DNA from: Holothuria scabra
Lineage: Eukaryota; Echinodermata; Holothuroidea; Aspidochirotida; Holothuriidae
Length of the DNA stretch: 64,000 bases
Direction: 5' to 3'
NCBI GenBank assembly: GCA_037179385.1
Contig: CM074179.1
Location: forward strand, 4,774,001-4,838,000
A program made the translations under genes and the position numbers. Positions 1 through 64,000 of the stretch are shown one piece after another. The first letter of the stretch is position 1; every line of letters starts with the position of its first letter. The notes under the pieces are model-generated. The model was not told the origin of the DNA and made no database searches. It saw only the letters and a program-made list of their open reading frames with translations.

Positions 1-2500
1 CTTTGAGCTGGTTTGAGCTTGTAAATAACACATAAACAAACAAACTCAACTGTTGCCATGGCTCTTTCCCATGGACCGCGGTGGACCTACGGAGGTAAGT
101 CGAAATGGGCCACCAAAGTAGTGTAACTGAAATGGGTGGGGCAGGCCGCTTGTCAACTTTTTGCCCTCATTGCAACTCGTGGCAGTAGAAGGCTACCCCG
201 CCAACACCATGATATTATCCTTGCATGTGTCTTATACAACATATCTATCAACTTTGGCCACGCCCCCTTCCCTTTCGACACGATGGCCCTTCTATGGAGG
301 CAAGTCGACATGCACAACAAATTAGTGAATGTTATCTTCGTCGTGCGTGTAAGGGCGCTATAACAATTTTTTTCAAATGAGGGGGTCTAGTTCACAGCAC
401 CACAGCACTTTATCTGGATCTCCGAAACACCATCTCCGATGCCCCACTTACCAGATAAGAGAGATTTGCAATTAAAAATTCCTCTTCAGAATATGTGTGC
501 AAAGTTTCGGCAGATCTGGAAGATGCCACCCCCGGTTGAAAAAAAAAAAGAAAAAAAAAAACGTCGATGGGTTGTACAACCAAAGGCATCGAATGTCACC
601 GAATCGCACCAAACTTTGCAGAAAGGGTAATTCGACCACCCCCGCCACGAATCTGAGGTTAAAATTTGCATATCTCATTGCCATTAACCCCCCCCCCCCC
701 ATTTTTCTATGTTTGGAGTATTTTCAATGCACCATATCTCAATATCTACCACCCCGTGCCAAAATAAACATCAAATTTGTAATCGTAACCATATCCATCC
801 AAAGTACCTTATATGCTATTTTCAATCGTTTTCGTGATATTCGATTTTGTCCTAGTGGGTGTGGGAGGAGGAGTCCGGGTATCCGTGCTTTAAATTTAAG
901 GATCATGACAGGTCGGATCAATGACGTAAACATGGTATCGATCGAACATGAAACGACTGAGTTATTACTTACACTTTCTCCCAAAAATGTTAGAACCTAT
1001 TGTCGTGATGTCTTCGACAAGACAAGTTCAACGGTACAAGAATTTTTAAAATCGGACTTCGGGAAGAGGTTTGAAAAAAAAAAAAAAAGAAATTAATACA
1101 TATCAACAAAATGAGTCCCATGCCGTGTAGGTTCCAAAGTCCCTGAAGAGCGTACAATATGGGAAGGGTCTGGTCAATGGTCACGAGTGTCCTCTAGCAT
1201 CATTAGGCGTCAAAAATCGGACACCACACTCCCCACCCTCACTATCCCCTCCCTATCAATAGTTATAACGAAAAATGGAGTAGAACTCTATACAGGCCTA
1301 TAGGGTCTTGAATTCTGAGACGTTTTCATTTTTTTGACAATTCGGAAAAATAAAACAAAAATAGGTGTAGAAAGATCCTATGACGTTGAAATTTTCATGG
1401 CATGTACCATGATCATAGGGAACCAGCATACTAAAGGACTGACCCACCATTCAAGACCGCTGTGTTACGCTGTATCAAAGCTTCCATTTCGCAATTCCTG
1501 TTAAGTTCAATAAAAATTAGGGTAGTACTTGACTTCACCTTTAACCGCATGCAAAAATTTCCAAAATCGGAGGTCGATTTCAATGGTGAAATTGAGGTCA
1601 AAATTAAAATTTGTCACAAAATTCGATAAATTTTACGAGGTGAAGCGTATGGAGGGGAAATGCAGCACATGAAAGTTGAGGACATTGGCTTTCCGAAATC
1701 CAAAATAGGGGCGAGTCCAATTTTTTGCTAACCTTAGCCAACCCTATAAGGCAACACTCAGAATCCTCTGTCGTTTAATATTCGTTCCATTTGAAATTTA
1801 ATAAACACATCACCTACGGCAATACATATCAATTAGTGCAATTTTTATTCTTATAACATGGGGCAGAAAAACTCTGTATTTTGTCAAAATGCTTTTGGGT
1901 ATCTCATGCACAACATATATGATGTGCTAGGTGCTGTTGTGTCTTATTTGCATAAACCGAAAGAAAAACGTTAATGTAATTTTGAGAAAATAGAGCAGCT
2001 TGACCCTTAATTCTTTTATTTGTAGAGGATTAGAATATCATACTTCTTTGTACCAAGTTTCAAGTGTCTGCAATATCTGTAGACAAAATGGCTGCTAATC
2101 AATCTCAGTAATCAAAACAAGTAGAAATTCATTATATATAAATAACTAAAAGCATTAATTATCTCAAAATGACTTTGTAGATTTTGGCCCGAGAAATATG
2201 AAGGCGCAATTTTCAAATCAATAGCTTTTTTTTCTCGAGTTATTACGAAAACACCGGCAAAATTTGTCGGCTTCGATTATCAATTTTTCGGTTAAACATG
2301 GATAACTCTATAACGGTACATGCTATTGAAAAAGATACCGTCATTCGATTAAGACAGACATTTTGCATCAGGAAATTTTGTTTACTACATATGGCTACTT
2401 ACCCTTCGCTACCCTAGCTCTAGTTTCAGACAGCCCCGTGTACTAAGTGTTGAAAAAGAAACCGAACTTTAATTTTTTTTTTTTAGGCCCTTGGTAACAT
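1..2500. other. Unassigned AT-rich non-coding stretch
   Basis: I see no gene here. Open frames are short, overlap on both strands and often run through homopolymers (A-tracts near 540-560 and 1075-1090, a C-tract near 690-700), so they do not support coding. The base composition resembles the rest of the low-copy DNA up to 13.6 kb. No terminal repeats or splice-bounded frames were recognised. Confidence 0.5.
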
Positions 2501-2506
2501 GGAAAA

Positions 2507-2762
2507 AATTGTACTTTGGCGCCGATGTAAAAAAATGTACTTTGGCGCCGATGTAAAAAAAATGTACTTTGGCGCCGATGTAAATAAAAAAAATGTACTT
2601 TGGCGCCGATGTAAAAAATGTACTTTGGCGCCGATGTAAAAAAAAAAATGTACTTTGGCGCCGACGTTAAAAATGTACTTTGGCGCCGATCTAAAAAAAA
2701 ATGTACTTTGGCGCCGATGTAAAAAATGTACTTTGGCGCCGATAAAAAATGTACTTTGGTAC
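2507..2762. repeat. Short tandem array, unit TGTACTTTGGCGCCGATG plus A-run
   Basis: Nine clear copies of an 18-bp core ending in the palindrome-containing GGCGCCGAT, plus a degenerate tenth, begin at 2510, 2535, 2563, 2594, 2619, 2649, 2674, 2702, 2727 and 2750. The core is nearly invariant. The A-run joining units varies from about 3 to 11 bases, so the period is 23-31 bp. The apparent minus-strand open frames across this block are translations of the repeat, not genes. The central GGCGCC is a 6-bp palindrome. Confidence 0.95.
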
Positions 2763-2812
2763 CGTCGGTCTCGCGGACCTTCGGTCTCGCGGGCCTGCGG
2801 TCTCGCGGGCGG
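2763..2812. repeat. GC-rich 16-bp triplicate next to the array
   Basis: Immediately after the A-rich array come three tandem copies of a 16-bp unit containing CGGTCTCGCGG, differing by one or two bases each. It is very GC-rich and CpG-dense, in sharp contrast to the flanks. No function is evident. Confidence 0.85.
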
Positions 2813-2879
2813 TAACCGTGGTATACACAACACACACAATCTCAACGGTACGTTGTTGTATTACAGTGGGTAATGCACT

Positions 2880-5800
2880 ACTGTAGAGTACATACTGTAT
2901 TCATTGAACCCATTCGAAGGAGAGCTAAGTACCCCACAAACAAACGTGAAATAACATACTGATATAGGCTATCGAAAAGAGAAACTTTCATATTCTGTGC
3001 TTACTAGTATTACTAAAATTGTTAGTGACAGAAGGACATTTACACTCTCTGCTCGGAAAAGGCATAGAAAGACAACCGAAAAGAAGTGCAGGTTGACCAA
3101 GTTGCAAGATCTCCGAATCGTTCGAAGCGTGCGTGGAAGGAAGACAGCGGTAGCGGCGAATTCCCTCAATTTGCTGCCCATCTACAGTATTGGGTGTACA
3201 TCGACGAAATTGTGGCCACAGAACGGAGCTGTTAAGGGTGAGTAAGGTCTATATTATAGGCCTTTACTAGTCTAAACAAGTTTTCATATTTTAGGGGGTT
3301 CCAAGTATGAGCATAAGCTTAGGTCAGAGGTTACCTATTACCAAAATATCATACTCGTACAGTAGGCCAACAGTATCAACTATCAAGTATGCCTAGTAGC
3401 CAGTACTAGTAGTAGTGTTGTTACAATAGCATTTTGGTCATGATAAAGCCTAAGCCCAGCCAAAGCTAGACAGAGTAACTCTACTTACTTTTGTGTGCTT
3501 ACAGACCTACAGTATAGGGCACACTAGACACAAAATTACACGTAACAACTAAGTTTTTGTTCACTTACAGTATGTTTGTAGCCAAACACATACTGTACAA
3601 GTAGTAACGTAGTAAATTCAGTTATCCAGTGTTCAGCTAGACCTGCCAACCTCCAAATAACAAACATTGAGATTTACCGCAGTACATGAACTTGGAAAGA
3701 TGGAGATTGGTTTCTCAAACCTGGAGGTTTTTTTAAATCTTTTTTAGTACCGGCTTGGAACTACCCAACTTGCATTTGCATACCAGAGTTGCCAAATCGA
3801 GGGGTGGGCCCAAGGTTTGCCCGGCAGGTTGGTTAAGCTCCACGACAGCATCTTGAAGTTCTGCCAGAGAATAGACAATGGGATGAGATCTGGTGTGGCA
3901 GGCAAAAATTCACCTACCCTCCTCCAGTGAAAAATTCCCATATGACCATGCATTCGACAGATGCCCCCACCCTGTTCACTCCGCTGATGGTGCAACACTG
4001 GCCAAATCTACTGATTGAATACTGTATGATTGAATTAACATGAAAAAATGTGACTACATTGTCCAGAGAAATATGCCCTGGTCAAATACACAATTTTTTT
4101 ACCTAACAATGGTATCATAACCTTGTTTTAAGAGTATGCTTCAATTTAAGTGGAAACTAAATACTGCAGGGCATATTATTTGTATTAGGGTCAGGCTGAA
4201 TTTTCGGCGGAGGTGGCAGAAGAACAGATAATCTGTATTGAACAACAGTATTATTCTTCTGTAGAGAGTTCTCCCGACTCTCTGTTGAAGAGCCGATTGG
4301 GGATGACAAACAAAAGTCCCGAAGATGAATTAAGTAGACCTGTTGCAACGATTTGTTTATGCTCCATAGGGTACTGTATATACTGTACCTGTATGCATAA
4401 GAAATTCACTGTGAGATCTGACAAAATTATGTAACTGTGAGTGGACGTCTGAAACTGTGAAGTCTCACGGTGAAACGGTGAGAGTCCCAACTGTTATTAG
4501 AGAACTTCCTGTTCAGGTATTTTGAGATCAATATCAGTTGAAGCTGTTCTCCCTCTACAAAGACTATTTGCTCAATAGAACAAGGTTGGTTTAAATGGGT
4601 TTAACAGAGAAGACGTGCAGAGCTGCCAACTGTTCCGATTTAGGAGGAACAGTTCCGCTTTTCTGCATAAAAATTTGTTCTGTTCTGATTTTCCAATGTC
4701 ATGTTCTGATTTTCAATATCACTTGAATCATGATCATGTACAATATTAATCTTAAGTTGGGTTTTGAAATCTGACAGGCTGAATGTAGGCATTGTAGACT
4801 TTGGCATGGAAATAATCTGTTCCTTCACCCCACCTCTTGAGGTTTACCTTAGCATACTCACGGGTGGCGTTCCTCTTTTTCAATCTGGCATGTTGGCAGC
4901 TCCGATCTGGACGTGTAACATTGGCTAAAATATCCCATTCAATTCTAGCAGCATGGGCTATGCCACTGCTACTGTTTGCATGCACACCCCTCCAGACCAC
5001 AGATGCTATTTTTTCAGATCCTAAAAATAATGTATGTAATTTACTTTTAGTAACACAAATTTTGCTTCATAATGTACAAAGCATACTCTTTGTGGCACCA
5101 GATTGCATGTGGGATACCTAATTTCTGAAAAAATCTCCCAAAAGCCCTTTCACCAATGCCAATTTTTTTTAGGTCCAAAAAGTACAGAAATTTGGAAACA
5201 CTTCAAAATTTACTTCAAAAGGTAGCATACTGAGATTGCATTTTCTGTAAGGACATGACCCAATGTCAAAATTTGCAAAGGGGTGGGGGATCTGGATTAA
5301 CCCTCCATTACATCCCCGATCCCCCAGGCCAACTTTGATTCAGGGAAACTTATTGCATGAAATTGTAAAAACCCATGACAACTTCACAGCTGTGATGCAT
5401 CCATGGAGTTTACCGTCACAGCTCTCATTGCTTGTTTGCTCGTTAAATATTTCCATCACAGGGCTCCGGTTTGGCCACCACAACAATAATTTGCCGTCAT
5501 GTCATGGAAAGTCCAACTTTGCACCTACAGTATGCCTAAGGAATTGTACATTCCAAACCCTATCCCCACTCTGTTAGATGCACTGAACCAGCATGCATGG
5601 GCACACAACACATAACTCTGTGCATATAGTCTGGGGTAACTGAGCATGTTGTACTTCTGCGTGCTTGGAAAATGAAAGTCTGTAACTAAGTGATTTTTCC
5701 TTGTAGAAGTGTAAATGCCTGCAAGATTTGCAATGTTTTGGAATCAGATAAGGGAAAGTTGAGCTTATTTAAAGGGCCAAACCTCTCACCCAAAATTACA

Positions 5801-6489
5801 ATTTTGGTACAGGGATACCAAAATTTACAATTGGCAGTGGCTCAGCTCTTTGATTGACAACTAATTCAAGCAGTGCAGAGAACCAAAGCTTATATTACAC
5901 AGCATGAACGCGGTACTGGGAGTGTTTTGATTATATAAATTGAGTTTTTCTTCACTCACCTTGAAGCAATAAACTGAGATTGTATCTGGATGAGCATGAA
6001 TTTCTGACAATTGAAGGAGGGGCTTAAGTAAGAAGGTTAAGAGAATTGGTACTGTTTGGGGTAAGTCTTCGTCATCAAACTTCAAAATTACTGTACTACC
6101 ACAGATTTTGGTCCTCCTCACCAATACAAAATTCCTCATGTATGTCATGGCGCTAAGGTGTCTCAAATTTTAGACGATTCCCACATTGCATGCCCCCTTT
6201 TCAGAGAAATATGTACATCACTGTTAAGGATAGTAGGATATATTTAATTGGAAAATTTGGGGTTGTTACTGAAAGATTGTGTTCTCAGTTAAATCAAGTC
6301 CATTGTCAGTTGTTATATTGATTCATATTTTATGTGAAAAACTCTGATAAGAGCTATATTTTTCAGACAAAGACTTTGAAACCAAAAGGCTTCATTGTAG
6401 AAATGTTGAGGCCCCTGAAGTTTGTGTGGCATTTTATCCTACTCATTTGCCTTTTTTTATAAACAAAATAGTTGTACACCTGGTGCTAT

Positions 6490-6521
<32 letters not shown>

Positions 6522-7315
6522 GGGGGGGGGGGGGGAAGGGTTGTTGCTGTAGCATTGTTCTGCAGTACTGTAGACTGAAAACCTATAAATCACATACAAA
6601 GGCACACTGGGGTCATAGGTTTCTTCCAAAGTGGGAAATGAAACATTTTTTTTTTCTGCAAGAAACAGGTTTCTTCCTGATTCATGTTCCACTATAAGTG
6701 TAAGAAATTGGGAGAACTTAACTCATCAGTCATTCAATGAAAACAGCATTTAATTTGCATGTAATCTACAGTCATGTCTTGAACAACATAGTACATGCAC
6801 TGAGCCTGAGGCTCCTTGGGTCTTCCTACTGTAGGATACATGTTTAGTATATGAGTGCACACATAAGTACAGTACGGTATATGAGTTCAATACTGTGGGC
6901 ATAGATACTGTAAACTGGCTTGTTAAAAGATACAGGTTGTCTGTAATGAAAAGAGAGTTGGCATGGTGGTGGGAGGGGGACATAGCCAAAGAGCACATTA
7001 CTGTGTGTACTGCATGCACATGCTGAGAACTTTCTTGAAATGTACTGAAATGTCAGCAGTTCACATTGAAAGGACCTACTGTACTGTACACTTCAACTAC
7101 TGTACTGTATGTTGATTAAATATATTGTAGTCTGTACTCTACAGGGCAATTATAGACCGTTTTAGTGTATCCCTCAATACTTTACAGGCATTCCCCTACA
7201 AGTTTTACTGTAGTTTGGTCTGGTTTATTACAGTTTCCTCCATGTATTTTCTGAAGAAACCATGAAACCTTGCATGCACATGCACACTGTTCTTACTGTA
7301 ACTTTTTTGTTCCAG
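2880..7315. other. Low-copy non-coding DNA rich in TACTGTA
   Basis: No frame here combines an ATG start, sensible length and splice signals. The 2997-3245 frame begins with GTG, not ATG, although it ends at a good 5' splice-like site (GGGTGAGTAAG around 3236-3246), so a non-coding or first exon is possible but unproven. The word TACTGTA or its complement recurs every few hundred bases. The stretch could be intergenic or a large intron. Confidence 0.4.
6497..6535. repeat. Long poly-T followed directly by poly-G
   Basis: A run of about 25 T is followed without a break by about 13 G. The G-run could form a quadruplex with itself or with other molecules, and such runs are prone to assembly or sequencing slippage. 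The overlapping frames at 6422-6697 and 6489-6692 are artefacts of this run. Confidence 0.9.
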
Positions 7316-7364
7316 GTTTGCAGAGAGGCCAGAGGGGGATGCAGCATTGACCATCATCCTTCAG
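7316..7364 (+). CDS. Candidate 49-bp internal exon of an unidentified host gene
   Basis: A pyrimidine-rich tract (ACTTTTTTGTTCCAG, ending at 7315) precedes a 49-bp segment followed by CAG|GTACTG at 7362-7370, giving both consensus splice signals. Two of three frames are open. The frame beginning at the second base reads FAERPEGDAALTIILQ, which looks protein-like and has no stop. I do not recognise the protein and found no convincing partner exon. It is too short to identify by eye, and chance matches to splice consensus are common in 10 kb of DNA. The host strand would be plus. Confidence 0.25.
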
Positions 7365-8239
7365 GTACTGTAATCATACCCCAAATTTGATGCATGTCTA
7401 TGGTATACTGTAGCACAAACAGAAAATGAACGTGACAATGGGTTCCACCATAAAAACCCAATACTACAAAAAGGACTTTTTTGATAATCAGTTTAAGGGT
7501 ATACTTGCAACATCCTCAAAAATTGACTGAACTGATCTTACAGTAGATCTCCACTTTGTTTATGTTTGTAACCTGAAGCTAATGAAACACAATGCAACAA
7601 CAAAAATGAAAAAAAAAAACCCCAAACAAAAGCCAGACCTGTCCTATCTGTCGTTTCATAAAACTGGGAGATAGCCTATCTGCCAGTTTAATGAAGCGAC
7701 TCACAGTTTTTACTCAGATCTTCTGATTTCCAGGTGTCATGTGCCACAGTATACTCCCGAATTTTTAGTGTTCCATTTTATTTGTGACTTTCTGAACATG
7801 ATGGCGATTGCAGTCAGTATTATTTTACTAAGCATACAGTTTGGCTTATTTGAGCAATCAAATTGACCATAAAGGAACATATTTTGAGGACCGTTTATCT
7901 AATGCACGGTAACCTTCAAGCACTCCCTTTAATTACTCTTTCACTCTTTTGGGGTAAACGCTGTAGCCTCCAGCTTCCAAATAGTTAAATTTAACTCTTT
8001 TTCTTTTTTAGTGTGCATTTAGTCTACTGGACAGTGAGCAGAGAAAAATCAATTCAATAGAGCAGGGAGATGGTATCATTTGTGGTTTTGATGAAAAGAG
8101 TAACCTACTGTATATGCATTCATGATGGCGTGCATGTATGTGTGTGTGTTTGTGACGCTTTGTTTGTTTACACGATACAGGTATCTTAAGAAGAGAAGAT
8201 CTGACAATTCTCAAACTTGGTTAACAGATACCCTATACT
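7365..8239. other. Non-coding, no feature recognised
   Basis: No coding frame or terminal repeat is visible. An A-rich tract lies near 7600-7625 and a short GT-rich stretch near 8135-8155. Confidence 0.4.
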
Positions 8240-9290
8240 GAGGGTTACCCTATACTGAGAGAAAGAACCCTATTTGTTTTGGTGGAGGTTAAAGGTCATC
8301 TGGGATCGCAAGGGGCCAAACCTCTAAGACCTTTTTTACAGGATGTCTCAAGGTACTGTAGGAAGCTTGGATTCATTTCAAATATTTTGAGACATTATGA
8401 TAGGAAGAAAAACCCAATTAATTTTGGTTGGGGTCAATGGTCATTTGGGGTCACAAGGGGTAAAACCTCAAAAACCCTGTTACTGTAGATACTGTATTTC
8501 AAGGAAGGAAGTTGGATTGATTTCAAGCTTGATATGTTGATGCATTATGATGTAAGGAAGAACCCTATCGATTTTGGTAGGGTCAAAGGTCATTTGGGGT
8601 CAGAATCCAAAAACCTTGTTTGCATGACATCTCAAGGTAGGAAGCTTGGATCAATTTCAAACTGTTGTTGTAATGTTGATGCATTACATGTATAATGTGA
8701 AGGAGAACCTATTAATTTGGATACAGAACAAAGGTTGTCTGGGACCAAAGGGGGTCAATCCAAAATCCTTTCTTGAATGATATCTCAAGGAAGGAGGAAG
8801 CTTGGATTGTTTTCAAACTTGTTTTGTTGATGAATTATGATGAGAGGGTGGCCTCAATTAATTTTGAGCAAGGTCAAAGTTAACCTGGAGTTATCCAAGG
8901 TCAAACCTTGAAACCTTTTCTACTTTGTATTTTACGAAGTTACAGTAGGAAAGTGAGATAGAGCTCAACTCTCAGATGGCAAACTATGGAAACATTGTTA
9001 ATAGGATAGCTCAAACGTACAAAAACTGGATGGATTGCATAATTAGTGTGGATGCGTTATGGTGAGTTGAAAGTCCCAGTTGTTTTCAGTGGACTGAGGT
9101 CAATAGTTTTCTACAGTAGTATCACCTGGCACCAAACTCTGAAAACCTTGTTTGCAGAATATCCAGGTATCTTCAGGCACAGCTTGAAATTTGGCTTTTT
9201 TGAATGTAGAAGTGTAAATGGTTAAAAGAAAAACCAGTTACTGACTGGTGGAGTCAAAGGTCACTTTGAGTCACCTTGTTTTACAATAAA
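8240..9290 (+). repeat. Degenerate ~146-bp tandem repeat carrying GGTCA-type direct repeats
   Basis: The phrase GGTCAAAGGTCATTTGGGGT and variants recurs at about 8287, 8432, 8581, 8726 and 8871, spaced 145, 149, 145 and 145 bp, with weaker echoes near 9096 and 9252. Between these anchors the units share AAGAACCCTATTGATTTTGG-like and TAGGAAGCTTGGATTGATTT-like stretches, so the whole unit is repeated, not only the anchor. The open frame at 8279-8488 is a product of the repeat. GGGTCAAAGGTCA has the form of a DR1 nuclear receptor site; whether that matters is inference. Confidence 0.8.
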
Positions 9291-12020
9291 TGTAGCATTT
9301 TTTGAAAAGAACATGGACTGTATGTATCATCAAAACTCAATGCATTTTTGCATTCTTGTTATTGTGTTGGGAGAGTAATTTCCTTCAGCAATGTTTCTTT
9401 CTTCTCTTCTGGATAGGTTTTTTGCAAAAATTTAGAAAGCAGCCAAAGGATTATAATCATGTACAAGAATGCATCAGAATGACACCTGTAATAAAATCAG
9501 ATACCAAGTGAAACTGTACCAAGAACAAGTGGACTGCTGGTCGCTAAAACAGATGGAACAAGTCCAGTGTAATGGCCATTTGGAGTAGGATTCCGGTTTT
9601 TGCATTGCCCAAACAGCACAAGGAGGAATTTTGTCATAGAGTAATTCTTCCTACAGTACCTGCAGTGGATTTCATCATTTCCAAAACATGTTGTGCCTGT
9701 ACAGTAGCTCACATGTGTGTTAATGTTTAGTCTGTCATTGCAGAGTAACAGCTACACTTCTAGGTGATGGCCGAGGTCTAGAGACTCAGGATCCAGTATA
9801 AGGTTCCCAAATTGGTTGGTGACGCATTGCTTAACTTTACGTGAAGGCAGCAGCAAACATTCTCAACTTTAGTGCTCATCTCTACTCAGTTGCCACAGTG
9901 ACACCATTCTGGTTGGTTTCCTTCAGGAACATCAGAACTATCACATTCATTTTCTTGCAACCTTTTCGATTCCTTGGGATGTCTCTGTAACAGCTAAAAG
10001 CAATGGGCTAGTTGACCAATTTTCACACTTTCTACAGTAGGTATTCCTTTATAAATCAAGAAGGATGAAGACTGATATGTGACAGCCAGAGCAATAGTAC
10101 GGCAGCCATAGGAATGAATTAACATAGGCCTTCTTTCTATTGGAATCGTAATTATTTTATGGTCTTTTGTTGATACAAATGACTGATACTTGTTCTATTT
10201 AGTGGATACTGTAGATTTTTCATATTGAAAGGATAACACAACTGTATTCAACAGAGGTAAAACTGAAAATCTTGTACCTGTAAATGACAGCAATGAAAGA
10301 CACTTTTCACATTTGGTATATGTTGACTTGCTATGTAAAGAGGAAGCTGATATATTGTTTTTGGTGGAATCAAAAGGTCTTTATTTTTGAGGTCAAGGGA
10401 GGCTGCTTACAGTAAAAATCGTGCATTTTTTATCGTAATGGAAGGAAAAGCTTTTATAGCTTGCAGTGAAGATCAGAGGTTATGTCAAGTCATTAAAGAA
10501 AAAAGGTTACAGTCCTGTAGGTCACCAGTGGTCAAAAAATCTTGTAAACAAGATACCTTTAGACTGGAAAGTTGGATACACTTTACATTCAACATGTAGA
10601 TGCAGTAAAGTATGGTCAAGAAGGGGGTTTCTCCAGGGGTATACAGTAGTTGCATGAATTTCCCAAATTTTCCTCACATCAAGAAATCACTGAGCCTTCG
10701 GGCTTTTGGTTTGTTCTTACAATCTCAGTATGCATAACATAGTAATGTGTGTTGTGAATTTTCTGTGTTATGTGAAGGTAGAGGGCTGAACTGTACATGG
10801 TGGGGACAAATTAATTTCTCAACTTGATGATCATCAAGATTCTGCCAGTCTGTTATTGAGCAATTTAATACAAATCAGTCAATTATTGGAATTAATTCTT
10901 ACAGTGTGGATTTTAAATCCTACCCATACTGTATGATATATTAATAGTAGCAGTGTGGTTTAGTTCAATCATATCTTCTATACAAGCAGTTGAAGGCTTA
11001 GTTAAAGTACAAACCTCCTTTGTGCATACTACCCCACTTACTGAACATGAACAGCATTCTGGGCATACATAAGCTGTTGTCCATCAGCACCTCCTCTGCA
11101 ATGAAATCTGGGTGTGTTTGAACCTGTCTAAGTGGGCTTTTCTCCTATGATGCAGTGTGCATCTTGTGTTTTTTGTTCTTTTTGTGAGAAAGGATGAACA
11201 AGTGAGATGAACATCAACAATCCCCTTTCTGAACTTTGCAGGCATTGAGGAGTGGGCAGAGTGTAAAATCTCCATTCTTAAATGGGGAGACGCTCTCTTC
11301 CCATTCAAAAATGTTTGCCTTTCGGGGGAACTAAGATGTAAAATGGTGCCTTCCAATGCCCAATTCAATGGAAGACACCTTAAAAATAGAGATGCTGCAG
11401 GGTGTGATTGTCCTATTGTTAGGGAGGGGTCTTAGGGATGTATGTTCCATTCAGTTTAGAAAATCATTGCTTTTTGGTGAGAAACCAATGCACCCATGGC
11501 AGCATGTATATTTTGGTGTGTTTATGATGCTTCATTCCTTTAAAAAGGATAGTCCAGAGTCAAATTTATTTTTGATATGTTAAAGAGGAACACATTCTAA
11601 GCATTCTATTGAAAGTTGTATTCATTTCCCATGTTCGGTTCTTGAGATATTACTGTAGCAATTGAAGTTACCACATTTGCTGTATGTAAATGTAAACTTG
11701 AAGCAAGCAGGTGTGATGTCATGGATACATGTAGTTGTTGGCCAATGTTTTGTTTTTATTTTTCATCCTATTTGTTTGACCTTGAGTTGACTAGCGATGC
11801 TATCTTGTCCTGCAGCCATATAAAGTTTTTAAAATTCCATTGCTTAGGATGCACATATGGTGCTGTGTCAAAATTTAGTTGCATGGTAAATTATAACTAA
11901 AAACAAAGCATTGACCAACAATGTGAATCCATGACGTCCCCTTGATTTGAGTTCATTCTGTGTAGGAAAGTTTGTCTCATTCAACAGCTAATATCTTGAA
12001 AACTGAACATGAGAAATAAA
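9291..12020. other. Non-coding low-copy DNA
   Basis: Only short, unrelated open frames occur. TACTGTA/TACAGTA words continue (for example near 9653, 10033, 10206, 10929 and 11654). Nothing can be assigned as exon, RNA gene or element. Confidence 0.4.
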
Positions 12021-12172
12021 TAAAAATTTGACCAGGATGCTCAGATATTGAAACACAAATTTGTGCAAAATTTGAAATATTCGTTAGCACATTCGTAAAA
12101 ATTTGACCAGGATGCTCAAGATATTGAAACACAAATTTGTGCAAAATTTGAAATATTCGTTAGCACATTCGT
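12021..12172 (+). repeat. Near-perfect 75-bp direct duplication
   Basis: A 75-bp segment beginning TAAAAATTTGACCAGGATGC occurs twice back to back, starting at 12021 and 12096, with a one-base indel (CTCAGATATT versus CTCAAGATATT) as the only clear difference. High identity and direct adjacency indicate a recent tandem duplication. Confidence 0.95.
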
Positions 12173-15100
12173 ACTTACAGTATACTGTACAACCAAAAGG
12201 TCATGGTTACTTTGCTTCCGATTGATTTCCCCAAATGGCCGATAGCTGTGAATACTTTAGGGGTTGGGATGGTGTATCCTCCTCCCCCTTAGAAAAGTTA
12301 CTGCATCACCACACATCAAGGCTTAGCTCATTTATTGCAACTCATAGATTTTGTGTAAAACAAGTGTGCATTTTGTGGGGAATAAAGGTAGGCCATGTGT
12401 ACAGTATGTTAATATGATGCATAAGGTGTGCGGGGAACGACTGCATGTGCAGCAATTAATCATTGGAAACGGATTGTTTCCAGAAATTTTCAAAAGGGTT
12501 GACCCAATTTGTTGGTGTCTAGAAGGAGATACTTCTGTTAACAATGCCGAGTGGTTGTTTGCAGTTGGCTTATATTACCCGTATAGAACTTTTTGTCAAG
12601 TCCACGGCATGCGTTATTTTTGCTCATTTAGCATTTGTAGTCATAGTTATAAAGTGACATGGTGGTCATGTAGATTCTACCTGCTTCGACTAAAAAATTC
12701 CCAAATTTCACGATTTCTTCTAAACAATTTTGGCGTTTGAGAATTTCCTTTTTACTTTGCCGCATGCTAGGCTATTTTGCTAGAGGGAACGATATTTTTC
12801 CCCCAATATTTTCGCGGATAAACATTCCCAAATAATTTTATCAAGGCCACGGTCTATCCGAAGTGTATTTGTCAAGCACAATGCTGACCACATTTTGGGC
12901 CATCTAGGATCGCTCGTTTCATTGCCTGTTGGTGTCGCATTGCTCATTTATACTCCTTTTTTTATTAATCTGTTTCTTGCTGACAAAGAGAGTGATGACG
13001 ATTTGGCAAATTCGACGTATTGTAACAACTCTTTATGTAATTATAAGGAGGGATGTTTTCCTGCCCTGTTTGAAATTTCTAGCTGTCTCTAAGGGCTTAG
13101 GTGCAAAATGGTGCTATATTTTGTTTGTTTTTTATGCACAATCCTGATGCTGGAAATGTCCTGATCAGTCGCCCTTCAGTGACAAGTTGTACCCCATGTT
13201 AAAGAAAAAAAAATGTGAAAATCTACATTGTTCTGTTCATTTCAGTTCTTGATTTCACAAAAAGAAAATACCGTGGACCAAGTGTTCCACAATTGGCGAG
13301 TTTGGTAATTCATTCGTCGCCGCATGGAATTGTGGGGAACCGTGCGAGATATACAAACAGAGCTCAGCACGTAGCGTACATTGTTGCCTTATTTCGTCAG
13401 TATGTGCATGCAACACTAAGTATCGAGTGAACTCGAACGAAAATAGGGGTCTCAGTCCTACTTTAAGGCAGGTTTAAATGCAAATGTTTACACCCAAAAA
13501 GACAATTTAGACACAATACACTGCACAAAGCCACACTACTGTAGATTCTTCTCTTTATGTTATGGATGGATTGAGAAAGAATGATTTCACGAAGTTTTCA
13601 TGTAAACTCAAATTTCGGAATACATGCTGTAGGTGCGGGATTAGTTTATCTCGATAATTTGGAGGATGTGCGCACGTGTTTAGCCACCAAAATGAATTAC
13701 CGAACTGGCTTATTATCCTCTATTCCTCTAAACTCTGCTGGCAATGCTTGGGCTAAAATTATATTTACCATTCGGTGAAATGGTCATGTATCGTCTCAGT
13801 AGAAAACAATACACAACGGAATTGAAACACTTTGTGTATGCGACGCTGCAACCCAAATTCAACGTCCAATTTTTTTGCCAAGGAGAAGGGGTCAGTTTAA
13901 ACCGATAAAAGCGTCCGTTGCGCGAATTTTGAGTCCACAGCACTGTAAGGTATCTTAGCAGTTTTCATCCATTCTTCAAATTGAAACTGCAACAACCTAA
14001 CCAACTGACCACAGGCTGCCAAAAAATTCCGTCACTCTCAGCCTTCTTGTGACCATTGGTACCGTCATTCACACGATGACATGTGATTGATCTTTAGGGG
14101 ATAACTTCGGGCACCTTCACGTCTGGCAATGGAAAACATTCGCCCGAGATTCTGCCATTTCGGGCGAAGTTGCCGCGCAGAAATGTAAAGCCTGGCTAAA
14201 GAAATAATCTGCCCACATGTGTCGAGAATTTTTGAAATATTTTTCATTCTTCGTAAAGATTACCATACTTGCATTACCTAATTACGGTGCTTCTTGTTTT
14301 CCTGCCAAATGTATGAAAGGATTTGTTTATTCGGTTTCCAAACTCTTGAAAATCGTGGAAAAGACTTAGAGTCTATGGAATAACTGTTTTTTAAAAGCTT
14401 CCCCAAAATGTTGCGAATTTTTGCAACCTTTTCAAAATTCGGAGGCTATTCGGCCACTTCCGAAAAATGCTGGGAATTGACTTGGAGAAGAGAATGATGA
14501 CTGTTTTATGAATTCTTCAAATATGTAACACTTTTTTTATTCTTTAGTTGTCATAAAAAAAAATCTCTATGACGACTCTTTCGTCTGGCAAATTTTTAAT
14601 GTCTGAATGTGTTCAGAAATTAACACTTTTTTCCTCGCTTTGTTAACACGTTTAGATGCTACACACACCGTCGTGTTTATTCCAAGACGTTTCCCGGATT
14701 TCCGAGTCAGTTCTAAACGCATTCAATTTTTGAACGTTTAGTGTTTAATTTCTAAACATGTTTAGAGTTAAAAGGTCTTAGGTGTTTTAAGAATGCATGA
14801 CAGATTTTTGAGATTGGAATAGCTAGCCGATTTTTCCATATCCATGTCCGGATTTCAGATCCTTTGCAAAATTTCTGGGGCTAGCCTGTCCCCTCAGTGC
14901 CCGGCTTCCCCGCCTCGTACATCTTTGCCAACCACTATTGCCGCTGTCGGCCGGTTGGCCCCAGCCAATTGCTCCAAAAGCAGTTTGGATAAGGGCCGGA
15001 ACTCCCTACTTATCAATTCCGTGATTGAGTTTGCGTAAGGAACTTTCGCATGTCATCATGACAAGCGCATGTCTTGCGATACCAATGCCCACATATTAAA

Positions 15101-17369
15101 ACCATTCAAAACCCATTTTTCACTGTCACGCGCCCAACGTACCTCGGAGAGCTATTGCAAATAACTTTTTTACGAGCAATCCAAACCTGTAGACAAATAC
15201 AATGCCTCATCTTAAGGGGGGGGGGGGGGAGTGCATAAAGATACATGAGCCCCACGGCAGTGGTGTAGCTAAACTTCTTTCAAGAGGGGCAAGCACCAAA
15301 ATTTTCCGATTTTTCCTATAGTGTGAACACAACGGAATTAGAATAATTAGGGTAGGGTAATTTCCGTCGAGCAGAGTGCGCCTAAAATTTGTGTTCTTTC
15401 AAACAAATATTTGTAAATATGGAGCTTGTAATTTAGATTCTGGGTTTCCTGTGAGGACTGAGAAATTTGAAAAATTTTGGGACTATTGAAGAATCTGCGT
15501 TTCCTGTTAGCATATATCTGAGATAGCATGTGGCCTGAAGATTGTCGTTGTTACATTATAATTTTATCTAATTAGTGCGGATTGAGGCTTCCTGGGCTTC
15601 CTCCATTCAAACTTTGTTGCCTTTTGTAGACAAAGTATTTCATCATTAAGAGCCTATATTGAAGGAAATTTAGGGAAACGGTACTATAGCGACCCGGAAA
15701 AGTTTATCACTGAACTGATTTATGAACGACCACTTACTGCAATAGAGGTTGCCATTTGGTGCGCTCAAAGCGATACGCGCGGAAATTTCAAATAATAACA
15801 AATATGGAGCTTTTATTAGACGAATTCGAAACTTAATGAAGAAAAGTTTGGAAAATCGCACTGTTCCCTTGTTGAATGGTGTCTCAAATGGCAAATTCCC
15901 GAATTTTCCATTTTTTCCAGTGGGAGAGGGCCATGCCACTGCCCCACGGTAAAGCCTGGATCTAAGGTGTCCTCATTTGAGAGTTTTGGAATGTACAGTT
16001 TCGTACCGTGGATCAGTGTAAATAGATTTCAAACTTTATGCCTCCTTAGAAAAGGTTTGATGTACCTCCCATAGGTCCCTGCTAAAATCCTAGATGCGCC
16101 AGCGAAGATATAAAGTGAACGAAGAGAGGAAAAATTCCCAGGAACAGCATAAACTTGAAGGGGCGGGTAGGTTTGGACTGGGGGTATTTCCCTGTTGCTT
16201 ATACACGGTCCCAGAACCCAAATAATAACATCTGGCGATTTATTTTCTCACCTCGATATCTACGTCTTAGCCTCCATGAATTCATGCTCTGAGCTCTCAC
16301 TGATTTCTCCCCCGGACCCACCCATGGCCTAACGGGACATCTTTTTCTGGGGGGTGACTTCTTGCTCGACGCCAGATCCCCACCAGGGCATAATCTCTGC
16401 CGGGGGGGGGGGGCGACTTGTCCCTTGACCCACTATAGTGTCCCTTAGACGGTTTTGTTATCTCCACCATTTCTTGTCCTCATTTTACGGTCCCCCCCCC
16501 CCCCCAACACACACACCACCCAAACAATTTTCAAATCCTGTAGCTTCAACCGATGAAAACATTTTTGGTATTTTGTCAGTGGGGTTTTCGGGGAGATAAT
16601 TTTTCCTTCAGACGCCTTATGTATGAGCTTGCAGCAATTGTTGTCGTACAGGCTAGCCAAAAATTTATAAAGTTTACTTGTATAATTATAGTTCTTTCGA
16701 ATTACAGTCCTTTACAGTGCATTGACCGACTATCGCTGGTAAAGTTATGCTTTGGATAATACAGAATAATGCTGTGGCCTTACCAGTGAAAGGAGTGAAA
16801 ACGTGGGAGAAGTGAGGAGAAACAACTGTATTGCCTCTGTGCATGCAGCTAGGCTGTTGTATTACCAGACACTCATCTAAATCTAAACAGAGAGTTACCA
16901 TTCCTCCTCAGTGCGTTATAAAGTGACAACGTATAAAAACGTACTAGCTTTGCTTAGTGTACATACAGCTCTTTGGTGTCAACAAGCACACAATACTTTT
17001 ACACTGGTTTCTCATAATATAGCACTGCTTTACAACAGTCAATGCTGACCACTGCTGAAAAGAAGGTTATTAGGCAGACGAAGATGTTTTGATTTGGGTT
17101 TCAAATGACATGAATGAAAACTTCATGACCAGACGCAACGCGTGTGGCACAGTTGTAAACTGGGCAACCAAGGACCAGCAAACCAGATGTAATTAGCTGG
17201 TCCGCCTCAGGCCGATCCAAGGACACATGATCCTAGGCTTTTAATAGCTTTTATGATCCGTGTAGTGAGCTTAGTTTACCAAGTGGGTTTCCCCGATCAA
17301 AGTGGGGAGGAGATTCAAAAACTTTTTAGTGGTGGCAGCATAATCCTTTGGGGGACTGCGGCTGACCTT
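12173..17369. other. Non-coding stretch with long G and C homopolymers
   Basis: The longest frame (129 codons at 12351-12740, plus) has no recognisable domain and neighbours stops in all frames, so I do not call it a gene. Homopolymers occur at 15215-15229 (G), 16400-16411 (G) and 16492-16505 (C). No terminal repeats or LINE homology were seen until about 17370. Confidence 0.4.
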
Positions 17370-17377
17370 TAAAGAAA

Positions 17378-18371
17378 TTGAAATGTTGCAGGCACATGCT
17401 GCCCGCAACACGTACGACCTTCAACCTAAAGTTCAGGTCTGATGCCGCCCGTGTGAAAGGCGTGTCCTGCTTGAAGGGGGCAGAGGGACTCGCTGTCACT
17501 CCATATGATCGCTCTGTGGTAGTGACGGTGCTGTACCTGAACTTCGAGGTCGGGCAGCGCCTGGCTGCGAGGGTTCTGGGCCAGTACGGAACTGTCTCAG
17601 ACATGCGAATGTGTATTTACACTGAAGGTGAATTGAAAGGCATTCTTAATGGCAAGAGGCAGTTCCGTATGGAACTCGAGAGGGACATCCCATCCTTCCT
17701 GTTTATTGGGGGTTCCAAGGCCCACATAAGGTATTTTGGGCAGCCCGCACGTGTTTTAAGTGCTCTAAAGAGGGTCACGAGGCCAAGTCGTGTCCCAACA
17801 AACGTTGCGGCAGGTGCCTGTTGCTGGGGCACGACAGGGCAGATTGCCCCAACGAGGTGCGGTGTAATATTTGCAGGGAGGATGGGCATGTTTCTGGTGC
17901 GTGTCACACATCGTACTCTGCCCGTGCCGGTGCAGGTGTGGGGCAGGCACCGGAGGCATCGCAGCCGGGACCGGAATATTCCACTCAGGAATTGGAGGAG
18001 GCAGCTAATGAAGTGGAACAAGATTTCCTCGCCTCCAAACAACGTGAGGCGGGTACTGGATCTCCCAAGGCAGACTCTCCACCATCATCCCAATTAACCC
18101 CATGGAGGCTGATGTGACAACAGTTGTGGAGGACCTCCACCTCTCCTCCGATTCTATTAATGAGATGTCAGATGATGGAGAGCCTGCTTCTGAGCCTCCT
18201 CCAAAGGATGCACCATCGGGGGAGGGCTGGTTTGACTTGTGTGGGGGATCTGTGCCAGAATCCCCACTCAAGAGGTCGGCCTCATGTGAGGTGTCAGACT
18301 GTGGGGGCAATGCGGAGCCAATACCCAAGAATCCGCAGAGCACAAAGGCCAAGTCTCAGGTAAACACGTAG
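17378..18371 (+). pseudogene. LINE ORF1 remnant (RRM-like region and CCHC knuckles), copy A
   Basis: This is an RNA-binding nucleocapsid-like protein that would coat LINE RNA. It lies in three frames. The N-terminal RRM-like part (VVVTVLYLNFEVGQRLAARV) occupies 17378-17745. A one-base loss near 17747 (GCACGTGTTTTAAGTGC) shifts frame before the knuckles. The knuckle part CSKEGHEAKSC, CGRCLLLGHDRADC, CNICREDGHVSGAC runs to about 18100. A second shift leads to the acidic, Ser/Pro-rich tail ending at a TAG at 18369-18371. The tail motif SGEGWFDL is shared by the other copies. It is not expressible as one protein. Confidence 0.8.
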
Positions 18372-18380
18372 CTGTCCCTC

Positions 18381-21300
18381 TTGACCCTAAATGTTAATGG
18401 CTTGAGGGACAGTCGGAAGCGATCCAGAATACTTCACTTTTGTAAATCACTGGGTGTGGACTTCGCTTTTCTCCAGGAGACCCATATTGTAAATGAGGAT
18501 GGTGTCCACACCTGGTCCTTCGAATGGGGTGGGGGTTTGTATGCTTCCTTTGGTTCCCCGACGTCTTGTGGTTCAGTTATTTTACTTTCGCCTAGGGGGT
18601 CCACCCTGGTCGGAAAAGTTGATTCTGATCACGCGGGTCGGTTGGTGTGCGTAACAATAAAGCACCCATGTGGAACCTTTCTGTGTAACGTTTACGCACC
18701 CAATCGGCCTTTAGATAGGAACTTTTTCATGACCCTGCCATCCTTCGTTCCTGGCAGTGCCCCTTGTATCCTGGCTGGAGATTTTAACTGTGTCCCTGAC
18801 GTACAGCTCGACCGTATGTCCTCTTGTGTGTCTTCGGGCTGTAGCGTTGGCATGGCGGAACTGGACATGTTTACAAAGAATCACGACATGGTTGACATTT
18901 GGAGAGTGCAACATCCCGGTTTGTCCGTGTTCACTTGGCACCGCCCTGATGGCACGGAGGCGTGAAGGTTGGACCGGGTGTACTCTCCGTCGGCCTTGTC
19001 TCCGAGTGATTGTGAAGTTGTGGCATGTCCAGTTTCGGACCATGATGCAGTTACTGTCTCCTTCCAACCCCCTGAGTCATGGCCTTCTGGGAGGGGGTTC
19101 TGGAAAATGAATACAGATATCTTAACGGAGGCTGAATATAAGGAACAACTGAAAGCCAGGTACGAAGGGTGGCGAACACTGAGGCCGGCCTTTTCAACGG
19201 GTTTAGAATGGTGGGATGAAGTTAAGTCTCGCATCAAACAGGAGTATTGTGTAGCAAGAGCTCGTCGAAGAGTTCCTCTCGATCTGCGTTAGGGATAGGA
19301 AAGGGGACTCCTCCGCACTCCATGCCATCCAGCAGCACCTTGATCAGAAGTTGCATGGGGTCCGTGTTCGTGCTCGCGTTCACTGCGTGGAGGCGGAGGA
19401 AAGGTCAACCTTCAAATTGATCGCCGTATTAGAGCAGTCCGTGACGTCCACGGTACGGTACAGAAGGACCCCCTCGACATTGTCGAAGTGTATCAGAACT
19501 TCTATAAACAGCTTTACACCCAGGCAGATGTCGATGGGGTCCTTCAAAAGTCAAAAGTTCATAAGTTCATAAGTTCAAAAATAGATAATATTGATAAGTT
19601 CCCCTCTACAGAGCAGAACAATGAACTTGGTTCCCCCTTGACTGTCGACGAGCTCTGGAAGGCGGTGACGAAAATGAAGGACGGAAAGTCGCCAGGGTCG
19701 GACGGTATCCCGGTAGAATTCTTGGGGTACCGTTGGACATGATCTCCGGGATGTATTTACCTCTGCCTTCCTTGCTGGTTCGTTAAGCCCCTCGCAGCGC
19801 TACCCAAGTCTGGAGACCCCCTTGAACCGAAAAACAAGCGACCAATAACGTTGTTATTGTGGACTACAAGATCCTGGCGAAAGCCCTTTGCAACCGGCTG
19901 GGTACTGTCATGCCGGATCTTGTAGGGCCCTTTCAGACGTGTGCGGTGCGGGGACACAGTATTCAGCAAAACCTCTGGTTGGTGCGGGACTTAGTAGCGT
20001 ATGTAATCTCCCTCCCTCGCTTATCTCCCTCGATCAGGAGAAGGCCTTTGACATGGTTGATCACGGATTGATCACGGATTCCTTTTTAAAGTCTTAAAGA
20101 AGTTTTGTCTGAACTCTTTCTTTGTTAAATTGATCGCTTTATTGTATAATAATGTATATAGTCGTGTTATTGTCAATGGCATACCGTCTGACCCCTTCAG
20201 AGTACAACGTGGGGTACGGCAGGGATGCCCCCTGTCACCTTTACTCTATGTATTGTTTAGTGAATCGCTTGCGAGAGCCCTCCATGAAGACCCTTTCTTT
20301 CGACCTTTCCATATTCATATTCCTGGTGGTGCCACAGTCAAGTGCCTTCAGTATGCTGATGATGTCACGTGTGTAGTCTCTGACCTAGCTTCCTTCAGGG
20401 CCCTGTCTGACATCCTGTCTACCTTTCAAAGAGAGACTGGTGCCAGACTGAACCCCGCAAAGACAAAAGGACTCCGTCTGGGTAAGTGGCGGTGGAAACA
20501 ACTGCGCTTCGTGGCATCTTGGGTTGACGATGCCATGAAAATCAATGGCATATGGTTTGGTTACGACTCACCTGAGTCACCTACCTGGAACGAAAAGGTG
20601 GACTTGGCGGAAGCTAGGATGACAGACTATGGGGAGCGTTACATTAGTCTAATGGGGAAAGTATTATTAATCGTTTCATTTACCTTCCCTTGTGGTACCC
20701 GGGTACTTTTCTAGTTGCTCCAGTGGGTGCCCTTGTGCGACTTCAGAGGGCCGTATTTAAGTTCTTATGGTCAGGGAAAACGGAGCTTTCACATGGGGGG
20801 GGGGGGGGGGGGCGGGGGTTGTCATTGCGTCGGTTCTTTCCGTCCCTGTTTGGTAAGACATATTCAAAGACATATTGTCACATGAGGGATACTCTCCGTA
20901 TGATGTCAACTGTAGGGGAGGTTTCGCAGTCCAGCGCGGGGGACCTGTACCGGGCCATTTTTGATGACTTGGCGGGCCAGGTCCATCCAAGCGATTATGC
21001 CTTACAGCCGGAAGTGTGGACCGTAGTGCACAGCAAGTCACTAGACTACCGCCGGCGAGACTTGCTGTGGCGAATTGCACATGATGCCATTGAAACCAAT
21101 CTCAAGCGCCTTCGGTGGCGTCTTGGAGATGGCATATGCCCCCGCACTGGGTGTACAAAATGGGAGAACGTGCCCCATGTGGTTTGGCATTGTGGTTTTG
21201 TGGCCCTCCTCTGGGAGTGGTTTCAAGTCCTGGCTGACCGGCTAACGCTTTGCAACACTTGGGCGGTCAGCCAGGACTATGCATGTTGGCGTCGGTAAAG

Positions 21301-21420
21301 ACGGAAATCAAACTGAGGGTCGAGGCCGACTTTGTTCGTTTGCCGGGGTCCACGTTCGACAGACGTTGGGGACCAATTGTTTCGCTGCGGGCGGGGCGGG
21401 TGATAGTTAGTAATTAATCC
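18381..21420 (+). pseudogene. LINE ORF2 remnant (endonuclease and reverse transcriptase), copy A
   Basis: ORF2 would nick target DNA and copy LINE RNA into it. The endonuclease part (18381-19065) shows LNVNGLRD, LQETH, AGDFNCVPD and SDHDAV. It is cut by TGA at 18964-18966, where other copies read a serine codon. RT follows: PITLL-like text near 19845, DQEKAFDMVDH near 20035-20065 with a small duplication, GVRQGCPLSPLLYVL at 20211-20255 and QYADDVT at 20349-20369. A G-run at 20795-20812 replaces about 150 bp. The C-terminal Cys/His motif (CPRTGCTKWENVPHVVWHC) lies near 21140-21195. The ATG present in copies F and H is missing. Confidence 0.85.
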
Positions 21421-21623
21421 TGTGTTTCCTCTTTGTTTGGTAATGTGTAAATAGGTGAGTTTGTAAATAGTAATGGGTTGGGGTGGGTTTTGTAAATTAT
21501 CCTCACAAAATCTTTCTTTGCGTCCGTAATGGTATGAATTCTGTGCATAGTTCAAGGTATGTTTTGTCCCGTCTTGTCTGAGTTGTGTTATTGGTTCTCC
21601 GTGCCCGTTTCTATGTACGTAAA

Positions 21624-21850
21624 AAGTGCATTGAAACGGCACATACAAACAAACAAAAAACGGCTTTTAAGTGCATTGAAACGGCACATACAAACAAACA
21701 AAAAACGGCTTTTTAAGTGCATCGAAACGGACACTCTCAAACAGAAAGACAAACACAAAAAAACAAAACTCAAACCGGATCGGGCAGAAACAGAAATGCA
21801 AACTTTTTAAAAACTGCTAAATCAAACAGAAAATTATGAGCATACTAATA
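21624..21850 (-). mobile_element. LINE 3'-end fragment with triplicated tail
   Basis: On the minus strand this reads as a LINE 3' UTR (GATTTAGCAG, GCCCGATCCGGTTTGAG) ending in three tandem copies of a 46-bp tail whose core is GTGCCGTTTCAATGCACTT. The cores start at 21624, 21670 and 21716 on the plus strand. It directly abuts the 3' end of copy A in the opposite orientation. The frames at 21559-21810 and 21588-21773 are translations of the repeat. Confidence 0.8.
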
Positions 21851-21864
21851 CATATCATACTATT

Positions 21865-21983
21865 TCACTATTGTAGCGTTGGTGTGTAGTCCCTCTAGGG
21901 GAAAGGGCTTTTGATCGTGCTCGTTATGAAGCACGCCTGTTCCGTAGTTGTGTTTAGTGTCAGGTTTTCTTACTGCTTTAAAG
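21865..21983 (+). mobile_element. LINE 5' UTR fragment with conserved hairpin
   Basis: The block matches the 5' UTRs of copies E and F: GTTGGTGTGTAGTCCCTCTA, then the hairpin CGTGCTCGTTATGAAGCACG at 21916-21935, then a GTTGTGTTTAGTGTCAGG-like segment. No ORF1 follows. The fragment is cut at about 21983 by another minus-strand LINE tail. Confidence 0.75.
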
Positions 21984-22125
21984 TGCATTGAAACGGCAGA
22001 TACAAACAAAACTCAAACCGGATCGGGCAGAAACATAAATGCAAACTATTTACAAACTGCTAAATCTAACGGAAAATTATGTTCGTTACAGTAAGAAAGC
22101 TATATATACAGATATATACACCAAC
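21984..22125 (-). mobile_element. LINE 3'-end fragment
   Basis: Read on the minus strand, this has the family 3' UTR order (TGTAAATAG-like stretch, GCCCGATCCGGTTTGAG, GCCGTTTCAATGCACTTTAA). It lies directly against the 5' UTR fragment upstream, so one has interrupted the other. The end carrying the TTTAAAGTGCATTGAAACGG text (plus strand) is the element's 3' terminus. Confidence 0.75.
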
Positions 22126-22429
22126 ATAAGTTCCCCACAGACCCACCCTATTCCACATTAAAGGCATATTTTCATCATCCCAATCAGTTCCAATTCTCCC
22201 GACCTACTTACTTCTAGCCCCTCCCACATTTATCTAATTGCTTCATGGCTTGTCCCAGTGGCCATGCAAGTCCATAATGTGTAATCATGACACACTCTGT
22301 GCCCATGCTGTGTAATTTAGCTATGATGCATTGTTTGAATGTGATAGAGCTGTACCAATTGAGAGTTTTGATATATGTATACTGACACTGTAGTTTGGGG
22401 TGACGAATGACTGCCTTTAACCACCACAC
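22126..22429. other. Unassigned spacer
   Basis: No LINE match, gene or repeat was recognised in this stretch. It may be host DNA left between nested insertions. Confidence 0.4.
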
Positions 22430-22541
22430 GGTTCCCCCTCACCGAAACGAGTGGACCCCATCGCCTACCGAACGCCCATTTTGGCAAACGAACGAAGTCG
22501 GACTCAGGCTGTAACCCTTAGCCTCACCGACGCCAGGATGA
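22430..22541 (-). mobile_element. Short LINE ORF2 C-terminal fragment
   Basis: The minus strand matches the last ORF2 codons of the family (the stretch around CGAACGAAGT and GACGCCAGGA parallels copy F at 29940-30035). It is cut at 22541, where the 3' terminus of copy B begins. Copy B therefore appears to have inserted into an older LINE copy here. Confidence 0.65.
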
Positions 22542-22545
22542 CAAA

Positions 22546-23895
22546 GTACTTTTTACGTACAAAAACGGCACGGGCCAATGGCCAACACGACAAACCGAAA
22601 CCGTACTGCACAAAACATAACTATGAACTATTCACATACTTCTAAAGACGTAGGAAACAAAAATTTCTGTGAGAATAAAACCAAATTAAAGTGTTCTTTC
22701 AACGTACAGAAAGGCACGGGCCAGTGGCCCACAAAACGAAACTATTTACAAACTTGTTTGTGGGCCAGAGAACAATATTTCTATGGCAATAATATACAAT
22801 CCCCCAACCCCCTAGTTACAATTGCGGACCCCACCGCCTACCGAACGTCAACCCTCAAACTAACTTCCGCCCTAACTGATGCCAGGACGACGTCCGCAGG
22901 CCTCCCTTCCCCCTAAAGACAATATTACATCGGTCTCTCCATATGGCCAACATATGGTGGGGGCGAAAGTCCATACAAAGCGTAGTCCTGGCTGATCGCC
23001 CAGATCAGTCAGGCCTTGAAACCACTCCCAGAGGACGGCTACAAAGTCACACTGCCAAAACACGTGGGACACACTCTCCCACCTTGTGCATCTATTACGG
23101 GGGCAAATGCCATCTCCAGGACGCCAACGAAAACGCCTGAGATTAGTTACAATGGCGTCGTGCGCAATTCGCCACAGCATGTCTCGACGGCGGAAGTCTA
23201 GTGACTTGCTGTGGACTACACGCCACACTTCTGACCCCAACGCATAGTTATTGGGTTGGACCTGGCCAACCATGTCATCAAAACGGCCCTGTACTGATCC
23301 CCCACACTGGACTGTGAAACATCCCCAATGGTTGACGTAACACGGAGAGTGTCCCTCATATGAAAGTATTCCTTTGTGGGCCTCAAACTGTGAGGTACAC
23401 TGTTGCTAAACAGAGAGGGGAAAAAGGAACGAAATGATAATACCCCCCAATAACGGACAAAGTAGGCAAACGGCATTTGACTACCAACAGCGCAAAAAAC
23501 ACACTTGGTCAGGAGAAAATGGAGTTTCGAGGGAAAGTGAACGAGGCCCTGCCCCCACGCCCAAGCTCCTGATAAACGACCTTTCGTCTGACCAGCTCCG
23601 TTTTTCCTGACCACAGAAACTTCAACCCTCTCCAGTCGCACCAGGACCCTTTCTGGAGCAGCCAGAACAGTGCCCGGGTACCACAAGAGAGGAAAAATAA
23701 AACAATTGATAACTGTTACCTTTCCCAACAGGGTAATATATCGGTCGCTGAAGTCCATCAACCTAGCTTCCACCAGCTCCACTTTCTCATTCCAGGTAAG
23801 TGACTCGGGCGAGCCATAACCAAACCATATGCCATACGAAGCTGCAAAAGGCAGATGTTTTGACCGCCACTTATCTAGGCGAAGTCCTTTGGCCT
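22546..23895 (-). mobile_element. Tx1-like LINE copy B, 3' portion
   Basis: This is a minus-strand copy retaining the 3' UTR and the last third of ORF2. Its 3' UTR (22546-22830) is the same type as copy H (GGCCATTGGCCCGTGCC, TTTTTGTACGTAAAAAGT). The 5' break lies near 23895, inside the RT region shortly after the LRLGKWRSK-like segment, where copy C begins. No target duplication was found. Confidence 0.8.
22870..23830 (-). pseudogene. LINE ORF2 C-terminal remnant, copy B
   Basis: Two minus-strand frames cover the region after the RT catalytic core. The first runs from ELVEARLMDFSDRYITLL through FPLLWYPGTVLAAPERVLV to YFVRYWGVLSFRSF. The second runs from WRVVHSKSLDFRRRDMLWRI to the Cys/His motif CPRNRCTRWESVSHVFWQC. 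A frameshift lies between them near 23240-23270. The G-run between YFVRYW and LSFR is only 6 bases here, probably near the ancestral state, and the insertion-free sequence GTGTGGGGGATCAG (23297-23311, minus) supplies the empty site for the large element in copy H. Confidence 0.8.
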
Positions 23896-24343
23896 CTCCA
23901 TAAGGCCAGCTTTATGGAGGCCGACACAAAGTAAGTATGCCCTGAACACTTGTATTGCACGGCAGACCATACAAGGCATAGTCCTAGCCGACCGCCCGTG
24001 TGTTGCACAACGTTGAGCGATCAGTCAGGACTTGGAACCATTCCCAGAAGAGGGCCACAAATTCACACTGCCAAAACAAATGTGGCACACTCTCCCACTT
24101 TGTGCGCCACCGAAAGCGCTTGAGATTAGTTACAATAGCATCATGTGCGATTCGCCACAACAGGTCTCGCCTGCGGTAATCTGATGATCTGCTGTGGACC
24201 ACACGCCACACTTCCGGCCCTGGAGCATAGTGATTGGATTGGACCTGGCCAACCAATTCTTCAAAAACAGCCCGGTATAGATCCCTTGCACTTAACTGTG
24301 AAACATCCCCAAGTGTAGAAATAAGGAGCGTTTCTCTCATTTG
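23896..24343 (-). pseudogene. LINE ORF2 C-terminal fragment, copy C
   Basis: A minus-strand fragment of ~118 codons reads MRETLLISTLGDVSQLSA, then WRVVHSRSSDYRRRDLLWRI and VPHLFWQCEFVALFWEWF. It lacks about 10 residues before KWESVPH, removing the first two cysteines of the terminal Cys/His motif. It sits between copy B on one side and the oppositely oriented copy D on the other, with no spacer to either. Confidence 0.8.
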
Positions 24344-24410
24344 ACTCGCCTGGTGGCGAGGGCTCTAGGGCAGTACGGAACTGTCTCTGACTGGCGTTGG
24401 GTCAAGTATA

Positions 24411-25202
24411 ATGAAGGTGATTTGGCCGAATTCTCAACGGAAAAAGACAGTTCCGTATGGAGCTGAAGAAAGACATTCCCTCCGTCATGTCATAGGGGGT
24501 TCGAAGGCCCACATCAGGTATTTCGGTCAACCCCGCACCTGTTTTCAGTGTAGAGAGGAGGGACATGAGGCCAATTCATGCCCTAACAAACGTTGTGGTA
24601 GATGCCTGCAGTTGGGGTATGAAAAGGCAACAAGTCCCAATGATGTGCGGTGTAACTTGTGCGGGGAGGAGGGACATGTCTCTGGTGCCTGCCCCACATC
24701 GTACTCTGCACGTGCAAGTGCAGATGTGGAGCCGGCTAGTGAACCCTCGTCTTCAGACCCTGAACCAATGGTGGAGGAACCCAGGTCCCCTACGCCTGAT
24801 GAGGTGGCACATCAGGTGGAACAAGAGTTCCTAGCTTCTAAGGGATGTGAGGTGGTCTGTGGAAACCCTGAGGTAGGCCCTTCCCAACACTCCACATCAG
24901 TACCTGAGGCACAATCCGCACCAGCTCCTGGGGAGGCTGGAATACTGACAGTGGAGAATGACCTTCAACTGTCATCGGATTCGGAGTCTGACACTGCCAT
25001 GTCAGATGTGGGAGGACCTGCCTCAGAGCCTCCACCAAAGGACCCACCATCTGGGGAGGGCTGGTTTGATTTGTGTGAGGCCGTTGAAGTTGAGCCCACG
25101 TTGAAAAGGTCGGCCTCAAGGGAGGTGTCCGACCGGGAGGGGGAGATAGTCCTTCTGTGCCACCAGCACCAGATCCATGTAATAAAAAGGCCAGTTTTGT
25201 AA
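24411..25202 (+). pseudogene. LINE ORF1 remnant, copy D
   Basis: The frame encodes the C-terminal two-thirds of ORF1. Three CCHC motifs are present (CFQCREEGHEANSC, CGRCLQLGYEKATS, CNLCGEEGHVSGAC). The second has lost its histidine (Y instead of H) and its final cysteine. The tail is acidic with SGEGWFDLCEAVEVEP. The C-terminus is out of frame after about 25145, giving a novel end instead of the PPAPDPCNKKA sequence seen in copy E. Upstream, one-base losses near 24420-24500 break the RRM-like part. Confidence 0.8.
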
Positions 25203-25216
25203 TTTCACACTCCACA

Positions 25217-27431
25217 TTTCATGAATGGTCCCGTGTCCCTCATGACCTCATGAGGGACAGTCGGAAGCGGTCCAGAATATTCCAGTGTTGTAAATCATTA
25301 GGTGTGGACTTCGTTTTCCTCCAAGAGACTCGCATTTGTACGCTTCCTTTGGTTCCGCATCTTCCTGTGGATCTGTCATTGTAGTTTCTCCAAGATGGAC
25401 TACCCTGGTAGGAAAGGTTAATCATGACCATGAGGGCCGATTGGTATGCATCACCATCAAACATCCTTGCGGGAACTTCTTATGTAACGTTTATGCCCCT
25501 AACCAACCTACAGACAGTATTTTTTTTGCTACCCTGCCATCCTTCGTTCCTGGCTGTGCCCCTTGTATCCTATCTGGAGACTTCAACCGTGTCCCTGACA
25601 CACGGTTTGATCGAATGTCCACCTTCAAATCTTCAAGCTGTAGTGTCGGTATGGTGGAGTTGGACATGTTCACAAAGAATCACGACATTGTTGACGTTTG
25701 GAAAGTGCAGCATCCTGGCTTGTCCGTGTTCACTTGGCACCGCCCTGATGGCACGGACGCCTCAAGGTTGGACCGGGTGTACGCTCCAACGGCTCTGTCA
25801 CCAAGTGATTGCGAAGTTGTGGCATGTCCAATTTCGGACCATGATGCAGTTACCGTCTCACTCCAACCCCCAGAGTGCAGAAGGGAGGAGTTCCTTTCAC
25901 TTTGCTCTAGGGAGAGGAACGGAGACCCCTCCGCACTTCATGCAATCCACCAGTATCTTGATGAAAAACTACACCGGGCCCGCGTTCGTGCTCGTGTGCA
26001 TTGTGTGGAGGCGGAGTAGAAACCAACCATACCGGGACGATCGCAGTATAAAAGCTGTCCGTGACGTCCACGGTGTGGTACATAAGGACCCTTTCGACAT
26101 TGTAGAAGAGTATAAAAACTTTTATGAGCAGCTGTATACCCAGGCAGATGTCGATGAAGACATTCAAGACCCTCTCTAAAGATCAGAATGATGAACTCCG
26201 GGGTACCGTAGCACATAATCTCTGTGATGTGTTCGTCACTCGCCACTCGCAGCGCACAGGAATAATAACTTTGCCTAAGTAAAAAGGAACGGCCAATCAA
26301 CTTGTTAAATGGCTAGGCACAGTTATGCCAGATCTTGTAGGGTCCTTTCAGACTTGTGCGGTGCGGGGACACAGTATTCAGCAGAATCTTTGGGTGGTGC
26401 GGGACTTAGTTGAATACGTGATGGGCCATCTTCCATGTGCGCTGGTCTCCCTCGATCAGGAGAAGGCCTCCGACACGGTTGATCATGGATTCCTCTTTAA
26501 AATTTTGAAGAAGGTTTGTTTGAATCCAGTGTAAACAGTCGGGTTATCGTTAATGGCCTACCTTCAGACCCCTCCAGTGTCCAACGTGGCGTACGGCAGG
26601 GGTGCCCCCTGTCACCATTACTATACGTATTGTTTAGTGAATCACTAGCAAAAGCCTTTCAAGTAGAGCCTTTGTTTTAACTTTTTCACATTCCCGGTGT
26701 TGTTGACGTTAGTGCCTTCAGTATGCTGATGACGTCACATGCGTAGTCTCCGACCTAGCTTCCTTCAAGGCCCTTACTGGCACGTTGTCTAAGTTTCAAA
26801 GAGCCACAGGTGCCAGACTGAATCCCAATAAGACCAAATGACTTCGCCTAGGTAATGGCGGTCAAGAAGACTGCCCTTTGCTGCATCATGGGTAGATGAC
26901 GCCATAAGGATCAACGGCATATGGTTTGGTTATGGGCAAACCGAGTCACCTACCTGCAATGAGAAAGTGGACCTGGTGGAAGCTAGGTTGAAGGACTTCG
27001 GCGCGCGCCACATTAGCCTGTTCGGAAAAGTGACAGTTATCAATCGTTTTATTTATCCCCTTTTGTGGTATCCAGGCACTGTTCTGGCTGCTGCAAAGGG
27101 TGTCCTGTTGCGTCTCGAGAGGGTTGTGTTTAGGTTTTCTCCTGACCAAGTGTGTTTATAGTGCTGTAGACAGCAGAATGCCTTTTGCGTATTTTGTCCG
27201 TTATTGGGGGGATTATCATTCCGTCAGTTCTTTCCCTCCCTGTTTAGTAATAGTGCACCCCACAGCTGGAGGCCCTCGGAAACATACAGTCAAATGAGGT
27301 ACGTTTCGCAGTTAAGTGCAAGGGACCTATACCAGGCTGTTTTTGAAGATTTGGTTGGCCAATCACTATGCTTCAGGTTCGGAAGTGTGGCGTGTGGTCC
27401 ACAGCAGATCATTAGATTACCGCAGGCGAGA
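25217..27431 (+). pseudogene. LINE ORF2 remnant, copy D
   Basis: The endonuclease is internally deleted: the text between the LQET motif near 25320 and YASFGSASSCGSVI is gone, and GDFN is followed by R instead of C. SDHDAV is kept near 25839. RT pieces lie in several frames: VRGHSIQQNLW near 26360, a damaged DQEKASDTVDH near 26455, GVRQGCPLSPLLYVL near 26590 and YADDVT near 26730. Multiple deletions, for example the lost thumb spacer near 26510-26530, make this non-functional. Confidence 0.8.
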
Positions 27432-27524
27432 CCCTCTCTAAAGATCAGAATGATGAACTTGGCTCCCCTTTGACTATTGACGAGCTCTGGAAGGCAGTGG
27501 TGAAGATGAAAGGCGGAAACAAGA
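27432..27524 (+). mobile_element. Small displaced LINE ORF2 fragment
   Basis: A ~90-bp plus-strand piece (CCTCTCTAAAGATCAGAATG, then GAGCTCTGGAAGGCAGTGG) belongs to the linker between endonuclease and RT, but lies after the C-terminal part of copy D. It marks the junction between copy D and the inverted copy E and shows a rearrangement, not simple insertion. Confidence 0.65.
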
Positions 27525-27525
27525 T

Positions 27526-28472
27526 ACTGTTGGATTCCATGAAGTGCGGAGGGGTCTCCGTTCCTCTCCCTAGAGCAAAGTGAAAAGAACTCCTCCCTTC
27601 TTCGACGACCTCTTGCTACACAGTATTCCACTGTAAAACGTTTGATGCGGGTCTTTACATCATCCCACCACTCTAAATCTGTTGAAAAGGCCGGCCTTCG
27701 CCACCCTTCGTACATGGCCTTAAAATCTTTGCTATATTCAGCCTCCGTTAGAATATCTGTGTTCATTTTCCAGAACCCCCTCCCTACTGGCCATGACTCT
27801 GGGGGTTGGAATGAGACAGTAACTGCATCATGGTCCGAAAAACTTCGCAATCACTTGGTGACAGAGCCGTTGGAGCGTACACCCGGTCCAACCTTGAGGC
27901 GTCCGTGCCATCAGGGCGGTGCCAAGTGAACACGGACAAGCCAGGATGCTGCACTCTCCAAACGTCAACCATATCGTGATTCTTTGTGAACAAACTCCAC
28001 CATACCGACACTACAGCTTGAAGATGTGAAGGTGGACATTCGATCAAACCGTGTGTCAGGGACACAGTTGAAGTCTCCAGATAGAATACAAGGGGCACAG
28101 CCAGGAACGAAGGATGGCAGGGTAGCAAAGAAGCAAAAAAATTCCTTCTGTCTGTAGGTTGGTTAGGGGCATAAACGTTACATAAGAAGTTCCCGCAAGG
28201 ATGTTTGATGGTGATGCATATCAACCAGCCCTCCATCTTGGAGAAACTAAAATGACAGATCCACAAGAAGATGCGGAACCAAAGGAAGCGTACAAACCCC
28301 CACCCCATTCGTAGGACCAGGTGTAGACATCGTCCTCATTAACAATGTGAGTGTCTTGGAGGAAAACGAAGTCCACACCTAATGATTTACAAAATTGGAA
28401 TATTCTGGACCGCTTCCGACTGTCCCTCATGCCGTTAACATTCAGGGTCATGAGGAACAGGGGACCATTCAT
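27526..28472 (-). pseudogene. LINE ORF2 endonuclease remnant, copy E
   Basis: The endonuclease motifs lie in order over three frames: LTLNVNGMRDSRKRSRIF and LQDTH (E kept as D in the usual QETH), YAPNQPTDRR, ETSTV-type text where GDFN is expected, and SDHDAV near 27840. Frameshifts near 28230, 28130 and 27850 separate them. After the REEFFSLCSRERNGDPSALH stretch the frame collides with the junction at 27525. No RT is present. Confidence 0.75.
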
Positions 28473-28490
28473 GAAATGTGGAGTGTGAAA

Positions 28491-29651
28491 TTACAAAACG
28501 GTCTCTGACCTGGCCTTTTTATTACATGGATCTGGTGCTGGTGGCACAGAAGGACTAACTCCCCCTCCCCGGTCGGACACCTCCCCTGAGGCCGACCTTT
28601 TCAACTTGGGCTCAAGTTCAACAGCCTCACACAAATCAAACCAGCCCTCCCCAGATGGTGGGTCCTTTGGTGGAGGCTCTGAGGCAGGTCCTCCTACATC
28701 TGACATGGCAGTGTCAGACTCCGAATCCGATGACAGTTGAAGGTCATTCTCCACTGTCAGTATTCCAGCCTCCCCAGGAGCTGTGGAGTGTTGGGAAGGG
28801 CCTACCTCAGGGTTCCCCCAGACCACCTCACATCCCTTAGAAGCTAGGAACTCTTGTTCCACCTGATGTGCCACCTCATCAGGCGTAGGGGACCTGGGTT
28901 CCTCCACCATTGGTTCAGGGTCTGAAGAGGGTTCACTTGCCGGCCCCACATCTGCACTTGCACGCGCAGAGTACGATGTGGGGCAGGCACCAGAGACATG
29001 TCCCTCCTCCCCACACAGGTTACACCGCACCTGATTGGGACATGTTGCCCTCTCATGCCCCAACTGCAGGCATCTGCCACAACGTTTGTTTGGGCATGAC
29101 TTGGCCTCATGCCCCTCCTCCCTACACTGGAAACAGGTGCGGGGCTGACCGAAATACCTGATGTGGGCCTTAGAACCCCCTATGAACAGGACGGAGGGGA
29201 TGTCTCGTTTTAGCTCCATACGGAACTGTCTCTTTCCGTTGAGAATACCGGCCAATTCACCTTCTTTATACTTTACCCAACGCCAGTCAGAGACAGTTCC
29301 GTATTGTCCTAGAACCCTCGCCACCAGGCCCTGATCTACCTCAAAATTGAGGTACAATACCGTCACCACCACAGAGCGATCATATGGGGTGATAGTGAGA
29401 CCCTCCACACCCTTAAGGGAGGAAACCCCCTTTAATCGGGCAGCATCAGTCCGGAACTTCAAATAATACGTATTTCGGGATGCAAGGGCCTGCAGCATCT
29501 CTATATCCTTAACCTCTACCTTATTGTTCTTCAACACAGAAAAAACATGCTGGGTTGTAACATTCCCCCTCGACTCAAACTGTAACTTGCAAAGGTTTGA
29601 GGCACAAGGCCACGCAGCAACTACAGAGAAAACTTCAGCACAGCAGTTCAA
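28491..29651 (-). pseudogene. Long open LINE ORF1 frame lacking its start codon, copy E
   Basis: A 386-codon frame with no internal stop is the best ORF1 in the window. Residues 60-150 hold an RRM-like region (VVVTVLYLNFEVDQGLV). Residues 173-213 hold three perfect C-x2-C-x4-H-x4-C knuckles (CFQCREEGHEAKSC, CGRCLQLGHERATC, CNLCGEEGHVSGAC). The tail is Pro/Ser/acid-rich with SGEGWFDLCE. The frame opens with TTG, not ATG. Alignment with copy F shows a ~33-bp deletion removing the ATGCCC start, so the next in-frame ATG is about codon 52. The body is intact but the start is lost. Confidence 0.8.
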
Positions 29652-29879
29652 ACCCAGGCAGGGAAAATAGGGAACCCAACACTAAACTATAGACCAGGCG
29701 TGCTTTAAAACGAGCACGGCTAAACCACGTCCCCAAGCGAGAGACTACACCCAATATCCAACACTTCAGTTAAATGACAGTAGATTATGTTCATTGCAAT
29801 AATAGAACTCTGACTATAACTATTTACATACCCAATTCCATCGGCCAATCCCATCCCGCCCACGCAATACCCGAGCTAT

Positions 29880-32800
29880 TTACACAAAACTATGTAAAGA
29901 TAATATTACAACCCCGTCAGCCCGCACCGAAACAAGCGGACCCCACCGTCTGCTGAACGTCGACCTTGGCAAACGAACGAAGTTAGCCTCCGCCCTCACC
30001 TTAACCTCCGCTTTTACCGATGCCAGGAGGACGTCAGCAGTCCCGCCCTTTCCCCTAAATACAATATTGCACCGGTCTCTCCATATAGCAAGCTTCACGG
30101 AAGCCGAGACAAAGGTAAGTATCCCGCAAACACTCGCATTGCAAGGCGGGGGCGAAAGACCATACAGTGCATAGTCCTGACCGACCGCCCAGCTGTTGGA
30201 AAACGTGAGGCGATCGGCCAGGACTTGAAACCATTCCCACAGGAGAGCCACCAAATCACACCGCCAAAACACATGAGGCACACTCTCCCACTTAGTGCAT
30301 CCAATACGGGGGCAAATGCCATCTCCAAGACGCCACCGAAGGCGCTTGAGGTTAGTAACAATGACGTCATGTGCGAGTCGCCACAGCAAGTCTCGCCGGC
30401 GGTAATCGAGTGACTTGCTGTGGACTACACGCCACACTTTCGGTCCCGACGCATAGTTGTTGGGTCGGACCTGTCCAACCATGTCATCAAAAATGGCCTG
30501 GTACAGGTCCCCCACAGTGGACTACGAAACATCCCCCACTGTTGACATAATGCGGAGAGCGTCCCCCATGTTGCAATATGCCACAGTTGGTCTCCAGCTG
30601 TGGGGTACACTGTTACTGAAAAGGGAGGGAAAGTACCAACGAAATGATAGCCCCCCCCCCCCCCCCCCCCCAGTAAGGCACAAAGAATGTAAACGGCGAG
30701 TGGCTCTCAACGGCACTAAAAACACATCTGGTCAGGAGAAAACGGAGCTTCGAGGGAAGGTGCACCAGACCCAAACCCCCGTACCTACATTCCTGGTACA
30801 CCGTCTTTCTTTTGACCAGCTCCGTTTTCCCTGACCACAGAAACCCAAAAATGGCCCTCTCAAGTCGTATCAGGACCCTCTCTGGAGCAGCCAGAACAGT
30901 GCCCGGATACCACAAGAGAGGGTAAACAAAACGGTTGATTACTGTCACCTTTCCCATAAGAGTTAGATATCTATCGCCAAAGGATGTCAACCTAGCCTCC
31001 ACCAGGTCCGCTTTTTCATTCCAGGTAAGTAACTCTGGAGAACCATAACCAAACCATAGGCCATTAATTTTAATGGCGTCGTCAACCCACGATGCTGTGA
31101 AAGGAAGGGGCTTCCACCGCCACTTGCCCAGACGGAGTCCCTTGGTTTTAGTGGGGTTTAGTCTGGCACCTGTCGCCCTGAATGAGGGTAGGTCGGAGAC
31201 CACACAAGTGACATCATCAGCATACTGGAGGCATTTGACTTTGGCTCCACCAGGTATGTGAAAGGGTTTGAACGAAGACTCTACTTGTAAGGCTCTAGTT
31301 AGAGATTCGCTGAATAACACATAAAGTAGGGGTGACAGAGGGCACCCCTGACGTACCCCACGTCGGACCCTGAAGGGTTCCGATGGTACACCATTAACAA
31401 CAACCCGACTATATACATTACCATACAACAAGGTTACCCAATTAACAAAGGTTGGGCTTAACTTAAATTTCCTCAATACTTTAAAAAGAAACCCATGATC
31501 CACCATGTCGAAGGCTTTCTCCTGGTCAAGGGAGACAAGCGCACATGGCATATCATGGTCCTTCACATACTCAACCAGGTCCCGCACCAACCAGATGGTC
31601 TGCTGGATACTGTGTCCACGCACCGCGCATGTCTGGTAAGGCCCTACAAGATCCGGCATAACAGTGCCCAGTCTGTTACAAAGGGCTTTCGCAAGGATCT
31701 TGTAGTCCACATTCAACAGGGTGATTGGTCGCTCATTTTTTGGCTCAAGTGGATCTCCAGACTTGGGTAGCAAGGTTATTATGCCAGTGCGCTGCGAGGG
31801 GCTCAATGAGCCAGCAAAAAAGGCAGAGACGTATACATCACGAAGGTCATGTCCAACGGTACCCCAGAAGTGTTTGTAAAATTCCACTGGAATACCATCT
31901 GACCCAGGTGCCTTTCCGCCTTTCATCTTTGCTACTGCCTTCCAGAGTTCGACGACAGTCAATGGAGCGCCAAGATCATCATTCTGCTCTTTAGAGGAGA
32001 ACTTCTGCCTGAGTGTAAAGATTCTCATAGAAACTTCTAAATATGTCAACTATGTCGAGAGGGTCCTTCTGTACTGTACCATGGGCATCTCGCACCGCCT
32101 TTATGCGGCGGTCAGTGGCGTACTGCGAGGCATCCCGGTAAAACTTGATTGTAGGCTTTTCCTCCGCCTCCACGCAATGAACACGGGCACGTATGCGGGC
32201 CCCATGTAGTTTTTTATCAAGGTGTTGCTGAATTGCGTGAAGAGCGGAGGAGTCCCCATTGAGCAGAGCAAGAGGAACTCCTCCCTTCTTCAACGAGCTC
32301 TTGCTACACAGTACTCAATAGTGAACTGCTTGATGCGGGACTTTACGTCATCCCACCATTCCAAACCCGTTGGGAAGGCTGGCTTTAATGTTCGCCACCC
32401 TTCGTACCTGGCTTTTAACTGTGCAATATAATCTGTTTCTGTTAAAACATCAGTATTCATTTTCCAGAAACCCCTCCCTGTTGGCCATGACTCGGGGGGT
32501 TGAAAGGAGACTGCATCATGATCCGAAATTGGACATGGCACAACATCACAGTTGGTTGGTGACAGAGCCGGTGGAGAGTAAACTCGGTCCAGCCTTGAGG
32601 CCTCCGTGCCATCTATCTGGTCGGTGCCAAGTGAACACGGACAACCCCGGGTGTTGTGCTCTCCAAACGTCAACCATGTCATGATTCTTTGTGAACATGT
32701 CCAATTCCGAAATACCAACACCAGGGCCTGAAGAGGTACACGAGGACAATCTGTCGAGTCGTGTGTTGGGGACGCAGTTAAAGTCTCCAGCCAGGATACA

Positions 32801-33211
32801 TGGGGCACTGCCAGGGACGAAAGATGGTAGGGAGGTGAAAAAGTTCCTCCTGTCGGAGGGCCGATTTGGCGCGTACACATTACATAGCAGAAAGCTACCA
32901 TTGGGATGCTTTATGGTAACGCATACCAAACGGCCCTCATGATCAGAATCAACTTTTCCAACCAGGGAGGTCCACCTTGGTGAAATTAAAATAACTGTTC
33001 CGCAAGAGGATGCTGAGCCAAGGGAGGCATGCAATCCTCCACCCCACTCAAAGGACCAGGTGTGGACATCGTCCTCATTCACTATGTGTGTCTCTTGGAG
33101 TAAAACGAAGTCCACAGCTAGTGACTTACAAAACTGAAAAATTCTGGCCCGCTTCCGACTGTCCCTCATACCGTTGACGTTCAGGGTCAAGAGGGATAGG
33201 GGCACAGCCAT
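29880..33211 (-). pseudogene. LINE ORF2, nearly complete but frameshifted, copy F
   Basis: It starts at a true ATG (MAVPLSLLTLNVNGMRD). The endonuclease has LQETH, AGDFNCVPNTRLDR and, after a shift near 32620, SDHDAVSFQ. A 478-codon uninterrupted frame (30613-32049) carries the RT: RPITLLNVDYKILAKAL, SLDQEKAFDMVDHG, GVRQGCPLSPLLYVL and LQYADDVTCVV, the most complete RT in the window. It has a ~14-codon in-frame deletion after VVSDLPSF. A 21-base C-run (30651-30671, plus strand) breaks the frame before the C-terminal domain (29880-30515) with CPRIGCTKWESVPHVFWRC. A further shift lies near 32020-32050. Confidence 0.85.
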
Positions 33212-33239
33212 GGAAGGGTTGGCATCTAAACATCTGTTT

Positions 33240-34278
33240 GGATCTTACTGACCTTATAACGAGGGGTGGTATGGGGGCCTCAGACACTTGGTCAGACACC
33301 TCACCCGAGGCAGATCTCTTTAATGAGGATTCGGGTATCCCTTCACCAGAATCAAACCAGCTCTCTCCCAACGGTAGCTCCCTAATGTACTGACCTGGGG
33401 CAGACTCCCCAACATCTGACATGGCAGTGCCAGACTCCGAGTCAGAGGAGAGCTGTAGGTCCTCCTCTACTGTCGTCACTCCAGCCTCCTCGGGTGCCAG
33501 GGGTGGAGAGTCTGCCTCAGGGATCCCTTTCCCCTCCCCACACTTCTTTGAGGCGAGGAACTCCTGCTCTACCTCACGAGCCACCCTCTCCAGATCCTCT
33601 GGTGCATCCGAGTTGTCGAGCATAGGTTCTGGGTCTGGTTGCGTGGGTTCGGGTGTCAGCCCCTCATCACCACTGACACGTGCAGAGTAGGACGTGGGGC
33701 AGGCACCAGAGATGTGTCCATCCTCCCCACAAAGGTTGCACCTCACGTCATTGGGACACTCAGCCTTGTCGTGCCCCAACTGTCTACACCGCCCACAACG
33801 TCTGTTGGGACACGACCTGGCCTCGTGCCCCTCCTCCCCACACTTAAAACAGGTGCGGGGCTGACCAAAGTACCGTATATGGGCTTTAGCGCCCCCTATG
33901 AAGAGGAAGGATGGAATGTCCCTCTTCAATACCATACGGAACTGCCTCTTGCCGTTCAGTATGCCCTTCAACTCACCATCACCGTAGGTGCACCACATAC
34001 TGCTTGAGACAGTTCCGTACTGCCCAAGAACCATATGCGATCATATGGGGTGACGGTGAGTCCTTGTACCCCCTTCAGGCGAGACACACCATCCAGCCGG
34101 GCTGCATCTGACCTGAACTTCAGGTCATACGTGTTGCGGGCTTGGAGCGCCTGCAACATCTCAATTTGTTTAACCTCAACACCACTTTTCTTCAATAAAC
34201 TAAACACTTGAGGAGGTGACACATTTGCCTCCGACTCGAACTGTAACTTAACAATGCTACTATCCCTACACGCGGGCA
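33240..34278 (-). pseudogene. LINE ORF1 with intact ATG but internal deletion, copy F
   Basis: A genuine ATG at 34278-34276 starts MPACRDSSIVKLQFESEANV, the only in-frame ORF1 start in the window. The N-terminal half reaches TVTPYDR at about 34035. An ~85-bp deletion there removes the RRM-like core (VVVTVLYLNFEV in copy E), and the frame shifts. The rest carries CFKCGEEGHEARSC, CGRCRQLGHDKAEC and CNLCGEDGHISGAC, then an acidic tail. The GWFDL box reads ESWFDSGE. The C-terminus runs through into ORF2 sequence, so the stop codon is lost. Confidence 0.8.
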
Positions 34279-34408
34279 TAGCAGCAAAGGTTTGTGGCAC
34301 GAGGCCACACAGTAAACAGGAGAAAGGAAAAAAAAACTTCAGCACCGAACGTCAAACCAAGGTAGGGGAAAATAGAAAAGTAACCCAATACAAAACACAA
34401 CTGTCGAA

Positions 34409-34434
34409 CAGGCGTGCTTTAAGACGAGCACGAC
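34409..34434 (-). promoter_or_regulatory. Conserved 5' UTR hairpin of the LINE family
   Basis: Read on the minus strand, CGTGCTCGTCTTAAAGCACG forms a 6-bp stem (CGTGCT/AGCACG) with an 8-base loop. The same stem, with loops differing by one or two bases, is found at 21916-21935 (plus) and 29699-29718 (minus). An unchanged stem with a drifting loop suggests RNA structure. The role (translation, packaging or promoter) is unknown. Confidence 0.55.
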
Positions 34435-34615
34435 CAAACCTCTCTACTTAGTAGGGACCACACCCAACGCTTCAATAATGATAGAAGTATAGTATAGTAT
34501 AGTATACCAAGTAAGCAGTGCACAGCGCAGCAATACAATGCTAAAATTCAGCACGAGCAATCGCCGAGAGCTCCGTGAAAACACGTCCGCTCTCGACGAA
34601 GACCTGAACTGAACT

Positions 34616-35154
34616 GAGAGTGTGTCACATGTGTTTTGGCAGTGTGAATTTGTTGCCCTCCTTTGGGAATTGGAAAGTCCAAGTCCTGAGTGATCGCTTG
34701 ACGATGGGCAACACATGGACGGTCGGCCGGGACTATGCTTTGTATGGTCTTTCACCCCCGCCAAGCAATACAAGTATTCAGGGCATACTTACCTTTGCTT
34801 CGGCCTCCATAAAGCTGGCCTTATGGAGAGACCGATGTAACGTTGTTTTTAGGGGGATGGGGAAGTCTGCGGACGTCGTCCTGGCATCGGTGAAGGCGGA
34901 GGTTAGGCTGAGGGGTGAGTCCGACCTCGTTCGTTTGCCAAGGTCGGCGTTCGGTAGGCGATGGGGTCCACTCGTTTCGGTGGGTATGAAAGGGGTTTGT
35001 AAATAGTACGTAATTATCTGTGTGTATAATTTTCTGTACATAGTTTGTAAATATCTGTATATATAGCTTATTACTGTAATGAACATAATTTTCTGTTTGA
35101 TTTAGCAGTCTGTAAATAGTTTTGCGTTTATGTTTTTGCCCGATCCGGTTTCAG
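34616..35154 (+). mobile_element. LINE fragment G1: ORF2 C-terminus and 3' UTR
   Basis: It starts in the Cys/His motif (SVSHVFWQCEF-like text) and runs through YALYGLSPPPSNTSIQGI to the ORF2 stop, then the 3' UTR (TGTAAATAG repeats, AACATAATTTTCTGTTTGAT, GCCCGATCCGGTTTCAG), and breaks near 35154. A 3' UTR of this subtype recurs as the short insertion at 44490. Confidence 0.75.
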
Positions 35155-35628
35155 TTGACTGTATGCTTCCGAGGGCCACCAAGTCTCTGTTCGTCTCTGC
35201 CTTCCTCGCTGGCTCATTGAGCCACTCGCAGCGCACAGGCATAATAACTTTGCTGCCTAAGTCAGGAGACCCCCTCGAACCGAAAAACAAACGGCCAATC
35301 ACCTTGTTACATGTAGATTACAAGATTCTGGCGAGTTATGCCAGATCTTGTAGGGTCCTTTCAGACATGTGCGGTGCGGGGACACAGTATTTAGCAGAAC
35401 CTCTGGGTGTTGCGGGACTGAGTTGAATACGTGATGGACCGTGCTCTTCCATGTGCGCTTGTCTCCCTCGACCAGGAGAAGGCCTTCGACATGGTTGATC
35501 ATGGATTCCTCTTTAAAATGTTGAAGAAGTTTTGTTTGAATCCAGTTTTGTTAAATGAACCTCCTTATTGTATGATAGTGTTAACAGTCGGGTTATCGTT
35601 TATGGCCTACCTTCAAACCCCTTCAGTG

Positions 35629-35956
35629 TCCAACGTGGCGTACGGCAGGGGTGCCCCCTATCACCATTACTATACGTATTGTTTAGAGAATCACTGGCAA
35701 GAGCCTTTCAAGTAGAGCCTTTGTTTCAACCATTTCACATTCCCGGTGGTGTTGAAGTTTAAGTGCCTTCAGTATGCTGATGACGTCACGTGTCCAACGT
35801 GGCGTACGACAGGGGTGCCCCCTATCACCATTACTTGTACGTATTGTTTAGAGAATCACTGGCAAGAGCCTTTCAAGTAGAGCCTTTGTTTCAACCATTT
35901 CACATTCCCGGTGGTGTTGAAGTTAAGTGCCTTCAGTATGCTGATGACGTCACATG
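35629..35956 (+). repeat. 164-bp tandem duplication across the RT catalytic motif
   Basis: Two copies, from TCCAACGTGGCGTACGGCAG to GATGACGTCACG, follow directly. They differ by a few substitutions and one or two indels. Each encodes GVRQGCPLSPLLYVL through QYADDVT. The duplication is recent and found only in this copy. Confidence 0.95.
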
Positions 35957-36350
35957 CGTAGTCTCCGACCTAGCTTCTTTCAAGGCCCTAAGTTTAAAAA
36001 AGCCACAGGTGCCAGACTGAATCCCAATAAGACCAAAGGACTTCGCCTAGGTAAGTGGCGGTCAAGAAGACTGCCCTTCGCTGCATCATGGGGAGATGAC
36101 GCCATAAGGATCAACGGCATATGGTTTGGTTATGGGCAAACCGAGATACTTACCTGGAATGAGAAAGTGGACCTGGTGGAAGCTAGGTTGTAGGACTCCG
36201 GCGAGCGGCACATTCGTCTGTTCGGAAAAGTGACAGTTATCAATCGTTTTATTTCTCCCCCTTTGTGGTATCCAGGCACTGTTCTGGCTGCTCCAAAGGG
36301 TGTCCTGTTGCGTCTCGAGAGGGCTGTGTTTTAGGTTTTTATGGTCAGGG

Positions 36351-36472
36351 AAGACGTAGCTGCTTTGCACTGGGAAACAAAGGGAGAGGAACTCAAACCA
36401 GACCGGACAAAAACACAAAAGGCAAAGACTATTTACAGGACCTTAACATGCAAGACGTAGCTTGTAAGAAGA
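36351..36472 (-). mobile_element. 100-bp LINE tail insertion with 11-bp target duplication
   Basis: The insert at 36362-36461 reads, on the minus strand, as a family 3' UTR tail (TGTAAATAGTCTTTGCC, TCCGGTCTGGTTTGAG). It is flanked by perfect direct repeats AAGACGTAGCT at 36351-36361 and 36462-36472, inside copy G2. The uninterrupted site is seen in other copies as GGGAAAACGGAGCT-like sequence. It shows target-primed insertion of almost nothing but the tail. Confidence 0.85.
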
Positions 36473-37228
36473 GGGATGGTATATCAAGATATTAGGCGTG
36501 GTGGGTTGGGCCTTGTGCATTTTCCTTCCAAACTCCGTTTTCTCCTGACCAAGTGTGTTTATAGTGCTGTAGACAGCAGAATGCCTTTTGCCTATTTTGT
36601 CCGTTATTGGGGGGGGACTATCATTCCGTCGGTTCTTTCCCTCCCTGTTTAGTAACAGTGAACCCCACAGCTGGAGGCCCTCGGAAGCATACAGTCAAAT
36701 GAGAGAAACGCTCCTTATTATGTCCACACTTGGAGATGTTTCACAGTTAAGTGCAAGGGATCTATACCGGGCTGTTTTTTGAAGAATTGGTTGGCCAGGT
36801 CCAATCCAATCACTATGCGTCAGGGTCGGAAGTGTGGCGTGTAGTCCACAGCAGATCATTAGATTACCGCAGGCGAGACCTGTTGTGGCGAGTCGCACAT
36901 GATGCTATTGTAACTAATCTCAAGCGTCTTCGGTGGCGTCTTTGAGATGGCATTTGCCCACGCACTGAAGGCACAAAGTGGGAGAGTGTGCCACATGTGT
37001 TTTGGTAGTGTGAATTTGTGGCCCTCTTCTGGGAATGGTTCCAAGTCCTGACTGATCGCTTGACGTTGTGCAACACATGGGCGGTCGGCGAGGACTACGC
37101 CTTGTATGGTCTTTCACCCCCGCTTTGCAATACAAGTGTTCAGGGCATACTTACCTTTGCTTCGGCCTCCACAAAGCTGGCCTTATGGAGAGACCGATGT
37201 AACATTGTTTTTAGGGGGATAGGGAAGC

Positions 37229-37545
37229 CTTTTCAGTCTGCCCCGGCGATCCCTGTTCCCTCCCGACACTTCTTTGAGGCAAGCAACTCCTGCTCTACTT
37301 CATGAGCCACCCTCTCGGGTTGCTCAGGTGCATCTGAATCCTCAAGCATGGGTTCTGGTTACGTGGGTTTAGGTGTTGGCCCCACATCCCCATTGACACG
37401 GCCTCCTCTCCACACTTGAAACAGGTGCAGGGCTGCCCAAAGTAGCGAATGTGGGCTCTTGCACCCATTATGAAGAGCAATCATGGAATGTCTCTCTTCA
37501 ATACCATACGGAACTGCCTCTTGCCGTTTACTTTGGAAACCAGTT
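37229..37545 (-). pseudogene. LINE ORF1 fragment
   Basis: A minus-strand piece matches the RRM end, the first knuckle (YFGQPCTCFKCGEEA) and part of the acidic tail, with the second and third knuckles deleted. It joins copy G2 tail to tail without spacer. Homology to copy F ORF1 fades near 37545. Confidence 0.7.
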
Positions 37546-37869
37546 CACTATCTGTCGTTATCGAGTCCGTAAACTGTACCCGATACCCGATCATGTTAAT
37601 ATAATACAAGCAAAAGCTTTAATAATTCCACTCGTGTTGAAATTTAGGGGGTTTTGTGCAAACCAACTAGTTTGTAATAAGTATAATAATGCAGCTATAA
37701 GCGCATGAATTAAAATTTCGTCACGGCTTTCTTCTGTTTCGTTCAACTCCTGGCCCGGGGTTAACGTTGATCTAACAAGTAAATCTTCAAGATTTGGTGC
37801 CCTAGTAGCTATAATAGGATGACTGGAAGAAGCAGATCATTACCACTGTGCCACTTGTTCCATGTTTCA

Positions 37870-38080
37870 CAAAGAATGTTCCAGAGATGGGGTGCAGCAA
37901 CCGAGGAGGCCCTTAGGCCCGTAAGTACTGGTTTTAGAGGAAGGAGTTTTCAAGAGACCTAGTAGGGTTATGAGGAGAAATTAATTCCATAAGATAATTC
38001 TGGCGACATATGGTCAAGAATTTTGAAGGTGAGGCTAACAGGCAGCCAATGAAGGCCACGAATGACTGAAGTAATATGTT
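37870..38080 (-). pseudogene. CR1/L2-like LINE ORF2 C-terminal remnant
   Basis: The minus strand reads VIRGLHWLPVSLTFKILDHM near 38075-38015 and SSVAAPHLWNIL near 37905-37870. The HWLPV and SVAAPxLWN boxes are the hallmark C-terminus of CR1/L2/RTE-type LINE proteins, different from the Tx1-like family here. Stops lie between them. It is flanked by PLE sequence in the same orientation, suggesting insertion into the PLE. Confidence 0.65.
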
Positions 38081-38710
38081 CATTTTCCTGTAAGTGAAAT
38101 AAGGCGAGCTGCAGAATTTTGAATTCGCTGAAGTTTTCAGATATGTTTTTGTGCTAGACCAAGCAAATGCTGTTCTCTTCTGGTGAATAATTCCTCGTGA
38201 GAAGTTTCTCTGTAAAGGAGTAAATAAGCTTAGAATATCTCAGGACTTCACCCTTTATAAAGCCTTTATAAAGGTGTCCAGAATTACGGTGTAGGTAAGG
38301 TAAAGTTGCAGTGGTTTTTGTGCAGACTTTCGTGCCCAGAATGCCAGTAGATTGGAATTTAGTACCCTTGAAGATTTTTAGATCTAGGTAAGTGATCTCC
38401 TTAACAGAGACTTCCATCGTGAATTTCAGAGATGATGAATTTCATTCATTTTGGCCACTTTACTCGACAGTTCAAGTGCCGTTCCCTTGTAGAACAGTAG
38501 ATTGTCGTCCCTGTACCGAAGCCATTTTAATATGTTGGGATCTGTTGTTATAATTTCATTTTGAAGTCTATGCATGACAATATCGCAGGATCTCAGGTGA
38601 AGATCGGCTACCAATAGCGCATCCAATTTTTTATGGGAAAATTGGCCATTAAACTCAGAACAATTTCTTTCAAGGACTAGTTTGATGAGAGCGCGGAGGG
38701 AAGTAGAAGG

Positions 38711-38768
38711 TGTGCTTTTAAGTGCATTGAAACGGCACAAAACAAAAACTGAAACCGGATCGGGTATA
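38711..38768 (-). mobile_element. Very short LINE tail insertion in the PLE
   Basis: The minus strand reads CCCGATCCGGTTTCAG, a T-rich linker, then GTGCCGTTTCAATGCACTTA and AAAGCAC, the terminal ~58 bp of the Tx1-like family. It interrupts the PLE reverse transcriptase between motif A and the following block. I could not define a target duplication. Confidence 0.7.
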
Positions 38769-39127
38769 GTTTAACCCCGTACCAATTTTTTCGGCGCTTT
38801 TTCAAAAGCTTTTGATATTTGTATAACATGGATACCACATCAAGTGTTACAAGTAACGTTTCTTTCAGAAAGGGGAGGGGGTGGCCTCCAATATTTCTAA
38901 GATAAGGCTCGTGTCTTTTACGTAAGGGCTCTGTTGCAAGACGATTGGAAGCAGAAAATAGTCCACGAATTCCGATATTTTTTGGGTAGGGAATCCGTTC
39001 CCGCTAATACTAGGTCTACCAGCAAATTTTGATTTCATAAAGCGGTGCTTTATGAGTCTTAGGTACGGATCTTGTGGTTACGTGGGGTAAGATATAACGT
39101 TTATTTCATCTTTGTAAGACAAGGAGG

Positions 39128-39322
39128 AAGTGGTACGGTGGTAATGATCTGCGTCTTTTAGTCATCATATTATCGCCTACAAAAGGGCACCAAATCTGAA
39201 AGATTTACTTCTAAGATCAAGGCTAACCCCAGACCAAAAGTCGAACGAAACACAAGAAAGCTATAACGATATTTTACCTCAGGCGCTTATAGCTGCATTT
39301 TGTTACTTACGACAAACCCGGT
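39128..39322 (+). mobile_element. Second PLE fragment, opposite orientation
   Basis: The plus strand encodes AYKRAPNLKDLLLRSRLTPD and SYNDILPQALIAA (39175-39320). It is the counterpart of the minus-strand segment at 37690-37850 (RAPNLEDLLVRSTLTPGQEL). The two form an inverted pair of ~165 bp around the PLE core. This may be a partial second copy or a terminal inverted arrangement. Confidence 0.65.
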
Positions 39323-39711
39323 CTATCCATACAAAGCTTAAGGGCTATTACTGATAACGTTCTGTCAATAGAGCGAAGGGCAGAAACCAGTCTAGCTGGT
39401 TTATATCATATTAACATGATCGGGTATTTTTCCCTATAAAATACGACAGATACTAAACCGCCTACCCCCCCCCCCCCCCCATTTCTCAGAATTTTACTTT
39501 TACTGAGAATTCTGGGCGGAATCTCTTTCTAAACATCAAAAAGGCGTCCAAGAAAGAATGAAAACTAGCACAAATGTGTGTGGGACTTCCAGCCAATCAG
39601 CGTTGGTTATATGAGGTATTTACTTTCACGTCCAAGAAGGCACGTATAAATGAAAGCTACACGAGACCTGGCGCAGCATAGCTTTCCAATTACAGGAACC
39701 TGTTCGATTTA

Positions 39712-40025
39712 ATGGATCTAATACCGGATGTACCTGCGTCGCCGAAAGAGACCACAGACTCCAAAGAAGAAAAAATAACTTTTGGTCAAAGAACACCCCC
39801 TCCAAAATAGGACAGGATTCTTCTCAAAGAAGAAAACTACAGAAAGGTTTGCCAGCACGCCGACAGTCTCGCTTCAATCCAAGCCCCCATCATCGCCCTG
39901 ACAGAAGAAATTAAATCTCTCGACCGTCACCTAGAAAGGAGGAGAGTGCCTCAACACCTGCGGGTTCACAGAAACTCACCCAGACTTCCAAAGCCTCTGA
40001 ACTGCTCCTGGCTGGAAGTAGCTTA
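39712..40025 (+). pseudogene. Unidentified open region in unit 1, broken
   Basis: An ATG at 39712 starts MDLIPDVPASPKETTDSKEE and meets an in-frame TAG after 32 codons (CCAAAATAG), as in unit 2. Past that stop the same frame continues QHADSLASIQAPIIALTEEI and SLDRHLERRR. A 26-bp length difference from unit 2 then puts the remainder in another frame. I do not recognise the protein. Confidence 0.45.
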
Positions 40026-41739
40026 GTTTGTTAAGTTTGGCGTCCGGAATCTCGCCAGGCCAAAAGGCAGCAGCAACGTTTCCTCGAAAAGGAAAACAGG
40101 GCAAACTCAGACTTTTAGGTGCAGAGGCCAAGCAGCTGCTCAACAAACTTCTCTGCTCATCGTCTATAAAGGAGGAGGATCGACTGTGGCACCGGGGAGC
40201 CCCCAGTAAACAACCCCACCCCAAGTCAGAACTCGGAGAACTAGGAGGCTAGGCCCAGGTCAACACAAGGTATATAGGCCTAACGTTAAGCCTTCAACCC
40301 ATGCTTACTAAAGAGCGATAGAGTATTAACAGCAGTTCTAAAAAAAAAAAACTAAATTGACCAACATACCTGGACACCAAAGCAGCCTTGAAAATCTGAA
40401 ATGGTTGAAAGTTCCTATTTGGATATGTGTTAGTACCCACTGTGACAAGAACATGGTGAAAGTTTGAAAAAATACTCCAGAAATTAGAAAAGTCAGTTTC
40501 ATTTTCTGAAAACTTTTCAGTTGTCAAAATGTGTACGCACAAATTGTTCCTCTTTAACACCCTACGAATATTAGACTTAACATTTGAAATCTTTTTTTTT
40601 TTTTGTCAGCAATATCAGCAAGATAGTAAACTCCATTTTATCTGCCGCGTGTAACAGGGACACCACGATTTAGTGTCCCCATAACACACAACATTAAAAG
40701 AAGTTGAGCTGGAAACTTTCAAATACAAAAAAAAAAAAAAAAAAACACTGTTTGATACTGGAAGATAGAATGTTCATTAGGCATGAATACAAGTTTCTGA
40801 AACCATGGGATTGATTTTTCTGGTAGTATTCTGGGATCTTCTATTCATGTACCTTTGTTTATCCAAAAATTAATTAGTTTGTGCGATTGGTGAAAATCAA
40901 AGTTACTAACATAACTCACTATGGGGGACACCGAAATTTTGCCTATATTGAATTTTACCTAGAATATCTTTGGTTTTGCCTTTTATCTACAAATGAGGTA
41001 CTATCTAAAAGAGTTTGACCTATTTTTTGTTTTGTATCATGAAAACTATGGCACCTGTGAATGATAATTAAGAAACCAACATAACTAGGGGGTCACAAAA
41101 AAGTTTGTCCGCCGTATCATTTGCTCATAATTTTAGAAATATTAACTTTTGGTGATACCCTTACCATGACACATGACACACACATAAACTGTAAAACGAT
41201 GAAATATGTAATGGCATGTAAAAGAAACCATACAGCAAAGTATATGCCCAGCAAATAACAGTGGAAAACTTAAGTAACTGGGCCTAGCTAATGCAAGTCA
41301 TGGACAAAATCAAAGGACAGAGAAAGTTCACCCTGAATTTTTATTTTTCCCAAATTTTCTTTAACTCCCAGTATGATACTCTGCATACCAAAAACACAGG
41401 CTGTGGGTACATGGTCAGGTTCATGCACATACTGTACAGTGCAAGAACACTTCAATAATTATGGGACATCAGGCCCACGGTTCTCTTACATCAACCTCTG
41501 CATCTATCACTGTATGCAGCTAACATCTTGGAGATATCTACTCGGTGTGGTGCATCACAAATGCAAATCCTGCCAATTCCATCCGTTAATTCGGTCTCAT
41601 GTAAAGCAAATAGGCCTGTGATTTGGTGAGGCACCATCTCCTACAGCAGCTCGGACAAGTCCCCACGACTCTCTGGCGAAGAGCCAAGGGGCGAAAACCA
41701 AACGATTACTCCCGGAGGAGTTCTGCTCCCTTAAGGAGC

Positions 41740-42267
41740 TTAACGTCCCAAATGTACAAGTACACCCTTAGGGTAACGGTCATTTCCTGTCAAGTCTCGG
41801 GTTGCAAAATATACCACCGGTGATTTGTAACTGTCAGATATACTCATGACACACCAAAAACGTGATGCCAATGGCAGAGACTTGGCACCATCACTGTCTT
41901 TCACTCTCCGTTCAATGTCATCAAGCATATTGTTCAAAGATCCAAGATCTGTGGAGCCAACAGGTTTGTCTGATGAGCTGGAAAAAACCAAACCACTTTC
42001 TATTTTCAGTACCTAGAAGAGAAAAGAAGCCACACTGACGAAAAAGATACATGCAGCAGGCGATTTTGGTGTGGGTTGTTTTTGCATTGCCTTTTCCTTT
42101 GAAGAAAAAACTTTCTTCATGAATTCATTTCCTTCACTATCTACTGTAAATTCTTTTGCTACCTTTGCAATAGTTTAAGTATTGCCTTCTTGTCTGGACT
42201 TGAGAGGTCATTCCTTCTACGTTATTTTATTTCCACCCTTTGTTTTTGATTACGCAGCTGGCTTCAT
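41740..42267 (-). pseudogene. Unidentified minus-strand open region in unit 1
   Basis: From ATG at 42267 the minus strand reads MKPAA then a TAA where unit 2 has TCA, followed in other frames by DLSSPDKKAILKLL, KVAKEFTVDSEGNEFMKKVF and, from 41991 down, GSTDLGSLNNMLDDIERRVK and SRFWCVMSISDSYKSPVVYF. One extra A near 41993 separates the last part relative to unit 2. A TTTTTTCCAG-like acceptor precedes the last block, so splicing could join some frames. No family was recognised. Confidence 0.4.
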
Positions 42268-42925
42268 TTAGCGAACAAATCATTCCTTCGTGAACTACAC
42301 AGACTGCTGCTTATTTGAGGGTCCTTGACCACTTTTTGGCAAATCGTTTGGGGTCTTTTGGTTGGTGTAGGGTGGTAAGTTTGGCGGGTTGTTTGGGTGA
42401 CAGGGTGGGGTTCGGTGCGTTAACGTTTATGACACTTTTTCTTTCCGTGTTTCTGTGTGGAGGGTCGTGGTTTGCCTTTGTGTTATTGTCTGGCCGGTTT
42501 GGTTTGTCCTTCTGTTTCAACGTGCCTGTTTCGATGTGGGTCTAGTTGGTTTATATCATATTAACGTGATCGGGTATTTTTCCCTATAAAATACGACAGA
42601 TATCAAACCGCCTATCCCCCCCCCCCCCTTTTTTTTTTCTCTGAATTGTACTTCTCTTTTCTTCGGGAAAGTGGGACGTAGGTTACATGGGCTGAGGATT
42701 CCGGGCGGAATTTCTTTCTACATATCAGAAAGGCCTCCAAAAAATGAAAACTAGCACAAATGTGTGTGGGACTTCAAGGGTCTTATTTGGCCGTCGAATT
42801 TGCTGCAAAACTTCCAGCCAATCAGCGCTGGTTATATGGGGTATTTTCTATGGGGCGTATGAATGAAACCTACGCGGACCTGCCGCAGCATACCGCTTTC
42901 CAATTACAGGAACCTGTTGGATTAA

Positions 42926-43306
42926 ATGGATCTAATACCGGATATACCTGCGTCGCCGAAAGAGACCACAGACTCCAAAGAAGAAAAAATAACTTGTGGT
43001 CAAAGAACACCCCCTCCAAAATAGGACAGGATTCTTCTCAAAGAAGAAAACTACAGAAAGGTTCGCCAGCACGCCGAAAGCCTCGCTTCCATCCAAGCCT
43101 CCATCATCGCCCTGACAGAAGAAATTAAGGAGAGTGCCTCAACACCTGCGGGTTCACAGAAACCCACCCAGACTTCCAAAGCCTCTGAACTGCTCCTGGC
43201 TGGAAGAAGCTTAGTTTGTAAAGTTTGGCGTCCGGAATCTCGCCAGGCCAAAAGGCAGCAGCAACGTTTCCTTGAAAAGGAAAACAGGGCAAACTCAGAC
43301 TTTTAG
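42926..43306 (+). pseudogene. Unidentified 126-codon frame with one in-frame TAG
   Basis: ATG at 42926, stop TAG at 43304-43306, with one internal TAG at 43022-43024 (codon 33). The reading is MDLIPDIPASPKETTDSKEE, then after the TAG HAESLASIQASIIALTEEIK, TQTSKASELLLAGRSL and RQAKRQQQRFLEKENRANSD. It is charged, likely helical, with no signal peptide or zinc motif. The TAG is shared with unit 1, so it predates the duplication or is read through or spliced out. A TATAAA lies 340 bp upstream. Unknown function. Confidence 0.45.
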
Positions 43307-44481
43307 GTGCAGAGGCCAAGCAGCTGCTCAACAAACTTCTCCGCTCATCAGCTATAAAGGAGGAGGATCGACTGTGGCACCGGGGAGCCCCCAGTAAACA
43401 ACCCTACCCCAAGTCAGAACTCGGAGTAACTAGGAGGCTAGGCCCAGGTTAACACAAGGTCTATAGGCCTAACGTTAAGCCTTCAACCCATGCTAACTAA
43501 AAAGCGATAGAGTATTAACAGCAGTTCTAAAAAAAACTAAATTGACCAACATACCTGGACACCAAAGTAGTCTTGAAAATCGGAAATGGTTGAAAGTTCC
43601 CTTTTGGATATGTGTTAGTACCAATTGTGACAAGAACATGGTAGAAGTTTGAAAAAATACTCCAAAAATTAAAAAGGTGTTTCATTTTTCTGAAAGTTGC
43701 CAAAATGTGTACACACGTACATATTTTTTGTACAACTTTGACTGAGTTTTACCAATTAATGATGTTTAAGTATTCAAATTTTTCCTCTTTGACACCCTAA
43801 GATTGTTAGACTTAACATTTGAAATCTTTTTTCATGTCCCTTTGTGGACATACGTAATATAAGCAATATCAAAAAGATAGTAAACTCCATTTTATCTACC
43901 GCGTGTCCCCATAACACATAGCATTAAAAGAAGTTGAGCTGGAAACTTTCAAATACAAAAAACAAAACACTATTTGATACTGTAAGATAGAATGTTAAGA
44001 TCCATTTTCATCAAAAAAAAAAAAATTCAAATGTTCATTAGGCATGAATACAAGTTTCTGAAACCATGGGATTAATTTTTCTGGTACTATTCTGGGATCT
44101 TCTATTCATGTACCTTTGTTTATCCAAAGATTAATTAGTTTGTGCGATTGGTGAAAATCAAAGTTACTAACATAACTCACGATGGGGGACACCGAAATTT
44201 TGCCTATATTGAATTTTACCTAGAATATCTTTGGTTTTGTATCAAGAAAACTATGGCCCCTGTGAATGATCATTAAGAAACCAACATAACTAGGGGGTTA
44301 CCAAAAGGTTATGTCCGCAGTGTTGTTTTCAACAGTATCATTTGGAAAATTAGGTGGAGCCCTAATGCTCATATATTTAGATATATTAACTTTTAGTGAT
44401 ACCCTTACCATGACACATGACACACACATAAACTGTAAAATGATAAAATATGTAATGACATGTAAAAGAAACCATACAGCA

Positions 44482-44614
44482 AAGTATATGCATAATTTTG
44501 TGTTTGATTTAGCAGTCTGTAAATAGTTTTGCGTTTATGTTTTTGCCCGATCCGGTTTCAGTTTTTGTTTTGTATGTGCCTTTTCAATGCACTTAAAAAG
44601 CACACAGTATATGC
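44482..44614 (+). mobile_element. LINE tail insertion (~114 bp) with 9-bp target duplication
   Basis: The insert (ATAATTTTGTGTTTGATTTA through GCCCGATCCGGTTTCAG to CAATGCACTTAAAAAGCACAC) is the family 3' UTR end. It is bracketed by AGTATATGC (44482-44490 and ~44606-44614). Unit 1 shows the empty site, a single AGTATATGC followed by CCAGCAAATAACAGTGG near 41240. It is identical in type to the 3' UTR of fragment G1. Confidence 0.9.
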
Positions 44615-44858
44615 CCAGCAAATGACAGTGGAAAACTTAAGTAACTGGGCCTAGCTAATGCAAGCCATGGACAAAATCAGAATCAAAGGACAGAGAAAGT
44701 TCACCCTGAATGTTTATTTTTCCCAAATTTTCTTACTCCCAATATGATACCCTGCATACCAAAAACACAGGCTGTGGGTACATGGTCAGGTTCATGCACA
44801 TACTGTACAGTGCAAGAACACTTCAATAATTATGGGACATCAGGCCCACGGTTCTCTT

Positions 44859-46743
44859 TAGGAGTGCACCGGATTTAAAATTTGGGATTTTTCCAAATCC
44901 GGCATCCGGCCGGATTTAGTCTTGAATCCGGCCGGATTTGTAGGTAAGCTGTACAACACAACTTATTATACCAGAGGACTAATAAAATGTAGTAAAATGC
45001 TAAAGACTAGGATGGGAGTGTGCTACTTACAATATTATTTAAAGATCTAGCTATAGGGTGTTACCAGGAGTTGCAAACTTTCTAATATGATGAAGGACTT
45101 AGTCACCCCCCATTTAGTACTTTATGTATGTACAGTATAGTTACTCATATATGTTCCCAGTGGTTTAAAATATTTTGTGAAGCAGTGTCAATGAATCAAT
45201 CCACAGCTTGTCAAATCCAGATAAATTTTCTCTGGTGCTCTTTTCAAGTTGATGTACACAAGTCAGTTGCTGGATTAATAGTGATTCTGGGCAATATATA
45301 TTTAAAAACCACCAGAAAAGATGTCAGATGTAGAATTTAAAGCTAAAATGCAATTTGAGTTGATGGAAACAATCAACAAAAGTTACTTGGTTTCAGTGTC
45401 TATGAACCCTGATACTCACCTCTTACGTATGTAATTCTCCGGCTTGCCTGCAAGCACTTTCTGACATTTGTAAGTCATTTGGCACAAGGCTACATGGTAG
45501 CTCTTCCTCTCTCCTCTTGCCCATCTTCAAGCTCGGACTTTTCACGACACCGTGGAGCGATAGGTGTATGAGGTAAGTACGGAAAAAGAAGTGAACTACA
45601 CCAACTGGCAAGTTGCATTGAGAGAGGAAGAGCTATCACATTGCCCTCTAGTTAAAAGGTGCTTGAAGGAGAGCTGGGAAATTACAAGAATAGGAGGTGA
45701 TGAGGGGCGGCATTGACTTACAGGTCGACCAAGAAGGGTTTTATTTAGTAATACCAAATTTAAAAAATATATCCACTAGTTTCCAAAGTCAGTTTTGCCA
45801 TGGTGATTAGAATCAAGTATTTTTTTTATTGAGGCCTTTTAGCTGTGTTACTAACAAATCTTCTAATAACATTAATATCCTTACTTGTCAACTACAATAG
45901 TACAAATGATGGTGGCAGTATAAATAGTGTCAGTGATTCCTTGACTATTAAAATCAGCTTCGCAGTTAACAGATTTTAATGTCAAAGACTGACAGGCCTA
46001 CTGTACACCAAGAAAATTTCACATTACTTACAATAGCATAGTCCTACATCCTATGGTCATTTGACATGACCAAACCAAAATCTCACTTCCATACTTACCT
46101 GACCCCTACACTGTTGCATGATTACCAGCACTTTGCATGTATAGTATAGAATAGGTTTTACACTTAAATCTTCCAAACCAAAATTTAAAACATGCATTGA
46201 ATCACCTTAAGAATGGCAATTGCTTCCTTTTCAAATTGTAATTGATTACTTTTCAATTTGGATATTGACTGCCAATGTTTTCATACTTTAGTTCCTTAAT
46301 TTGCATGGACAGACATTTATGAAATCATTTTGCACGTGTTGCATGTCAGGCTTTATAAGTGTCAGCCAAGTGTTCAAAATACATCTTGATTTTATCCCTC
46401 ACTGTCAATTAGCCCAACCATTCATCAAACACGCCACATCACAAAACCCAAATTAGACATGAACTCAACAGTTTTTGTAAGGGAATACCAAAACTCTGCT
46501 CACAAATAAAATAGACATGACACAGCTCATGACCAGCACTACATTTGCTGATGGTGGCTAAGATGATACCGATATACTGTAGAGGTCAAAAGACCAGCAT
46601 CCACTGAGGCCCCTTAAGTAAAACCCCACCAGTAAGTTCCTGTTCTTTCATTTGACTAAATCTGGGAACTCCGGCCGGAATTTCTGTTTAAATCCGGTTC
46701 CGGCCGGATTGTAAAATTCCAAATCCGGTGCACCCCAAGAGAA
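44859..46743. mobile_element. Probable non-autonomous hAT transposon, ~1.9 kb
   Basis: The ends are inverted: left TAGGAGTGCACCGGATTT, right complement GGGGTGCACCGGATTTGG. Both are followed inward by clustered CCGGCCGGATT repeats, as is usual for hAT subterminal regions. The flanks GTTCTCTT (44851-44858) and CTTCTCTT (46744-46751) match in 7 of 8 bases, the size of a hAT target duplication. Unit 1 has the empty site at ~41480-41487. Inside there is no frame longer than 70 codons, so no transposase; it is either a deletion derivative or fully decayed. Confidence 0.7.
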
Positions 46744-46864
46744 CTTCTCTTACATCAACCTCGTCATCTATCACTGTATGCAACTAACATCTTGGAGATA
46801 TCTACTCGGTGCTTACTTGCTGACATGTATGTGAAACAGTGCCATGACCTAAACACCAGAATAA

Positions 46865-46896
46865 CCACCACCACCCCCCCCCCCCCCCACCACCAC
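46865..46896. repeat. CCA and poly-C microsatellite
   Basis: CACCACCACC, then about 16 C, then CACCACCACC. It lies in the ~200-bp block absent from unit 1. Confidence 0.9.
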
Positions 46897-47196
46897 CAGA
46901 TTAATTGTCGTACTTAGAACAAAACTTCAATTTCGCTGCCTTACTCTTAGATTCCTAGACTTTTTGGTTGAACCCAGAGTTTTCTCAGTTATTGCGGGTG
47001 GTGTTCAGAAAGTGTGGTGCATCACAAATGTAAATCCTGCCACCTTCTGTGATGGATTTCGAGTGAAATGGACAATGCCATCCGTTAATTCGGTCTCATG
47101 TAAAGCAAATAGCCTGTGATTTGGTGAGGCACCATACCCTACAGCAGCTCGGACATGTATTTACATACAGTACAGTTCGAAATGTCGCACACATTT

Positions 47197-47699
47197 CTAT
47201 ACCTTACGGTAACGGTCATTTCCTGTCAAGTCTCGGGTTGAAAAATATACCACCGGTGATTTGTAACTGTCAGATATACTCATGACACACAAAAAACGTG
47301 ATGCCAATGGCAGAGACTTGGCACCATCACTGTCTTTCACTCTCCGTTCAATGTCATCAAGCATATTGTTCAAAGATCCAAGATCTGTGGAGCCAATAGG
47401 TTTGTCTGATGACCTGGAAAAAACCAACCACTTTCTATTTTCAGTACTTGGAAGAAACAAGAAGCCACTCTGACGAATAAGATACATGCAGCAGGTGATT
47501 TTGATGTGAGATGTTTTTGCATTGCCTTTTCCTGTGAAGAAAAAACTTCCTTCATAAATTCGTTTCCTTCACCTATCTACTGTAAATTCTTGCTACCTTT
47601 TCAATAGATTAGTATTGCCTTCTTGTCTGGACTTGAGAGGTCATTCCTTCTACGGGATTTATTTCCACCCTTTGTTTTTGATGACGCAGCTGGTTTCAT
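47197..47699 (-). pseudogene. Unidentified minus-strand open region in unit 2
   Basis: ATG at 47699 gives MKPAASSKTKGGNKSRRRND then LSSPDKKAIL. A frameshift relative to unit 1 leads to EGNEFMKEVFSSQEKAMQKH, and another to MYLIRQSGFLFLPSTENRKW, GSTDLGSLNNMLDDIERRVK and SRFLCVMSISDSYKSPVVYF (47197-47487, 96 codons open). The last block is nearly identical in amino acids to unit 1. It could be two or three exons or a decaying mobile-element protein. Not recognised. Confidence 0.45.
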
Positions 47700-47935
47700 T
47701 TAGCTTCGTGAACTACACAGACTGCACCTTATTTGAGGGTCCTTGACCACTTTTTGGCAGATGTTGCTGTCTTTTGGTTGGTGTAGGGTGGTAAGTAGGA
47801 TGGGGTTTGGTGCGTTAACGTTCATGACACTTTTTCGTTCCGTGTTTTTGTGTGGAGGGTCGTGGTTTTCCTTTGTGTTATTGTCTGGCCGGTTTGGTTT
47901 GTCCTTTTGTTGCAACGTGCCTGATCCGGTGTACG

Positions 47936-48204
47936 TTTTAAAATGAACAACAGAAAATGATGATAAACCACAAACAGAACACTTAAAAGCTAGAGACTAA
48001 GCAAAGGGTCGGATTACCCTATTCAACTGATTAACAAATTTGGAGCGTTGGAGGGGAGAGAGGGAGAGGTGATGGGGCTTAGTGGGCCTGAACGATCAGG
48101 CTGGCATAGGGGGCTACACCAGATCTTCTAAGAAGCCTCAGATTTCCAAAGGATGACTCCCTTCATAATTCAGTGAAATTGAAGAGAACTCAGACAGAAC
48201 ATGT
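47936..48204. other. Spacer, nothing recognised
   Basis: A short A/G-rich interval between the end of the duplicated unit and the start of the old LINE endonuclease. No feature is supported. Confidence 0.4.
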
Positions 48205-48689
48205 ATAACCATGTATAACAAAACTGTTGTATCCCCCGTTCATGGTAGAGCAATTGGGGGATCATCAACATTAGTTAACAAAACAGTTCCATACTTCACT
48301 GACCATCTAAACACTAATTTGCAAGCTGTGGCAATTCAAGCTACACCTCACCGCGCCGTAACTGTGTCCTCGGTGTACATTGCACCGAGGTATAGCCTTA
48401 AACGAGAATGATGACACCATGCTAGTAAACCAGCTGCCCGCCCCCATTTTAATGCGCACAGTAAAATGTGGGCCTGTTATTAGAGCTATCAGTCTGGTGT
48501 ATTGATTGAATCCGTGATTGCTGGCTCGGATCTATGCCTTTTGAATGATAGGTCCTGTACCTACATTCACCCAGCCTCTGGGTCTCGTTCAGCAATTGAC
48601 CTCTCGATCTGCTCTCCTGCAATTCTGATGGACCTTCAGTGGAGAGTCAATGACGACCAATGTGAAGGTGACCACTACTCCTTTTTATA
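48205..48689 (+). pseudogene. I/Nimb-type LINE endonuclease remnant, 5' half
   Basis: The plus strand reads HGRAIGGSSTLVNKTVPYF and LNTNLQAVAIQATPHRAVTV, then FNAHSKMWACY (the endonuclease GDFNAH box, after a shift near 48410), then GSDLCLLNDRSCTYIHPASG, SRSAIDLSICSPAILMDL and WRVNDDQCEGDHYSFL (the SDH box). This wording is characteristic of I/Jockey/Nimb-group LINE endonucleases and unlike the Tx1-like family. The region is broken by the insertion of copy H at 48690-48700 and resumes at 60898. It has several stops. Confidence 0.75.
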
Positions 48690-48700
48690 AGATATTTTCT
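48690..48700 (+). repeat. Target duplication of LINE copy H, left
   Basis: AGATATTTTCT, perfectly repeated at 60898-60908. The pair brackets copy H and defines its ends as 48701 and 60897. Confidence 0.95.
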
Positions 48701-48964
48701 GGTCTTCGTCGAGAGCGGACGTATTTTCGTTTTGCTCTCGTCGTGTTGCCGTTCTGAATTTTACTGTTGGCTACTACTATGCCTTGCTATATACTATATA
48801 CTGCTGTTGTGTGTAATTGACTTTGTATCGTGGGTGTTTCCGACCGTGCCTGGTTCTTGTGGTATCTTGTGTTGGGTTATTTTCCTTCGATTCACGGTTT
48901 ATTTTAAAAGGTACTGAGGTTTTTTTGTGTCTGGTGGCCTAGTGCCACACCCCAACTTGTTGCT

Positions 48965-50078
48965 ATGCCCGGAGGTCGGGATAGTACAACCGTTAACTTA
49001 TAGTTTAAGTTGGGGGGGGGGTGGGGGTAATGTTTCTCCTCAACAAGCGTTTTTTGTGTTGAAGAATAAGGGGGTAGAGGTGAAGGAAATTGAAATGTTA
49101 CAGGAGCTTGCAGCCCGCAACACGTTTCACCTTAAGTTTAAGTCTAATGCTGCCCGAGTTAAAGGTGTGTCTTGCTTGGAGGGGGTGGAGGGACTCACCG
49201 TCACTCCATACGATAGCTCTGTATGGGTGACGGTGTTGTACCTGCCATTTGGGGTCGACCAGCTCGCAGTTTCAAGATTTTTACATCAGTACGGAACTGT
49301 CTCTGACTCCCGATGGTGCAAATATAGTGAGGGTGAAATGAAGGGTATTTTCAATGGAAAGAGGCAGTTCCGTATGGAACTGAAGACACACATTCCATCG
49401 TTCCTGTTCATTAGGGGCTCGAAGGCGCATATCAGGTACTTCGGGCAGCCCCGCACCTGTTTTAAGTGTGGAGAGAAGGGACACGAAGCCAGGTCATGTC
49501 CCAACCGTCGTTGTGGCAGGTGCTTACAGATGGGGCATGACAAGGCAGTATGTCCCAACGAGGTGCTTTGCAATCTTTGTGGGGAGGAGGGGCATACATC
49601 TGGTGCATGCCCCACATCGTACTCCGCCCGGGCCAGTGCGGGTATGAAACAGGAACAGGATACTTCCCCGGAGGCAGGCCCAGAATACTCCAGCCAAGAA
49701 TTAGAGGAGGCAGCACTGGAGGTTGAACAGGATTTCCTGGCCTCCAAACTGTGTGAGGGGGCTGCTGAAGCTCCCATGACTGACCCCCCGACTTCCTCCC
49801 CGTCAACACCCATGGAGGCTAATGTGAGGGCGGTGGAGAAGGACCTTGAGCTGTCCTCAGACTCAGAGTCCTCCATGACAGAGGAGAATGTGCCTGCCTC
49901 AGAGCCTCCTCCAAAGGACCCTTCCGGTGAAGGCTGGTTTGATTTAGGCGGAGGGGAGGAGTCTTCCTTGAAGAGGGCGGCCTCAGGAGAGGTGTTAGTG
50001 GACCCAGGGGTCCTCGACCCTGCCGCACCTCTGCCTGGCCAACAGATTAAAAAGGCCAAGTCCCAGCTGAATACGTAG
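48965..50078 (+). pseudogene. LINE ORF1, copy H, open body with damaged start
   Basis: The expected start is ATG at 48965 (MPGGRDSTTVNL), which hits TAG after 12 codons where copy F has glutamine, followed by a G-run (49012-49027) that shifts frame. The open body from about 49030 to TAG 50076-50078 (~350 codons) has the RRM-like part (VWVTVLYLPFGVDQLAVSRF), knuckles CFKCGEKGHEARSC, CGRCLQMGHDKAVC and CNLCGEEGHTSGAC, and the SGEGWFDLGG tail. The longer frame from 48927 opens only with GTG and should not be taken as the protein. Confidence 0.85.
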
Positions 50079-50090
50079 CCTTTTTTCACC

Positions 50091-52776
50091 ATGGCTGATC
50101 CCCTGTCCCTCCTGACTCTAAACGTAAATGGCATGAGGGACAGTCGGAAGCGTTCCAGAATTTTTCAGTTTTGCAAGTTCCTTGGTGTGGGCTTTGTGTT
50201 CCTCCAGGAGACCCACATTGTGAGTGAGGAGGATGTCCACACCTGGTCCTTTGAGTGGGGTGGGGGTTTGTACGCTTCCTTTGGTTCAACAACATCTTGT
50301 GGTTCAGTTATTTTAGTTTCGCCCAGCTGGACTCCCCTGATTGGAAAAGTTGATTCGGACCATGAGGGCCGGTTGGTATGCATCACCCTTAAGCACCCTT
50401 CTGGGAACCTTTTCCTGTGCAATGTGTATGCGCCCAATCGGTCTTCAGACAGAAGGGACTTTTTCATGACCCTCCCATCCTTCGTTCCTGGCATTGCCCC
50501 ATGTATCCTGGCTGGAGGCTTTAACTGCGTCCCCGGCACACGGCTTGATCGAATGTCTTTACATGCATCTTCAGACTGTGGTGTCGGCATGGCGGAGTTG
50601 GACATGTTTGCAAAGAATCACGACATGGTTGACGTCTGGTATGTCCGCCTCAAGGTTAGACCGGGTGTACTCTCCACCCGCTTTGTCACCAAGCAAATGT
50701 GAAGTTGTGACATGTCCACTTTCGGATCATGATGCAGTTACTGTCTCCTTCCAGCCCCCACAGACATGGCCATCAGGGAGGGGATTTTGGAAAATGAACA
50801 CCCATATTCTATTGGAGGCTGACTATTGCGAACAGTTTAGAGCCTTCTCAACGAGTTCAGAGTGGTGGGATGACGTAAAGTCCCACATCAAACAGTTTAC
50901 GATTGAGTACTGTGTAGCAAGAGCTAGGCGAAGGAGAGAGGAGTTCCTCTCTCTCTGCTTAAGAGAAAAAAACGGGGACTCCTCCGCACTTCATGCAATC
51001 CAGCAGTATCTTGATGAGAAACTACACGGGGCCCGCATTTGTGCTCGTGTACATTGCGTGGAGGCGGAGGAAAAACCAACTATCAAGTTCTAACGGGATG
51101 TCTCGAAGTACGCCATCGATCGTCGCATGAAGGCGGTCCGTGACTTTCTCGGTACAGCACACAAGGACCTTCTCGACATTTTAGAAGTATTTAGAAGCTT
51201 CTATAACCAGCTTTACACCCGGGCACAGGTCGATGAGGGCCTTCAAGAGTCCCTGTTAGACAGCCTTGATAAGACCCCCACGAAAGAGCATAATGATGAA
51301 CTTGGTTCTCCCTTGACTGTCGACGAGCTCTGGAAGGCAGTGGCGAGGATGAAAGGTGGAAAGGCACCTGGGTCCGACGGTATTCCAGTGGAATTCTGTA
51401 AACGCTTCTGGGGTACCGTTGGACATGATCTCCGCGATGTATTCGTCTCTGCCTTTCTTGCTGGCTCATTGAGCCCCTCGCAGCGCACAGATGTAATAAC
51501 CCTGCTGCCCAAGTTAGGTGATCCCCTCGAACCGAAAAATAAGCGGCCAATCACCCTGTTAAACGTGGGCTATAAGATCCTGGCAAACGCCCTTTGTAAC
51601 AGACTGGGCACAGTCATGCCAGATCTTGTAGGGCCTTTCCAGACATGTGCCGTGCGGGGACACAGTATTCAGCAGAACCTCTGGTTGGTGCGGGACTTAA
51701 CTAATTACGTGATGGACCGTGATCTGCCATGTGCGCTTGTCTCCCTTGATCAGGAGAAGGCCTTCGACATGGTTGATCACGGATTCCTCTTTAAAGGTTT
51801 GAGAAAGTTCAGTTTGAACCCTATTTTTGTTAAATGGACTCACATAATGTATAATAGTGTATATAGCCGTGTTATTGTAAATGGCCTACCGTCAGACCCC
51901 TTTAGAGTCCAATGGAGGGTGCGGCAGGGATCCCTCCTGTCTCCTCTACTCTGTGTTCTTTAGCGAGTCTCTAGCAAGAGCCTTTCAAGTTGAGCCTTTG
52001 TTCCGACCATTTCATATTCCTGGTGGAGCTGAAGTCAAGTGCCTCCAGTATTCTGACGATGTCACATGTGTAGTCTCCGACCTAGCTTCCTTCAAAGCCC
52101 TTGCTGACACGTTGACTACATTTGAAAAGGCGACAGGTGCCAAAATGAACCCCAACAAGACCAAAGGACTTCGCCTAGGTAAGTGGCGGTCAAAACATCT
52201 GCCTTTTGCAGCTTCGTGGGTTGATGACGCCATAAAGATCAATGGCATATGGTTTGGTTATGGCTCACCCGAGTCACTTACCTGGAATGAGAAAGTGGAG
52301 CTGGTGGAAGCTAGGCTGATGGACTTCAGCGACCGTTATATTACCCTGTTGGGAAAGGTAACAGTTATCAATCGTTTAATTTTTCCTCTCTTGTGGTACC
52401 CGGGCACTGTTCTGGCTGCTCCAGAAAGGGTCCTGGTGCGACTGGAGAGGGCCGTTTTTAAGGAAAAACGGAGCTGGTCAGACGAAAGGTCGTTTATCAG
52501 GACCTTGGGCGTGGGGGCTGGGCCTCGTTCACTTTCCCTCGAAACTCCGTTTCTCCTGACCAAGTGTATTTTTTGCGCTGTTGGTAGTCAAATGCCGTTT
52601 GCCTACTTTGTCCTTTATTGGGGGGGGGGGGGTGTTATCATTTCGTTACTTTTTCCCCTCTCTGTTTAGTAACAGTGTACCTCACAGTTGGAGGCCCACA
52701 AAGGAATACTTTCATATGAGGGACACTCTCCGTGTTATGTCAACCATTGGGGATGTTTCACAGTCCACTGTGGGGG
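50091..52776 (+). pseudogene. LINE ORF2, first part, copy H
   Basis: A true ATG 12 nt after the ORF1 stop starts MADPLSLLTLNVNGMRD. The endonuclease shows LQETH, and AGGFNCVPGTRLDR in which the catalytic-box aspartate of GDFN is glycine. About 65 bp are deleted near 50640, then SDHDAVTVSF. A TAA at ~51091 replaces TAC. RT follows: RPITLLNVGYKILANAL, SLDQEKAFDMVDHG, a damaged VRQGSLLSPLLCVL, a frameshift near 51955, and QYSDDVTCVV (S in place of the usual A, both aspartates kept). A 13-base G-run at 52620-52632 shifts frame again. It ends at DVSQSTVG, where the nested element begins. Confidence 0.88.
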
Positions 52777-52789
52777 TTAGGTCCCTGCG

Positions 52790-53015
52790 ACAAAGTCGAC
52801 CAAAAAAAGGCACGCAGGTCGACCAAAAAGGCGACAAGGTCGACCAAAAAAGCGACAGAAGTCGACGCAAAAAGCGACAAAGTCGACCAAGCGACAAGGT
52901 CGACGCAAAAAGCGACAAGGTCGCCCGGTTTAACGACAAGGTCGACCGGTTTAATGACACCGGCGACCGGTTTAAGGACAGGGTCGACCAGTTTATGAAC
53001 ATGGTCGACCCTCAA
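52790..53015 (+). repeat. Left GTCGAC array
   Basis: Nine exact GTCGAC sites in about 225 bp, in the phrase GCGACAAGGTCGACCAAAAA with a period near 21-24 bp, begin 14 bp from the element's left end. The last part alternates with CGGTTTAA spacers. Open frames across it on both strands are translations of the repeat. Confidence 0.92.
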
Positions 53016-53129
53016 AAAAATATTCTTTTTTTTGCCTTTATTTCGGAAAACAAAAAAATTGTAAAAAATACCGTCATGCAAAGCACGTCAAATTCACAGG
53101 GCCTCTACACCAATCTGTACTTATTAACA

Positions 53130-54250
53130 TATTAGGAGCGTTAGGTTCTGGGCCCTACCCTTTACGAGAACGGGCCCATCAACAATGGGGACCCGAAAAT
53201 TGGAATTAAATTAAGTGTTACTGTAGCAGTATAGGGGGAAAACGCGTTTTCAACATTGCGCGCTTACATTTCCTAGTAAACACGGCCCACAGCCATCAAA
53301 CTCGCAGGGTCCATTGGCCCATGTGTTCGTTATAACAGGTTTATGGGTTTCTGCCCTGGGCCATATTGACCCGGAGAAATGGTCATTCTTCCGGGTGAAA
53401 TTTAAGAAAGTATGTGTGGCAAAACCCCGCTTTTTCAACTTCGCGGGCAACCATTACCTAGTGAGAACGGCCCACATACTTTAAACTCACAGTGCCTATT
53501 GGCCTATTTGTGCGCTATTACATATTGACGAGTTTTTGCCCTGGGCCCAACCGTTTAGGAGAAGTGGCCCTTTTGCAGAGGCAAGTCGAATCTGGCTGGA
53601 AAAATTAGTGTAGGCATATATGGGAAAAACGCGTTTTTTCAACTTTGCGCGCAAACATTATCTAGTGGGCAAGGCCCAAAGACTTCAAACTCACAGGGCC
53701 TATTGGCCTATGTGTGCGCTATAACATATTGACGAGTTTTTGCCCTGGGCCCAACCGTTAAGGAGGAGTGGCCCTTTTGCAGAGGCAAGTCGAATCTGGC
53801 TGGAAAAATTAGTGTAGGTATATATAGGAAAAACGCGTTTTTTCAACTTTGCGCGCAAGCATTATCTAGTGGGCAGGGCCCAAAGACTTCAAACTCTTAG
53901 GGCTTATTGGCCTATGTGTGCGCTATACCATATTGACGAGTTTTTGCCCTGGGCCCAACCGTTTAGGAGGAGTGGCCCTTTTGCAGAGGCAAGTCGAATC
54001 TGGCTGGAAAAATTAGTGTAGGCATATACGGGAAAAACGCGTTTTTTCAACTTTGCGCGCGAACATTATCTAGTGGGCAGGGCCCCCAGACTTCACACTC
54101 ACAGGGCCCATAGGCCAATGTGTGCGCTATAATATATTGACGAGTTTTTGCCCTGGGCCTAACCGTTTGGGAAAAGTGGCACTTTTGCGGATTCGATTTG
54201 AACCTGTCTGGACGAAATAAATATCATCATAAATTTCCAACCAAAAAAAA
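53130..54250 (+). repeat. 204-bp satellite, first array
   Basis: Units containing AACGCGTTTTTTCAACTTTG, GGGCCTATTGGCCTATGTGT, TTTTGCCCTGGGCCCAACCG and GCAGAGGCAAGTCGAATCTG. The AACGCG anchors at 53628, 53832 and 54036 are exactly 204 bp apart. More diverged units precede them at 53241 and ~53428. The units hold internal palindromes (ACGCGT, GCGCGC, GGGCCC). Confidence 0.93.
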
Positions 54251-55650
54251 ATTAAATAAAATATTAATCAGATAGCCAGGCAAATGAAACTTACTTAATG
54301 TCTTGGTGTACCTGTGCTACATAATATATATACGGGGTTTGGTCCTGGTCCATACCGCTTGGGAGAAATGGCACTTTTCCTAAGGCGAGTCGAATTTGTC
54401 CCACCAGATTAGTGTAGCATATTCAAAAAGATGCGTGATTTTACCCGGATTTCTGGTGAAGCAATTAAATTTTCCTGGTTAAATTTGACCAGGGAAAGGT
54501 CAAATTTTGACTATCTTTGAGTCAAATTTAACCAACATTATGTCACAACTTCAACATGAATCCATCCTTCCGTTTCCGAGAACGAGCCCATCAAAAATGG
54601 GGACTCGAAATTTGGAATTAAATTTATTTTTACTGTAGCAGTATATGGGGAAAACGAGCCTTCAACATCGCGCTTACCTTTCCTAATAAAACGGTCCACA
54701 GCCATCAAACTCACAGGGTTCATTGGCTCATGTGTTCGTTATTTTAAGTTTGCGAGTTTTTGCCCTGGGCCTTATTGACCCGGGGAAATGGTCAATCTGC
54801 CGGGTAAAATTTGATTAAGCATGTCTGGCAAAAACCCGTTTTTTTACTTTGATTCAACCCGGATTTCTGGCTAAGCAATGGTATGTTCCTGGTTAATTTT
54901 GACCAGGGAAATGTCAAGTTTTGACCAACGTTTGGTCACATTTGACCAGCAATATGTCACAGCTTAACCAGGAATCCGCCCTACCGTTTACGAGAACGGG
55001 CCCATGTCTGGCAAAAACCCGTTTTTCAACTTTGGTTCAACTCGGATTTCTGGTAAAGCAAGGACATGTTCCTGATTTAATTTGACCAGGGGAATGTCAA
55101 TTTTTTGACTAGCATTTGGTCAAATTTAACCAGGAATATGTCACAGCTTAACCATGAATCCGCCCAACCGATTGCGAGAACGGGCCCATCAAAGATGGTG
55201 ACTCGAAAATTGGAATTAAATTAAATGTTACTGTAGCAGTACACGGGGAGAACGCGTTTTCAACATTGCGCGCTTACATTTCCTAGTAGAAATGGCCCAC
55301 AGCCATCAAACTCACAGGGTCCATTGGCCCATGTGTTTTGTTATTATGTTATGTTTACGAGTTTTTACCTGGAACTTATTGACCCGGAAAAATGGTCTTT
55401 CTGCCGGGTAAAATCGGAGTAAGCATGTCTGGCAAAAGCCCGTTTTTTTTTCAACTTCGCGCTCAAACATTTTCTTATTCGACTCGCCTACGTAAAAGGG
55501 CCATTTGTCCCAAGCGGTACGGCCCAGGACCAAACCCCGTATATATATTATGAAGCGTAGATACACCTAGATATTACGTTAATTTCATGTGCCTGGCTAT
55601 CTGGTATTTTATTTAATTTTTTTGTGTGTGTTAGAAATATATAATGTAAT
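54251..55650. repeat. Higher-order spacer with inverted and direct segments
   Basis: Contains diverged 204-bp-type units, a direct-repeated TAACCAGGAATATGTCACAG motif, and a segment at 54270-54400 (TACGGGGTTTGGTCCTGG, AGATAGCCAGGCAAATGAAA) that recurs inverted at 55490-55640 and direct at 56500-56640. The region links the two 204-bp arrays and shows that the whole block was duplicated with internal inversion. Confidence 0.8.
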
Positions 55651-56500
55651 TATTTTAAAAAAATAAGTAGCGGTATATATAGGAAATACGCGTTTTTTCA
55701 ACTTTGCGCGCAAACATTATCTAGTAGGCAAGGCCCAAAGACTTCAAACTCACAGGGCCTATTGGCCTATGTGTGCGCTATAACATATTGACGAGTTTTT
55801 GCCGTGGGCCCAACCGTTAGGAGGAGTGGCGCTTTTGCAGAGGCAAGTCAAATCTGGCCGGAAAAATTAGTGTAGGCATATATGGGAAAAACGCGTTTTT
55901 TCAAATTTGCGCGCAAACATTATCTAGTGGGCAGGGCCCAAAGACTTCAAACTCACAGGGCCTATTGGCCTATTTGTGCGCTATAACATATTGACGAGTT
56001 TTTGCCCTGGGCCCAACCGTTTAGGAGAAGTGGCGCTTTTGCAGAGGCAAGTCGAATCTGGCTGGAAAAATTAGTGTAGGCATATACGGGAAAAACGCGT
56101 TTTTTCAACTTTGCGCGCAAACATTTCCTAGTGGGCAGAGCCCACAGACTTCAAATTCACAGGGCCTACTAACCTATGTGTGCGCTATAATATATTGACG
56201 AGTTTTTGCCGTGGGCCCAACCGTTTAGGAGAAGTGGCGCTTTTGCAGAGGCAAGTCGAATCTGGCTGGAAAAATTTGTGTAGGCATATATGGGAAAAAC
56301 GCGTATTTTCAACTTTGCGCGCAAACATTATCTAGTGGGCAGGGCCCACAGAATTGAAACTCACAGGGCCTATTGGCCTATGTGTGCGCCATAACATATT
56401 GACGAGTTTTTGCCCTGGGCCCAACCGTTTAGGAATAGTGGTACTTTTGCGGAGGCGAGTCGAACCTGTCTGGACGAAATAAATATCATTATAAATTTCT
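55651..56500 (+). repeat. 204-bp satellite, second array
   Basis: Anchors at 55687, 55890, 56094 and 56298 are 203-204 bp apart, with the same unit as the first array. It is followed by the same flank (AAATAAATATCAT, then TAAATAAAATA) as at 54220-54265, so the two arrays are copies of one higher-order block. Confidence 0.93.
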
Positions 56501-56984
56501 AACAAAAAAAAAATTAAATAAAATACTTACCAGAAAGCCATTCAAATGAAATTTGCGTAATGTCTAGGTGTAACTGTACTCCATACTATATATACAGGGT
56601 TTGGTCCTGAGTCATACCGCTTCGGAGAAATGGCACTTTTCCTAAGGCGAGTCGAATTTGTCCCACTAAGTAAGTGCAGCATATATGGAAAAAAAAGGCG
56701 TGATTCAACCGGATTTCTGTTGAGGCAATGACATATTCCTGGTTAAATTTGACCAGAGAAGTGTCAAATTTTGACAAACGTTTGGTCAAATTTAACCAGG
56801 AATATGTCACAGCTTAACCAGTAATCCGGGTCAGATAACCCTTGACCGCATCCTGGTCAATTTTAACCAGGGTGTCGATGATTGAAAGCACACAATGACC
56901 TATTCACACTGTCGTTTGCTTGGACGTAGCCCCCTCCTACTAGACACAGCGGCTGCACACAGTAGTTTAAGTAGACTATCTCTT

Positions 56985-57225
56985 TTAGAGTCGACCATGT
57001 CGCTTTTTCAATCCACTTTGTCGCTTTTTGAAGTCGACCATGTCGTTTTTTCAGTCGACCTTGTCCGCTTTTTGAAGTCGACCATGTCGCTTTTTTGGTC
57101 GACCTTGTCCGCTTTTGGGTCGACCATGTCGCTTTTTTAGTCGACCATGTCCTCTTTTGGGTCGACCATGTCGCTTTTTCAGTCGACCTTGTCCGCTTTT
57201 GGGTCGACCTTGTCGCTTAACTTTT
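56985..57225 (-). repeat. Central GTCGAC array, inverted
   Basis: Ten GTCGACC sites in the phrase GTCGACCATGTCGCTTTTT, the reverse complement of the left and right arrays (AAAAAGCGACATGGTCGAC). Spacing is about 19-24 bp. Confidence 0.92.
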
Positions 57226-57536
57226 AGAGCGAGTTAGAACTTATCACAGTACATCATGTCGTGACCGATGTATTGACCCAGTTTGGACTAACCCGGGTCC
57301 AAATGATATGCCAACCAAAATCTAGTGAGGTAATATCCCGTTATGATAGATTGCCACGCGGAATTTTGCCCTAACCCTAGGTCCCCCATTTTTACCCCCA
57401 GATGACCGTTGACCTGGTGGGTTAAGGTTACCCTGCAAAGTTCATGCAACGAACAACCTTTGACCAATATTTCGTTGACCCGGGGTGCGTCGTTTTTGAG
57501 ATATGAATTTTTGAAATTTCAAAATTTTAACCTCTA

Positions 57537-59215
57537 AACGCATGTAAAACCGGAACCGGAAGTGCTAAAGAACTGAACTGTGGGTATAATGAAGCCCTAG
57601 CATGGGGCTATCACCTTCTAAAATTTCGAAATGAAAGATACACCGGAAACTGTTTCGAGATTTCGACTTAACCAAAGAATGAGGTATATCAACGATCCTA
57701 CGAAGCAAGAGCGTCTTTTGCTCTTATGTCGCGGTACGAACCCCCCCCCCCCCCCCAGCGAGGGGGTGTTATAATGGTTTGGGGGTGAAATGGAGCCCAA
57801 ACGATAGTTTGGTCTTGATAACACCTCCAAACCAAATTTCGAGACCGAGAGTCACAGGAAAGTGGTAATCCGATCCATTTTACAGACGATCAGAAAGGGG
57901 GGGGGGGGGTCCAAACGCGAAATCCATGAAAAATAACACTTTTATAAATTTTTTTTTGTACTTTCCGGTCACGATATTGACACGAAATTATGATATGATT
58001 CTATCTAAATTATGGCTAATGCAATGATATTTGTTTTGTTTTGTCCCAAACCACAGGTCCCTGTTTTCCAAATGCGACTACTTAAGGGCGCTCTTCATAA
58101 AATAACTTTAAACCACTGTAAAACTGGAACCGGAAGTGGTAGAGGGGTGAGCTTTGGATATGTTACAGCCCTGGCATAGGGCTATCATGCACAAAAATTT
58201 CGGGGGGAAAGGTCCACAGGAGGCCGACTTGAAATTTTGACTTATCCCCAAAATAAGGTGCATTACGATCTAACAAAGCAGGAACGTCTTTTGCTCTATG
58301 TCGCGTTATGAACCACCGGGGTGGGGTGAACTTAGGGTATGGGGGTGAATTGGGTCCCAAACGTTAGGTTACTCTTAGTTGCATCTCCAAACCAAATTTC
58401 GAGCCCGAAATTGACTGGAAAGTGGTCATCCGATCCATTTCACATACGATCAGAAAAAAGTCGGGTCCAAAAGCGAATTTCATGAAAAATCACACTTTAA
58501 TCTTTTTTTTTTAGTACCTTTCGGGCACGATATTGACACGAAATTTTGATATAATTCTATTTAAAATATGGCTACTGCAATGGCATTTTTGAACGATTTT
58601 TTTCCAAGCCATAAGACCTTTATTTTGAAAAGCGACCGACAGAGGGCGCTCTTCATAAAATAACTTTAAACCACTGTAAAACTGGAACCGGAAGTGGTAG
58701 AGAGGTGAGCTTTGGATATGTTACAGCCCTGGCATAGGGCTATCATGCACAAAAATTTCGGGGGGGGAGGTCCACAGGAGGCCGACTCGAAATTTTGGCT
58801 TATCCCAAAAATAAGGTGCGTTAACGATCTAACAAAACAGGAACGTCTTTTGCTCTATGTCGCGTTATGAACCACCGGGGTGGGGTGAACTTAGGGTTTT
58901 GGGGTAAAATGGGTGCCAAACGTTAGGTTACTCTTAGTTGCATCTCCAAACCAAATTTCGAGCCCGAAATTGACAGGAAAGTGGTCATCCGATCCATTTC
59001 ACATACGATCAGAAGAAAAGTCGGGCCCAAAAGCGAATTTCATGAAAAATCACACTTTAATCTTTTTTTTTAGCACCTTCCGGGCACGATATTGACACAA
59101 AATTTTGATATGATTCTATTTAAATTATGGCTAATGCAATGGCATTTTTGAACGACTTTTTTCCAAGCCATAAGACCTTGATTTTGAAAAGCGACCGATA
59201 GAGGGCGTCCTAAAT
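57537..59215 (+). repeat. ~560-bp satellite, three units
   Basis: Anchors GTAAAACTGGAACCGGAAGT at ~57543 (diverged), 58117 and 58676 mark units of about 575 and 559 bp. The last two are very similar. Each contains AACGTCTTTTGCTCTATGTC, ACCGGGGTGGGGTGAACTTA and a T-run near the end followed by CACGATATTGACACGAAATT. Short frames inside are not genes. Confidence 0.9.
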
Positions 59216-60040
59216 TTCAGACAAGGTCGACCCAAAAGGGGACAAGGTCGACCAAAAAAGCGACAAGGTCGACCTAAAAAGAGACATGGTCGACCCAAAA
59301 GTCCATTAATTTTTTTTTCAAGCACTTCCGGTCAACTAATCGACACGGAATTTAGATATGTTGTTTAGAAATAAAATAGAAAGAAGTGTTATTTTCTTCG
59401 AAGTCATACGACCTTTCTACAAGAAATCCACGGAATTTAAGCGACAAGGTCGACCCAAAAGCGGACAAGGTCTACCAAAAAAGCGACATGGTCGACATTA
59501 AAAAGGCGACAAGGTCGACCTTAAAAGCGACATGGTCGACCCGAAAGTCCATTATTTTTTTTTTTTGAAGCACTTCCGGTGAACCAATCGACACGAAATT
59601 TAAATATGTTGTTTAGAAATGAAATAGAAAGGAGTGTTACTTTTTTCGAAGTCATACGACCGTCCTACAAGAAATCCACATAGAGGGCACTGAATAAAAG
59701 CGACAAGGTCGACCCAAAAGCGAACAAGGTCGACCAAAAAGGGGACAAGGTCGACCCAAAAGCGACATGGTCGACCCAAAAGTCCATTAATTTTTTTAAA
59801 GCACTTCCCGTCTACCGATCGACACAAAATTTGGGTATGATGTTTAAAAATGCGACAGAAAAGAGTGTTATTTTTTTCGAAGTCATACGACCTTCCTACA
59901 AGAAATCCATATAGAGGGCGCTGTTCCCGGTTACCGGTATTTTGCACAAATCCAGACAAGGTCGACCAACTTTAGGACGAAGTCTACCCAAAAGCTACAA
60001 AGTCGACCAAAAAAAGACACGGAGGTCGACCTCCCCTCGC
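59216..60040 (+). repeat. Right GTCGAC arrays within ~240-bp units
   Basis: Four blocks (59218-59300, 59447-59545, 59698-59785, 59955-60035) hold 15 GTCGAC sites in the left-array orientation. The blocks alternate with a repeated spacer (AAAGTCCATTA, CACTTCCGGT, AATCGACACGGAATTT, AAGTCATACGACC) of ~150 bp that resembles the end of the 560-bp unit. The last block ends 15-20 bp from the element's right terminus. Confidence 0.9.
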
Positions 60041-60054
60041 CAGGCTCCTAATTA

Positions 60055-60620
60055 GGGATCAGTACAGGGCCGTTTTTGATGACATGGTTGGCCAGGTCCA
60101 ACCCAATAACTATGCGTTGGGGTCAGAACTGTGGCGAATTGCGCACGACGCCATTGTAACTAATCTCAGGCGTTTTCGTTGGCGCCTTGGAGATGACATT
60201 TGCCCCCGTAATAGATGCACAAGGTGGGAGAGTGTGCCCCACGTGTTTTGGCAGTGTGACTTTGTAGCCGTCCTCTGGGAGTGGTTTCAAGGCCTGGCTG
60301 ATCGTCTCACGTTTTGCAACACCTGGGCCATCAGCCAGGACTACGCTTTGTATGGACTTTCGCCCCCACCATGCAGCACAAGTGTTTGCGGCATACTTAA
60401 TTTTGTGTCAGCCTCCTTGAAGTTGGCCATATGGAGAGACCGATGTAATATTGTCTTTAGGGGGGAAGGGAGGCCTGCGGACGTCGTCCTGGCATTAGTT
60501 AGGGCGGAAGTTAGTTTGAGGGTTGAGGCAGACTTTGCTCGCTTGCCAAAGTCGACGTTCGGTAGGCGGTGGGGTCCACTTGTCAAGATGCGGGCTGGCC
60601 AGCTAAAAGTTAATTTGTAA
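60055..60620 (+). pseudogene. LINE ORF2, C-terminal part resuming after the nested element, copy H
   Basis: The frame resumes with DQYRAVFDDMVGQVQPNNYA and carries CPRNRCTRWESVPHVFWQC (Cys/His motif), YALYGLSPPPCSTSVCGI and GRRWGPLVKMRAGQLKVNL, ending in TAA at 60618. About 15 residues (RVVHSKSLDYRRRDL in other copies) are deleted between LGSELW and RIAHDAI. The 3' UTR follows to 60897. Confidence 0.88.
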
Positions 60621-60897
60621 ACTGTTAACTAGGGGGTTGGGGGATTGTATGTTATTGCCATAGAAATATTGTTCTCTGGCCCACAAACAAGTTTGTATAT
60701 AGTTTCGTTTTGTTGGCCACTGGCCCGTGCCTTCCTGTACGTTGAAAGAACACTTTAATTTGGTTTTGTTCTCACAGAAATTTTTGTTTCCTACGTCTTT
60801 AGAAGTATGTAAATAGTTCATAGTTATGTTTTGTGCAGTACGGTTTCGGTTTGTTGTGTTGGCCATTGGCCCGTGCCGTTTTTTGTACGTAAAAAGT

Positions 60898-60985
60898 AGA
60901 TATTTTCTACCCAATGCCTGAAGAAAGAGTCCCCAGGTGGCGGCTCCAAAAAGCCAACTGGTCTGAATTTAGTTATCTCTACCTT
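60898..60985 (+). pseudogene. I/Nimb-type LINE remnant, continuation
   Basis: After the right copy of AGATATTTTCT the old LINE resumes in frame: YPMPEERVPRWRLQKANWSE, the conserved stretch that follows the endonuclease in I/Jockey/Nimb-type proteins. Excising 48690-60897 joins GDHYSFL to this text. Homology fades near 60985. Confidence 0.75.
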
Positions 60986-61183
60986 AAAGGTCAGCCTCTT
61001 CAAACGTGTCAGACCAGGGGGGCCATCATTCTGGGAAGTCCATACCAAGCCACCCGCACCCAAGACTGATGGGTACTGTAGCAAATCTATCCTGAACTCT
61101 CCTCAGTTTAATGTAAATGGTTACGTAAGTAGTTTTGTTTTGTGTTGGTCTGATCCCAGTTGTTTTTCAGTACTGTGTGCTTT
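60986..61183. other. Unassigned spacer
   Basis: No reliable match to the families above, apart from a TTTTGTTTTGTGTTGG stretch that resembles LINE 3' UTR composition. Confidence 0.35.
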
Positions 61184-61320
61184 TAAAGTGCATTGAAACG
61201 GCACAAACGAACAAAAAACAAAAAAAAGGTTGCACATGGTTGACACAGGTAAAAAAAAAAACTACAAATACTGGTTGACACAGGTAAAAAAAAAAACTAC
61301 AAATACAACTAAGTCAGACC
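61184..61320 (-). repeat. LINE tail core and 35-bp A-rich duplication
   Basis: TTTTAAAGTGCATTGAAACGGCAC (61172-61205 region, minus-strand LINE tail) is followed by two copies of a 35-bp unit GGTTGACACAGGT plus A-run plus CTACAAATAC, starting at 61238 and 61273. It may be another tail-only insertion with an A-rich expansion. Confidence 0.6.
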
Positions 61321-61587
61321 AACACAAAGCAAAAGCAAAACGAATTACAAACCCAGTTACATTTTTTATCGTAATACGTTCGTGGAAATGTGAGATCACG
61401 TTTGAGCATGCGCAGTCAGTATCGTTTGTTCGCAACGCAGCTACAGTCGACTTTTCACACTCAGGAGAAAATTTTCGTGTTTTGGCGGATTTATTTACTT
61501 ACAGTAATTTCATTCGTAATCGCGAAGTAGAAACGAAAATTGTTGCCGTTTGGGGTTTTTTTAGTGAACCGAAACGGGATTTTCATC

Positions 61588-62680
61588 ATGGAAACGAACA
61601 ATAATAATTTGGCGGCATGTGCACAGCAACTGCACGCCGAACACTCCGATCATGCATGTAACATGCTGGAGACTAACGAGAGAAATAACGCTAGGCCTCG
61701 CGTTAGGTCAAGCACCTCCACCAGTAATGCTACTGACACCACCAAATGACCTAACGTTATACCGGTGGTCAGTGAATCGGCAACCGATTCGAATGCATCA
61801 AGCAGTAAGGATCATCGTAAAAAAGGAGTAGATGTTGGCCGAAAGGGCGAAAGTACTGTCACTCGGTCTGGAAAAAGGCCGAAAGTGCAAGGTAAAACCG
61901 ATTCGTCGGCAAATACCGGACGGAGACAGGCCTAACGTTGCAACTGCTATGGGGCATGCACACAGGCCTAATGTAAAGCCTAACACTAACGTTAGTGCAG
62001 AGCCCAGGCCTGTGGAAAAGGAAAACCTGGTGACAGATAGACTGGATAGATCATAGACTTGAAAGTCTAGTGGAAGGGTTCATTGCATCCATGATGGATC
62101 GTCAAGAGGATAGAAGTATGGACCAAGGTGCAATGCCTCAGATGGAAATTGAGAACAATTTTAATGAGGACCTTGACATGTCAGAGGCAGAAGGTGAGGT
62201 TGAAATATAATGGAGATAGACAGACCTCAGAGTATGGGGGCTTCTGCTGAAGAGAAGCTAAGTCAAGCCATGGGGTTTGCATCCCGCTTTACCACTCCCT
62301 CGGGTGTAGGTAAGCCTGTAAATGATGACCTGGCTAACAGTGTGAAATTTTTGATCACCTCAAAATTGGAGAAGAAGATGTCTGATATCTGTGGTGATAT
62401 TTTACGACCAGAGAACTGTGAGAATTTGGTTGTACCAAAGGTCAACCCTACTACCTGGGACAACCTAAACCCCAAAACACAGTCCTTGGACCTGAAGGTT
62501 CAGAGATGTCAGAAGCCTCTGGTAAAAGGGCTATTTGCCCTCGTCACATCACTTAACGACAGTGAACTTTCGGAAGGGGAACAAAACATTCTTGCTCTCC
62601 TGGCCAATTCATTGTTTGAACTGAACATGCTTCGTAAGGAAGTGACTTCAGGACCAACAAAAAGCTACTGGGGTTGTTAA
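61588..62680 (+). pseudogene. DIRS Gag-like region, frameshifted
   Basis: ATG at 61588 opens METNNNNLAACAQQLHAEHS and stops at 61749. The sequence continues in other frames: ESATDSNASSSKDHRKKGVD and KGESTVTRSGKRPKVQGKTD (to ~61935), MDRQEDRSMDQGAMPQMEIE (~62090-62208), then MEIDRPQSMGASAEEKLSQA at 62210-62680. The last part holds RPENCENLVVPKVNPTTW and LDLKVQRCQKPLVKGLFALV, typical of DIRS-type Gag C-termini. At least three frame changes are needed. Confidence 0.7.
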
Positions 62681-63039
62681 GTTACACCATAAGTTTAGCC
62701 AGCGTTTTTCTCATACAAAGTTTGCACCGTATAATCTGAGCAATTCTCGCCAAAGATATCGTGAGGCTGGATGGTTCTCATCGCCAAGAAATGCACAGAG
62801 GCCTTTTTTAGGGGGAGCGAAGTATGCTCACCAAAACAGACTGTGCCCTTAAGTGGGAGCACACAAGAGTGCAAAACAGGCACCAACAAACAGACCCTTC
62901 AGGCGTTAGCGCCTGGTGCCGTGAATCACAACATTGGGGTAAGTAACTTGCTCTTGTCAAATGTCATAATGGAATGGAATGTAAGCACATTTGAGGTCGA
63001 TTACGAGACTATGTACAACAATGGTATGAAATTACCATA

Positions 63040-64000
63040 GAAAAATTTATTTTGGAGGCTGTATCAGGTTATAAGCTGGAATTTATTGATAAACAGATGC
63101 CAGTGCAATGGGCTGTGCCCTGGTCATGCAAAATGACTGCAGATGAAATACTTGCAGTAGATAAACAGATTATTCGATTAGCAGCCGTTGAGGTGATAAA
63201 GCCCTCATGTGGAGATGGGGGATTTGTGTCCAACGTCTTCAATAGACCAAAGAAGAATGGAGGATTCAGAATGATCTTGGATCTCTCTGACTTGAATGAA
63301 ACATTACAGCATCACCATTTTAAAATGGACACATTTGATACAGCCTTAGGCCTGGTAACAAAGAACTGTCACTTTGCCTCAATTGACCTCCGAGATGCTT
63401 ACTATTCAGATAGGCACCTGAGCATAGAAAATATCTCAAGTATGTATGGAAGGGGAATATGTGGCACTTCAAAGCAATGCCAAATGGCCTCACATCAGGC
63501 CCTAGAGTGTTTACCAAAATTCTAAAACCACCTTGAGCACTTCTCAGATCAATGGGAATTAAAATCACTGCCTATATTGATGATACCCAAATTGTTGCAG
63601 AAAGTAAACAAAAAGGGGAACAGGATGTCGCCATAGCTGCTCGTCTATTGTCAGATCTGGGGTTTGTCATCCACCCAGAGAAATCATGGTTTTTGCCAAG
63701 CCAGGAAATAACTTTCCTTGGGTTTGTCATAAACTCGAAGGATATGCAGGTTAAATTAACTCCGACTTCAATTCAGGAATTAAAGGTCATGTGTCAGAAT
63801 TTGTTGACAGTTAGAAGGCCAACCATCAGGACTGTGGCCGCAGTAATAGGGAAACTGGTTTCTACCTTCCCAGCAGTAGAGTATGGTCCATTGCATTATC
63901 GGGAACTAGAAAGGGACAAAGTGAAGGCCCTTAAATGCTCTCGTGGACATTTTGATAGACACATGGTGCATGGTGACCAAGCCAGACTGGAACTGGTGTG
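63040..64000 (+). pseudogene. DIRS reverse transcriptase/RNase H region, partial
   Basis: Frame 63052-63525 carries the RT fingers and motif A (FASIDLRDAYYS at 63373-63408). Then a frameshift near 63410 moves to a frame with GNMWHFKAMPNGLTSGPRVF, a TGA at ~63534, and AYIDDTQI (catalytic YIDD at 63573-63584). LGFVINSKDMQ and the RNase H linker follow to the window edge. Catalytic residues remain, but the frame is broken twice. Confidence 0.8.

Follow-up and report, generated by a model that had tools for sequence, protein, structure and literature searches.

A satellite-rich insertion of about 7.28 kb in a Holothuria scabra LINE, probably a non-autonomous DNA transposon with subterminal GTCGAC arrays

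What kind of sequence is it that splits a LINE of Holothuria scabra with more than 7 kb of satellites and palindromic arrays, and by what route did it enter? The LINE copy concerned (copy H) lies on the plus strand of the 64-kb stretch of DNA analysed here, which we call the window. It encodes a CCHC-finger protein at 48918-50078 and a reverse transcriptase, split over two frames, at 51094-52669; it halts at 52776 and picks up again at 60055. The insert between these points (52777-60054, ~7.28 kb) has the ends TTAGGTCCCTGCGA...TCGCCAGGCTCCTAATTA and is flanked by GGG. Alignment within the window shows the empty site in all five of the other LINE copies that match both flanks; in a sixth copy only part of the left flank is matched, and it is uninformative on this point. 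When the insert and one GGG are taken out the two LINE halves are continuous and all five copies align through the junction, and comparison with the empty sites shows that no target bases were lost. There are five G residues to the left and three to the right of the insert, against five at the empty site of copy B, giving a 3-bp duplication. An earlier note on this DNA had described the duplicated GGG, the break in copy H and the empty site of copy B; all three hold, and four more empty copies are added to the one then known. Because of the five empty sites and the 3-bp duplication, the conclusion that 52777-60054 is a discrete insertion unit is supported. The insert also has a CpG observed/expected ratio of 1.0, compared with 0.57 in the adjoining LINE.

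The LINE belongs to a single family present as a cluster of many broken copies in both orientations (17366-37528 and 48918-60898). A reverse transcriptase of this cluster (30613-32049, minus strand) has 2031 matches; among the best 120 of them, the closest named sequences come from Apostichopus japonicus (at most 66% identity) and Holothuria leucospilota (75% over half of the query), and the top match (81%) is an unnamed sequence. These relatives point to a holothurian host. Just past the insertion, copy H is without ~51 bases of copy B (60129-60136 compared with 23178-23228), apparently through an independent deletion. Elsewhere in the window, a 165-bp stretch of one LINE copy is tandemly duplicated at 35626-35953 (97%), and stretches repeated in direct order ~3.2-3.4 kb apart at 39585-44858 (90-98%) are likely to reflect tandem duplication.

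The insert and its flanking duplication are made up as follows.

52777-53020, plus strand: left end, with the 9 sites of the left GTCGAC array
52787-52824, plus strand: left copy of a 38-bp end-specific direct repeat, with two sites 23 bp apart
53021-53416, plus strand: spacer with diverged sequence related to the 204-bp satellite
53417-54188, plus strand: first array of the 204-bp satellite, 3.8 copies
54189-55674, no strand assigned: central block containing a 183-bp direct repeat and, at 54215-54395 and 55477-55655, pieces inverted to each other
55675-56474, plus strand: second array of the 204-bp satellite, 3.9 copies
56982-57218, minus strand: centre GTCGAC array, inverted, 10 sites
57528-59207, plus strand: ~560-bp satellite, ~3 copies, inferred from self-match offsets
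59219-60031, plus strand: right GTCGAC arrays with 15 sites, most of which fall within the three copies of a 231-bp unit
59994-60031, plus strand: the end-specific 38-bp direct repeat at the right end, 35/38 identical to the left copy
60032-60054, minus strand: right terminal 23 bp, with a weak inverted match (TTAGGAGCCTGGCGA) and an extra TTA
60055-60057, no strand assigned: GGG target duplication on the right; its left copy lies within the five G residues that end at 52776

GTCGAC is the dominant motif of the insert. It occurs 34 times, where ~1.3 occurrences are expected from base composition, and only eight of the 42 sites in the window fall in the other 56.7 kb. The left, centre and right arrays run direct, inverted and direct: stretches of the left array are 74-85% alike to the centre array in inverted orientation, and the centre and right arrays are likewise inverted (77-91%). 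The earlier note's count of about 34 sites and its array directions thus stand as given. When all 64 palindromic hexamers are compared, the densest clusters in the window are of GTCGAC (10 per 300 bp) and GGCGCC (9 per 300 bp), followed by AAATTT (7, with 98 in the window), TATATA (5) and the rest at 4 or fewer. Neighbouring GTCGAC pairs within the arrays (n=28) are most often 21 bp apart (16 pairs), and four pairs are at 23 bp; since two of these four are internal (57054 and 59491) and two are at the insert ends, the 23-bp spacing alone is no mark of an end. Choosing array units by their spacer alone gave 33 units, or 31 once two out-of-phase units were left out, and GTCGAC is intact in 28 of the 31, in two of them shifted by one base. 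Over all 33, conservation is 85-91% in the six core columns, compared with 42-70% in the next three. This pattern fits a constrained site, and could also come from rapid or recent turnover of the arrays rather than from selection. In each of the five GTCGAC arrays measured, the centres of the A-tracts keep a 21-bp phase (4-11 tracts per array; vector length 0.89-1.0); we do not take this phasing as a sign of function, as it follows from the tandem period itself.

The ends of the insert carry two signals of unequal strength. The earlier note had called them inverted, and what stands of this is a weak match: the mirror alignment pairs TTAGGTCCCT-GCGA with TTAGGAGCCTGGCGA over 15 columns with one gap and two mismatches. 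As good a score is reached by 251 of 20,000 random pairs of equal length from the window (~1%), and by 597 of 50,000 in a 9-mer version of the test. With stricter scoring of 40-bp ends only GTCGACC aligns, TTAGG is not picked, and 114 of 2000 shuffles score equally high (~6%). The two sides are also offset: if GGG is counted as the duplication, the right end (...CTCCTAATTA) exceeds the mirror of the left TTAGG by three bases (TTA). Longer terminal inverted repeats were sought and rejected, the best local match between the 300-bp ends scoring 20 and shuffles reaching 25. The terminal inverted match is therefore suggestive rather than strong, and since chance gives its like at ~1% (~6% under the other scoring) and the right side has the TTA offset, the exact ends are uncertain.

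The stronger end signal is the direct 38-bp repeat that lies just inside both ends, which the earlier note does not mention. Its copies are reciprocal best ungapped matches on both strands of the window (35/38 identities, next best scores 29 and 27), and within the window the block is confined to the two outer ends. At the left end the outer GTCGAC site starts 18 bases in from TTAGG, at the right end 21 bases in, and because GTCGAC is its own reverse complement the layout of sites is nearly equal at the two ends even though the repeats are direct. The geometry of the ends is thus still roughly mirror-symmetric.

The interior consists largely of tandem repeats, and both satellites of the earlier note were recovered there, the 204-bp one in two arrays and the ~560-bp one in about three copies; the ~560-bp unit exceeds the 500-bp limit of tandem-repeat finding and its copies were read from self-match offsets. 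A ~1.1-kb block that holds the 204-bp arrays (53428-54555) is repeated at 55691-56818 with 89% identity. The 231-bp repeat of the right arm (three copies, 59220-59923) has a spacer related to part of the 560-bp unit, with alignment scores of 68-79 against shuffle maxima of 37-43, and for this reason the right half looks to have grown by nested rounds of tandem duplication. At 58641 in the 560-bp unit and at 59913 in the 231-bp unit lies the sequence AGAGGGCGC, in which we see a resemblance to the core of the insulator motif of CTCF.

The insert was described in the earlier note as protein-less, and in agreement with this none of the 38 open frames of at least 60 aa that overlap it reaches the Pfam cut-off (37 frames were scanned at E up to 1 and one at E up to 0.001), the best score being 15.5 bits (E 0.01) against a cut-off of 26.4; among these frames no transposase is found. 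A coding role for the 204-bp satellite, whose length is a multiple of three, was considered and set aside, as a consensus has stops in all six frames. No annotated relatives came from protein searches that used the translations of an array frame and a satellite frame, one of each, and Rfam gave nothing at gathering scores in the window. Three patterns from the insert had no matches in viral contigs, phage records gave no match, and a pattern scan of prokaryote genome contigs gave three single matches in bacterial assemblies, which we take to be chance. A further, exploratory pattern search within the window was also negative.

Several families of mobile elements can be compared with the insert by their termini and target duplications. 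PIF-Harbinger elements use a TWA-type 3-bp target, whereas the target here is GGG, and LTR elements and LARDs have long direct terminal repeats of the form TG...CA, whereas the direct repeat of the insert is 38 bp long and lies inside its ends. Troyka is listed as a retroelement, not as a DNA transposon. En/Spm elements duplicate 2-3 bp of target, in keeping with the GGG seen here, and have termini 5'-CACTA...TAGTG-3'; the insert instead begins TTAGG... and its right terminus is TAATTAGG. The literature considered was on related families and on the repeats of lancelets, sea urchins and sea cucumbers. Soybean TgmR* is described as an En/Spm (CACTA) element with subterminal repeats (PMC4219821), and some Chenopodium CACTA elements carry a satellite array (PMC8978399). 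The insert resembles such elements in its 3-bp duplication and its closely spaced direct and inverted subterminal repeats (PMC4219821, PMC8978399), but it has no CACTA terminus and no transposase, and its outer arrays are direct to each other rather than mirrored. Because the CACTA ends are absent we do not file it as En/Spm.

Foldback-type elements offer another comparison. Tetris is a non-coding element of this type that fed a satellite and makes 8-10 bp duplications (PMC4079207), and the transposase of Galileo has a domain with multiple binding sites in tandem repeats (PMC3688188). Both are modular with tandem repeats at their ends, as the insert is, but foldback elements have long inverted repeats of tandem units, whereas here the two outer arrays share one direction, inversion being found between left and centre and between centre and right, and the duplication is 3 bp (PMC4079207, PMC3688188). 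The direct outer arrays and the short duplication are our reasons for not classing the insert with them. Rehavkus-1_TC, a 9.5-kb element with a tandem satellite in its ends, differs in its 9-bp duplication, in having the satellite in inverted termini and in its transposase gene (PMC6446971, PMC10218199). The Helentron-type HINE elements of oyster, likewise a marine invertebrate, are non-autonomous and carry satellite-like arrays; in the part of the account available they make no target duplication, have subterminal inverted repeats and a 3' palindrome and spread by rolling circle, whereas GGG is duplicated at the insert (PMC7492417). Target duplications of 3 bp in Zator and 3-4 bp in AcademX include the length seen here, but both families are defined by transposases, which the insert lacks, and the likeness is in duplication length (PMC10045372).

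Weighing these features, we think the insert is probably a non-autonomous DNA transposon of ~7.28 kb with En/Spm-like subterminal arrays of sites, which we assign to no superfamily. We rank this reading above the others. The GGG duplication, the ends and the binding-like site arrays match the general plan of En/Spm and Galileo, and a possible second element near the start of the window, described below, is a further point in its favour. Against it stand the single copy of the insert in the 64-kb window and the direct relation of the outer arrays, which is unlike typical foldback or CACTA ends. The main rival is that a satellite fragment or extrachromosomal circle was captured at a chromosome break inside the LINE, which we regard as possible but on the whole doubtful. 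A staggered break, filled in, would yield GGG, with TTA and the outer bases as filler, and widely staggered opening of a circle within an array would leave 38 bp duplicated at both ends. Capture of this kind would explain the direct end repeat, which is the stronger one, and the otherwise unexplained TTA; it also suits the weakness of the terminal inverted match, an insert made mostly of repeats and the presence of satellite-related sequence elsewhere in the window. It explains less easily an end-specific block at both ends together with a clean 3-bp duplication in which all target bases are kept, and the inverted match at the very ends, albeit weak, and the site arrays at both ends, as known transposons have, also speak against it.

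The insert might alternatively combine two related elements, adjacent or nested, the left from 52777 to ~57220 and the right, from ~57220 to 60054, having entered or been added later. The inverted relation of the centre array to both outer arrays and the different satellites of the two halves are what such a composite would give; yet inspection by eye finds no terminal motif at the centre boundary, the 38-bp block is at the two outer ends only and a single duplication encloses the whole, and we consider the composite improbable. Least probable of all is an assembly artefact in which a satellite contig was joined into the LINE through repeat confusion. Repeat-rich DNA that splits a LINE, with several further copies of that LINE close at hand, is a setting for such an error, but neither duplication of the target's own three bases nor exact continuity of the LINE is expected of a misjoin.

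If the insert is a transposon, its movement may be pictured as follows. A putative transposase or partner protein made elsewhere would bind the palindromic sites along each end, and, the site being palindromic, the direct 38-bp block would offer this protein nearly the same arrangement at each end. The assembled ends would pair and be cleaved at or near TTAGG, insertion would follow with a 3-bp stagger, and the interior would be free for tandem duplication, turning the element into a satellite carrier. The earlier note had suggested a giant non-autonomous transposon whose transposase binds GTCGACC. That the insert is a discrete unit is supported by the five empty sites and GGG; no transposase was found in the insert, the inverted ends are weak and one copy is seen, so that such a transposon is the most likely reading of the sequence but an unproven one.

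The start of the window may hold a second member of the same kind.

1-2815, no strand assigned: possible divergent relative that the start of the window truncates; its right-hand limit is placed near 2815 as a guess

A profile of the 204-bp satellite matches 82-330 of the window (E=1.4e-7), with a weaker match at 11220-11278 (E 0.039). In pairwise alignment with 53-335 there are 186 identities in 263 aligned bases (~71%) and 45 further gap positions, and the score of 104 compares with 51 for the best of 300 shuffles. For the 560-bp and 231-bp units, profiles find nothing convincing in the rest of the window (best E 0.39 and 0.099). Some 2.2 kb further downstream, at 2499-2759, the satellite relative is followed by a GGCGCC array of some ten 25-26-bp units with A-tracts, and this array is followed at 2761-2815 by three 16-bp units of the type CGGTCTCGCGGGCCTG; the A-tract vector length in this array is 0.30 at 10.5 bp and 0.24 at 21 bp, the sole periods tried. 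What speaks for a second element is a 71% match and, some distance off, an array of a different hexamer; 1-2815 may be a divergent member cut by the window edge, or a coincidence; 2499-2815 is possibly the right part of another element that starts before the window. We would raise, as an unlikely extension, a lineage of satellite carriers that lack genes and have their ends set by arrays of a palindromic hexamer and not by an inverted terminal repeat. In this lineage direct ends would act as mirrored ones and the hexamer would vary from member to member (GTCGAC in the insert, GGCGCC in its possible relative). Such variation is expected if array and transposase change together.

A satellite assembly that moves as one unit was thought unusual in the earlier note. 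This is overstated, as satellite-carrying CACTA, foldback, Rehavkus and Helentron elements have been published, and the available parts of these reports show that satellite-carrying transposons (Tetris, Rehavkus, oyster HINE, Chenopodium CACTA) are already known. What is unusual in the insert is that it is mostly repeats, that its three palindromic arrays alternate in direction, and that its strongest end signal is direct. The palindromic end arrays give a testable prediction on how direct ends may substitute for inverted ones. The insert bears on the scattering of short satellite arrays through genomes: it is probably a way for satellite DNA to spread, and a largely satellite element with sharp ends, lying in an older LINE beside five empty sites, would directly exemplify the seeding of satellites by transposition.
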